This document shows positions 1-45,891 of a stretch of 45,891 nt of DNA, piece by piece. The notes below the pieces were generated by a model. That model ran no database searches and had not been told where the DNA came from. It worked only from the letters and a program-made list of their open reading frames with translations. The stretch lies in IMG/VR virus record IMGVR_UViG_3300045790_000309, positions 1-45,891 of that record. One strand, 5' to 3'. The DNA is from a virus. Within the stretch, counting starts at the first letter, position 1, and every line of letters starts with the position of its first letter. Position numbers and translations under genes: made by a program.

Positions 1-2
1 CA

Positions 3-1238
3 GTACCTACCGCAGGTTCTAAGGTCACAATAGAATACTTATCAGTAGATGGTTCTAATGCCAACGGTGCAAGATTGTTCGAACCAGTTAATACTATCGA
101 AGTAACTGAACCCACAAGTGGTATCGGTCTCGAACGATTACCTGTCGTATCTACTACTAACCGATCAGTCGGTGGTTCTGCCAAAGAGTCACTCGCATCT
201 ATTCGTAAGAACTCTCCTTATCGCTATGCCACACAGAACAGAATGGTAACCCATGCTGACTATGCATCATTAGTACTTCGTACATACGGTGCATTGATTG
301 ATGACATCATTGCGTGGGGTGGAGAAGATAACCTAGTACCAGAGTATGGTATAGCATTCCTCTCTATCAAGTTCAAGTCAGACGTAACTGACAGTCTCAA
401 AGAAGTAACTAAAGACAACATCCGTGTGTTGGTTGATCAATTGTCAATTGCCTCCTTTGGATTGAAGTATACAGATCCAGTAGTAACTTTTATTGAAAAC
501 AATGTGTTCTTTCAGTATAACCCAGATTACACTAACTTGTCAATCAATGCTTTACAGGAATCTGTAAGAAACGTGATGACTAGTTACTATACGACTAACA
601 CTGGTAAGTTCGGACAAGCATTCAGACGTTCGCAACTACTCGCATTGATTGATGACGTGAGTCCTGCTATCCTATCTTCTCGTGCAGATGTTAGTATGCA
701 ACAACGTTTCACCCCCTCTGGTGGCGTAGAAGGTAACTTCAGTTTTGACTTCCCGACTCAAATATCTAATCCTCTGATTGATCAGAAGGTTATTACGTCT
801 TCGGTATTCAAGAAGACTACTGCCAAAGGATTATTGAACTGTCAAATAGTAAACAAAGAGACAAAGAACATCGTAACGATTGATACACTAACATCGAACG
901 TAGTTGTTGTTGGTAAAGTTAATACAGTTACTACTGCCGCACTTGGCGAGAATAATATAACTACCACGTCCTCTAGTACTCAAGAAGTTCAACAAGGTCT
1001 AGTATTACAGATCATTGATACTGGTACAGGTGATGTTGTTGTAGATAACGTAGGATACTATATTCCCGGGGCAGGTATAGTGCATCTAGTAGGATTCAAA
1101 ACAGACGAATCTACTGAGATCAAGATTAGTGCTATACCTGCCAACCAGAGTGCGATAGTACCAAATAGAGAATACATCCTCGAATACGATAACACTAGAC
1201 TAAGTGCTAAAGGTCTGCGTACCACAGCGAGTAACTAA
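3..1238 (+). CDS. gp6: Baseplate wedge protein gp6, C-terminal part (5' end outside window)
   Basis: The reading frame is open from base 3, so this is the end of a longer gene rather than one starting at the internal TTG at 75. About 411 residues are visible; T4 gp6 has about 660. The segment IRKNSPYRYATQNRMVTHAD is typical of gp6 of T4-like phages, which belongs to the baseplate J-like family. gp6 forms the inner ring of the baseplate wedge, joining the six wedges around the hub and changing shape as the tail contracts. The stop codon TAA overlaps the next ATG by one base, so the two genes are probably translationally coupled. The identification rests on motif recall and gene order, not on a search. 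Confidence 0.82.
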   Translation, partial: VPTAGSKVTIEYLSVDGSNANGARLFEPVNTIEVTEPTSGIGLERLPVVSTTNRSVGGSAKESLASIRKNSPYRYATQNRMVTHADYASLVLRTYGALIDDIIAWGGEDNLVPEYGIAFLSIKFKSDVTDSLKEVTKDNIRVLVDQLSIASFGLKYTDPVVTFIENNVFFQYNPDYTNLSINALQESVRNVMTSYYTTNTGKFGQAFRRSQLLALIDDVSPAILSSRADVSMQQRFTPSGGVEGNFSFDFPTQISNPLIDQKVITSSVFKKTTAKGLLNCQIVNKETKNIVTIDTLTSNVVVVGKVNTVTTAALGENNITTTSSSTQEVQQGLVLQIIDTGTGDVVVDNVGYYIPGAGIVHLVGFKTDESTEIKISAIPANQSAIVPNREYILEYDNTRLSAKGLRTTASN

Positions 1239-2389
1239 TGCCAAACCATACTATCTTAGATAAAACATTAGTAGACACGAATAGACGTGACATCAATCTT
1301 CGGGAACCCCAAGTTGAGTCCGTCTTACCCGATCATATTCTAGCAGAGTATCCGAAGTTTGTCTCGTTTCTAAAACACTACTATGACTTTGAGTCACAGA
1401 ATACATCCTTAACTCGTTTCTTAAACAATATGTTCGAGACGAGGGATGTTACACAGACTGACAAAGATCTACTAAGTTATTTCGAAGACGAGTATCTATT
1501 AGGTCAGAACTATTTCAAAGGTTTCGTAGATAAGAGGACTGCTGTTAAGTACTCTAGTTATCTCTACAGAACCAAGGGTACTAGATACTCTATACAACAA
1601 TTCTTCAAGACATTCTTTGACATTGAACCAGATGTAGTGTATACTAAACAATATATATTTACATTAAATGAATCAAAGGTAGGTGCAGAATCATCTAGAT
1701 ATCTCACCGACAACAAATTATATCAAACCTTTGCTGTACAGATTAGATCAGAATTATCTATCGCACAGTGGAGAGATGCCTATAAGTTGATCGTGCATCC
1801 GGCAGGAATGTATCTTGGTGGACTTACACAGATCGTAGGTGCCGCAGGATTCGATAATGCTCAGTACGATCCGGGCGAAGCAATTAAACCACCAATTGTA
1901 TTGGAAGGTATTGGTGGATTTACTACTCAAGCATTCGAGCAGAACACCGCACTATTTGACTTTGGTATAACAAGTGACGCAGGTAACGTATTGAAATTCA
2001 GAACTAGATTGGGTAGTAGCGCAGGTAGGGCACAAGATAGTGCAGATCTTGCACTAGGTATTCCACGCGGTAATGATTGGTCAGATCTTGAGAATCTTAC
2101 TGTCGATAACCTTGATAGAATGTATTCTAGTCTTGGTGAGTACCTCACTCCAGATAGTCCAACGTTGGATGATGATAGTGATGGATCAACATTGTACAGT
2201 GGATTCGACTTATCTTCTAGCGAACTGATCGACCAAGAGACATTCACTTGGAACCCTGCTGTGACTAGGTTCGACTCTGCTAACTCTGCATTGCTAGTTA
2301 CAGATACAATAAATAGAGGAGCAATACGCTCCGTAGGCGATTCTGATTCTGAGATATCTTTGCGTGAGATAATCAGAAGAGGGATGTAA
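1238..2389 (+). CDS. Baseplate wedge protein in the gp7 position
   Basis: This 383-residue protein sits exactly where T4 has gene 7, between gp6 and the gp8 region, and starts in a one-base overlap with the gp6 stop. The N-terminal half (about residues 25-190) contains YPKFVSFLKHYYDFESQ and a YRTKGTRYSIQQFFKTFFDI segment, which I associate with baseplate wedge proteins of marine T4-likes. The C-terminal third is acidic and Ser/Asp-rich (around residues 300-325). T4 gp7 is far longer (about 1032 residues), so this is either a reduced counterpart or an unrelated protein in the same slot. A late promoter follows directly after its stop. The structural role is an inference from context. Confidence 0.6.
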   Translation: MPNHTILDKTLVDTNRRDINLREPQVESVLPDHILAEYPKFVSFLKHYYDFESQNTSLTRFLNNMFETRDVTQTDKDLLSYFEDEYLLGQNYFKGFVDKRTAVKYSSYLYRTKGTRYSIQQFFKTFFDIEPDVVYTKQYIFTLNESKVGAESSRYLTDNKLYQTFAVQIRSELSIAQWRDAYKLIVHPAGMYLGGLTQIVGAAGFDNAQYDPGEAIKPPIVLEGIGGFTTQAFEQNTALFDFGITSDAGNVLKFRTRLGSSAGRAQDSADLALGIPRGNDWSDLENLTVDNLDRMYSSLGEYLTPDSPTLDDDSDGSTLYSGFDLSSSELIDQETFTWNPAVTRFDSANSALLVTDTINRGAIRSVGDSDSEISLREIIRRGM

Positions 2390-2396
2390 ATAATAG

Positions 2397-2404
2397 TATA
2401 AATA
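2397..2404 (+). promoter_or_regulatory. T4-type late promoter TATAAATA
   Basis: An exact TATAAATA lies in the short gap after the gp7-position gene, 25 bases before the ATG at 2430. It matches the T4 late consensus recognised by gp55-type sigma factors. The same octamer recurs in other gaps of this window (17916, 26243, 37920, 42265, 45667), which supports a real promoter set. Confidence 0.7.
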
Positions 2405-2429
2405 GAAGTAATAATATTCGGGAAGTAAG

Positions 2430-3428
2430 ATGACTAGACAAGTATTAAACAGAGGAACGATTGCGAATGATGGCACAGGCGATACGCTTCGCGGTGCCGC
2501 ATTAAAGATCGAACAGAACATTATCGAGATCTACAATAAGTTAGGTGACGGTGATGCACTGACTCCTCTTATTGACTTCGATTCGGCAGGGATTATCTTT
2601 AAAGATTCCGCAGGTGGATCATTCTCGTCTCGAATTGGTGTTGTTGCTCCGACTGCTAGTAACCTAATCTATGTCCCGAATGCTTCTGGTCAGTTGGTTA
2701 TGGATGCCGCAACTCAGACACTCACCAATAAGACTCTGACTAGTGCGGTTCTTACCACTCCTCAGATCAACGACACTAGTGCTAATCACCAGTATGTTGT
2801 TGCAGTAAGTGAACTTGCCGCAGACAGAACAGTCACACTCCCATTGTTGGGTGCCGCAGATGAGTTTACATTCAATAGTCATACACAGACACTTGTTAAC
2901 AAGACACTTACTGCTCCACGAATAGATAATATTCGTATGGGTGACGGTGATGGTATACTTGATAGTGCAGGTAACGAACAACTATTATTTGTTGCAGACT
3001 CCTCTTCTCCAGTTAACTATCTTCGCATTACAAGTGGACGTACCAATGTTGCACCGATACTTAAAGCAGTAGGTGAATCTACTACTTCATTGTCGTTGCA
3101 AGGATCTGGTAATGGTGCTGTACAGGTTGATAGTAAACTTGTTCTTGGTAATGATACTATTGGTTCTAACGGTGCATTAAACCTCAACAACCCTGTTACG
3201 ATTATTGCGAAGACTTCGGCCGGTGCTTATACTCTGGCAAACGGTACTCAGACAGGTGAAATAAAATATATAACTAATACTCAGAACCACAATGCCGTGA
3301 TTACTCCTGCCAACCTGTCAGGATACTCAACTATAACATTGGGGTTGAACGATTCAGTGATGCTTATGTACTTAGCGACTGGTACCACATGGGTAATAAT
3401 TAACAATCAGGACGCGACTTTAGCGTAA
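2430..3428 (+). CDS. gp9/gp10-like baseplate or tail-pin structural protein
   Basis: This is a 332-residue protein with its own late promoter. Residues about 8-45 (GTIANDGTGDTLRGAALKIE, then IYNKLGDGD) match the N-terminal module shared by T4 gp10 and, more weakly, gp9, which attaches these proteins to the baseplate wedge. The middle has two copies of a TQTLTNKTLT / TQTLVNKTLT segment (around residues 95-165), typical of phage fibre repeats. The C-terminal 70 residues (TGEIKYITNTQNHNAVITPA onward) look like a compact beta-rich tip. It is shorter than T4 gp10 (602 residues) and lies before gp8 rather than after it. A fibre-anchoring or receptor-contact role is inferred. Confidence 0.6.
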   Translation: MTRQVLNRGTIANDGTGDTLRGAALKIEQNIIEIYNKLGDGDALTPLIDFDSAGIIFKDSAGGSFSSRIGVVAPTASNLIYVPNASGQLVMDAATQTLTNKTLTSAVLTTPQINDTSANHQYVVAVSELAADRTVTLPLLGAADEFTFNSHTQTLVNKTLTAPRIDNIRMGDGDGILDSAGNEQLLFVADSSSPVNYLRITSGRTNVAPILKAVGESTTSLSLQGSGNGAVQVDSKLVLGNDTIGSNGALNLNNPVTIIAKTSAGAYTLANGTQTGEIKYITNTQNHNAVITPANLSGYSTITLGLNDSVMLMYLATGTTWVIINNQDATLA

Positions 3429-3444
3429 TAATAGGAATAGATAA

Positions 3445-4824
3445 ATGCCAGTAGTAACCGATACATTTAAAAAACAAGTCTTGGATGATCTCCTTGCCGA
3501 TCAAGTCAGTGCGTCCATAAGATATTATGCCGCAATTGGTAGATCAGAAGACTGGAACGATTCGGATGTGGCAACTGTTCCTACGAATGATGCCGCAAGT
3601 GCGCGAGATGCTCGTGGTGGTTTCCAATCACTCAAACTTATTGAGGATGCTTCTTATGTCCTTCCTCGTAGAATCTGGATTGCTAACCTGATCTACTCTG
3701 CCTTTGATGACAATGATGTTGGGTTCCCAGTGAATCCTTTCTATGCTATCAACTCTAACAACGAGATCTACATTTGTTTGGAGCAGGGAAAGAAGCAGGA
3801 TGGTACCTCTCAGTTGTCTACCGTTCAACCTACAGGTAATACTATTGGTACTCCTTTCCGTACTGCGGATGGATACACTTGGAAATTCCTATACTCTATT
3901 GGTGCATTGAGAGCAGACAAGTTCTTATCCTCTGCATATCAACCAGTACGGTATGTTGCCTCAACTGACTCAGACAGTCCTGCCGAAGATCTCCAACAAG
4001 AGATAGTACAGAACAATGCAGTTTCGGGACAGATCGTAGGATACGCAATCACCAACGGTGGTACTGGTTATACTTCTACTCCTACAGTAAGCATTATCGG
4101 TAACGGTACTAACGCAAGAGCATATGCAGTTAAGTCTGGTGAAGTAATCATCGACATTAAAGTTGTAGCAGATAGTTCTGGCAACTCTAGTGCGTCTTAC
4201 TTCGGTAAAGACTATGACTATGCTAACGTAGTTATTACTGGTGGTGGTGGTGCCTCGTGTACTGCACGTCCTATTATAGGACAACGTGATGGTATCGGTG
4301 CTAACCCAGTAATTGATCTTAAATCAAATGGTATGATGTTTAATACAAAACCAGAAGGAATAGAAGGTGGTGACTTTGTTACAGGTGATGAGATCTTCCG
4401 TCAAGTATCACTCGTTCGTAATCCTCGTGTTGACTCTGCAAATGGGACTCTTCTCACTTCTACCACCGCTAGGGTCTTAGATAAGATGATATTCAACTCT
4501 GGTGCGTTCTTGAAGTCTACTGTACAGAAGTCTACCATTAGTGGTGCGACCTCTGGTGCTACAGCAATTATTGATGACACAAATGATTCGGATACTGTAT
4601 GGTATCACCAGAACACAACAACAGGATTTACACCTTTCGTAGCACAAGAAACAGTTTCGGTAGTTGGTAATGCATCTATCACTGGAGTTATTAAAACTTC
4701 TGGGGGATTGCTTCAGGGCGAAGCAGATCCTTACTCTGGAGATCTCCTATATATAGATAACCGATCACCAGTAACACGATCTACCGACCAAACCGAAGAC
4801 TTGAAAATAGTAATCACTATCTAG
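3445..4824 (+). CDS. gp8: Baseplate wedge protein gp8, with an inserted domain
   Basis: Several gp8 landmarks are visible: GRSEDWND near residue 33, LPRRIW near 74, FRTADGYTWKFLYSIGALRA near 140, and the C-terminus DLLYIDNRSPVTRSTDQTED, which aligns well with the last residues of T4 gp8. gp8 is a dimeric wedge component linking gp7 and gp10. At 459 residues it is about 125 longer than T4 gp8. The extra length appears to lie around residues 195-285, where a GGTGYTSTPTVSI motif occurs; the same motif type is found in gp14 of this window. It starts 17 bases after the previous stop and ends 10 bases before the next gene. Confidence 0.85.
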   Translation: MPVVTDTFKKQVLDDLLADQVSASIRYYAAIGRSEDWNDSDVATVPTNDAASARDARGGFQSLKLIEDASYVLPRRIWIANLIYSAFDDNDVGFPVNPFYAINSNNEIYICLEQGKKQDGTSQLSTVQPTGNTIGTPFRTADGYTWKFLYSIGALRADKFLSSAYQPVRYVASTDSDSPAEDLQQEIVQNNAVSGQIVGYAITNGGTGYTSTPTVSIIGNGTNARAYAVKSGEVIIDIKVVADSSGNSSASYFGKDYDYANVVITGGGGASCTARPIIGQRDGIGANPVIDLKSNGMMFNTKPEGIEGGDFVTGDEIFRQVSLVRNPRVDSANGTLLTSTTARVLDKMIFNSGAFLKSTVQKSTISGATSGATAIIDDTNDSDTVWYHQNTTTGFTPFVAQETVSVVGNASITGVIKTSGGLLQGEADPYSGDLLYIDNRSPVTRSTDQTEDLKIVITI

Positions 4825-4833
4825 GATTAAGAA

Positions 4834-7800
4834 ATGCCAAATACGTTTACAGAACAGACAATGAGATCGACCTATAAGGACGATTATAAAGATAGTGATA
4901 ATTACTCACAGATCTTATTCAACGCAGGTCGTGCGCTTCAAGCGCGTGAACTTACGCAGATGCAGACTATCATCCAGAAAGAAATCCAACGGTTTGCTAA
5001 TAATGTATACACCAAAGACGGTGTGGCAACTCAGACTGGTGGTATAACTGTTCAGAACTGGCAGTTTGCCAAGATCTCGAATGATGCGAACAACACGTTT
5101 GATACTACTGATAACCTTAACGGTGTTATCCTTACTGGTTCGGTGTCTAGCATTAAGGTAAAGGTTTACCGTGCAGTCGCGGCAACTGGTACTGATCCAG
5201 ATACAATCTACATTCAGTATCTAGAAGATCCTACTGCTCGTAGTCCTGCTACTACTTTCCTAGAACCTGCTCGTGTAACTCCGGGAGAAGTTCTTTCTAA
5301 TGGATCGAACATCAACCTGACAGTACAGACTACTAACACAACTGCAAACCCTGCTATTGGTAGTGCGTGTGCGGTAGAAGTCGGTTCTTCTGAATTCTAT
5401 GTTAAAGGACACTTTGTATTTGCACCAAAGCAAGAATTGATCGTATCTAAGTATTCGGCAGATGCAACGGCAGACATAGGTTATAAGATTGTACAAGATG
5501 TTGTTACTGTATCAGATACAGACGCATTATACGATAACCAGAATGCAACTCCTAACCGTTCAAGTCCCGGTGCTGATAGACTACGAATCAGACTTACTTT
5601 GGCAAAACGATCATCATTGGTCGCAGGTGAGACCTTCGTATACTATGCTACTATGTTCCGTGGTGTTATGGAGAACGAAGTAACTAAGACAGAAAACTAT
5701 GGTTTCCATGATCATGTCGCTACACGCGTCCGTGAGATTCATGGTGACTTCATTACAAAATATTGGAAGATTGGTATTGCTCCAGACGCAAAGAGTACAT
5801 CCAACTTCATCATGCGAGTAGATCCGGGAACTGCATATATTGACGGTCACCGTATTGCTACTAAGCAAACTCAAAGTCTTATTGTTCCTCGTGCTACTGA
5901 TACTATTGTTCGTGAAGAAGATCAGGTTGGTGTTGATTACGGCAACTACTTCTACTTCCACTCTGGTGTTGGTATGTTGGATATCGATGTCTGTGAAGCA
6001 GTTAACCTCTATAAGGGTGTGGCAGGACAAGACTCAGTGATTGGTACTGCTAACATTCGTGCAATTACCGAAGGTGCTTCGGGCACAAGAGTAGATGGAA
6101 ACTCTTACGATAGCGTACCTGCATTTAAGGCACACTTATTCAATATCAATCGTACTAACTTTAACTGGTCACTTGCAGACGTTTCGTCTATCAAGTCTGT
6201 TGCAAACACTCATTATGTCAATACTGTTAAGACAACTAATGCCACAGGTAATGCGATTAAAAATGCGGCATTACTTCACGAACCAAAGAAGAATGCTTTA
6301 ATCTTTGATACGCCTTTGCGTAGACCAAAGAACTTCTCTGATGTCACTATGACATTTATGAAGAAGTATAACTTCACTGCTAGTGGTACCACTCACTTGA
6401 TTAATCTAACTGATGCAGGTGAATCATTCGTTCGTGCTAGTGATGTGATTATCGCATCTGCTTCTGATTTTAATCCGAACGGTATATCTGCCGCGATCTC
6501 TACCGCAGGTAACAAGAGAATAACCTTCTCTCCTGTTGTTAGTGGTACCGCATACGAAGTTATCGTATTCATTAAGAAGACTAATTCTACTGTTAAGTCC
6601 AAGACTCTAACGTCTGCGACTGTTACTGCCGCATTGGATTCTGATGGTCAAGGTCGTTACTACTTAGATCTTGGTCAATCAGATGTCTATAGTGTTGAAC
6701 GTATTCGTAAGACTAACTCCGATGGATCAGATCTCTTTACTAACTTCTTGTTTGATGCAGGTAACCGTACTACTCACCAAGCAGATGGTAAGTTAATCTG
6801 GTCTGGTGGTGGTCTTAGTAGTTCTACAGATGGTCAAGTCTTTGCTCGATACAAGTACTTCGCAAACTCTACCGCAGGTTCATTCTTTGCAGTCAACTCT
6901 TATGATGGTCAGTTAGACTATCTTGATGTTCCTGCTCAGAAACTACCTACTGGTGGCAAGGTATCTTTGCGTGACGCAATCGACTTCCGTCCTTCAATGA
7001 ACGGTTCTGGTGCGTTTAGTGCAACTGATGTGCCACCTTTACCAGTACCATCCGATACAATTATCGCAGATGCCGAATACTACTTGCCTCGTGCAGACCG
7101 TTTGGTTATCTCAGACAAGAGCGAACTACGTTATATTACTGGTTCATCTTCTCTTAATCCTAAGTTCCCTGACATTCCAGTGGATTGTATTGATCTTTAT
7201 AAGGTTAAGTTAGGGGCGAACACTCTACACACCCAAGATCTCAAAACAACTATTATCCCTCGTAAGGGATATACGATGCAAGACATCAACAAGTTGGAAC
7301 AGAAAGTTGATCGTCTAGAAGAGATGACTACACTTTCATTACTTGAGTTGAACACTAAGTTCTTGCAGGTATTAGATAGTTCTGGTGTTGATCGTTCTAA
7401 GGCAGGTTTCTTTGTAGATAACTTCTCTAACCATTCCCACACTTCGATAGGGACTCATGTTGGTGGCGGTGGTAAGTCTTCGATTGATCCCCATGCTAAA
7501 TTGATGCGTCCTACTTACTCAGAAGATGCTATCGATATGTACTATGATAGTAATCACTCTCTACAGTTAAACACTGTTAAGAAGGGTGACTTCGTTACAC
7601 TAGATTACTCTACGGTTGGATACCAGTCACAAGAACTTGCATCTAATACAGAGAACCTTGCACCATTCTATGTGCAGACTTCTATTGGCGCATTGTCAAT
7701 ATCTCCTGAAACTGATAACTGGTTTGATACGCAGAAAGTTGGTGAGACTGTTGTAGGTACCGCAACCGAACTAGACTTAACCCATGCTTTATCTTGGAAC

Positions 7801-10800
7801 AACTCTGAGAACTCTTGGTATGGTGTTGATCCTAGTGAACTGGATGTTGGTGATGCCGCTAACTCATTCGTCTCTGGTACTTCTACTCAGGTTACTCACG
7901 ATTCATTAGACCCAATCCTCATTGGTACTCAGGCAACTGAATCACTAGGTGAGTGGGTTAAAGTTGGTAACGTAACTGATGTCGAAACACTGTTTACCGA
8001 GACAGTAGAAATCTCTAGGGAACGTGAAGAAGAAATCTCACGAACTGTTATCGATTCATATTGGCAAGCAATCGCAGACGGCACTTGGGAAGATTACTGG
8101 GGCGACTGGGACGGTCACTGGGATGGCGTGAACTGGGGTGCAGGATATGGCGTAGGCACTAACTACTGGCATGGCGACTTTGGTCTAGGTGGAAGTAGTT
8201 ACGGTGGCGGTGGCGGTTATGGTTGGGGTGATTTCGACTGGTCATTCGAAGAAATCACTACAGATATGTGGGATGTTATTACTTCCGAAACAAGAGAGAC
8301 TGTACGGACTGCTAACACTTCTACATACGAGACTACTCGAACAATCAATACAGAGAATACCTACGAAGGTACTGTAGAGACAACTACTGCCACAAGCACT
8401 TCAAGCACAGTAAACCGTGTTGCAAGTGAGTCAACTATTCGAGACATTATTGGTACTCGAATCGTAGATGTTGCAGTTATACCATTCATGCGTCCTATTA
8501 GAATCAACTTCAAAGCAGAAGGACTTCGTGCTAACACACAGTACTTCCCATTCTTTGACGGTGAGAACGTATCTACTTTCTGTAGAGAAGAGACTGTATA
8601 CCAAACTTATGGTGACAAGTCTTATACTCTTGCACAAGGTGTTGAAGATGATGAGGGAACTCAACGTCCTACTCAGGATCACTCACAAGGGAAGACTAAC
8701 TTAGTCGCCAATGCAGACGGTGAGATCATAGGTTCTTTCGAAGTTCCTAATGGTACTCACATGAGATTCAAGACTGGTAGTCGAACCTTTGCATTGTATG
8801 ATGTTAATGCTTCGGATCGTAACTCTGCTATGTCTTTTGCTGAGACAGTATTTACTTCGTCGGGTGTTTTAAACAAGACCGAAGATAACGTACAAGTAAC
8901 TCGCATACTCAAGATTGTTGGTGGTTCGACTGTTTCAGTTGAAACCTCTACGGCAGTTGAGAATACAGTATGGACAGAGAGTGTTGTAACTACCGAGGTC
9001 GCCACCGATGTTAAATCAACATCTACTACCACTGTAATTGCAGGGGATCAGTCAACTACTCGTGAACACGTCGATCAGACTGTTGTAGTAGACTACGGTT
9101 GGGGAACTTATCCAGTAGATCATACTACTGACACAGTAACTCCTCCCGGTGGTTCTGGTACACCAGACACTCAACCGCCAGAGCAAGTTCCTGCCAGAAA
9201 TAGAGGTAAAGGCAATCGAGGAATGCAAGATGGTGGCGCAAGATATGTCGATCCTATTGCACAGACTTTCCAAGTACTAGAAGCAGGTGGTATCTTCATG
9301 CCTAGTGCTGAAGTATACTTTGCAACTAAGGGTAGCACTTCGGTAAGATGTGAGATTCGTCCTGCTGTTCAGGGAAAACCTTCTTCTACTTCTATCTTGG
9401 CATTCAAGGTTCTTAAAGCAAGTCAAGTTAACTTGGTTCCGGCAGGTTCTACAAACAAAGAGATGCTACAAAACTCTACTAAGTTTATATTTGACAATCC
9501 TCTGTTCCTTGCTCCGGGAGAATACTCAATTGTATTAATTCCTACAGACAACAACCCAGACTATAATGTCTATGTTGGTACTGTTGGTGAGTTCCAGTTG
9601 GGATCAGGTACTTCGTTTATATCACAACAACCGACTCTGGGTGGATTCTTTAAATCTCAGAACGGTAAGTTATGGGAACCATCTAGTGACATTGACTTAT
9701 GTTACAGACTTAACTGTTGTCAGTTTGTTAGTAGCGGTAATGCGATATTTGAGAACAGTAATGTATCACCACAAGCACTAGGCAAAGACCCATTACTTGT
9801 TGACTCAGGTAGTAACGTTCGAGTAATGTTACAAGGTCATGGTTTACGCGCAGGTGATATGACTTGGATTCGTGGTATTGACTCCGCAACTAACTTTGGT
9901 AATGGTCTTACTGGTGCTGATGTAATTGGCCCTAGAACAGTCATCCAAGCAGATAACTCTGGTTACACATATGCCGCAGATGCTAACGTAACTTCTCGTA
10001 AGTGGTTCGGTGGTTCTTCTGTGACTTCACAACGTAACATTAACTTTGACAGACTCAAACCAATAATGAACTTAACTCAACCTTCTTCGACTAACATTAC
10101 GTTGTCTATGAAGACTACTAGTCAATCTGCTTTGGCAGGTGATCAGACTAGGTTCGTAAAAGATAGTAAGTTTAGTATTGTTGAGAACAACAAATGGATT
10201 GAGTTTGCTCAACCAAAAGCAATCTACAATAGACGTACCGAGAACTTGACTGGTGCAGGTAAGTTAGCAGGTGAGAGATCTTCTACTCTACAGGTTACTA
10301 TGGCAACGACTAACCCATTCCTATCTCCAGTACTTGATCTGGAAGGAATGAGTCTGAATGCTTGTGCTAACTTGATATCTAAACAAGACTCTTCCGCAAC
10401 TATCGGTTTCAATGTTCCTTTAACTTATGTGTCAGAGAGGTCGCCTCTTAACGGTACCGAATCTGCGAAGCACATAACTAAGGTTACTACTCTAACAGAT
10501 GCCGCAGTTGGTCTCAAGATATTACTTGCCGCCAACCGTCCTCCTGAGTCTGACTTCCAGATTTACTGGAGAGTGGCGAGTGGTTCAGATCCTATCCAGA
10601 AGATGGCATGGACTATTGCAGGTGCAGAAGTATCTCCACAACCAGATACGAACAAGAACGTGTTCCGTGAGTATCGTTACCTAGTAGGAGGTGAAGGTGG
10701 TACTATGAGACCATTTACTCAGTTCCAAGTCAAGATTGTTATGCGATCTACTAACAGTGCGAAATGTCCTACCTTCCGTGACTTACGCATAATGGCATTG

Positions 10801-10809
10801 GCAACATAA
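4834..10809 (+). CDS. Giant virion structural protein (DUF4815-type), 1991 residues
   Basis: The N-terminus (FNAGRALQARELTQMQTIIQ, about residues 28-50) matches the DUF4815 family of large baseplate/tail proteins in marine T4-likes. Two further blocks known from such proteins are present: VIPFMRPIRINFKAEGLRAN near residue 1215 and DPIAQTFQVLEAGGIFMPSA near 1475. Between them lie Ser/Thr/Glu-rich, probably coiled or fibrous stretches (about 1045-1080, 1150-1200 and 1365-1450). A conspicuous Trp/Gly/Asp/Tyr-rich segment lies at about 1076-1141, with nine tryptophans. A second short Gly/Pro/Arg-rich linker precedes residue 1470. The likely role is a baseplate-peripheral structural or adhesion protein, occupying the region where T4 has gp9-gp12. 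The exact function is unknown. Confidence 0.75.
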   Translation: MPNTFTEQTMRSTYKDDYKDSDNYSQILFNAGRALQARELTQMQTIIQKEIQRFANNVYTKDGVATQTGGITVQNWQFAKISNDANNTFDTTDNLNGVILTGSVSSIKVKVYRAVAATGTDPDTIYIQYLEDPTARSPATTFLEPARVTPGEVLSNGSNINLTVQTTNTTANPAIGSACAVEVGSSEFYVKGHFVFAPKQELIVSKYSADATADIGYKIVQDVVTVSDTDALYDNQNATPNRSSPGADRLRIRLTLAKRSSLVAGETFVYYATMFRGVMENEVTKTENYGFHDHVATRVREIHGDFITKYWKIGIAPDAKSTSNFIMRVDPGTAYIDGHRIATKQTQSLIVPRATDTIVREEDQVGVDYGNYFYFHSGVGMLDIDVCEAVNLYKGVAGQDSVIGTANIRAITEGASGTRVDGNSYDSVPAFKAHLFNINRTNFNWSLADVSSIKSVANTHYVNTVKTTNATGNAIKNAALLHEPKKNALIFDTPLRRPKNFSDVTMTFMKKYNFTASGTTHLINLTDAGESFVRASDVIIASASDFNPNGISAAISTAGNKRITFSPVVSGTAYEVIVFIKKTNSTVKSKTLTSATVTAALDSDGQGRYYLDLGQSDVYSVERIRKTNSDGSDLFTNFLFDAGNRTTHQADGKLIWSGGGLSSSTDGQVFARYKYFANSTAGSFFAVNSYDGQLDYLDVPAQKLPTGGKVSLRDAIDFRPSMNGSGAFSATDVPPLPVPSDTIIADAEYYLPRADRLVISDKSELRYITGSSSLNPKFPDIPVDCIDLYKVKLGANTLHTQDLKTTIIPRKGYTMQDINKLEQKVDRLEEMTTLSLLELNTKFLQVLDSSGVDRSKAGFFVDNFSNHSHTSIGTHVGGGGKSSIDPHAKLMRPTYSEDAIDMYYDSNHSLQLNTVKKGDFVTLDYSTVGYQSQELASNTENLAPFYVQTSIGALSISPETDNWFDTQKVGETVVGTATELDLTHALSWNNSENSWYGVDPSELDVGDAANSFVSGTSTQVTHDSLDPILIGTQATESLGEWVKVGNVTDVETLFTETVEISREREEEISRTVIDSYWQAIADGTWEDYWGDWDGHWDGVNWGAGYGVGTNYWHGDFGLGGSSYGGGGGYGWGDFDWSFEEITTDMWDVITSETRETVRTANTSTYETTRTINTENTYEGTVETTTATSTSSTVNRVASESTIRDIIGTRIVDVAVIPFMRPIRINFKAEGLRANTQYFPFFDGENVSTFCREETVYQTYGDKSYTLAQGVEDDEGTQRPTQDHSQGKTNLVANADGEIIGSFEVPNGTHMRFKTGSRTFALYDVNASDRNSAMSFAETVFTSSGVLNKTEDNVQVTRILKIVGGSTVSVETSTAVENTVWTESVVTTEVATDVKSTSTTTVIAGDQSTTREHVDQTVVVDYGWGTYPVDHTTDTVTPPGGSGTPDTQPPEQVPARNRGKGNRGMQDGGARYVDPIAQTFQVLEAGGIFMPSAEVYFATKGSTSVRCEIRPAVQGKPSSTSILAFKVLKASQVNLVPAGSTNKEMLQNSTKFIFDNPLFLAPGEYSIVLIPTDNNPDYNVYVGTVGEFQLGSGTSFISQQPTLGGFFKSQNGKLWEPSSDIDLCYRLNCCQFVSSGNAIFENSNVSPQALGKDPLLVDSGSNVRVMLQGHGLRAGDMTWIRGIDSATNFGNGLTGADVIGPRTVIQADNSGYTYAADANVTSRKWFGGSSVTSQRNINFDRLKPIMNLTQPSSTNITLSMKTTSQSALAGDQTRFVKDSKFSIVENNKWIEFAQPKAIYNRRTENLTGAGKLAGERSSTLQVTMATTNPFLSPVLDLEGMSLNACANLISKQDSSATIGFNVPLTYVSERSPLNGTESAKHITKVTTLTDAAVGLKILLAANRPPESDFQIYWRVASGSDPIQKMAWTIAGAEVSPQPDTNKNVFREYRYLVGGEGGTMRPFTQFQVKIVMRSTNSAKCPTFRDLRIMALAT

Positions 10810-11039
10810 TGAAACGCACATTGACTGCTGTAAAAGATGAACCCGATTTTGCCAGAGATGGTGAGTCGGGTGGCATTATTAATATAAATAGAACTGAGAT
10901 ACAGAATGCTAAAGAACGGAAGAAGAACCGCCAAGCAAAACTTGCGGATGAAAAGAATCTGAAGGATAAGGTAAGTAATCTCGAAAATGATATGCGAGAT
11001 ATCAAATCCTTACTTTCACAACTAGTAGAGAAACTATAG
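10809..11039 (+). CDS. Small coiled-coil protein of the fibre region
   Basis: This is a 76-residue, highly charged protein. It starts in a one-base overlap with the preceding stop and ends directly against the ATG of the 1168-residue fibre gene, so it is firmly embedded in the late operon. The C-terminal half (residues about 45-76, LKDKVSNLENDMRDIKSLLS) shows heptad-like spacing of hydrophobic residues and is probably a coiled coil. The N-terminal half is polar. It could be a fibre chaperone, an adaptor or a minor virion protein. I do not recognise a named family. Confidence 0.6.
   Translation: MKRTLTAVKDEPDFARDGESGGIININRTEIQNAKERKKNRQAKLADEKNLKDKVSNLENDMRDIKSLLSQLVEKL
10883..10890 (+). promoter_or_regulatory. 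Possible internal late promoter TATAAATA
   Basis: An exact TATAAATA followed by GA occurs inside the 76-residue gene, about 150 bases before the 1168-residue fibre gene. The octamer and its following bases resemble the intergenic copies at 2397 and 45667. Because it also encodes ordinary residues (Asn-Ile-Asn), chance occurrence is possible. Confidence 0.3.
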
Positions 11040-14000
11040 ATGTCAAGACCATTTACTAAATTATCAGACTCGTTTAAGATATTACGAGACAACCTGAATA
11101 CGACATCGTATAACGTTGGCGATCCAGATAACTTACTTACTTATGGTGACAGTGATGTTGTCATGGCAATCAACGAGATCGAAAGAGTCTTTGATGCTTC
11201 GGCAGGTGAAATATTATATCCTACTGGTAATGCCCTACAAGGCGAGACTGCAACTCGACTATTGATTAGTACTGCACAAGCAAGTGGTACTGATATTCAA
11301 ATGAATGTCGGAGCAAACTTCAACGTCAATGCAGTAGGTGATATTAACCTAGATGCAGGTGGAGCGAACATCAACTTCCTTGATGATTCGGTTGCACGTT
11401 TCAACTTTACATTAGGTACAACTAACGTATTAGACGTTACTGGTATCCTTGACCTTAATATTTCGAGTAACCTAGATGCAGATATTTCAGGTAACTCAGT
11501 ACTTACGACTGGTGGATCCCAAACCCAAGAGGGTACAACCCTTAACCTAGACTTCTCTGGTGATATCACCTTAGATGCTGATGGTAACGACATTCTATTT
11601 AAGAATGGCGCAGGTGGTGATACAGTAACGCATACTCTTGCTGATAATGGATTGTATACAGTCCAAGCACCAAGTGGTTATGTAGTAAATGCCGTTGGTG
11701 ATATTGTACTTGATGCCGATGGTGGGGACATTGTACTTAGAGACGATGGTGTTCAGTTTGGTAAGATGACAAACAGTCTCAAGAGATTACATATATACTC
11801 TGGTTCTACTCAAGCATTGCATTTTGATAGTAGTGCTAACGCAACCTTTACACAAGACTTAACTGTTAATGGCAACACAGATCTTGATGGTACTCTAAAC
11901 GTAGATGGTGCAACTGATTTAAACGGTCATGTTGATTTAGGTAATGCTACCTCAGACAACATCTCTATTATTGGTAGAGTTGATACAAACATTGTACCAG
12001 ATGCAGACGATACTTACGACTTTGGTACTTCAGCACTTCAGTGGAGACACGCATTCTTCGATGGAACAGTAACTACTGATAGTCTTGTCACAGACAGTGC
12101 AGACATTGCTAACTTTAATGTTGTTTCCAATACAATAAGCAATCCTAATGCAGTGACCCTAGATGGTGGTAATGCCATTCACCTAGACACTCATACTGGT
12201 TCTTTGACAATGAAGAAAGCAGGGACTACTCGTCTTGCATATACTCTTGCCGCGAACAACGTATTAAATGCAACTGGTAGTTTGACTACTAATGCTACTA
12301 CCCTGATAAAGGACTCTGCTACTACTAGTCACACAACTGTAGCAGGTACTTCGATAGTACATACCGCAGGTACCACATTGACTAATACGTCTGGTGGCGC
12401 AATGCAACAAACGTCTGGTGGAAACTGGACTGCGACTGTAACAGGTAACGCATTGATCGATGCTTCGGGTGACATTACTCTGGATGCTGATGGTAACGAC
12501 ATATTCTTTAAGAATGGTGCAGGTGGAGACACTGTTACTCATACACTTGCCGACAATGCAAAGTACACTATTGCCGCACCTGATGACTACACCATTGATG
12601 CTGTAGGGGATATAGTACTTGATGCAGGTGGAGACAATATAACACTGAAGGATGCAGGTACTACTCGTATCGGTTATACCCTTGGTGCTACAAATACTAT
12701 TGCGACTACTGGCAACTTAACAAACAATACGTCTGGTGCAGTAGTTGATTCTGCCGCATCATACACAGGTACATTCACTGGTGCATATGCTACTACCGCA
12801 GGTGGTAATCAAACTGCCACAGTGGGTGGTAACTATGTCCTAGATGCAAACGGTGACATAACCCTAGACGCGAACGGTAATGATATTATCCTTCGTGATG
12901 GTGCCTCTGACCGAATCAAACACACACTTGGTGCTACTAACACTACTGCCGTGACAGGTAACTATACTGTCGATGCGTCTGGAGACATTGTTCTCGATGC
13001 AGGTGGTAATGACTTAGACATTAAAGGTGCAGGTACTACTCGTTTCGCATATGGTCTTGGTGCTAGTAACACAATAGATGTTACAGGTAATCTCACACAA
13101 GCAGTTGGTGGAAACTTAACACAGACTATTACAGGTGCTTATTCAGATAGTGCTACTGGTGCTTATCATATTGGTGCTACTGGCGCAGTTGACATTGTTA
13201 GTACGTCAACTTTAGTAACTAGTTCTAAGGCACAGACCCACACATCTAACGGTGCATATAACGTCAATGTAACAGGTGCCGCTAAGATTGCCGCATCAAC
13301 TACTATCACCTTAGATGCGGCAGGGGATATTATCCTTGACGCGGCAGGTGATGACGTAATCCTTAAAGATGCAGGGACAGAGTACGGAAGATTCAAACAC
13401 GCAGGTGCCAATCAATTAGGTATCTACTCTAATGGTATCCTGACTGCAACACTGAATGACTCAGACATTGTATTCAACAACGATGTTAACATTGAGAATG
13501 ATCTTGATGTAGACCGCGACTTGAATGTTGATCGTAACACTACCTTAAATGGTAATGTTGATCTGGGTAATGCTACTGGAGATACTATATCTTTCCTTGG
13601 TCGTGTTGATACAAACATTGTACCAAGCACAGACGGTACTCGTGACCTTGGTTCTTCCTCACTAGAGATGCGACACGGTTTCTTCGATGGCACTGTAACT
13701 ACAGATGGACTCGTTGCAGATAGTGCAGACATTGGTAACTTCAACATTATTGCTAATGCAATCAGTAATTCAAATGCTGTAACATTGACAACTGGTGCTT
13801 TAACTGCGACTGTAACTGGTAACGCATTGATCGATGCTTCGGGTGACATCACCTTAGACGCAGACGGCAATGACATCATATTTAAGAATGGTGCAGGTGG
13901 TGATACAGTAACGCATACTCTTGCAGATGATGCAACATATAAGGTTATCGCCCCTTCTACTTACACATTAGATGTGAATGGAGATATTGTTCTTGATGCA

Positions 14001-14546
14001 AATGGCGGTGACGTATATCTCAAAGACAACGGCACACAGTTTGGTCGATTCCAGAACAGTAGCAACCAGTTAGATATATACTCTGGTGCTACACTTGCAG
14101 TAGCAATGGACGCAAGCAAAGTAGAGATTCATGGTCGCGCATTCTTCGTAGACAGTGGCGTGAATACTGTGGCACAGAACATAGCAGGTTCTATCAATGA
14201 GATACATACTCAGTTAGATTCGGCAGTAGGTGAGATCCTTGTTAACAAGGGAAACATTGCTACCAATGATACCGAACTTACAGATCATCTTTCAAGACTT
14301 GATTCTGATGCTACTTTCTTGCAGTCTAACCTTGGTAGGATTGATACCAACTCAGCAAACATAGCGACTAACGTAAGTAACATTACTGCTGTCAATACTT
14401 TGGTAGGAACTCTGAATACATTAGACTCTTCTGCCCCGGGCGGTTTCTTCAAAGGTATAAATAATGATAGTATCGTTAAAGCGTTAAATGAACTGGCAAC
14501 TAGAACTGTCCTTATCTATGACGAAAGCGGTACTCTTCTAAACTAA
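11040..14546 (+). CDS. Large repeat-containing tail/baseplate fibre protein, 1168 residues
   Basis: The protein opens with a non-repetitive head (residues 1-90) and then consists of beta-rich repeats. Units like GDITLDADGNDIFFKNGAGG and HTLADN recur at about residues 175-205, 475-505 and 935-965. A longer module starting at VDLGNAT and running through GRVDTNIVP, FFDGTVTTD and NAVTL is present twice (about residues 297-375 and 838-915). Shorter related units (GNYVLDANGDITLDANGNDI) fill the rest. The C-terminus (about 1035-1168) is helical-looking and ends IYDESGTLLN, similar to the end of the fibre at 28702-30477. This layout suggests a trimeric beta-helical fibre. Which organelle it attaches to cannot be told here. 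Confidence 0.7.
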   Translation: MSRPFTKLSDSFKILRDNLNTTSYNVGDPDNLLTYGDSDVVMAINEIERVFDASAGEILYPTGNALQGETATRLLISTAQASGTDIQMNVGANFNVNAVGDINLDAGGANINFLDDSVARFNFTLGTTNVLDVTGILDLNISSNLDADISGNSVLTTGGSQTQEGTTLNLDFSGDITLDADGNDILFKNGAGGDTVTHTLADNGLYTVQAPSGYVVNAVGDIVLDADGGDIVLRDDGVQFGKMTNSLKRLHIYSGSTQALHFDSSANATFTQDLTVNGNTDLDGTLNVDGATDLNGHVDLGNATSDNISIIGRVDTNIVPDADDTYDFGTSALQWRHAFFDGTVTTDSLVTDSADIANFNVVSNTISNPNAVTLDGGNAIHLDTHTGSLTMKKAGTTRLAYTLAANNVLNATGSLTTNATTLIKDSATTSHTTVAGTSIVHTAGTTLTNTSGGAMQQTSGGNWTATVTGNALIDASGDITLDADGNDIFFKNGAGGDTVTHTLADNAKYTIAAPDDYTIDAVGDIVLDAGGDNITLKDAGTTRIGYTLGATNTIATTGNLTNNTSGAVVDSAASYTGTFTGAYATTAGGNQTATVGGNYVLDANGDITLDANGNDIILRDGASDRIKHTLGATNTTAVTGNYTVDASGDIVLDAGGNDLDIKGAGTTRFAYGLGASNTIDVTGNLTQAVGGNLTQTITGAYSDSATGAYHIGATGAVDIVSTSTLVTSSKAQTHTSNGAYNVNVTGAAKIAASTTITLDAAGDIILDAAGDDVILKDAGTEYGRFKHAGANQLGIYSNGILTATLNDSDIVFNNDVNIENDLDVDRDLNVDRNTTLNGNVDLGNATGDTISFLGRVDTNIVPSTDGTRDLGSSSLEMRHGFFDGTVTTDGLVADSADIGNFNIIANAISNSNAVTLTTGALTATVTGNALIDASGDITLDADGNDIIFKNGAGGDTVTHTLADDATYKVIAPSTYTLDVNGDIVLDANGGDVYLKDNGTQFGRFQNSSNQLDIYSGATLAVAMDASKVEIHGRAFFVDSGVNTVAQNIAGSINEIHTQLDSAVGEILVNKGNIATNDTELTDHLSRLDSDATFLQSNLGRIDTNSANIATNVSNITAVNTLVGTLNTLDSSAPGGFFKGINNDSIVKALNELATRTVLIYDESGTLLN
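11925..12165 (+). repeat. Duplicated fibre module, copy 1 (copy 2 at about 13548-13788)
   Basis: The stretch encoding VDLGNAT, GRVDTNIVP, WRHAFFDGTVTTD and NAVTLD reappears about 1.6 kb downstream with conserved order and spacing but many synonymous and some coding changes. This indicates an old internal duplication. Boundaries are approximate. Confidence 0.65.
13548..13788 (+). repeat. Duplicated fibre module, copy 2
   Basis: This is the counterpart of the module at 11925-12165 and encodes VDLGNATGDTISFLGRVDTN through FFDGTVTTD and NAVTLT. A second repeated block (ASGDITLDADGND, KNGAGGDTVTHTLAD) follows each copy at about 12445-12555 and 13815-13925. A related copy lies at about 11560-11650. 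Confidence 0.65.
14456..14463 (+). promoter_or_regulatory. Possible internal late promoter TATAAATA
   Basis: An exact TATAAATA lies near the end of the 1168-residue fibre gene, about 95 bases before the first giant tetrapeptide-repeat gene. It could provide that gene with separate late transcription. It lies in coding sequence, so chance is possible. Confidence 0.3.
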
Positions 14547-14558
14547 GTAGGAAAGAGA

Positions 14559-17500
14559 ATGTCGAATAATAAGACATTACCGTTAAAGTTAAAAGACAGT
14601 GATGGTAATCTCCAACAGATCAGTGCAACGGAGAAGAACTATGTTGCCTACCTTGCAGGACTACAGAACGCGCAAGCGGATAGTAGTGATGTAGGTCTTC
14701 TCACGCTTGCCTCTAGTGGAAACCGAGGAATCGGTTCCACCCTAGACACCTACTACCCAGAACCAGTAGGTACGCATCCTTACGACCAAGTTTCGGTAAT
14801 CAGTAGCACAAAGAACCTGTTCCAGATTAATGGTACAGCAAGCGAAGCAGATAGTGACTTCCGTCTACCCATTGCTCATTTCGGGGCGCACGTTTACGAA
14901 CAACCTGCCTCGAACTTCAATGCCTTTAGTGATGAGATCAATGCTCGTATTGTTCTATCGGACTATCCGGGATCTTTAAAGTTATCTCCAACTGCCCCTA
15001 GTTCTGACTATAGCATACTAGTACCTTCTGTCCTGTTAGATAAACGTGCCGACTCCGCAGGTAATGCGATTGTCATTAACGATTACTCTATCTGGCGTAG
15101 AGATACAATGACTGCACCTAGTGCTATCCTTGATAGTAAAGGTGGCATATCAAGTCTTGCAGGTATTAAGAGATCCAACGGAGACTCTGGTACATTCCAA
15201 GGTATACAGAAATTAACTGACAGGCAGATCCAAGTATCTGTTGGTCAACGCGCAAAGACTAGACGTGCTATCAGTGGCAACGTTGGTTCATACGAACTTC
15301 GTACTGCTTCGCAAGGTGCCCCTGCCACAGGTACTTGGGCATCTAAGGGTACTGCAACAAACACTATTCGACTGGTCAATGAAGTTGCGTACACAAGAAC
15401 TAGTACTCGATCTCGCGGTTCGGCATATGCAAGAACTCGTGTAGGTAACTATACAAGAAATTCTACTCGTAACGATCCACAGAACTTTGCAGGTAATTAT
15501 GGAACTACCTATGTAGGCAACTACACCCGAACATTTGCAGGTAACTACACTGGTGACTTCACTGGTGACTATACTCGTGGGTTCGTAGGTAACTATCAGC
15601 GTGGATTTACTGGTAATTATACTGGTGATTACACTGGTGACTATACTGGCGATTATTCTCGTAACTTCACACGCAACCGCGCATCTACATTTAACCGCAC
15701 TAGGGCGAGTACTTACGCAGGTAATTATACAGGCAACTATGCCAGAAACTTTGCGCGTACTCGCGTCTCAAACTATATTCGTGGTCGTGTATCAACCTAT
15801 CAACGTGGGTTCGCAGGAAACTATACTCGTATAATAGCAGACCAATACGCAGGTAACTTCGTAGGTAACTATGCTCGTACTGGTATTGTTTCTAGAATAA
15901 GTACCTATTCGCGAACTCGTATTCAAAATAGAGTATCAAACTATGCTCGTGCATTCATCGGTAATTATGTTGGTGGTGCTACTGCATATGGTACTCAAAC
16001 CGCATATGGCAGAACTTCAACCAGAACAAGTTCCCTAACATTTACTGGTGAGTTTTCTAGACAGTACCTTCGAACTCGTGCGTCTAACTATTCTCGTAAC
16101 TTTGGTGGTAACTTTGCTCGTAACTATTCTCGCGCATTCATAGGTGACTATACTCGTGACTTCGTAGGTGAATATAGTCGTGACTTCTCTCGTGCATTCC
16201 TTGGTAACTATACTCGTGACTTTACAGGCAACTACACTGGTAACTATGTAGGTGCTGATGGTGGCGGCACTGTTTATGGCACTAACACTGCATTTGGTCG
16301 AACTCGTATACAGAACAGAATAAGTACTTACATAGGCAACTATACACAGATTCGTACATCTACCTATACAGGTAACTATGCGAGAGGCACTTATTTTATA
16401 GGAAACTATGTTGGAACTGGTTGGCCAACAAGTGATGTAAATCGATATGTCGGTAACTACACTCAGGGATTTACTCGCATATATGTTGCGGATGCACAAA
16501 ACTTCCAAGGTAACTACACAGGTGCGGAAACCTTTTATGGTGGGTACTCAGGTGACTTTACTGATTATAGGTATGGTGGTGTCTACACTGGTGTAGAAAG
16601 TACCGTAACATTCACTGGTGACTTTCAGAGAACTAGGGTGGCACAGGGGGCATTTCATAGGGCAGATAATGTCGGTGATGGAAATTATCTTAGAAATAGT
16701 GCCACTGGATACACTAGAACCAAAGCATCTACTATAATCTCAGTAAGGGAAAGAGCAAGTACGAATATTGGTTATGCCAGAGATGGTGCCGCGAAAGGCG
16801 GCAGTCCGATATACTATATTGGTGCAGGTTTCTATACAGGTAACTACACAGGCACCGCTAATTTTACTGGCAACTTCCTTAGATTGTTTGTGGGCAACTA
16901 CGTCCGTACCTTCAATCGAGCATCGACTCGACAGTTCAGTAGTGTAACTATTGATACAAGGAACGTAACCTTTACTGGAAACTATCTTGGTAACTATAGT
17001 CGTGCCTATACTAGAACTCGTGTAACTGATCGAAACAGTGCATATGAGCGTACCAGAAACTCAGGTTACGCAAGAAACTACCAACGTACTCGTAACTCAA
17101 ACTACCAACGTACCAGAAACTCAGGTTACTCAAGAAACTTTGAGCGTACTCGTGTATCTAACTATTCTCGTGACTTTGGTGGTAACTTCTCAAGGAACTT
17201 CAGTAGACAACGCATTAGTACTTACATAGGCAACTTCCTTGGTAACTATACTCGTGACTTCCTTGGTGACTATAGTAGAAACTATGCGAGAACATTCGTA
17301 GGTAATTACACTGGTAACTATCAGAGAACGTTTACTGGTGACTACACAAGAGACTATAACAGAACTTCTACGCGAACAAGTATCGTTAACAGAACCTCTG
17401 CATACAATAGAACTCGTGTATCTAACTATTCTCGTTCTTTCACTGGTGACTACACAAGAAACTTTGCAGGTAACTATGCAAGAAACTATTCGGCAGACTA

Positions 17501-17906
17501 TACTAGAATAAGAGCATCATCTTTTGCTAGGACTAGAACTTCTAACTTTACTAGAAACCGTGGTTCGTCTTATGCAGGTGTATACACTGGCGTATACAGT
17601 GGTGTTTATACAGGCATATATAGTAGAGCATATAGTCGTACCCGAACAAGTAACTACACTAGAAACTCTACTAGAGATTCGACCAGAAACCGTGATTCGT
17701 CATATGCAAGAACTCGTGGTTCTCTTTTTACTAGGTCAAGAACAAGTGCGTATACTGGCGACTTCACTGGAGATTACACAAGAAACTTCGAGGGCAACTA
17801 CTCACGGAACTTTGCAGGTAATTATGTTGGTAACTATGTCGGGCAGACTATCGGTAATAGTATATTCAACGTGGAGACTTATACTTTATATGTAAGAACT
17901 GCATAG
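14559..17906 (+). CDS. Giant tetrapeptide-repeat protein A, 1115 residues
   Basis: The start follows an AGGAAAG ribosome-binding site. Residues 1-277 form a non-repetitive head that is clearly homologous to the head of the 2101-residue protein downstream (shared DTYY, GTHP, ARI.LSDYPG, APSSDYS, GTWA.KGTATNT). From about residue 278 to 1095 the chain is mostly built of a four-residue unit [Y/F/R/S]-[T/A/V/I]-[G/R/S]-[N/D/T/A], for example FAGN-YTGD-FTGD-YTRG. Less regular stretches occur at about 470-490, 565-590 and 610-770, containing TAYGTQTAYGRT and TVYGTNTAFGRT. The end, ETYTLYVRTA, is also shared with the paralogue. No enzyme motif is visible. A virion adhesin or fibre role is inferred from position between fibre genes; a disordered sticky protein is an alternative. 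Confidence 0.7.
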   Translation: MSNNKTLPLKLKDSDGNLQQISATEKNYVAYLAGLQNAQADSSDVGLLTLASSGNRGIGSTLDTYYPEPVGTHPYDQVSVISSTKNLFQINGTASEADSDFRLPIAHFGAHVYEQPASNFNAFSDEINARIVLSDYPGSLKLSPTAPSSDYSILVPSVLLDKRADSAGNAIVINDYSIWRRDTMTAPSAILDSKGGISSLAGIKRSNGDSGTFQGIQKLTDRQIQVSVGQRAKTRRAISGNVGSYELRTASQGAPATGTWASKGTATNTIRLVNEVAYTRTSTRSRGSAYARTRVGNYTRNSTRNDPQNFAGNYGTTYVGNYTRTFAGNYTGDFTGDYTRGFVGNYQRGFTGNYTGDYTGDYTGDYSRNFTRNRASTFNRTRASTYAGNYTGNYARNFARTRVSNYIRGRVSTYQRGFAGNYTRIIADQYAGNFVGNYARTGIVSRISTYSRTRIQNRVSNYARAFIGNYVGGATAYGTQTAYGRTSTRTSSLTFTGEFSRQYLRTRASNYSRNFGGNFARNYSRAFIGDYTRDFVGEYSRDFSRAFLGNYTRDFTGNYTGNYVGADGGGTVYGTNTAFGRTRIQNRISTYIGNYTQIRTSTYTGNYARGTYFIGNYVGTGWPTSDVNRYVGNYTQGFTRIYVADAQNFQGNYTGAETFYGGYSGDFTDYRYGGVYTGVESTVTFTGDFQRTRVAQGAFHRADNVGDGNYLRNSATGYTRTKASTIISVRERASTNIGYARDGAAKGGSPIYYIGAGFYTGNYTGTANFTGNFLRLFVGNYVRTFNRASTRQFSSVTIDTRNVTFTGNYLGNYSRAYTRTRVTDRNSAYERTRNSGYARNYQRTRNSNYQRTRNSGYSRNFERTRVSNYSRDFGGNFSRNFSRQRISTYIGNFLGNYTRDFLGDYSRNYARTFVGNYTGNYQRTFTGDYTRDYNRTSTRTSIVNRTSAYNRTRVSNYSRSFTGDYTRNFAGNYARNYSADYTRIRASSFARTRTSNFTRNRGSSYAGVYTGVYSGVYTGIYSRAYSRTRTSNYTRNSTRDSTRNRDSSYARTRGSLFTRSRTSAYTGDFTGDYTRNFEGNYSRNFAGNYVGNYVGQTIGNSIFNVETYTLYVRTA
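15390..17845 (+). repeat. Tetrapeptide (12-bp unit) repeat region of protein A
   Basis: Units such as GGTAACTATACT and CGTAACTTT alternate with a 12-base spacing through most of this interval. Copies vary at synonymous and non-synonymous positions, so this is a diverged repeat and not a recent expansion. Because the period is a multiple of three, the other frames also tend to stay open, which explains spurious long frames here. The repeat is interrupted around 15960-16010, 16240-16320 and 16390-16800. Confidence 0.85.
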
Positions 17907-17915
17907 TATAATTCT

Positions 17916-17923
17916 TATAAATA
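17916..17923 (+). promoter_or_regulatory. T4-type late promoter TATAAATA
   Basis: An exact TATAAATA lies in the 48-base gap between the two giant repeat genes, 31 bases before the GTG start at 17955. It gives the 2101-residue gene its own late transcript. Confidence 0.7.
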
Positions 17924-17954
17924 GAGATAAGTTAAATTGATAGAGAATTAATCT

Positions 17955-20900
17955 GTGGCAAAGTCGAACATACCGCTAAAGGCAGAAGGAACAAATGGTG
18001 ATCTGAAGGAGTTAACTCCTACGGAAGAGCATTACCTCGCCTATCAAGCAGGATTGCAATTAGCGGCAGGTACCACAGGCGCAGGTACTCTACATAAGAC
18101 TTCGGGTACCACTATCGGTACGTTCGTTGATACTTACTACAATGAGGCAGACGGCACACACCCTGCCTCTGCCATAACTTCTGGTAGTACATCTACTCCC
18201 CTAAAGCAAATACAAGGTACTGCTAACTACACTGGTGCGAACTATCGCAGACCAGTAGGGTATCTGAACAGTGGTGCCGAAGGTCTATATGAATTCCCCG
18301 ACTCTGATATGTCTGTTCTTACGACTAGACTTAATGCTCGTATTGCTCTATCAGATTATCCCGGAACATATAAACTAGGAACCTCTGCTCCGTCAAGTGA
18401 CTATAGTGCCTTACTGTCAAACGTATACACCGATACATTAGGTAACGGAACAAGCACAGTATACAACATCTACAAACGAAATACAATGTCTGCCCCCTCA
18501 ACTATCAGACCTATGGGTTTGGTTGGTTCTGATTCGGCAGGGTCGTTTAGTGGTATTCGTGAACTAAATGATAACGAGATCAAGCATACGTTTGGTCAAC
18601 ACGCCAAGACAGAACGTGCAGTAGTAGGTAACATTGGTTCTTATCAGTTGAGATCTGCTACCCAAGGTGTTCCTTCTGCTTCTGGTACATGGGCGGCAAA
18701 GGGTACTGCTACTAATACAAAGAGAACAACTTCGGAAGTTGCGTACACAAGAACTCGCGCATCCGCATATACTCGTACTCGTGGTTCTGCTTATGCAAGA
18801 ACTCGTACTTCGGCATACACAAGAAATTCCCTTCAGACCTTTACTGGTACTTACGCAGGTGACTTTGTAGGTAACTACACTCGTGCCTTTGCAGGTAACT
18901 ATGCAAGAAACTTTGCAGGAAACTACGTTGGAGACTTCATTGGTAACTATCAACGTACTCGTGTGTCTCAGTACACAACTAATTTCACAGACGTATTTAC
19001 TAGAAACTTCGTAGGCAACTATCAGCGTATTCGAGTATCAAACTATACTCGTGACCGTATTACTGTATTTACTGGTAACTTCATAGGAAACTATGTTCGT
19101 ACTCGTATCTCTGCATATGCTAGAACAAGTACTCGAACAAGAAATAGTAACTACATTAGAACTCGAACCTCTGCATACACGACTGTCTTTGCAGGTAACT
19201 ATGTTGGAGACTTTGTAGGCAACTACTCACGAACTCGTGTGTCTGGTTACTCTGGTGCTTACACTAGAATAAGAAACTCTGCCTATATTAGAACTCGTAC
19301 TTCAACATATACTCGTGATCGTGTTACAAACTTTACTGGTGATTTCATTGGTAATTATTCTCGTAACCGTGTGTCTGCATATACTAGAACCTCAACGCGA
19401 ACTCGTACTTCGGCATATGCTCGTACCAGAATCTCAACGTATACTCGCGATAGTTTGCAAACGTTTACTGGTAACTTCTTAGGCAACTACTCTCGAACTC
19501 GAATATCTACCTATAATAGAACTCGTGCATCTAACTATGCAGGTAACTATACTGGTAACTATTCTCGTATTCGTATCTCTGCTTACACTCGTGATCGTGT
19601 TACAAACTTCAGTGGTGACTTCGTAGGTAACTATGCACGAACTCGTAGTTCAGCATATATCCGTGATAGACTAGTAACCTTTACTGGTGACTATGTTGGT
19701 AACTATAGCAGAACATTCGTAGGTAACTATGCCCGAACGTTTGTTGGTAACTATGCTCGTGCCTTTGCAGGTAACTACATTGGTAACTATGCGAGGATCT
19801 CAACAAGAACTCGATCATCTACCTATAATAGAACATCAACAAGAGATTCTTTAGTAACATATACTCGCGATAATGTTGTTGGTTATACAGGTAACTTCGG
19901 TGGTAACTATTCCAGAACTTATACTGGTAACTATAGCAGAACATTTGCAGGGGATTATGTTGGTAATTACTCTCGTGCGTTCGCAGGAAATTACATTGGT
20001 AATTACTCTCGTGCGTTCGCAGGTAACTATGTTGGTAACTTTGTCGGTAACTATGCTCGTGGGTTTGCAGGAAATTACATAGGTAACTATGCACGAACTT
20101 TCGTAGGTGACTATATTGGTAACTTCACTGGCAACTATGCTCGTGGGTTTGCAGGTGACTATGTTGGTAACTATGCTCGTGGATTCGTAGGCAACTATGG
20201 TCGTACCAGATACTCTGCATACATTCGAAACAGTACTAGAATCTCTACTCGTATTCTTAACTATACCAGAATATCGACTATTACCTCTACTCGCATTCTA
20301 GACTATCAGCGTACATCCACAAGAACTAGCACACCTACCGAAACGTACACACGAATTGGTTACTATGCAGGTGACTTCATTGGTAACTATACGCGTATCA
20401 GTATAAACACTGGTACCTATATTCGTATCAGAACTGCGACAGGAACGTACACAAGAGATCGTACTGCTACAGGAACATACATTAGAATTCGTATTCCTAC
20501 TAGCACAAACACTGGAACGTACACACGAAACCGTATTGCCTCATACATTGGCAACTATGGTAGACTCCGAATTGCTATCAGTACAAACACTGGTACATAT
20601 ATTAGAACTCGTATTGCCTCATACATTGGTAACTACGGAAGACTTCGTATTGCAATCAGTACAAACACTGGTACTTATATCCGTATCCGTACTGCCGCGT
20701 ACCTTGGTAACTATACTCGTACATTATACTACGCAGGTGACTTCGCAGGTAACTACACTCGTACTCTATACTATACTGGTAACTATACTCGTACCTTATA
20801 CTATATCGGTAACTACGCAGGTGACTATACTCGTACACTGTATTACGCAGGTAACTATACTCGTACCTTATACTATACTGGTAACTACACTGGTAACTAT

Positions 20901-23900
20901 CAGCGTGCATTATACTACGCAGGTAACTATACTCGTACATTGTATTACGTTGGTAACTATGGACGAACTCGCATCGCGACTGGTACATACATTAGAATTC
21001 GTATTGCGACTGGTACATACATTCGTATCTCGACCAGAAACCGTCTTTCGCAACCGGCATACACAAGAACATCGACTCGTACTTCTACTCGCGATGTTGC
21101 ATATACGCGCATTAACTCTAAAACTGGTAACACTGTATACTTCGTTGGTAGTGGTTACTACGCAGGTAACTTCACTGGTAACTACACAAGAAACCTATAC
21201 TACGCAGGTAACTACACTGGTAACTATCAGCGTAATTTATACTACACTGGTAACTATCAGCGTAATTTATACTACGCAGGTAACTATTCTCGTGACCGTA
21301 TTGCCACTGGTACATACATTAGAATTCGTATTGCGACTGGTACATACACTAGACTGCGTATTGCTATTAGCACCGCTACTGGTACTTACATTAGAACTCG
21401 TATTGCTACTGGCACATACATTCGTATACGACTAACCAACCGTATTGCTACTGGTACTTACATTAGAATTCGTACTGCGACTGGCACATACATTCGTACC
21501 TCTACAAGAACTAGTACTCCTACAGGAACTTATACTAGAAACCGTATTGGTTCGTACACTGGTAACTATCAGCGTACATTGTATTATACTGGTAACTATA
21601 CTGGAGATTACTCTAGAAACCGTATTGGTTCATATGCAGGTAACTATCAGCGTACTCTATACTACACAGGCAACTATACTGGAGATTACTCTCGTAACCG
21701 TATTGCCGCATACCTTGGTAACTATCAGCGTACTCTGTATTATATCGGAAACTATACTGGTAATTACACTAGAACATTGTACTATATCGGAAACTATACC
21801 CGAACTCTATATTACACTGGTAACTATCAGCGTACCTTATATTATACTGGTGACTACACTAGAAACTCTACTCGTACTTCTACTCGTATTCTTGGGTACA
21901 CTAGAATCGGTTCATACGCAGGTGACTTCGTAGGTAACTATACGCGTATTGGTTTCTATGCAGGTAACTATACTGGTGACTATGTTCGAACAGGATACTA
22001 TACTGGTGACTTTATAGGTAACTATGCTCGTGCGTTTGTTGGTAACTATTCACGAACTCGTATCTCTGCATACGCAAGAACATCCACACGGAATCGTATC
22101 TCGACTTACATTAGGATTCGTGTTACTAACTATACTCGTAACCGTATCTCGACTTATACTCGCGACTCAACTCGTAACCGTATCTCTACATACAATAGAA
22201 CTCGTGCTACTGACTATACTCGCAGTCGTATCTCCGCATATGCAAGAACCAGTACGCGTAGTCGTATCTCTGCATACGCTAGGACTAGTACTCGTGCAAG
22301 AGCATCTACCTACACTAGAGGTAGAGTAAGTGCATACACAAGAACATCCACACGAGATAGTCTTGTAGTTTCTACTTCGGGTGGGGGTGCAAGATACTCA
22401 GATCAATCTAACTTGTTGTGGCAGAACAACTTTGCTGAGTGGACTACTGGTACTGGTTCTGCAACTAACTATCCTCAGAACGGTGATGGTAACTCTCGTA
22501 TTGTTGATGCATCCCCGAAAGGTCAAGATGTCGTTTGGGACGTATCAAATCAAGATGCAGGTTCGGATGCAGATGGTGGTTGGAATGGTGATTTCTTTGC
22601 TATTGACAAAACTAAGAAGTATCGTTTCTCCGTTTGGATGAGACGTAAGACTTTCGGTAGCGGTACCGCTTATTTTGGTTTCAATACTAATGGTAGTGGT
22701 GTCGATAGAAAGAACGTAACTGGTGCTTATGGCCCTCCAACCAACCCATACTTCTGGTACGGTGAGCATTTCTCAGGTGATAATGTTGGAGAATGGTTCT
22801 TATTTGTAGGTCACGTTTGGCCAAACGGAACTACTGTCGAATCTGGTGGTATGGATGCTGAATCTGGTATCTACAATATGAGTGGTGAAAAGGTAGCAAA
22901 CACAAACCTAGACTACATTTTTAAAAGTGATAACAGTACCGCAAGACATCGTGCATACTTGTACTACTCAACAGATACGAGTACCAATCAACAATTTTGG
23001 GAACCTCGTGTAGATGACACGACTCACGCGTCTATTCCAACTGTTGCTGATATGATTGCACAGTCTGGTTCATACACGCGTACATTCGCAGGTAACTTCG
23101 TAGGTAACTATGCTCGTGGGTTTGCAGGTAACTTTACTGGCGAATATTTAAGAACCTCGACTCGCACTCGTAACAGTTCTTATATCCGTAACCGCATATC
23201 AACCTACACTAGAAACCGTGTGTCTGCATATGCTCGTACTCGTATCACAGATTATGTTGCAAACTATGTCGGTAACTATTCTCGTACCTTTATAGGTAAC
23301 TACTCAAGGAATAGAATACAGGTATTCGCAGGTAACTTTGTTGGTAACTACTCTCGCGCATTTGCAGGTAATTACTCAAGGATCTCTACGCGAACTCGTG
23401 TAAGTAACTTCGTAGGTAACTATGCTCGTGCGTTTATTGGTAACTATAGCAGAACTCGTGTAACTGATTATGTCGGAAACTTCGTAGGCAACTATGGTCG
23501 TGGATTCGTAGGCAATTATGCAAGGGACTTTGCAGGTAACTATGTCGGAAACTACTCACGAACGTTTGTGGGAGAGTACACGCGTAACAGTATTCAAGTC
23601 TTTGCAGGTAACTTCGTAGGCAACTATGCAAGAAACTTTGTGGGTAACTATTCTCGTTCATTCCAAGGTAACTACACAGGAACATACAGTAGGGACTTTG
23701 CAGGAGAATACACAAGAACTCGTGTTACTGATTCTGTTGGCGAATACACAGGAAACTTTACTCGTGACTTCACTGGTGACTATACTCGTAATTTCGCAGG
23801 AAATTACATTGGAAACTACAGTCGCGCATTTGTCGGAGAATATACTCGTGATAGCATAGCAACCTTTGCAGGTAACTTTGTTGGTAACTATGCTCGTGGG

Positions 23901-24260
23901 TTCGCAGGAGAGTATGCAAGAACTCGTGTAAGTAACTACACTGGAGACTTCATTGGTAACTTCACTAGAAACTTCGTTGGAGAATATAGCAGAAACTCAG
24001 TAAGAACTTCAACACGAACTCGTGCATCTACTTTCACTCGTAGTCGTATCTCTGCGTATGCAAGAACATCCACAAGAGTTAGTACAGATGATTACGTTGG
24101 AGATTTCACAGGAAACTTTACTCGCGACTTCGCAGGTAACTATTCTAGGGCGTTTACAGGTAATTATAGTAGGAACTTCGCAGGTAACTATGTTGGTACT
24201 ACAGTTGGTTCAGGAACAGAAGTAATAGAGACGTATACATTGTATGTAAGGGTCGCATAA
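17955..24260 (+). CDS. Giant tetrapeptide-repeat protein B, 2101 residues, with inserted lectin-like domain
   Basis: The gene starts at GTG behind a late promoter. Residues 1-263 are the head domain shared with protein A. Residues about 264-1470 are a nearly unbroken tetrapeptide repeat, for example YTRA-FAGN-YARN-FAGN-YVGD-FIGN. In the middle (about 755-1320) a variant dominates, with units like TGTYIRIR and TLYYAGNYTR, and the register shifts by two residues. Residues about 1476-1700 are a non-repetitive globular insert with features of a carbohydrate-binding jelly roll. The repeat resumes from 1707 to about 2078 and the chain ends ETYTLYVRVA. The protein is rich in Tyr, Arg, Asn, Gly and Thr and almost lacks Cys. 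It is probably a very long fibre or adhesin. Tandem duplication with protein A is evident from both ends. Confidence 0.72.
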   Translation: MAKSNIPLKAEGTNGDLKELTPTEEHYLAYQAGLQLAAGTTGAGTLHKTSGTTIGTFVDTYYNEADGTHPASAITSGSTSTPLKQIQGTANYTGANYRRPVGYLNSGAEGLYEFPDSDMSVLTTRLNARIALSDYPGTYKLGTSAPSSDYSALLSNVYTDTLGNGTSTVYNIYKRNTMSAPSTIRPMGLVGSDSAGSFSGIRELNDNEIKHTFGQHAKTERAVVGNIGSYQLRSATQGVPSASGTWAAKGTATNTKRTTSEVAYTRTRASAYTRTRGSAYARTRTSAYTRNSLQTFTGTYAGDFVGNYTRAFAGNYARNFAGNYVGDFIGNYQRTRVSQYTTNFTDVFTRNFVGNYQRIRVSNYTRDRITVFTGNFIGNYVRTRISAYARTSTRTRNSNYIRTRTSAYTTVFAGNYVGDFVGNYSRTRVSGYSGAYTRIRNSAYIRTRTSTYTRDRVTNFTGDFIGNYSRNRVSAYTRTSTRTRTSAYARTRISTYTRDSLQTFTGNFLGNYSRTRISTYNRTRASNYAGNYTGNYSRIRISAYTRDRVTNFSGDFVGNYARTRSSAYIRDRLVTFTGDYVGNYSRTFVGNYARTFVGNYARAFAGNYIGNYARISTRTRSSTYNRTSTRDSLVTYTRDNVVGYTGNFGGNYSRTYTGNYSRTFAGDYVGNYSRAFAGNYIGNYSRAFAGNYVGNFVGNYARGFAGNYIGNYARTFVGDYIGNFTGNYARGFAGDYVGNYARGFVGNYGRTRYSAYIRNSTRISTRILNYTRISTITSTRILDYQRTSTRTSTPTETYTRIGYYAGDFIGNYTRISINTGTYIRIRTATGTYTRDRTATGTYIRIRIPTSTNTGTYTRNRIASYIGNYGRLRIAISTNTGTYIRTRIASYIGNYGRLRIAISTNTGTYIRIRTAAYLGNYTRTLYYAGDFAGNYTRTLYYTGNYTRTLYYIGNYAGDYTRTLYYAGNYTRTLYYTGNYTGNYQRALYYAGNYTRTLYYVGNYGRTRIATGTYIRIRIATGTYIRISTRNRLSQPAYTRTSTRTSTRDVAYTRINSKTGNTVYFVGSGYYAGNFTGNYTRNLYYAGNYTGNYQRNLYYTGNYQRNLYYAGNYSRDRIATGTYIRIRIATGTYTRLRIAISTATGTYIRTRIATGTYIRIRLTNRIATGTYIRIRTATGTYIRTSTRTSTPTGTYTRNRIGSYTGNYQRTLYYTGNYTGDYSRNRIGSYAGNYQRTLYYTGNYTGDYSRNRIAAYLGNYQRTLYYIGNYTGNYTRTLYYIGNYTRTLYYTGNYQRTLYYTGDYTRNSTRTSTRILGYTRIGSYAGDFVGNYTRIGFYAGNYTGDYVRTGYYTGDFIGNYARAFVGNYSRTRISAYARTSTRNRISTYIRIRVTNYTRNRISTYTRDSTRNRISTYNRTRATDYTRSRISAYARTSTRSRISAYARTSTRARASTYTRGRVSAYTRTSTRDSLVVSTSGGGARYSDQSNLLWQNNFAEWTTGTGSATNYPQNGDGNSRIVDASPKGQDVVWDVSNQDAGSDADGGWNGDFFAIDKTKKYRFSVWMRRKTFGSGTAYFGFNTNGSGVDRKNVTGAYGPPTNPYFWYGEHFSGDNVGEWFLFVGHVWPNGTTVESGGMDAESGIYNMSGEKVANTNLDYIFKSDNSTARHRAYLYYSTDTSTNQQFWEPRVDDTTHASIPTVADMIAQSGSYTRTFAGNFVGNYARGFAGNFTGEYLRTSTRTRNSSYIRNRISTYTRNRVSAYARTRITDYVANYVGNYSRTFIGNYSRNRIQVFAGNFVGNYSRAFAGNYSRISTRTRVSNFVGNYARAFIGNYSRTRVTDYVGNFVGNYGRGFVGNYARDFAGNYVGNYSRTFVGEYTRNSIQVFAGNFVGNYARNFVGNYSRSFQGNYTGTYSRDFAGEYTRTRVTDSVGEYTGNFTRDFTGDYTRNFAGNYIGNYSRAFVGEYTRDSIATFAGNFVGNYARGFAGEYARTRVSNYTGDFIGNFTRNFVGEYSRNSVRTSTRTRASTFTRSRISAYARTSTRVSTDDYVGDFTGNFTRDFAGNYSRAFTGNYSRNFAGNYVGTTVGSGTEVIETYTLYVRVA
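18744..22364 (+). repeat. Tetrapeptide (12-bp unit) repeat block 1 of protein B
   Basis: About 300 consecutive four-residue units are encoded here. The first part (18744-20220) keeps strict four-residue phasing with an aromatic residue or Arg in position 1. From about 20220 to 21900 the units change to GTYIRIRI- and LYYTGNYT-type, and phasing slips by two residues. The last part (21900-22364) returns to RISAYART- and STRT-type units. A long frame in another register (20536-21435) is a by-product of the 12-base periodicity. Confidence 0.85.
22380..23072 (+). other. Globular lectin/CBM-like domain inserted in protein B
   Basis: This stretch encodes about 225 ordinary, non-repetitive residues between two repeat blocks. 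Segments such as YRFSVWMRRKTFGSGTAYFG, an aromatic-rich WFLFVGHVWP and a closing YLYYSTDTSTNQQFWEPRVD resemble beta-sandwich carbohydrate-binding or collagen-binding-type jelly rolls found in phage fibres. The fold assignment is from pattern only. Its place within the repeat suggests a receptor-binding head mounted on a long shaft. Confidence 0.55.
23073..24190 (+). repeat. Tetrapeptide (12-bp unit) repeat block 2 of protein B
   Basis: About 90 further units follow the inserted domain, again in strict four-residue phase, dominated by FAGN, FVGN, YARG, YSRT and GEYTR-type units. GEY variants are commoner here than in block 1, so the two blocks have separate histories. Confidence 0.8.
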
Positions 24261-24265
24261 AAGAC

Positions 24266-24295
24266 TTGACATAAGATGATGATATATAGTATAAT
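24266..24295 (+). promoter_or_regulatory. Consensus sigma70 promoter (TTGACA - 18 bp - TATAAT)
   Basis: TTGACA at 24266-24271 and TATAAT at 24290-24295 are both perfect matches to the bacterial housekeeping consensus, separated by 18 bases. The element lies in the 67-base gap before the gene at 24328 and is followed by a GGAG ribosome-binding site. It is unlike the TATAAATA late promoters of the neighbours and would be read by unmodified host RNA polymerase, that is, early in infection. Confidence 0.8.
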
Positions 24296-24327
24296 GGTAA
24301 TTGAATTTTAATCGGAGATGAAGTAAG

Positions 24328-24792
24328 ATGAGTTATAAAAGATGGATGGATAATGCATTCTGGGAAGATGATACTAAAGAGAAGTTGAATTGTATCCTAG
24401 AGATAATGGATGACGTGGAACGCGAGACACGACAAGTAATGTTGTTGCAACGCACTAACAAAGACGGAACGCCAAACGAACTGTTCAATGAAGTTATTGA
24501 TGATCTAGGTGTAGAGTCAGTTGATCGAAACACCGAAGACCGTAAGGTACGCAAGGCGGCAGAGAAGGAAGAAGGTCAACAAAGAGATGTTGAGTTTGCT
24601 CGTGCGCGGAAGTTGGAAGAACTGTTTAACTACAAGTTGGAGATCTTTGAGACCGAAGAGATTAAGAACTCTAAGAATCGTAAACTCAAAGGTAAGTTGA
24701 GACGCGCCAAGTCTAAGATTGAAGTAAACTTATATGCAATGATGTTGTTGCAAGAGGTTCTTGAACCAACGGAAGTAGTTGCTGATGAGTGA
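24328..24792 (+). CDS. Unknown charged, helical protein
   Basis: This 154-residue protein is first in the sigma70-promoter cassette. It is rich in Glu, Lys, Arg and Leu throughout, with probable long helices at about residues 15-35 and 80-150 (for example RKLEELFNYKLEIFETEEIK). It has no signal peptide, membrane segment or catalytic motif that I recognise. Its end overlaps the start of the glycosyltransferase gene by 8 bases, so the two are probably translated together. Its early-type promoter argues against a simple virion role. I cannot assign a function. Confidence 0.65.
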   Translation: MSYKRWMDNAFWEDDTKEKLNCILEIMDDVERETRQVMLLQRTNKDGTPNELFNEVIDDLGVESVDRNTEDRKVRKAAEKEEGQQRDVEFARARKLEELFNYKLEIFETEEIKNSKNRKLKGKLRRAKSKIEVNLYAMMLLQEVLEPTEVVADE

Positions 24793-25522
24793 TAAGACTG
24801 AAGGATATGTACTGGTTGCATCCAATAAGATTAACTTCTATAGGTATGCAATCAATCTAGCAGAGTCCATCTTAGACTTCTATCCTGATGCCAAGATTAC
24901 TTTGTTCTGCGAAGAGTGGATGTTCGAAGAACTTCATCGTGATCTCTTTGATAATGTTGAATGGTGTACTGGACACTACCGTGCCAAGTTAGAAGGTATG
25001 GCAAGATCTCCTTATGACCTAACCATGTACCTTGATGTTGATATGGAAGTAGAACACGAAGACATTAGTACTTGTTTCCAAATCTTGAGAGATAGCGAAC
25101 ACGATATGTTGTTCTCTGCATTGACCGATGATAGATCATATGTCTATGCTGAACGAGACTTTGACACCCCCGAAGGTAAGGCAAAGTTTACTCTATGTGG
25201 TGGTATATGTTTGTATGATATGACAGTACCTATCATCAAAGAGTTTGTTGCAGAATGGGAAGACTTGACCAAGAGACAAATGGATAAGGAATGGTGGCCA
25301 GAAGGTTACATCGATTCCCTGAAGTCTTGGGATCAGTTCTCTCTATGGTGGTTGACAGAGAAGGAAGATAAGTACAAAGATTTAAACTATGGCATCATCT
25401 ATGATGATCTGCGATGGAACTATTACAACGCTTTTAATTGGCATAAGACCAAACCAGAGTCAGGGCCAGTTATTGTACGGCACTACTCGTGCGGATTAGA
25501 TAAGGACGGACACATATTATGA
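24785..25522 (+). CDS. GT-A-type glycosyltransferase (GT8-like)
   Basis: I chose the ATG at 24785 (245 residues) because an upstream in-frame TTG at 24779 adds only two residues. The N-terminus (GYVLVASNKINFYRYAINLA, then SILDFYPDAKITLFCEE) has the strand-helix pattern of a nucleotide-sugar-binding domain. LTMYLDVDMEV near residue 80 supplies the metal-binding DxD motif. A later Gly/Cys segment (FTLCGGICLYDM) and a C-terminal VIVRHYSCGL His fit GT-A enzymes. It should transfer a sugar from a nucleotide donor; the acceptor is unknown. It is sandwiched by overlap between the unknown protein and the 2OG-oxygenase-like gene, which suggests a joint task. Confidence 0.68.
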   Translation: MSDKTEGYVLVASNKINFYRYAINLAESILDFYPDAKITLFCEEWMFEELHRDLFDNVEWCTGHYRAKLEGMARSPYDLTMYLDVDMEVEHEDISTCFQILRDSEHDMLFSALTDDRSYVYAERDFDTPEGKAKFTLCGGICLYDMTVPIIKEFVAEWEDLTKRQMDKEWWPEGYIDSLKSWDQFSLWWLTEKEDKYKDLNYGIIYDDLRWNYYNAFNWHKTKPESGPVIVRHYSCGLDKDGHIL

Positions 25523-26214
25523 GTTATATGCAAGACATACCAATTAAAAACAGAGAACTGTTGCAGAGATTAGACGCATACAGAGACTTTCTCTTGGATG
25601 ATAAAGAACAGTTCCAGAAGGACTTCCATCTTGCGTGTTCACAAGAGGCAAGTCAACGTCACTTCTGGGCAGGTAAAGATCATCTAGAAGAGATCCAAGC
25701 ACAGGGAAGCAGACACGAAGGTTTCCCCGATAAGATGTATGGATATGAGATGAGTATTGGTCGCAAAGGACATGAGTTCTTTGAGGGAGACACCCATCCA
25801 TCTATACGAACTAAACGAACGGCAGACATTGCCTTTATGAACAAAGATATTATGCAATGGTTGGGCACTCGTTGTAATGCTCTTACTGCGTGGTATCCTC
25901 CCGGTGGTTTCATCTCTTGGCACAACAATGCTAACGCGGCCGCATACAATCTAATATTCTCATGGTCTGAAACTGGAGACGGACAATTTGAGTATGTAGA
26001 TCCTGTATCGAAAGAAGTTGTCGTTATGAAGGACAAGCAGGGTTGGAACTGTAAGGCGGCATACTTTGGTCACTATGGTGAACCAGAGAACCTATTCTAT
26101 CATGCGGCAAAGACCGACTGTTGGAGATGCACAGTATCATTCACATTTGATATCTCACAAGCATCTGTAGACTACAGAGACGATTTAATAGAAGAAATCA
26201 CCTCAGAAATCTAA
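25519..26214 (+). CDS. 2OG-Fe(II) oxygenase-like protein with HxN in place of HxD
   Basis: This 231-residue protein starts in an ATGA overlap with the glycosyltransferase stop. The core around WYPPGGFISWHNNANAAAYN (residues 125-144) looks like the first iron-binding strand of a 2-oxoglutarate dioxygenase, with His135. LFYHAAKTDCWRCTVSF (192-208) supplies the distal His195 and the 2OG-binding Arg203. The usual HxD carboxylate is Asn137 here, so iron binding may be altered. Such proteins are frequent among structural genes of marine T4-likes. Possible targets are proteins, nucleobases or sugars; none can be chosen from sequence. The gene ends about 30 bases before the next late promoter, closing the early cassette. 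Confidence 0.6.
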   Translation: MSYMQDIPIKNRELLQRLDAYRDFLLDDKEQFQKDFHLACSQEASQRHFWAGKDHLEEIQAQGSRHEGFPDKMYGYEMSIGRKGHEFFEGDTHPSIRTKRTADIAFMNKDIMQWLGTRCNALTAWYPPGGFISWHNNANAAAYNLIFSWSETGDGQFEYVDPVSKEVVVMKDKQGWNCKAAYFGHYGEPENLFYHAAKTDCWRCTVSFTFDISQASVDYRDDLIEEITSEI

Positions 26215-26242
26215 GTTTGTTGGAACTCCAGTTTCCAAAACA

Positions 26243-26250
26243 TATAAATA
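26243..26250 (+). promoter_or_regulatory. T4-type late promoter TATAAATA
   Basis: An exact TATAAATA lies in the 72-base gap after the oxygenase-like gene, 36 bases before the ATG at 26287. It restarts late transcription for the second fibre cluster. A weak imperfect hairpin (TGGAA/TTCCA) sits just upstream at about 26221-26237. Confidence 0.7.
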
Positions 26251-26286
26251 AAACCATACACATATAATAAGGTTTGAGAGACTGGA

Positions 26287-26646
26287 ATGGCAGATTACGA
26301 AGATTTTACTATCGATCAAGGTGCGGATGTAGCAATTGAACTACACCTGCAAGAACAGGATGGTTCTGTTAAGAACCTCACTGGTCACACACTTGCGGCA
26401 AAGATGAAGCGGAGTTATAACTCTGTGGACTCTGATGAAATAGTATCCTTTACAGCAACTATCGCAGATCCCGCTTCTGATGGGATAGGCATCTTGGCAC
26501 TCACAAATACCCAATCTGGATTACTGAACGCCAGACTTAGATATGTCTATGACGTAGAACTGTCCTTTATAGACAGCGGATCTAACACAATCATCGAACG
26601 AATACTGGAAGGAAAGATTAAAGTCAATCCTTCGGTAACAAGGTAA
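26287..26646 (+). CDS. Small virion/fibre-associated beta-rich protein
   Basis: This 119-residue protein begins with FTIDQGADVAIELHLQEQDG, followed by KNLTGHTLAAKMKRSYNS. The pattern (an introductory strand, then an 'N-L-T/S-G' turn and alternating strands) resembles small immunoglobulin-like phage tail proteins of the BppU N-terminal type, which connect fibres to the baseplate. It is first in the second fibre cluster behind a late promoter and is followed 5 bases later by the 75-residue gene. The role is inferred from context and fold impression. Confidence 0.5.
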   Translation: MADYEDFTIDQGADVAIELHLQEQDGSVKNLTGHTLAAKMKRSYNSVDSDEIVSFTATIADPASDGIGILALTNTQSGLLNARLRYVYDVELSFIDSGSNTIIERILEGKIKVNPSVTR

Positions 26647-26651
26647 CTACT

Positions 26652-26879
26652 ATGGCAACTACTGTATCCCTTCGGGGCAAGACTAAAGTAAAGAGAGTCG
26701 TAGTAGGGAAACCTGTTAGACGTGTTATTGAAGCGGCAGGTAACAGCATCAATGCGATAACTGGTGTTAACACAGATGGTGCAGTAAATGGATCAGTATT
26801 AGTTTATAATGCATCAACTACAGCATGGGAAGCAACGACAACTTTAGATCAACAAGAACTTAACGGAGGCCAATACTAA
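26652..26879 (+). CDS. Short fibre-related protein
   Basis: This 75-residue protein has a basic N-terminus (KTKVKRVVVGKPVRR) and a fibre-like second half (NTDGAVNGSVLVYNASTTAW), a wording common in phage fibre shafts. It ends LNGGQY, similar to the LDGGTY end of the following fibre. Its stop overlaps the next ATG by one base. It could be a small adaptor to the following fibre, or a fibre fragment that became a separate gene. Confidence 0.5.
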   Translation: MATTVSLRGKTKVKRVVVGKPVRRVIEAAGNSINAITGVNTDGAVNGSVLVYNASTTAWEATTTLDQQELNGGQY

Positions 26880-28654
26880 TGGCATCATTACTAAGAATTA
26901 AAAGAAGTGCGACTTCGGGAAATCCGTCTGCACTTGGTCAAGGTGAATTAGCATATTCATACTTGGCAGACAACGGAAGCAATGGTGGTGATAGACTATA
27001 CATTGGTACTGGCAGTGAAATCGCAGGTAATGCGGTCAATCACGAAATCATTGGTGGTAAGTATTTCACAGCGAAACTGGATCATGCATTAGGTACACTG
27101 ACCCCGAACAGTGCTATCCTAGTAGACGCAAACAGTAAGATTGATGTACTTAACGTTGATAACCTAACTCTCAACGGCAACACGATTAGCACTACCGATA
27201 CAAACGGTAACCTAATAGTATCTCCTCATGGGTCAGGTGTTGTATCTGTAGCAGGGAGCAAGATCTCTCATCTACTTACACCAACCGCAGATTCCGATGC
27301 AACAACCAAAGCATATGTTGATAGTAAGTTTGCCTCAGTTGATGTCGTATTCTCTCTAGCAGGTGATGGTGGTACAGACACATTCAACGCAGGTACAGGA
27401 ACATTAACGTTCGATGGTGGAACTGGTCTTACTAGTGCCGTCACAGACGATCAAGTATCTTATGCACTAGACAATACTGCCGTAACCGCAGGGTCATATG
27501 GATCAGCAAGTGCTATTCCTACCTTCACAGTAGACGCACAAGGTCGATTGACTGCCGCAGGTACCGCAAGTATCTCTACTGAGTTGACTGTTAACGGTGC
27601 CCCAATCTCATTAGCAGACTCCGCATTATCCTTTGCCGCATCTGGTAATGGTATTGCGATGGGTTTCAACCATGCTACTAACACAGTAACATACACAACC
27701 TCCGATGCTACTACATCTGGCAAGGGTGTTGCACAGTTCCTAGATTCTGACTTTGCAGTCGCTTCTGGTATTGTTAGTCTCAAGGGTAATGTATTATCTC
27801 ATGTAACCACTGATACTGGTGCCATGACTCTACCTAACCATAGTATCTCTATACTTGGTGGTGAGGGCATGAATGTCACTCACGCAGATCAAAGTATTGC
27901 GATCACTGGTGAAGACGCTACTACAACCAACAAAGGTATTGCATCTTTTGCTTCGGCAGACTTTGATGTATCCTCTGGTGCAGTTAGTCTTAAAGCAGGT
28001 TCGGTTGCTAACGGTGACCTCGCGAATGACGGTATTACTATTGGTGATACTGATACTTCTCTGGGTGGAACAGTTACAGATCTTACTGGTCTGACTGGCG
28101 CAACTATTGACACTATCCGTATTAACGGAAACACCATTAGCACAAACGGTTCTACTAATGAGTTGATCTTAGATCCATTAGGTGGTGACAGTGTTACTGG
28201 TAAGGTTGTCATTCTTGGTGACCTCCAAGTCAACGGTACACAAACTATAATTAACTCAGTCAATATGTCGGTTAACGATAAGACATTGACTTTGGCAGAC
28301 AGTGCCGCAGACGCAGCCGCGGCAAACGGTGCAGGTATCGTAATCGCAGGGGCAAGTGCTAACCTAGTATATGCCGCATCTGGTGATAAGTGGACTGCCA
28401 ACAAAACGTTTGATGCACCTGAGATCATGCGCGGTGGTGTTGCACTAGACGAGTATATTGAAGACATCATGGGTGCATCTATTGCAGTCGGTGAAGGTCT
28501 TGACTTTGCTTACAATGACACCGCAGGTACACATACATTCACTGCGGAGATAGCAACAATTACAAACAAAGGTGTTGCGTCATATGATAGTGACGTATTT
28601 ACTGTAACATCTGGTGCGGTAACTGTAACCTCACTTGATGGCGGTACATACTAA
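26879..28654 (+). CDS. Tail fibre-like protein, 591 residues (first of a pair)
   Basis: The N-terminus LLRIKRSATSGNPSALGQGE, then DRLYIGTG, is the attachment-type module found at the start of many marine phage fibres. The rest is Ser/Thr/Gly/Ala/Asp-rich with repeated shaft elements such as ATTTNKGIASFASADFDVSS and ATTSGKGVAQFLDSDFAVAS, and an LADSAADAAAANGAGIVIAG segment. It ends LDGGTY. It is followed by a palindromic hairpin and then a second fibre with a related N-terminus. A receptor-contact or structural fibre role is inferred. Confidence 0.68.
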   Translation: MASLLRIKRSATSGNPSALGQGELAYSYLADNGSNGGDRLYIGTGSEIAGNAVNHEIIGGKYFTAKLDHALGTLTPNSAILVDANSKIDVLNVDNLTLNGNTISTTDTNGNLIVSPHGSGVVSVAGSKISHLLTPTADSDATTKAYVDSKFASVDVVFSLAGDGGTDTFNAGTGTLTFDGGTGLTSAVTDDQVSYALDNTAVTAGSYGSASAIPTFTVDAQGRLTAAGTASISTELTVNGAPISLADSALSFAASGNGIAMGFNHATNTVTYTTSDATTSGKGVAQFLDSDFAVASGIVSLKGNVLSHVTTDTGAMTLPNHSISILGGEGMNVTHADQSIAITGEDATTTNKGIASFASADFDVSSGAVSLKAGSVANGDLANDGITIGDTDTSLGGTVTDLTGLTGATIDTIRINGNTISTNGSTNELILDPLGGDSVTGKVVILGDLQVNGTQTIINSVNMSVNDKTLTLADSAADAAAANGAGIVIAGASANLVYAASGDKWTANKTFDAPEIMRGGVALDEYIEDIMGASIAVGEGLDFAYNDTAGTHTFTAEIATITNKGVASYDSDVFTVTSGAVTVTSLDGGTY

Positions 28655-28665
28655 GAAACAATAAT

Positions 28666-28683
28666 CCCCCTTATATAAGGGGG
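28666..28683 (+). terminator. Perfect 18-base palindrome, terminator-like hairpin
   Basis: CCCCCTTATATAAGGGGG lies between the two 591-residue fibre genes, 12 bases after the first stop. It could form a G/C-clamped stem with an A/T apex. Only TT follows, so it is not a textbook U-tract terminator. It may attenuate transcription, protect an mRNA end or be a processing site. Confidence 0.5.
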
Positions 28684-28701
28684 TTAATATAAAGGTGACA
28701 T

Positions 28702-30477
28702 ATGTCTACGACTTTACTTAAAGTCAAAAGAAGTGCGGTAAAGGGCAAGACTCCTGCCGTTGGTAATGTTGAACTTGGCGAGATCGCAATCAACACCAAT
28801 GATGGAAGACTGTTCTTTAAGAGAACTGACTCCGCAGGAAACAACTCGATTAAGACACTCACAGAGATTGTTGGTGGTACTGGTATTACTAATACCGCAG
28901 GTACTCTATCAATAACTAACTCTGGTGTGACTGCCGCAACCTATGGATCTTCCACACAAGTTCCTGTATTCTCCGTTAATGCACAGGGTCAGATCGACTC
29001 TGCTACTTATCGTACAGTTGCAGGTGTGAGTGGTGTCACCTTTGATTCGTCCGAAGCAACAATAAATGTATCTACCGCAGACGGTGGATCTTTCAATGCT
29101 CGTATTGGACTAACGTCATTCTCTACCTCAGATCTATCCGAAGGTACTAATCTATACTATACTACTGCTCGTGCAGACTCAGATGCAAAGAATGCGATTG
29201 GTGTCTCTGGTGCAGGACTTTCATACAATGCATCTAATGGCACGATAACAATTGCTGAGACTACCTATGGTGGTTTCGACTCAGACTTCACAGAGAAGTC
29301 AACCTCAGATCTATCCGAAGGAACCAACCTTTACCATACCACTGCAAGAGCAAGGGCGGCAATTAGCGTCACTGATGCCGCAGGGGATGGTACTCTTGCA
29401 TATAACGCAAGTACTGGTGTAATTACATACAACGGTATTACAGACGCACAGGTTCGTGGTAAGTTATCTGGTGGAACTGGTATCACATATAATAGTGGTA
29501 CAGGTGCTATAACTACGACTGATGGGGATATCGTTCACGATAACCTAAGTGGATTCGTAGCAAACGAACACATTGATCACACTAGTGTATCAGTAACCGC
29601 AGGTACAGGTTTGACAGGTGGTGGTACTATTGCCGCGACTCGAACTCTGAATGTAATCGGTGGCAAGGGTATCATTGCAAACGCAAACGATATCCAAGTT
29701 GACTCTGGTAACATTAAGGGAATGTTCTCTGGTGGTACTGGTGTTACATACAGTAACGGTGCAATCAGTATTGGTCAGGCAGTCGCAACTACAGATGACG
29801 TAGTATTCAATGACTTGGTTGTATCTGGTAACTTAACAATCACTGGTTCACTGACAGACATTGCAACTACTAATCTGACAGTAACCGATAAGAACATTGT
29901 CATTGCAGACAGTGCTACTACTAGTGCATTGACAGACGGAGCAGGTATAACATTCGGTGCTTGGAGTTCGGGTACTAAACCTCTACTCAAGTGGGATCAC
30001 GGTAATACTCGTTTTGATTTTAACAAACCATTAGCGGCATCTAGTTTTGTAGGTAACATTACAGGTAACGTAACTGGTACAGTATCAGATATATCTAACC
30101 ACACTACTGCTGATCTAAGCGAGAACACTAACCTCTACCACACTACTGCAAGAGCAAGAGGTGCCATAAGCGGCACAACATCTGGCACTGGGTTTGGTGG
30201 ACTATCGTATAATAGTACTAGTGGTGCAATGACCTATGCAAAGGTCACAACTGCCAATATACGAAATCAGATTAATGTGGCAGGTGACCTCGCATATGAT
30301 AGTGCGTCTGGTCAGTTGTCATTCAGTGAGACATACTCAAGTGCCGCAGAACTACTGACCGCACTAAAGACAGTTGATACAAACTCAAGTGGACTGAACG
30401 CAGATACACTTGATGGAGAACAGGGATCACATTACAGAATTAATGTCTACAATTCCAGTGGATCATTATTAAACTAA
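28702..30477 (+). CDS. Tail fibre-like protein, 591 residues (second of a pair)
   Basis: The N-terminus TLLKVKRSAVKGKTPAVGNV, then NDGRLFFKR, matches the attachment module of the preceding fibre. The shaft contains the widespread phage fibre unit STSDLSEGTNLYYTTAR (about residues 145-165, with further copies near 200 and 470) and several LSGGTGITYNSGTG-type turns. The C-terminus has DTLDGEQGSHYR and ends VYNSSGSLLN, like the end of the 1168-residue fibre. It is probably a trimeric fibre shaft or short tail fibre. It has the same length as its neighbour, but the shafts differ, so only the N-terminal ends look homologous. Confidence 0.7.
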   Translation: MSTTLLKVKRSAVKGKTPAVGNVELGEIAINTNDGRLFFKRTDSAGNNSIKTLTEIVGGTGITNTAGTLSITNSGVTAATYGSSTQVPVFSVNAQGQIDSATYRTVAGVSGVTFDSSEATINVSTADGGSFNARIGLTSFSTSDLSEGTNLYYTTARADSDAKNAIGVSGAGLSYNASNGTITIAETTYGGFDSDFTEKSTSDLSEGTNLYHTTARARAAISVTDAAGDGTLAYNASTGVITYNGITDAQVRGKLSGGTGITYNSGTGAITTTDGDIVHDNLSGFVANEHIDHTSVSVTAGTGLTGGGTIAATRTLNVIGGKGIIANANDIQVDSGNIKGMFSGGTGVTYSNGAISIGQAVATTDDVVFNDLVVSGNLTITGSLTDIATTNLTVTDKNIVIADSATTSALTDGAGITFGAWSSGTKPLLKWDHGNTRFDFNKPLAASSFVGNITGNVTGTVSDISNHTTADLSENTNLYHTTARARGAISGTTSGTGFGGLSYNSTSGAMTYAKVTTANIRNQINVAGDLAYDSASGQLSFSETYSSAAELLTALKTVDTNSSGLNADTLDGEQGSHYRINVYNSSGSLLN

Positions 30478-30487
30478 GGTAAAGAAC

Positions 30488-31249
30488 ATGGCATCACCAG
30501 ACACTAGAGACGAACTAATCGACTACTGCTTTCGATCATTGGGTGCGCCCGTACTCGAAATCAACGTGGCAGACGAACAAGTCGAAGATCGCGTAGACGA
30601 AGCATTACAGTGGTTCCGTGAAATGCATCCTGATGGAAAGAGACGATTCTACATTAAGCACCAGATCACACAGGCAAACCTTGACAACAAATACATCGAC
30701 CTAACCGAAGATGTGATATCTGTTATCCGTATGTTCCGTGTTAACAGTGCCCACGCGTCTACTAACTTCTTTGACATCAAATATCAAATGCGAGTGAATG
30801 ATATACATATGTTAGGATCTGCTACCGCAGACCTTGGTTACTACGAACAAATGGAACAACATCTATCATTACTTGATATGAAACTAAGTGGGGAACCACA
30901 GATCACCTTTGATAGACAAGCAGACCGCGTACATATTCATCACGATATGTCAGAGTTCCTTCTTGGTAACTATGTGATACTAGAAGTCTATGGTGATCGA
31001 GATCCCGGAGTTGCCGCGAACTCTCCCTTGAATTCTTTATGGAATCATAAGTTTCTCAAAGCATACACTATTGCATTGATCAAGAGACAGTGGGGACAGA
31101 ATATGTCTAAGTTCGAAGGTATGCAACTTCCCGGTGGTGTTGTTATCAACGGCAGACAGATATACGATGATGCCTCGGCAGAGATCGAACAATTAATGGT
31201 CAAGTTTAGAGAAGAAGAAGACGTTGGCCCAATGTTCTTCATAGGATAA
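30488..31249 (+). CDS. gp13: Neck protein gp13
   Basis: This 253-residue protein is in the conserved gp13-gp14-gp15 order. Landmarks are DYCFRSLGAPVLEINVADEQ near the N-terminus, DRVDEALQWFREMH near residue 35 and the C-terminal AYTIALIKRQWGQNMSKFEG region. gp13 joins the head after packaging and forms part of the neck that accepts the tail. Length is close to the marine T4-like norm. It is 10 bases downstream of the fibre gene with an AAGG-type ribosome-binding site, and is followed after 4 bases by gp14. Confidence 0.88.
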   Translation: MASPDTRDELIDYCFRSLGAPVLEINVADEQVEDRVDEALQWFREMHPDGKRRFYIKHQITQANLDNKYIDLTEDVISVIRMFRVNSAHASTNFFDIKYQMRVNDIHMLGSATADLGYYEQMEQHLSLLDMKLSGEPQITFDRQADRVHIHHDMSEFLLGNYVILEVYGDRDPGVAANSPLNSLWNHKFLKAYTIALIKRQWGQNMSKFEGMQLPGGVVINGRQIYDDASAEIEQLMVKFREEEDVGPMFFIG

Positions 31250-31253
31250 ATTA

Positions 31254-33011
31254 ATGGCAACTAACCCTTGGATATCATCTGGTGGATATCGTCCTGAACA
31301 GAACTTATACGAAGATCTCATAATTGAGTCTTTAAAGTTCTATGGTCAGGATGTCTATTATTTACCTCGTGAACTAGTCAATGTAGATAAAGTCTTCATG
31401 GACGATGTGCCGTCACACTTTAGTGATGCGTATAAGATAGAGATGTATGTTGAGAACGTTGATGGGTTTGGGGGTGAGGGAGATCTCTTCTCTAAGTTCG
31501 GTGTTGAACTTCGTGACCAAGCAACCTTCGTTACTGCTCGTAGACGTTGGAAGTCTCTGATCGGTGACAAACTAGATTCATATAACTTCCGTCCTAGAGA
31601 GGGTGATGTAATATACATTCCATTCTCTAAGTCTATGTTCGAGATCTTTAAGGTCGAGACAGAAACTCCGTTCTATCAATTGAACCAGTTACCTACCTTC
31701 CGACTACAATGTGAGTTGTTCGAATACAATGACGAAGACTTTGATGTTGGTATCGATGAGATCGATGACATTGAACTAGAAGGTGCCTATCAGTACAAAC
31801 TGAATATGGCAAGTGCTGTGAATGCTAATGCCACTGCCTCATCATTAATAGATGATAACGGTAGAGTATATGGATTAACTCTGGAAAATCGTGGTATTGG
31901 TTATAACACTGCTCCTACTGTTACAATAGCATCTCCACCGGGAAACAACAAGAAGTTTGGTACAGGTTCTTTGGACGTAACCAAAGGTCGTGGTGTTGAA
32001 GCATCATACACACAGACCCACGTCAATGGTAGTGTTGAAGCATGGGTGTATGTAAGTACATTACCCTCGGCAGGAAATCAAGCAATCTTCTTTGAGACTG
32101 GTGGTAGTGGTCAAGATGACAAGACATACTTCTGGGGTGTTGGTAGCACAGGACAGTTAGTATACTCTCGCGGCAATAATAACGGTGGTGGTATTGATAC
32201 ACTCACCAATAATGATATCTTGTTTCAAGCAGGAACGTGGCACCATATTCTTATTGGAGCATCTGGCACAAACAACCTAGTAATCTACTTTGACTTTGTT
32301 AAGAAGTACGATGCCAATGTCGCAGGTGTTACTTGGAATTGGGTATCTGCTAATGGATTCTCGGTGGGTGCCGATGCCGCACGAACAGTCGATGGTGTTG
32401 ATTGGCAAGCACTACAAGGTTTCGTTGATGAGTATCGAGTAAGAGTTGGTACCAAGGCACAGATCATCGAAACACGATATGACTCCGCAGGTACTACTAA
32501 TCTGGCAACTCAGACTGCCGCATGGACATCTGATAGTGCAACTGCATACCTCAATAACTTCGATCCTATCGGTGCTACTGGATCCTCTGTTTTAGATTCG
32601 TCTGGTACGGTCAACTCTATACTACAGATCGAGCAAGGTTTATATTATGATGTTGCCCCTGTCGTAACTATTGCTTCTCCATACACTGGTGGACAATACA
32701 AACGTGGTGAAATAGTAACTCAGACCAATAGTTCTTATACGATCAAGGGAGAAGTTGTTGCTTGGTCAGATAGTGATAATACCCTATACCTTGCACACGT
32801 TGGTGCGACAGACGGCAAATTACACACCTTCTCGCAGACCCAACAAGTGATTGGTGCGAGTGCGGCATACGCACCGACTTTGGTATCTGAACTGATGGAA
32901 ATCAACGTTTCTCCTACATTAGGTGGAACTACACAGAATAATTTCTTTGATGACTTTGAATCAGACTTCTTAGACTTCTCTGAAGGTAACCCATTCGGAG
33001 ACATGGAATAA
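31254..33011 (+). CDS. gp14: Neck protein gp14 with LamG-like insertion, 585 residues
   Basis: The N-terminal 180 residues (EDLIIESLKFYGQDVYYLPR, then FRPREGDVIYIPFSKSMFEI and QLPTFRLQCELFEYNDEDFD) and the C-terminal tail FFDDFESDFLDFSEGNPFGD are those of gp14, a T4 neck component of about 256 residues. Some 330 residues are inserted between them. The insert has a first GIGYNTAPTVTI motif (near 218), a LamG/concanavalin-like beta sandwich (about 230-400, with VEAWVYVS, GTWHHILIG and FVDEYRVRVGT), and a second LYYDVAPVVTI motif (near 465). A neck whisker or lectin function is inferred. Stop and next ATG overlap by one base. Confidence 0.82.
   Translation: MATNPWISSGGYRPEQNLYEDLIIESLKFYGQDVYYLPRELVNVDKVFMDDVPSHFSDAYKIEMYVENVDGFGGEGDLFSKFGVELRDQATFVTARRRWKSLIGDKLDSYNFRPREGDVIYIPFSKSMFEIFKVETETPFYQLNQLPTFRLQCELFEYNDEDFDVGIDEIDDIELEGAYQYKLNMASAVNANATASSLIDDNGRVYGLTLENRGIGYNTAPTVTIASPPGNNKKFGTGSLDVTKGRGVEASYTQTHVNGSVEAWVYVSTLPSAGNQAIFFETGGSGQDDKTYFWGVGSTGQLVYSRGNNNGGGIDTLTNNDILFQAGTWHHILIGASGTNNLVIYFDFVKKYDANVAGVTWNWVSANGFSVGADAARTVDGVDWQALQGFVDEYRVRVGTKAQIIETRYDSAGTTNLATQTAAWTSDSATAYLNNFDPIGATGSSVLDSSGTVNSILQIEQGLYYDVAPVVTIASPYTGGQYKRGEIVTQTNSSYTIKGEVVAWSDSDNTLYLAHVGATDGKLHTFSQTQQVIGASAAYAPTLVSELMEINVSPTLGGTTQNNFFDDFESDFLDFSEGNPFGDME
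31950..32455 (+). other. LamG/concanavalin-like domain inside gp14
   Basis: The region encodes the signature order of a Laminin_G_3-type domain: an opening GTGSLDV strand, VEAWVYVSTLPSAGNQAIFF, WGVGSTGQLVYSRG, GTWHHILIGASGTNNLVIYF and a closing VDEYRV. These domains usually bind glycans or proteins. Two G-x-GY-type motifs flank it, as if the domain had been dropped into a pre-existing repeat. Confidence 0.7.
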
Positions 33012-33787
33012 TGTTTGGAACACACTTCTATCACAAAAGAGTCAGGACTGCCGTATCGGTATTCGGTTCTTTGTTCAATAACATATATGTTTTGAGAACA
33101 AATAAAGACGGAGAAGTTATCTCCCAAGTTAAGTGTCCTCTGTCATATGCACCCAAGAGATCTTTCATACAAAGACTCGAAGAGATGAGATCTGGCGAAG
33201 AGTCAGAACGTAGGGTCGCAATGAAGTTACCTCGTATGTCATTTGAGATTACCTCTATGTCATATGATGCCCAAAGACAATTACCTAAGACTAATAATTT
33301 CTCTACCGCAGTAGCAGGTAGTGCCACACAACGCGCTCAGTTCTTTACCTCCGTACCATATGATATGACATTCGATGTCAACATCTATGCTAAGAGTCAG
33401 GATGATGCATTGCAAATGGTTGAGCAGATCTTACCTTACTTTAACCCACAGTACACAGTGACGGTTAAACCATTCTCTGCCGACTACCCAGAGATCAAAG
33501 AAGATATCCCTGTAACGTTACAGTCAGTATCTTTCTCGGATGACTTCGAAGGATCGGTAGGTGACCGTAGAACAATCATCTACACACTTGCGTTTGGTAT
33601 GAAGATATCCTTCATGGGGCCACAGACCAATAAGAGCATTATTCGTGAAGTTAACAATAACCTATATAATATAGGAGCAGACAGTGATGTCTTCCTTACG
33701 CGCTTGCAGACTACGCCCACACCTAATGGGATATCTGTTGATAGCGACTATGGGTTTAATTTAACATACCTTGACAGTGCTAGTTGA
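33011..33787 (+). CDS. gp15: Tail terminator / sheath stabiliser gp15
   Basis: The N-terminus MFGTHFYHKRVRTAVSVFGS with LFNNIYV corresponds to T4 gp15 (MFG.FY......LFSNI), and LPRMSFEITSMSYDAQRQLP near residue 75 is a second match. gp15 caps the tail tube and sheath and forms the connector to the neck. At 258 residues it is close to the T4 length (272). The stop overlaps by one base the ATG of a 29-residue mini-gene. Confidence 0.9.
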   Translation: MFGTHFYHKRVRTAVSVFGSLFNNIYVLRTNKDGEVISQVKCPLSYAPKRSFIQRLEEMRSGEESERRVAMKLPRMSFEITSMSYDAQRQLPKTNNFSTAVAGSATQRAQFFTSVPYDMTFDVNIYAKSQDDALQMVEQILPYFNPQYTVTVKPFSADYPEIKEDIPVTLQSVSFSDDFEGSVGDRRTIIYTLAFGMKISFMGPQTNKSIIREVNNNLYNIGADSDVFLTRLQTTPTPNGISVDSDYGFNLTYLDSAS

Positions 33788-33876
33788 TGACCGTTAAAAA
33801 CTATGCACGTTACATAAGATACAAGTATGGTTATAGACTCGCCACGAAAGGTACATTGGTAAATATATTAGTATGA
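33787..33876 (+). CDS. Possible 29-residue mini-gene between gp15 and gp16
   Basis: A complete reading frame runs ATG (33787) to TGA (33874-33876). Its ATG overlaps the gp15 stop by one base (TGATG) and its stop overlaps the gp16 start (ATGA), so it exactly bridges the two genes. The peptide, beginning MTVKNYARYIRYKYGYRLAT, has five Tyr and seven Lys/Arg among its first 21 residues and ends in a short hydrophobic tail. It may be a real small protein or merely a coupling device that carries ribosomes from gp15 to gp16. There is no clear separate ribosome-binding site. Confidence 0.5.
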   Translation: MTVKNYARYIRYKYGYRLATKGTLVNILV

Positions 33877-34217
33877 CAGAAGAAGAAAAGATTGCACAAG
33901 ACTATGAACAGTCCAGAGATACTTACTACGACCTTATAGAGAAGGGACGTGAGTCTTTGGAGTTGATGATCGAGGTCGCTCGTGAGAGTGAGCATCCTCG
34001 TGCCTTTGAGGTTCTGTCTGGTATGATCAAAAACATCTCTGAAGTTAACGACAAGTTAATGGATCTAAATAAGAAGCACAAAGAGATTAACAAGGCAGAC
34101 GTACCTGCTCTTGTTAGAGAAACAACTAACAACAACGTGTTTCTGGGTTCCACGACTGAACTGCAAAGATTTCTACAGAATGAGAAACAAGTGATTCCGC
34201 ATGACGATCCAGTATAA
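33873..34217 (+). CDS. gp16: Small terminase subunit gp16
   Basis: This 114-residue, largely helical acidic protein lies directly upstream of the large terminase. The central helix (HPRAFEVLSGMIKNISEVND) and the motif NNNVFLGSTTELQRFL match T4 gp16 (SPRHMEVFATLM..., ATVFMGSPTEL). gp16 oligomerises, recognises DNA and stimulates the gp17 motor. It is shorter than T4 gp16 (164) mainly at the N-terminus. Its end overlaps gp17 by 17 bases. Confidence 0.85.
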   Translation: MTEEEKIAQDYEQSRDTYYDLIEKGRESLELMIEVARESEHPRAFEVLSGMIKNISEVNDKLMDLNKKHKEINKADVPALVRETTNNNVFLGSTTELQRFLQNEKQVIPHDDPV

Positions 34218-35814
34218 AGACTCCTACGGTGGCAACCCTCAAGTTAAACGAGATGGTGTCGATGAGGAGTGGAACAAACATAAGTTAAGAGAATATCAAA
34301 AATGCATGGTCGATCCTGTATACTTTTGCAAGAACTATGTGAAGGTGATACACCTTGATCGCGGTCTGGTTGATTTCGATCTATACCCATATCAAGAAAC
34401 TATGTTCAAACATTTTCACGAATCTAGGTTCTCTATTGTCCTTGCTTGTCGGCAGTCTGGTAAGTCTATTAGTTCTGTGGGTTATCTACTATGGTACGCA
34501 ATCTTCCACCCAGAAAAAACAATTGCAATCCTCGCAAACAAAGGTGCCACTTCGAGAGAGATGCTTGGGCGTGTTACGCTCATGTTGGAAAACCTTCCGT
34601 TCTTTCTTCAACCGGGATGCAAAGCACTTAACAAAGGTTCGATTGAGTTTAGTAACAACTCTAGAGTTATTGCCGCGTCTACTTCTGGTTCCTCTATTCG
34701 TGGTATGTCTGTCAATCTACTATTTCTTGATGAGTTTGCGTTCGTTGAAAAGGCCGCTGAGTTCTATACTTCGACGTATCCTGTTATCTCTTCGGGCACT
34801 GATACAAAAGTAATCATCTGCTCTACTGCTAATGGTGTGGGTAATCAGTTCGAGAAGATCTGGACAGGTGCCGTACAAGGTGTCAATGAATACAAACCAT
34901 TCCGTGTGGACTGGTGGGATGTTCCCGGACGTGACGAAGCATGGAAGAAGCAAACTATTGCTAACACATCTTCATTGCAGTTCGATCAAGAATTTGGTAA
35001 TACTTTCTTTGGTATGGGTGATACCCTGATCAATGCAGAAACATTGATGGGATTACGCGGTCAGGCACCTCATCTTGTTTTAGAATCGGGTGACTGTTTA
35101 ATCTATAGCGAACCACAACCCGAACATGAATATATTATGACGGTAGATGTGAGTAAGGGAAGAGGGCAGGATTATTCGACGTTCAACGTCATAGATATTT
35201 CCGAAAGACCGTTCAAACAAGTTGCGGTCTATAGAAACAATAGTATCTCTCCATTGCTCTTTCCTAATATTATATATAAGTATGCGAATCTCTACAATGA
35301 GGCATGGGTAGTAGTTGAGGCAAATGATCAAGGTGGTGTGGTCTGTAATGGATTATACTACGAACTAGAGTATGAAAACCTTCATGTATCCAGTGCAACT
35401 AAGGCAGACGCACTAGGCATTGAGATGACTCGCAAGGTTAAGAGATTGGGTTGTTCTGCTATCAAGGATATCATCGAAGAGCAGAAACTACAAGTCTATG
35501 ATGAGAACACCATACTAGAGATCTCTACCTTCGTAGGTAAAGGTACGTCATACGAAGCATCTGATAACAACCATGATGACTTGATGATGACCCTAGTGAT
35601 GTTTGGATACTTTGTGTCCACTCAGTTCTTTGCAGACATGACAGACATCAACCTTAAACAAATGATGTTCGAAGAGAGAACCCAAGCAATCAGTGATGAC
35701 GTGGTTCCCTTCGGATTTATAGATGACGGATCTTCCTATATAGAAGAGACAGATAATACTTGGCAAGGTGGATGGCACGATATAGGTGATACCACAGGTG
35801 ACCGCGATTGGTAA
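34201..35814 (+). CDS. gp17: Large terminase gp17 (packaging ATPase and nuclease)
   Basis: This 537-residue protein has the expected motor motifs: a Walker A-type ACRQSGKS at about residues 82-89, Walker B LLFLDE at 173-178, and a coupling motif CSTANG at 208-213. The C-terminal RNase H-like nuclease has acidic positions in YIMTVDVSKGRGQDYS (Asp316), WVVVEANDQ and NNHDD near 470. It cuts concatemeric DNA and drives it through the gp20 portal into the prohead. Length is somewhat below T4 (610). No intein or intron interrupts it. The chosen ATG overlaps gp16. Confidence 0.95.
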   Translation: MTIQYKDSYGGNPQVKRDGVDEEWNKHKLREYQKCMVDPVYFCKNYVKVIHLDRGLVDFDLYPYQETMFKHFHESRFSIVLACRQSGKSISSVGYLLWYAIFHPEKTIAILANKGATSREMLGRVTLMLENLPFFLQPGCKALNKGSIEFSNNSRVIAASTSGSSIRGMSVNLLFLDEFAFVEKAAEFYTSTYPVISSGTDTKVIICSTANGVGNQFEKIWTGAVQGVNEYKPFRVDWWDVPGRDEAWKKQTIANTSSLQFDQEFGNTFFGMGDTLINAETLMGLRGQAPHLVLESGDCLIYSEPQPEHEYIMTVDVSKGRGQDYSTFNVIDISERPFKQVAVYRNNSISPLLFPNIIYKYANLYNEAWVVVEANDQGGVVCNGLYYELEYENLHVSSATKADALGIEMTRKVKRLGCSAIKDIIEEQKLQVYDENTILEISTFVGKGTSYEASDNNHDDLMMTLVMFGYFVSTQFFADMTDINLKQMMFEERTQAISDDVVPFGFIDDGSSYIEETDNTWQGGWHDIGDTTGDRDW

Positions 35815-35827
35815 TTAAAGGAATATT

Positions 35828-36130
35828 ATGAAGGTACTAATAACAGGAAGTAGTGGACTTGCAATACTTATAGCAGTATTCGGGTCGTTAGTTGTTAATG
35901 CTGATGACGTGCATGAATGTAAAAACGATTATGATTTAGCACTTTCTGTTATGCAACAACGACAAAAAGATAACAACCTTATAGAAGCCATGCAGTTATT
36001 TACCGACAAGAAACTCGTTATGTCTGCATATTCTCAACCTCAACAAAAAACTATTCGTCTAAGAATAGAATCAACTAAGAACTTTGCCAACCACTCAGCA
36101 CAAAAGTGTTTTAAATGGAGTATATTATGA
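35828..36130 (+). CDS. Small exported protein of unknown function
   Basis: This 100-residue protein has a clear signal peptide: Lys2, a hydrophobic core (LAILIAVFGSLVV, residues 11-23) and a probable cleavage after Asn-Ala at 24-25. The mature part is about 75 residues, mostly helical-looking, with two cysteines (31 and 94) that could form a disulfide in the periplasm. It sits between gp17 and a glycosyltransferase and overlaps the latter by ATGA. Export makes a virion role unlikely; periplasmic interference, superinfection exclusion or surface modification are possible. I do not recognise a family. Confidence 0.6.
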   Translation: MKVLITGSSGLAILIAVFGSLVVNADDVHECKNDYDLALSVMQQRQKDNNLIEAMQLFTDKKLVMSAYSQPQQKTIRLRIESTKNFANHSAQKCFKWSIL

Positions 36131-36786
36131 GAAATATTATACTACAACACTTCACAGGCAAACTAAGACCACTAGATAAACTCTCTGTAGAAAACATCTC
36201 CGCATACGCTGAACGCATAGGTGTCGAGTATCAGTTCGTGGAAGGTCAGGTCTTTAGGGAACATCTTACACCCCCCTGTCAGAAAGTACATATACTAGAT
36301 GAGAAGTGGGACGAATACGATGACGTATTGATGTTGGACATTGATATGTTTGTTACAAAGAACCTCAGACTCAATGTCTTTAAGGCAGAGGGAGTAGGGT
36401 TCGCGGCAGGTGCAATACAGAAGAGTCTGAAGAACAGACTTGTATCAGAAGGTCGCATTGATGAGAACACTGGTTACTGGGGTGGAGCATTTTATAAACT
36501 GACTCGCGAACAGAGACAGAAACTTCGGTCTGCAATCCCAGACAATGATGAGTGGATGGATAGATACAATCAACCTTACAAGTATGAGGATGAGGGTATT
36601 ATATCAGAGTTGTTCTATAGAAGCAAGTGTGAATGGAAAGATGCTGATCCTATGTGGCAACAAGATAGTTATCTACCTAACCACCAAGCAGGGATGATTC
36701 ATGTCCGTACCAAGATCACACCGCAGGGGCCAAAGCGAGAGAAGATAGAGAACTTCTATACAATGCAAATGGCAGGAATTCTTTGA
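36127..36786 (+). CDS. GT-A-type glycosyltransferase, paralogue 1
   Basis: I chose ATG 36127, which forms ATGA with the upstream stop and has GGAG seven bases before it, over the ATG at 36115. The 219-residue product begins RNIILQHFTG, has HILDEKWDEYDDVLMLDIDM with a DxD motif near residue 72, YWGGAFYKLTREQR near 120 and a C-terminal MIHVRT. The next gene shares the NIILQHF start, the 'Y-D-x-V-x-M-x-D-x-D' block and the KL.REQR...LR block, so they are tandem paralogues. It should use a nucleotide sugar; the acceptor is unknown. Confidence 0.65.
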   Translation: MRNIILQHFTGKLRPLDKLSVENISAYAERIGVEYQFVEGQVFREHLTPPCQKVHILDEKWDEYDDVLMLDIDMFVTKNLRLNVFKAEGVGFAAGAIQKSLKNRLVSEGRIDENTGYWGGAFYKLTREQRQKLRSAIPDNDEWMDRYNQPYKYEDEGIISELFYRSKCEWKDADPMWQQDSYLPNHQAGMIHVRTKITPQGPKREKIENFYTMQMAGIL

Positions 36787-37523
36787 ACATAATACTACAA
36801 CACTTTGCAGGGACAATGCCAGAGTGGGCAAACCAAGCAGAGAAGACGATGCGCAAGTATGCCCATGCCACAGGCGCAGAGTATGAACTAGTCCTTGACT
36901 TTCCTATGGGAGAGGAGTTGGGGTTCACACCACAGAAACTTTGTATGCTTCAAGAGAAGTATGACAAGTACGATCAAGTGTGTATGATTGATATGGACAC
37001 TATTGCCACACCCGAACATGAAAGTTTCTGGGACAGACCAGAGATTGGTGTACTACATGACAGGGCAATGGGTGGACATAATGCACTCAATGCCGTGACA
37101 GGAGAACCACACCGTAGTAGAACATACAATGCCGCACCTGCATTATACAAAGAAGGGGCGCATATATTCTTTGGTAACTGGATCAAGTTGAACCGTGAAC
37201 AGAGAGTAGAGTTAAGAAAACATTGGGATCATAACTTGTTTGTATTATCGCTCAAGGATAAACATCCCGGAGATGAGATCATCCTACACTACCTCCTACA
37301 TAGATCAGGTATACTTGACGGCAAGACAGTCAAAGAGATATGTATGCGATGCGAGGGAGATGACCTTTCTAAACTAAAGTTCAGAGACCATGACAGACAC
37401 GACAAGAAGTTCTGCAACCAACCCGAAGACTCACTACCTAATGCCTCTATCATGCACTTCTGCGCAGGTAGGAAACGAAATATTATACCAACAATCAGAC
37501 AAATGTATCCAGAGGGAATATGA
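36783..37523 (+). CDS. GT-A-type glycosyltransferase, paralogue 2 (TTG start)
   Basis: The start is TTG at 36783, overlapping the previous stop (TTGA); it gives NIILQHFAG, which aligns with the start of paralogue 1. The 246-residue product has KYDKYDQVCMIDMDTIAT with DxD near residue 70, IKLNREQRVELRKHW near 140 and a C-terminal IMHFCAGRKRN. The last recalls the H-x-x-G-x-x-K motif of GT8 enzymes. It ends in an ATGA overlap with the next gene. It may act with paralogue 1 on one glycan or on two similar acceptors. Confidence 0.66.
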   Translation: MNIILQHFAGTMPEWANQAEKTMRKYAHATGAEYELVLDFPMGEELGFTPQKLCMLQEKYDKYDQVCMIDMDTIATPEHESFWDRPEIGVLHDRAMGGHNALNAVTGEPHRSRTYNAAPALYKEGAHIFFGNWIKLNREQRVELRKHWDHNLFVLSLKDKHPGDEIILHYLLHRSGILDGKTVKEICMRCEGDDLSKLKFRDHDRHDKKFCNQPEDSLPNASIMHFCAGRKRNIIPTIRQMYPEGI

Positions 37524-37891
37524 GCGACGATCTATTAATACCCAAAGATAAGATAGACCCTAAGTACCTAGAAGAGAACGGAGACCTCTGGACAGAAGAT
37601 AAACTAGAGGAGTATGCCAAGAAACATAGTCATGGTGTGGCGAACAGACCTCGTGGCAACTATACTATATGCGATATACACCGATTAATATATCACAAGA
37701 TCTTATCTAAACCAGAGACTCTGGTAGAGAAAGATGTTCAGGCAGAAGTAATACAACTACTAGAGCAAGCGTTTGTGATTGCTAAGAAGACCGATGCTCG
37801 ACTGAGGATGTATAAACACGACTTTGATGAGGGTTGGTGGGAAGAAGAGAAGAAGAAACATGAGGACTGGATGAAGGAGTTGAGGAAATAA
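37520..37891 (+). CDS. Unknown charged protein closing the second accessory cassette
   Basis: This 123-residue protein starts in an ATGA overlap with the glycosyltransferase. It has an acidic N-terminus (IDPKYLEENGDLWTEDKLEE), a central HGVANRPRGNYTICDIHRLI and a C-terminal highly charged helix rich in Trp/Glu/Lys (about residues 100-123). No family or localisation signal is recognised. It is the last gene before the gp18 promoter and belongs by coupling to the exported-protein/glycosyltransferase cassette. Confidence 0.6.
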   Translation: MSDDLLIPKDKIDPKYLEENGDLWTEDKLEEYAKKHSHGVANRPRGNYTICDIHRLIYHKILSKPETLVEKDVQAEVIQLLEQAFVIAKKTDARLRMYKHDFDEGWWEEEKKKHEDWMKELRK

Positions 37892-37919
37892 GTACGCTTA
37901 TTCTGTAAATAACAATTCT

Positions 37920-37927
37920 TATAAATA
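37920..37927 (+). promoter_or_regulatory. T4-type late promoter TATAAATA for the sheath operon
   Basis: An exact TATAAATA lies in the 102-base gap before gp18, 66 bases before its ATG. This is one of the longest non-coding stretches in the window, in keeping with the need for high sheath and tube expression. Confidence 0.75.
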
Positions 37928-37993
37928 AAACTATTGAACATAAACGTATTATGATAACCGTATTATTCGTTAACGAAACTAAAGGAAAATGTT

Positions 37994-39820
37994 ATGGCTG
38001 TTAAACCATCATCTCCTGCAATCAATATCAGTGAAATCGACAAAACGGCAATCGTGCCCGCTGTTGGTTCTTCTGGTGGTGGATTCGTAGGAAACTTCCG
38101 TTGGGGCCCCGTACACCAAAGAACACTAATTGCTGATGAAACAGGATTAGTTAGTACTTTTGCGGCACCTAACGACGCGAACTCGGTAGATTTTCACTCT
38201 GCCGCGTACTTTCTTAAATACTCACAAACACTACAAGTCGTTCGAGAGAACAACGGTGGATCTAACGCACACAGTGCATTAGTACCATTGACCTCTGACT
38301 CTGCTACTGTGAACAACCTTTCTCATTGGACGAACACTGTATCGTCTTCTGTTGGTGAAGGTGGATCAAAACTATCTACTGGTACTTGGATTGCAAAATA
38401 TCCCGGAGAATTAGGTAATGCATTGACAGTATCTTTCTGTCCTGCTGATTCTGCTTTTGACCACTTCAATAAGCAAACCGATGGGTCTGGTCACGTCAAT
38501 GGTTGGGCATACGCAGGACAATTTGATGGGAAACCGGGAACAAGTGCTTACGCTCTTGCTAATGGCGGTACTAACGATGAAGTCCACGTTGCGGTAATTG
38601 ACCGTACTGGTGCTATCTCTGGAACTCCCGGATCTGTACTAGAGAAGTTTGAATACCTCTCTGTTGCTAAAGGTGCCACGACTTCTGATAATTCACCTAA
38701 CTATATCTCAGACGTATTGAATGGACAATCTCAATATATCTGGAATGGTTACTTCGGTGATGACTCTGCGTTCGGTTCTTCTTATAGTAATGTTGGTGCT
38801 ACTTGGGGATCCGCTACTAACGTTGCTTCTCCTGTCGAATATGGGGTAGGAGATGGAACTGCTCTTCCTGATGCTGTTCGTTCTGTCAACCTTGGTTCTG
38901 GCGACGAAAGTGCCGCACTAGGAAATACAGAGTTTGGTTTAGGATATGATCTGTTCGAAGATAAACTTCAGACTGAGATCGACTTCCTTATCGCTCCACA
39001 ACATGGTTCTGCCGGAGACGGTGCAACTGTTGTGAATGATCTAGTATCAATCGCAGAAGCAAGAAAAGACTGTGTAGTAGTAACATCTGTCGATAAGACA
39101 GGTATCGTGGGTAAGACAGACGCACAAGCAACAACTGCCGCTGTAACATTTGCTAACTCGTTAACGAAGTCATCTTACTTAATCTTAGACAACAACTTTA
39201 TTAAAGTCTTCGATAAGTACAATGACAAATATATCAACCTCCCTGCCGCGTCAAGCACCGCAGGACTAATGGCGGCAACTGATGTTATTGCTGATCCTTG
39301 GTATTCACCCGCAGGTCAAAGGCGTGGTAACTATCGTGGTATCACTGATATTCTCACTAACCCCAACCAGACTCAACGTGACTCACTATATAAAGCAGGT
39401 GTTAACCCTATCGCGAACATTCCCGGTACTGGTTTGATCTTGTATGGTGATAAGACTCTTCTGGGTAGACCTTCTGCCTTTGACCGTATCAACGTGCGTA
39501 GATTGTTTATCGCAATTGAGAAGTCTATTGGAGAAGCGGCAAAGTCTGTAATGTTTGAATTCAACGACGAGTTTACTCGCGCAGAGTTCGTGAACATTGT
39601 AGAACCCTTCTTGCGTAGAGTTAAAGGTCGTAGAGGTATAACTGACTTCCGTGTAGTTTGTGATGAAACAAACAACAATCAGGAAGTTGTGGACAATAAC
39701 CAATTCGTAGCGTCAATCTTTGTCAAACCTGCACGTTCTATCAACTTTGTTCAATTGAACTTTGTTGCTGTTAGAACAGGTGTGGACTTTGAAGAAGTTG
39801 TCGGTTCGGTAGGAGCATAA
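37994..39820 (+). CDS. gp18: Tail sheath protein gp18
   Basis: This 608-residue protein has sheath landmarks: an N-terminal SPAINISEIDKTAIVP, GGFVGNFRWGPVHQR near residue 32, and the C-terminal contractile core with DPWYSPAGQRRGNYRGI near 433, NVRRLFIAIEKSIGEAAKSV near 500 and a final VQLNFVAVRTGVDFEEVVG. It forms the outer tube that contracts on infection. The central part (about 140-330) is variable and surface-exposed in such proteins. gp19 follows after 3 bases. Confidence 0.93.
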   Translation: MAVKPSSPAINISEIDKTAIVPAVGSSGGGFVGNFRWGPVHQRTLIADETGLVSTFAAPNDANSVDFHSAAYFLKYSQTLQVVRENNGGSNAHSALVPLTSDSATVNNLSHWTNTVSSSVGEGGSKLSTGTWIAKYPGELGNALTVSFCPADSAFDHFNKQTDGSGHVNGWAYAGQFDGKPGTSAYALANGGTNDEVHVAVIDRTGAISGTPGSVLEKFEYLSVAKGATTSDNSPNYISDVLNGQSQYIWNGYFGDDSAFGSSYSNVGATWGSATNVASPVEYGVGDGTALPDAVRSVNLGSGDESAALGNTEFGLGYDLFEDKLQTEIDFLIAPQHGSAGDGATVVNDLVSIAEARKDCVVVTSVDKTGIVGKTDAQATTAAVTFANSLTKSSYLILDNNFIKVFDKYNDKYINLPAASSTAGLMAATDVIADPWYSPAGQRRGNYRGITDILTNPNQTQRDSLYKAGVNPIANIPGTGLILYGDKTLLGRPSAFDRINVRRLFIAIEKSIGEAAKSVMFEFNDEFTRAEFVNIVEPFLRRVKGRRGITDFRVVCDETNNNQEVVDNNQFVASIFVKPARSINFVQLNFVAVRTGVDFEEVVGSVGA

Positions 39821-39823
39821 GAC

Positions 39824-40354
39824 ATGGCGATTTTAGGTGTAGATGACTTCAAGTCAAAACTAAAAGGTGGTGGTGCCCGTCCTAACCTCTTTAACTGTAA
39901 AGTTAACTTTCCTGCCTTTGCTATCGGTGATGCTGAATTAACATCATTCATGGCAAAAGGTGCGCAGTTACCTGCTTCCGTAATCAACCCAATCGTTGTT
40001 CCATTCCGTGGGCGACAGTTGAAGATTGCAGGAGACCGAACTTTTGAAGATTGGACTGTAACTATTATAAATGATACTGGATTCGAAATTCGTGACGCTA
40101 TGGAACGATGGATGAATGGTATCAATTCACACAACGCAAACACTGGTTTCAACGATCCTGCTGAATACCAAACTGACCTTGCTGTTGAGCAACTGGACAA
40201 AGATGGACAGAAGTTGAAAGTATATCACTTCCGTTCTTGTTTCCCAGTCAACATCTCAGCAATTGACTTGAACTATGATACTGTCGATACTATCGAAGAG
40301 TTTCAGGTAACGTTCAACGTTCAATACTGGGAAGCAGATGGCGTAACTTCGTAG
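39824..40354 (+). CDS. gp19: Tail tube protein gp19
   Basis: This 176-residue protein starts three bases after gp18, as in T4-like phages. Landmarks are GVDDFKSKLKGGGARPNLFN at the N-terminus, PFRGRQLKIAGDRTFEDWTV near residue 60 and IRDAMERWMNGIN near 87. It forms the hexameric inner tube through which DNA passes. Length is close to T4 (163). Its stop codon lies in the loop of a small hairpin (40342-40359). Confidence 0.93.
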   Translation: MAILGVDDFKSKLKGGGARPNLFNCKVNFPAFAIGDAELTSFMAKGAQLPASVINPIVVPFRGRQLKIAGDRTFEDWTVTIINDTGFEIRDAMERWMNGINSHNANTGFNDPAEYQTDLAVEQLDKDGQKLKVYHFRSCFPVNISAIDLNYDTVDTIEEFQVTFNVQYWEADGVTS

Positions 40355-40376
40355 TTACGACAGGACTAAATATATG

Positions 40377-40401
40377 CGAAGGGGGGACTTTCTCCCCTTC
40401 G
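40377..40401 (+). terminator. Hairpin between gp19 and gp20
   Basis: CGAAGGGG (40377-40384) pairs with CCCCTTCG (40394-40401) around a nine-base loop. A weaker six-pair hairpin, CGTAAC/GTTACG, lies just before it at 40342-40359. No run of T follows, so full termination is doubtful. It may partly terminate or stabilise the abundant sheath/tube mRNA, lowering portal expression. Confidence 0.5.
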
Positions 40402-40423
40402 TACTATATCTAAAGGATAGGAA

Positions 40424-41947
40424 ATGGCAGACGATAACAACAATATTATTAAACTATTCGGTTTCGAACTTTCTCGTACTAAGAAGAGAGAGCAAGGAAA
40501 AGAAAATGATAAACTTCCCAGTATCGTTCCGAAGACGGATGACGATGGGGCAGGATATGTTACCGCGTCTGGTTCACACTACGGACAGTACATTGATATC
40601 AATGGTGACAATGCAAAGGATAACGCAGAACTCATTATGAAGTATCGCGGAGTTGCTCAACATCCCGAAGTGGATGCGGCAATCGAAGACATAGTGAACG
40701 AGAGTATCTCTGGTTCAGAGAACGAATCACCAGTTACGATCAACCTAGATGGTGTTGAAACATCTGATAAGATCAAGAAATTAATTAATGAAGAGTTCGA
40801 TAACATCACAGGTATGTTGAACTTTTCAGATCTAGGACATGATATATTCAGGTCTTGGTATGTGGATGGACGATTAGTTCACCACTTAGTTGTTAACGAA
40901 TCTAACCTCAAGGCAGGTATCCAAGAGATACGTCCTATTGATGCTGTTAAGGTTCGCAAAGTTAAAGAAGTTAAGTATAAGAAAGACGATAAGACTGGTG
41001 CAAAGATTGTAGACAAGACAGAAGAGTTCTATGTCTTCCAAGAGAAGAACCAGACTCAGAGTGCAGTCAAGTTAACACCAGACTCCGTGTCGTATGTTAC
41101 CTCTGGTATCACTGACCCGACTAAGAAACGTGTCGTATCTTTCTTACACAAAGCAATCAAACCTATCAACCAACTGCGTATGATGGAAGACAGTCTAGTA
41201 ATATACAGACTTGCTCGTGCGCCCGAACGTAGAATCTTTTACATAGACGTGGGTAACCTTCCTGCTAACAAAGCAGAGCAACACATGAAGGAGATCCAGA
41301 CTAGGTACCGTAACAAACTTGTTTATGATGCAAGTACTGGTAACCTCAAAGATGATCGTAAACATATGTCTATGCTCGAAGACTTCTGGTTACCTCGTAG
41401 AGAAGGTGGTCGTGGTACTGAGATCAGCACACTTCCCGGTGGTGAGAACCTTGGGCAGATTGATGACATTGTATACTTCCAGAAGAGATTGTATCGTTCA
41501 TTGAACGTGCCTATTGGTAGGTTGGAGCAGGAATCACAGTTCAGTCTAGGAAGATCTACAGAGATCTCTAGAGATGAAGTGAAGTTCCAGAAGTTTATTG
41601 ACCGTCTGAGACGTAGGTTCTCTGGACTGTTCACAACTATCTTGAAGAAGCAGTTGATCCTTAAACAGATCATCACCCCCGAAGACTGGGAGCAATTCAA
41701 GAACGACATACAGATTGACTTTGTTAGAGATAATCACTTTACAGAGTTGAAAGATTCTGAGATACTTAGAGAAAGACTAAGTACTATGGATCAGTTATCA
41801 CAATACGTTGGAGAGTACTTCTCGCGTGAATGGGTAATGAAGAGTGTAATGATGATGTCTGATGAAGACATTGAACAAATGGCAAAACAAGTCGAAGCAG
41901 AGAATAGTAAGGGTGGAGACGATGACACAGGTAATGAGGAATATTAA
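40424..41947 (+). CDS. gp20: Portal vertex protein gp20
   Basis: This 507-residue protein contains the highly conserved gp20 block LARAPERRIFYIDVGNLPAN near residue 263, the segment VRKVKEVKYKKDD, and EDFWLPRREGGRGTEISTLP near 325, followed by the LGQIDDIVYF stretch. It forms the dodecameric portal through which gp17 packages DNA and starts prohead assembly. Length is near that of T4 (524). The stop overlaps the gp67-like start by one base. The C-terminus is acidic. Confidence 0.95.
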   Translation: MADDNNNIIKLFGFELSRTKKREQGKENDKLPSIVPKTDDDGAGYVTASGSHYGQYIDINGDNAKDNAELIMKYRGVAQHPEVDAAIEDIVNESISGSENESPVTINLDGVETSDKIKKLINEEFDNITGMLNFSDLGHDIFRSWYVDGRLVHHLVVNESNLKAGIQEIRPIDAVKVRKVKEVKYKKDDKTGAKIVDKTEEFYVFQEKNQTQSAVKLTPDSVSYVTSGITDPTKKRVVSFLHKAIKPINQLRMMEDSLVIYRLARAPERRIFYIDVGNLPANKAEQHMKEIQTRYRNKLVYDASTGNLKDDRKHMSMLEDFWLPRREGGRGTEISTLPGGENLGQIDDIVYFQKRLYRSLNVPIGRLEQESQFSLGRSTEISRDEVKFQKFIDRLRRRFSGLFTTILKKQLILKQIITPEDWEQFKNDIQIDFVRDNHFTELKDSEILRERLSTMDQLSQYVGEYFSREWVMKSVMMMSDEDIEQMAKQVEAENSKGGDDDTGNEEY

Positions 41948-42237
41948 TGGAAATTGATTTAGAAACAAACCAACAACAGATCGCAGACTTTATCGATCAG
42001 ATACAGGCACAGAACTTTAATCAAGCAAAGGAACACTTCGATTCTTTACTGAATGATAAAATGTCCGATGCGGCAGAAGCAGAGAAGATTAATGTTGCTG
42101 ATACTATCTTTAACGGTGCCGAAGACGAGTCTCACGACGATGATAGCACAGTGGACGATGACCTAACGGATGACCCTGATGAGGTAGAGATACTTGATCA
42201 AGAAGGGGAAGTTATCCCTGCTGAAGACGAAGACTAA
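41947..42237 (+). CDS. gp67-like prohead core protein
   Basis: This 96-residue protein is directly after gp20, as gene 67 is in T4. Residues 1-45 form a helix-like head (LETNQQQIADFIDQIQAQNF) and residues 55-96 are extremely acidic (Asp/Glu runs), the same two-part design as T4 gp67. Such core proteins fill the prohead with the scaffold and are cut to small peptides by gp21. Assignment is by position and composition, as sequence identity with T4 is low. Confidence 0.7.
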   Translation: MEIDLETNQQQIADFIDQIQAQNFNQAKEHFDSLLNDKMSDAAEAEKINVADTIFNGAEDESHDDDSTVDDDLTDDPDEVEILDQEGEVIPAEDED

Positions 42238-42264
42238 TTAGTTTCATCTTAAAGATCTAATATG

Positions 42265-42272
42265 TATAAATA
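42265..42272 (+). promoter_or_regulatory. T4-type late promoter TATAAATA for the head genes
   Basis: An exact TATAAATA lies in the 60-base gap between the gp67-like gene and the gene at 42298, 25 bases before its ATG. It would drive the gp68-position, gp21, gp22 and gp23 genes. Confidence 0.72.
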
Positions 42273-42297
42273 AATACATTAACCTCGGAAACTTAGT

Positions 42298-42489
42298 ATG
42301 AAAACATTTCAACAGATCAGAGAGGGTGCCAAAGTTGTCTTTAATAAGAAGATAAGTAAGGTGCCAGTTAAGATCGTTAAAGAACCAAAAGGTTTCGCGG
42401 TATATATCGACGGTGATAAACTTGACGTGTTCAAGTCACAAGCAGAGGCAGAGAAGACAGCGAAGACTGTCATAAAGGAACTTAAATGA
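42298..42489 (+). CDS. Small basic protein in the gp68 position
   Basis: This 63-residue, lysine-rich protein (MKTFQQIREGAKVVFNKKIS, ending AEKTAKTVIKEL) occupies the slot of T4 gene 68 between gp67 and gp21. T4 gp68 is longer (141), so equivalence is uncertain. The FQQIREG start resembles short N-terminal helices of other T4-like prohead core proteins. It overlaps gp21 by ATGA. A core or assembly role is inferred. Confidence 0.6.
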   Translation: MKTFQQIREGAKVVFNKKISKVPVKIVKEPKGFAVYIDGDKLDVFKSQAEAEKTAKTVIKELK

Positions 42490-43148
42490 AACTGATTAGT
42501 GAATTCACTGAGACAGGTCTTGAGTGCATTATAGAAGCAAAGAAAGATGGTAGTGGTAAGAACTACGTCATCGAAGGTGTCTTCGCACAAGCAGATCAAA
42601 AGAATAGAAACGGACGTATTTATCCGCGACCCATTATGGAGAACGCAGTAAACAAATACGTCACGGAACAAGTTAGCAAGAAGAGAGCAGTCGGTGAGTT
42701 GAATCACCCCGAAGGCCCTACTGTTAACTTGGACAAGGTTTCGCACCTTATCACTGACCTTCGATTAGAAGGTAATGATGTGGTCGGAAAAGCACAAATA
42801 TTGGATACTCCAATGGGTAAGATTGTTAAAGGTCTCCTTGAAGGTGGTGTACAACTAGGCGTGTCAACTCGTGGTATGGGAAGCATTGAGAACCGAAATG
42901 GTGTCGCATATGTAAAGGATGATTTTATCCTTGCAACTGTAGACATAGTACAAGACCCTTCAGCACCAGACGCATTTGTTAATGGGATCATGGAAGGTGT
43001 AGACTGGGTTTGGAATAACGGCATTTTGGAACAAAGTGTAATTGAAGATATGGAGACTGAGATCAAGAACGCACCGAAAGCGTATAGCAGTGCTGTACAA
43101 ATTCGAGAGTTTAAAAATTTCCTCTCGTTAATCAAATCTAATATGTAA
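42486..43148 (+). CDS. gp21: Prohead protease gp21
   Basis: This 220-residue protein has the serine protease blocks of the T4 gp21 family: QKNRNGRIYPRPIMENAV near residue 38, the catalytic His in AVGELNHPEGP (His74), and the Ser in LGVSTRGMGS (Ser127), followed by DIVQDPSAPDAFV near 154. It cleaves scaffold and capsid precursors after Glu in (L/I)-x-E sites during head maturation. Length matches T4 (212). It overlaps the previous gene by four bases and precedes gp22 by 10. Confidence 0.93.
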   Translation: MKLISEFTETGLECIIEAKKDGSGKNYVIEGVFAQADQKNRNGRIYPRPIMENAVNKYVTEQVSKKRAVGELNHPEGPTVNLDKVSHLITDLRLEGNDVVGKAQILDTPMGKIVKGLLEGGVQLGVSTRGMGSIENRNGVAYVKDDFILATVDIVQDPSAPDAFVNGIMEGVDWVWNNGILEQSVIEDMETEIKNAPKAYSSAVQIREFKNFLSLIKSNM

Positions 43149-43158
43149 GGAGTCAATT

Positions 43159-44187
43159 ATGACTGAAGAAAGTAAAGTCGAAGTTGAACTTCACGATGAT
43201 ATTAACGAAATCGTGGAGGAAACTCTCGAAGAAAAAGCACCTACTGCTAAAGGCATTAGTACAGACGGTCAGGAAGTATCTGAACCAGAAAGTATTGCGT
43301 CTGTAGACAAGGCGGCTAACGCAACCACACAAGCAGTAGTCCCTAAGACTAAAGCAGGTATGGTTAATGCTATGTACCAGAAGATGAACAAGTTAGACAA
43401 GAAGAGTCTTCAGGCGGCATACGGTAAAATGATGGGCGAAGAAGTAGTAGTAGATCAAGAAGTTGTTGCTGAGACTAGCACGACTGCTGAGTTAGATGCA
43501 CTAGTCGAATCAGAGGCAACTCTGTCAGACGAGTTCAAGACTAAGACTCAAGCAATCTTTGAATCTGCTGTTAAGTCACAACTCTCCGAAGAAGTTGCTC
43601 GGTTAGAAGAGCAATATAAAGGTGAACTTGCTGAAGAAGTACAGACTATTAAGTCTGATCTTGTTGAGAAAGTTGACTCATACTTAAACTACGTTGTTGA
43701 GTCTTGGATGGAAGACAATAAAGTTGCTGTACAGAACGGTCTCCGTACTGAAATCGCAGAGAACTTTATGGACAAAATGAAGGACTTGTTTGTTGAGTCT
43801 CACATTACTGTTCCAGAATCTAAGGTTGACCTAGTTGATGAACTCGCAAGTCAAGTTGAAGAACTTGAAGAGAAGTTAAATTCTCAGACTGGTGAGAGCA
43901 TCAAACTGTCCGAAGAACTTGAAGTACTGAAGCGTGATCAAATCATTGCTGAAGCGGCACGAGGACTGGCAGACACCCAAGTTGAGAAGTTAAAAGGTCT
44001 TGCAGAGAAAGTAGAGTTTGATGCTGATTATGCATCAAAAGTTGCCAAACTGAAAGAGCAGTACTTCTCCAAAGAAATCACTGAAGAAATGATCACCGAT
44101 GAGGAACCTGAAGCACTAGTTGAAGTTTCTGATTCTATGAGCAGGTATGTCGGTAAACTTCAACAAATGTCCAAGACTGCATTTTAG
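43159..44187 (+). CDS. gp22: Head scaffold protein gp22
   Basis: This 342-residue, highly charged, helical protein lies between gp21 and gp23, as T4 gene 22 does. Residues about 70-95 (TKAGMVNAMYQKMNKLDKKS) are typical of marine gp22. The rest is dominated by Glu/Lys/Ala/Leu coiled-coil heptads (about 205-270, VDELASQVEELEEKL), and YVGKLQQMSKTAF closes the chain. It forms the internal core on which gp23 assembles and is then degraded by gp21. Confidence 0.88.
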   Translation: MTEESKVEVELHDDINEIVEETLEEKAPTAKGISTDGQEVSEPESIASVDKAANATTQAVVPKTKAGMVNAMYQKMNKLDKKSLQAAYGKMMGEEVVVDQEVVAETSTTAELDALVESEATLSDEFKTKTQAIFESAVKSQLSEEVARLEEQYKGELAEEVQTIKSDLVEKVDSYLNYVVESWMEDNKVAVQNGLRTEIAENFMDKMKDLFVESHITVPESKVDLVDELASQVEELEEKLNSQTGESIKLSEELEVLKRDQIIAEAARGLADTQVEKLKGLAEKVEFDADYASKVAKLKEQYFSKEITEEMITDEEPEALVEVSDSMSRYVGKLQQMSKTAF

Positions 44188-44227
44188 TAGTCAGACAATA
44201 ATAAATCTTATTTAAGGAAACAAAGAT

Positions 44228-45583
44228 ATGAACTCATATGATACTCTCGTTGAAAAATGGGCACCAGTACTGAACGAAAATAGTTCTGGTGAAATTAAAG
44301 ACGCACATCGTCGAAGCGTAACTGCCGCTATCTTGGAAAACCAAGAGATCGCAATGAACGCTGAACGCGCACAATCACAAGGTTTCGGTGGATTGAACGA
44401 AGCCGCTCCCGGTAACGCTACCTCATCTGCAAGCAACTGGGATCCAGTTTTGATCTCTCTTGTTCGTCGTGCTATGCCTAATCTTATGGCATATGACGTT
44501 TGTGGTGTACAACCAATGTCTGGCCCAACTGGTCTCATCTTCGCGATGAAGGCACGTTATGGCGCAGGTGCAACTGGATCTCGTGAAGCATTGTTCAACG
44601 AAGCAGAGACTCAATTCTCTGGTGATCGTTCTACTAGTCACGATTCAGACAACGCTTCTGGTTTCAGTGGTATTTCTGATGACTCGGTAACTGGTACTCG
44701 TACTGTCGATAGTTCTGTAGATGATTCTCGTCTAACTAGCACTTTCGCTTCTGGTATGACTACTGCCACGGCTGAAGCACTGGGTGACGGTGTTGGCGCA
44801 CCATTCGCTGAGATGGGATTCACCATCGAAAAAGCAACTGTGACTGCTAAGTCTCGTGCATTGAAAGCAGAATACTCGCTTGAACTTGCTCAAGATCTTA
44901 AAGCAATCCACGGTTTGGACGCTGAAACTGAACTTGCTAACATTCTTAGCACAGAGATCCTTGCGGAAATTAACCGTGAAGTTATCCGTACTATCAACAG
45001 TCAAGCAAAAACTGGTGCTTTGCAATCTAACGTTGCTACTCGTGGTATCTTCAATCTCAGCACTGATGCTGATGGTCGTTGGTCTGCTGAGAAGTTCAAA
45101 GGTCTAGTAGTACAGATTGACCGTGAATGTAACGTGATCGCTAAAGAAACTCGTCGTGGTAAAGGTAACGTAGTAATCTGTTCTTCAGATGTTGCTACTG
45201 CTCTTTCTGCTTCTGGTATGCTTGATTACAGTCCCGGTCTTGCTACTTCTTTGCAAGTAGATGATACTGGTAACACCTTTGCAGGTACTTTGAATGGTCG
45301 CATTAAAGTGTATATAGATCCATACGCCACTGCTGATTATATCACAGTTGGTTATAAAGGAACTAACGCTTATGACGCAGGTGTATTCTACTGCCCATAT
45401 GTGCCTTTACAAATGGTTAAAGCAGTTGGTGAAGATAACTTCCAACCGAAAATTGGTTTCAAGACTCGGTACGGAATGGCATCTAACCCATATGTTGGAG
45501 CAACTCCTTCAAGCAATGAACTTGCCGCTGTTAAGACCAACCAATACTACAGAATCTTCCGCGTAGACAACATCCTCGCCTAA
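44228..45583 (+). CDS. gp23: Major capsid protein gp23
   Basis: This 451-residue protein has gp23 landmarks: LVEKWAPVLNENSSGEIKDA at the start, NLMAYDVCGVQPMSGPTGLI near residue 85 (T4: NLIAFDICGVQPMNSPTG) and KIGFKTRYGMASNPY near the C-terminus. The site GFGGLNE-AAPG at residues 52-62 fits gp21 cleavage after Glu58, equivalent to T4 Glu65, leaving a mature shell protein of about 393 residues. It has an AAGGAAAC ribosome-binding region and is followed by a strong terminator, as expected for the most abundant virion protein. Confidence 0.96.
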   Translation: MNSYDTLVEKWAPVLNENSSGEIKDAHRRSVTAAILENQEIAMNAERAQSQGFGGLNEAAPGNATSSASNWDPVLISLVRRAMPNLMAYDVCGVQPMSGPTGLIFAMKARYGAGATGSREALFNEAETQFSGDRSTSHDSDNASGFSGISDDSVTGTRTVDSSVDDSRLTSTFASGMTTATAEALGDGVGAPFAEMGFTIEKATVTAKSRALKAEYSLELAQDLKAIHGLDAETELANILSTEILAEINREVIRTINSQAKTGALQSNVATRGIFNLSTDADGRWSAEKFKGLVVQIDRECNVIAKETRRGKGNVVICSSDVATALSASGMLDYSPGLATSLQVDDTGNTFAGTLNGRIKVYIDPYATADYITVGYKGTNAYDAGVFYCPYVPLQMVKAVGEDNFQPKIGFKTRYGMASNPYVGATPSSNELAAVKTNQYYRIFRVDNILA

Positions 45584-45626
45584 GTAGTAGTATAAAAATA
45601 AGAGTAGGGTTAACCTACCTTCTTTC

Positions 45627-45652
45627 AGGGACTCTTCGGAGTCCCTTTTTTT
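45627..45652 (+). terminator. Strong intrinsic terminator after gp23
   Basis: AGGGACTC and GAGTCCCT form an eight-pair stem around a very stable TTCG tetraloop, followed directly by a run of seven T. It is the only textbook Rho-independent terminator in the window and insulates gp23 from the next late unit. Confidence 0.93.
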
Positions 45653-45666
45653 GTCTGTATTATTTG

Positions 45667-45674
45667 TATAAATA
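45667..45674 (+). promoter_or_regulatory. T4-type late promoter TATAAATA
   Basis: An exact TATAAATA lies 15 bases after the terminator and 24 bases before the ATG at 45699. Terminator plus promoter clearly mark a new transcription unit. Confidence 0.75.
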
Positions 45675-45698
45675 GAAGTATATAATAGAGAGGTCAAC

Positions 45699-45891
45699 AT
45701 GGCATTAACAGAGAATAAAAACTACCTACAACCCACAGGGTTTAGGTTAATCATAGCAGGAGACGAGTACAAGAACCTAGAGTACTTTATACAGTCTGTT
45801 ATCCATCCCGGTTCTAGCGTTACTCCATTGGAGATGCCAGTTGCGCGAATCACGTCTGTCCCTTTGGCAGGTGATAAGATCCAATATGGTG
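45699..45891 (+). CDS. Start of a late structural gene (3' end outside window)
   Basis: Sixty-four residues are visible from an ATG with an AGAGAGG ribosome-binding site. The product begins MALTENKNYLQPTGFRLIIA and contains YFIQSVIHPGSSVTPLEMPV and PLAGDKIQYG. This resembles the start of small tail-tube-like or tube-initiator-type structural proteins of marine T4-likes (the 'LxPTGFRL... VxxPG ... PGDxLxFG' pattern). With only the N-terminus present, the exact counterpart (gp3, gp54 or another) cannot be told. Confidence 0.6.
   Translation, partial: MALTENKNYLQPTGFRLIIAGDEYKNLEYFIQSVIHPGSSVTPLEMPVARITSVPLAGDKIQYG

What the first reader, a model, noticed from the sequence alone, without database searches (positions are those of the whole stretch)
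14559..24260. Two giant paralogous proteins made of a continuous four-residue repeat
Seen directly: from residue 278 in protein A and 264 in protein B the chain can be cut into four-residue units with Y/F/R/S in position 1, mostly T/A/V/I/S in position 2, G/R/S in position 3 and N/D/T/A in position 4 (FAGN-YARN-FAGN-YVGD-FIGN-YQRT). The phase holds for hundreds of units over more than 7 kb. I know of pentapeptide, hexapeptide and RTX repeats but do not recognise this one as a named family. Inference: alternating residues would place aromatic/Arg and Gly/Arg on one face and Thr/Asn-type residues on the other, compatible with a beta-solenoid or spiral fibre. A disordered sticky polymer, by analogy with Y/R/G-rich low-complexity proteins, is also possible.
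Basis: partly seen in the sequence, partly recalled or inferred. Interest (0 to 1): 0.88.

Follow-up and report, generated by a model that had tools for sequence, protein, structure and literature searches.

The report
Giant four-residue-repeat phage tail fibres
Two neighbouring genes of an uncultured T4-like, probably marine, phage encode giant proteins built almost wholly from an unnamed four-residue repeat; they belong to a widespread virus-only family that most likely forms very long tail-fibre shafts carrying sugar-binding-like domains for recognising host cells.

Summary
Protein A (1115 aa) has about 192 tetrad units and B (2101 aa) about 397. Matching residues peak at lags 4 and 8, and odd lags fall far below chance. 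The same architecture occurs in phage C48C1 (3347 aa, 'hypothetical protein') and in at least 125 IMG/VR contigs. None of 80 cellular-genome hits to the tetrad pattern was genuine. No Pfam or NCBIfam model covers it. A gene cassette follows in 42 of 46 testable loci. Tetrad positions 1 and 3 are conserved, coupled and carry all Arg and nearly all Gly; positions 2 and 4 vary. Indels and DNA repeats mostly keep two-residue parity. This favours an extended beta fibre with one buried face over a disordered polymer. AlphaFold2 folds no monomeric solenoid. Best reading: an oligomeric, probably trimeric, beta shaft of a host-recognition tail fibre. The fibre role is well supported by context; the trimeric fold is inferred. 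It is a new fibre repeat within a known kind of structure.

The parts
14559..17906 (+). Gene A, 1115 aa tetrad-repeat protein
14559..15386 (+). A: conserved N-terminal domain (residues 1-276)
   Evidence: alignment of A, B and C48C1, 39-45% identical to A; at least 125 IMG/VR contigs
15387..17864 (+). A: tetrad-repeat shaft (residues 277-1102, about 192 units, few short interruptions)
   Evidence: HMM phase decoding; autocorrelation
17865..17903 (+). A: invariant C-terminal tail (…VETYTLYVRTA)
   Evidence: C-terminal list of 34 distinct closed family members
17955..24260 (+). Gene B, 2101 aa paralogue
17955..18740 (+). B: conserved N-terminal domain (residues 1-262)
   Evidence: AlphaFold2 pLDDT mostly 75-95 over residues 1-260, alpha/beta; no fold match in PDB or BFVD
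18741..22361 (+). B: tetrad-repeat shaft, first part (residues 263-1469); a stretch of 10-residue units at about residues 870-1350
22362..23063 (+). B: embedded CBM-like jelly-roll domain (residues 1470-1703)
   Evidence: homologues in 13 IMG/VR loci and Vibrio phage structural proteins; Foldseek CBM16 prob 1.00, E 2e-3, TMt 0.58 on a medium-to-low confidence model
23064..24209 (+). B: tetrad-repeat shaft, second part (residues 1704-2085)
24210..24257 (+). B: invariant C-terminal tail (…VIETYTLYVRVA)
24328..24792 (+). ORF154, conserved partner gene directly downstream of the last giant gene (candidate chaperone; function inferred)
   Evidence: 47 of 48 copies preceded by a YTLY C-terminal tail
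24785..25522 (+). GT-A-like glycosyltransferase (invariant DxD) of the cassette
   Evidence: 16 of 22 homologues weakly match Glycos_transf_2, best E 0.0015; D84 and D86 invariant
25519..26214 (+). Conserved protein with HxN…H…R pattern (2OG/Fe(II)-oxygenase-like by eye only)
   Evidence: invariant H135, N137, H195, R203; not confirmed by Pfam
26287..26646 (+). Matches phrog_3304 'L-shaped tail fiber protein assembly' (E 4e-13)
   Evidence: gene order conserved in 41 of 41 loci

Best explanation
A and B are subunits of giant tail fibres of a T4-like phage. Shown: a conserved N-terminal domain, a shaft of hundreds of Y/F-x-G/R-x units of highly variable length, an invariant C-terminal tail, and (in B) an embedded domain resembling carbohydrate-binding modules, encoded in the tail-fibre part of the structural module. 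Inferred: the shaft is an oligomeric, most likely parallel trimeric, beta fibre. In each tetrad residues 1 and 3 (aromatic and Gly/Arg, or Arg/Ser) face the shared interior and residues 2 and 4 (T/A/V/I and N/D/T) face solvent. The same tetrad of the three chains packs together, so no fixed coil length is needed. Shaft length evolves by tandem duplication or loss of stretches that keep the two-residue alternation. Recognition of host surface glycans lies in domains carried along the shaft rather than only at the tip. The downstream genes (ORF154, a glycosyltransferase, an oxygenase-like protein and an L-fibre assembly protein) probably help to assemble or modify the fibre. The modification role is speculative.
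For: Gene context: A and B lie between baseplate genes (gp8-like 3445-4824, DUF4815 4834-10809) and an L-fibre assembly gene, cyanophage-type fibres and neck genes. This fits the 'host recognition cluster' described upstream of gp14 in pelagimyophages and cyanomyophages (PMC7029224). Architecture conserved: at least 125 IMG/VR contigs encode the N-domain; those examined carry the repeat wherever the sequence extends far enough, with lengths from about 420 aa to over 2700 aa. The DNA pattern scan found 69 of 80 viral loci genuine, 68 of them with the N-domain or the C-tail, and none genuine among 80 cellular loci. Beta alternation: odd lags depleted; positions 1 and 3 substituted at 0.05-0.07 and 0.014-0.07 against 0.14-0.26 and 0.14-0.17 for positions 2 and 4; R/K almost absent and Gly rare at positions 2 and 4; 1-3 coupling, R..S 123 observed against 23 expected, R..R 7 against 69; tandem DNA repeat periods in the table all multiples of 6 bp. 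Purifying selection: dN/dS 0.22-0.50 in the repeat. Embedded domain CBM-like. Cassette in 42 of 46 loci. Net charge ranges from +163 (B) to -330 (L093) on the same aromatic/Gly skeleton, so structure rather than charge is kept.
Against: No virion proteomics or structure. AlphaFold2 gives no structure for the repeat (pLDDT about 26-34), which also fits disorder. Oligomeric state could not be tested. The embedded-domain model is only of medium to low confidence. Both ends are conserved and the middle varies, which is unusual for a fibre whose distal tip binds receptor. The oxygenase-like reading of the downstream gene has no Pfam support.
Confidence: 0.55

Rival explanations
1. Monomeric beta-solenoid: each chain coils on itself, with four residues per side.
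For: Lag 12 and 24 peaks in B, C48C1 and several relatives could be 3-sided coils; Gly-Asn/Asp pairs suit turns.
Against: The strongest superperiod differs between members (8 in A and L022; 12 in C48C1, L028, L088), whereas a solenoid needs a constant coil. AlphaFold2, with an alignment of 44 relatives, predicts no solenoid.
Confidence: 0.12
2. Disordered Tyr/Arg 'sticker' polymer that condenses or adheres non-specifically.
For: Composition rich in Y, R, G, S, N, T; low AlphaFold2 confidence.
Against: Fixed tetrad register over hundreds of units, strict restriction of Arg and Gly to the odd face, 1-3 coupling, mostly parity-keeping indels and tandem repeats, and relatives with few or no position-1 Arg and net negative charge. 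Sticker-spacer polymers do not need a fixed register.
Confidence: 0.13
3. A true member of the gp5/VgrG triple-stranded beta-helix family with aromatics in place of valine.
For: The T4 gp5 octapeptide has Val(g)-polar(h)-Gly(a)-Asn/Asp(b) (PMC3004832), the same order as Y/F-x-G-N/D here. VTGN tetrads of cyanophage S-RIM2, to which these repeats weakly match, match gp5 needle structures at E about 1e-3 to 2e-2.
Against: Gly spacing here is mixed 4, 8, 12 and 10 instead of a strict 8. A repeat profile finds no gp5 in PDB, and Pfam finds no gp5-type repeat in A or B.
Confidence: 0.15
4. Neutral microsatellite-like expansion or assembly artefact.
For: DNA tandem arrays of 12-102 bp periods are present.
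Against: Arrays are only about 62-95% identical, dN/dS is 0.22-0.50, and the architecture is conserved in many independent contigs and in C48C1.
Confidence: 0.02

Closest known systems
Phage C48C1 CDS0201 (OQ984149, 3347 aa, 'hypothetical protein', Kyanoviridae)
   Same: Same N-domain, tetrad repeat, CBM-like domain, C-tail and downstream genes
   Different: Single giant gene; several extra embedded domains; never described in the papers searched
T4 gp5 C-terminal triple-stranded beta-helix (octapeptide VxGxxxxx)
   Same: Hydrophobic-x-Gly-Asn/Asp motif and two-residue alternation
   Different: Strict 8-residue period and Val core; no detectable sequence homology
V-T-G-N tetrad runs in cyanophage structural proteins (S-RIM2)
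   Same: Four-residue period with Gly at position 3 and Asn/Asp at position 4; one viral fibre-like protein (L180) has a run YFTGNFSGNFTGNFTG
   Different: Short runs, Val/Leu instead of aromatics, different N-terminal domain
T4 long tail fibres (gp34-gp37)
   Same: Very long trimeric fibre subunits encoded in the structural module, used for host recognition
   Different: Different repeats and domains; no sequence match found
Pelagimyophage/cyanomyophage host recognition cluster (PMC7029224)
   Same: Location before gp14; fibres with glycosyltransferases nearby
   Different: The passages read do not mention this repeat or family; here the terminase is 74% identical to C48C1 and about 46% to cyanophages

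Membership tests
Phage tail fibre (general kind) | Encoded in the tail/baseplate structural module | tested here: met
   Neighbours: baseplate wedge, DUF4815, L-fibre assembly, neck, sheath genes
Phage tail fibre (general kind) | Conserved attachment end, variable repetitive shaft, receptor-binding modules | tested here: met
   Conserved N-domain, variable repeats, embedded CBM-like domain; attachment and binding themselves not shown
Phage tail fibre (general kind) | Present in the virion, trimeric, needed for adsorption | not testable with these tools
   Needs virion proteomics, structure and genetics
gp5/VgrG triple-stranded beta-helix | Octapeptide with Gly at a, N/D at b, Val at g | tested here: not met
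   Partial motif match, but Gly spacing 4/8/12/10 and aromatic instead of Val (rule)
gp5/VgrG triple-stranded beta-helix | Sequence profile match to gp5 repeats or structures | tested here: not met
Pentapeptide, hexapeptide, RTX and similar named repeats | Match to a Pfam or NCBIfam repeat model | tested here: not met
   No family for A or B in Pfam at E<=10; no meaningful match in NCBIfam
Monomeric beta-solenoid | Constant residues per coil and a confident single-chain solenoid model | tested here: not met
   Variable superperiod; pLDDT about 26-34
CBM16/CBM4-type jelly roll (embedded domain of B) | Jelly-roll fold match | tested here: inconclusive
   Foldseek prob 1.00 but E 2e-3, TMt 0.58, on a model whose domain scores are about 36-78 pLDDT
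2OG/Fe(II) oxygenase (25519-26214) | HxD/E…H…R with a family profile match | tested here: not met
   HxN…H…R conserved but no Pfam match

The most novel reading that the evidence does not exclude
The tetrad repeat forms a so far unseen fibrous protein fold: a homotrimeric beta fibre with a continuous aromatic/arginine core and a unit of only four residues. Chains of up to about 4000 residues would give fibres of one to several hundred nanometres, among the longest single-gene viral fibres. Recognition domains would be inserted along the shaft, and the phage's own glycosyltransferase and oxygenase-like protein would modify it.
Probability: 0.3. Interest if true: 0.85.

Novelty: new variant of a known kind. 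Interest (0 to 1): 0.7.

Why it matters
A widespread, virus-only family of giant fibre proteins has no name, model or structure. If the beta-fibre reading holds, it adds a four-residue building block to the known fibrous folds. It would be a simple, length-variable scaffold whose sequence rules (residues 1 and 3 buried, 2 and 4 free) are visible directly in natural variation. It also points to the likely host-recognition proteins of a common but hardly cultured group of T4-like phages.

Tried and rejected
Pfam, NCBIfam and PHROGs for a named family: none with function. PDB sequence search with B and with a repeat profile: none; hits at E 0.3-4 are chance. Foldseek of the N-domain model against PDB and BFVD: nothing at E<=0.001. 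The genome contigs N-domain scan found no relatives. Tetrad-pattern hits in genomes are simple low-complexity arrays such as GGDFGGDF. The S-RIM2 hit is not a homologue but a VTGN repeat of similar composition. The idea that positive charge is the function was dropped because acidic members exist. Asp/Asn hydroxylase and 2OG profiles on the window found nothing. No paper found for C48C1 or for these repeats.
Full report
OBSERVATION. The two ORFs lie exactly where stated. Identity at lag 4 is 0.224 in A and 0.171 in B against about 0.095 in shuffles, lag 8 is higher still, and odd lags are strongly depleted. A phase-decoding model gives about 192 units in A and about 397 in B, with 8 and 21 slips. 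In B many slips come from 10-residue units (YTRTLYYxGN, YIRIRIATGT), which shift the frame by two and leave the alternation intact. Tandem arrays in the DNA have periods of 12, 24, 30, 36, 42, 60, 72, 78, 84 and 102 bp, all multiples of two codons (the arrays overlap, so they are not independent). Natural indels against close relatives are mostly even, and many are multiples of four residues. The more basic rule is therefore a two-residue alternation, with the tetrad on top.

ARCHITECTURE. Residues 1-276 of A and 1-262 of B are a conserved globular domain. AlphaFold2 models it with pLDDT mostly 75-95, and no similar fold was found in PDB or BFVD. Both proteins end in the same tail, ETYTLYVRxA, which recurs in closed family members (34 distinct C-termini). 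B also has a non-repeat domain at residues 1470-1703. Its relatives sit in other giant members and in Vibrio phage structural proteins. Its model, of medium to low confidence, best matches CBM16 and CBM4 carbohydrate-binding modules.

DISTRIBUTION. The only match in 50,697 phage records that carries the family is phage C48C1, where a 3347-aa hypothetical protein has the same plan and the same genes downstream. In IMG/VR at least 125 contigs encode the N-domain. Where the sequence extends far enough they carry the repeat, with total lengths from about 420 aa to over 2700 aa. Related acidic giants reach at least 3978 aa. None of 80 bacterial or archaeal loci is genuine; the one that passed the numeric filter is a simple YAGN array.

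NEIGHBOURHOOD. The window is a T4-like structural module. Upstream are baseplate genes and a 1168-aa needle-like protein; downstream are fibre, neck, terminase, sheath, portal-like and capsid-like genes (profile matches; terminase by tblastn; sheath, portal and capsid named by eye). The terminase is 74% identical to C48C1 and about 46% to cyanophages. Directly after the giants come ORF154, a GT-A-like glycosyltransferase, an HxN…H…R protein and an L-fibre assembly protein. Each of the first three is found in 42 of 46 loci with enough downstream sequence, all four keep one order in 41 of 41, and ORF154 follows a YTLY tail in 47 of 48. The position corresponds to the host recognition cluster reported for pelagimyophages and cyanomyophages (PMC7029224).

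WHAT THE REPEAT LOOKS LIKE STRUCTURALLY. Between near relatives, positions 1 and 3 change at 5-7% and 1-7%, and positions 2 and 4 at 14-26% and 14-17%; dN/dS in the repeat is 0.22-0.50. Arg/Lys is essentially absent and Gly rare at positions 2 and 4. Positions 1 and 3 are coupled: F with G, R with S, S with R, hardly ever R with R or R with G. This is the pattern of a beta strand with one constrained face and one free face. The coil length implied by superperiods differs between members (8, 12 or 24), which argues against a single-chain solenoid, and AlphaFold2 with 44 aligned relatives finds no such fold. In a parallel homo-oligomer each tetrad would meet its own copy in the other chains, so no fixed superperiod is needed. 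This last step is inference.

RELATION TO KNOWN REPEATS. The unit Y/F-x-G-N/D resembles half of the T4 gp5 octapeptide, which has Val, polar, Gly, Asn/Asp in the same order (PMC3004832). Cyanophage VTGN runs, which resemble both, match gp5 structures weakly. But the spacing rule of gp5 is not met and profile searches find no homology. It may work like gp5; it is not shown to be a member.

VERDICT. Fibre role: likely. Trimeric beta shaft: favoured but unproven. Enzymatic modification by the downstream genes: speculative.

Noticed in passing
window 11040-14546: 1168-aa protein with gp5/VgrG-like repeats (…DGNDIIFKNGAGGDTVTHTL…), weak matches to DUF2345, DUF5649 and PHROG baseplate assembly; probably a long triple-helix needle or fibre next to the giants.
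   Followed up: partly
window 31254-33011: The neck protein (head closure, phrog_460) is 585 aa; by eye about 200 residues near the middle look like an inserted laminin-G/concanavalin-like domain.
   Followed up: no
window 36115-37523: Two further glycosyltransferase-like ORFs (by eye, DxD motifs) between terminase and tail sheath; no Pfam or PHROG match.
   Followed up: partly
L065 and L066 (family members): Part of the tetrad repeat is replaced by perfect NYAGPT hexapeptide runs, a different repeat inside the same architecture.
   Followed up: no
L088, L089, L093: Acidic giants (net charge about -300 in L088 and L093, at least 3978 aa in L093) with 12-residue superperiod YTGDYERTQVDN; the N-termini seen in L089 and L093 are divergent; same embedded CBM-like domain.
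   Followed up: partly
L180, minus strand: Fibre-like viral protein with VTGN-type repeats that also has a run YFTGNFSGNFTGNFTG, a possible bridge between Val and aromatic tetrads.
   Followed up: no
L001:14453-24496 (C48C1): Four extra domains of about 115-175 aa are inserted between tetrad stretches near the C-terminus, like beads on the shaft.
   Followed up: no
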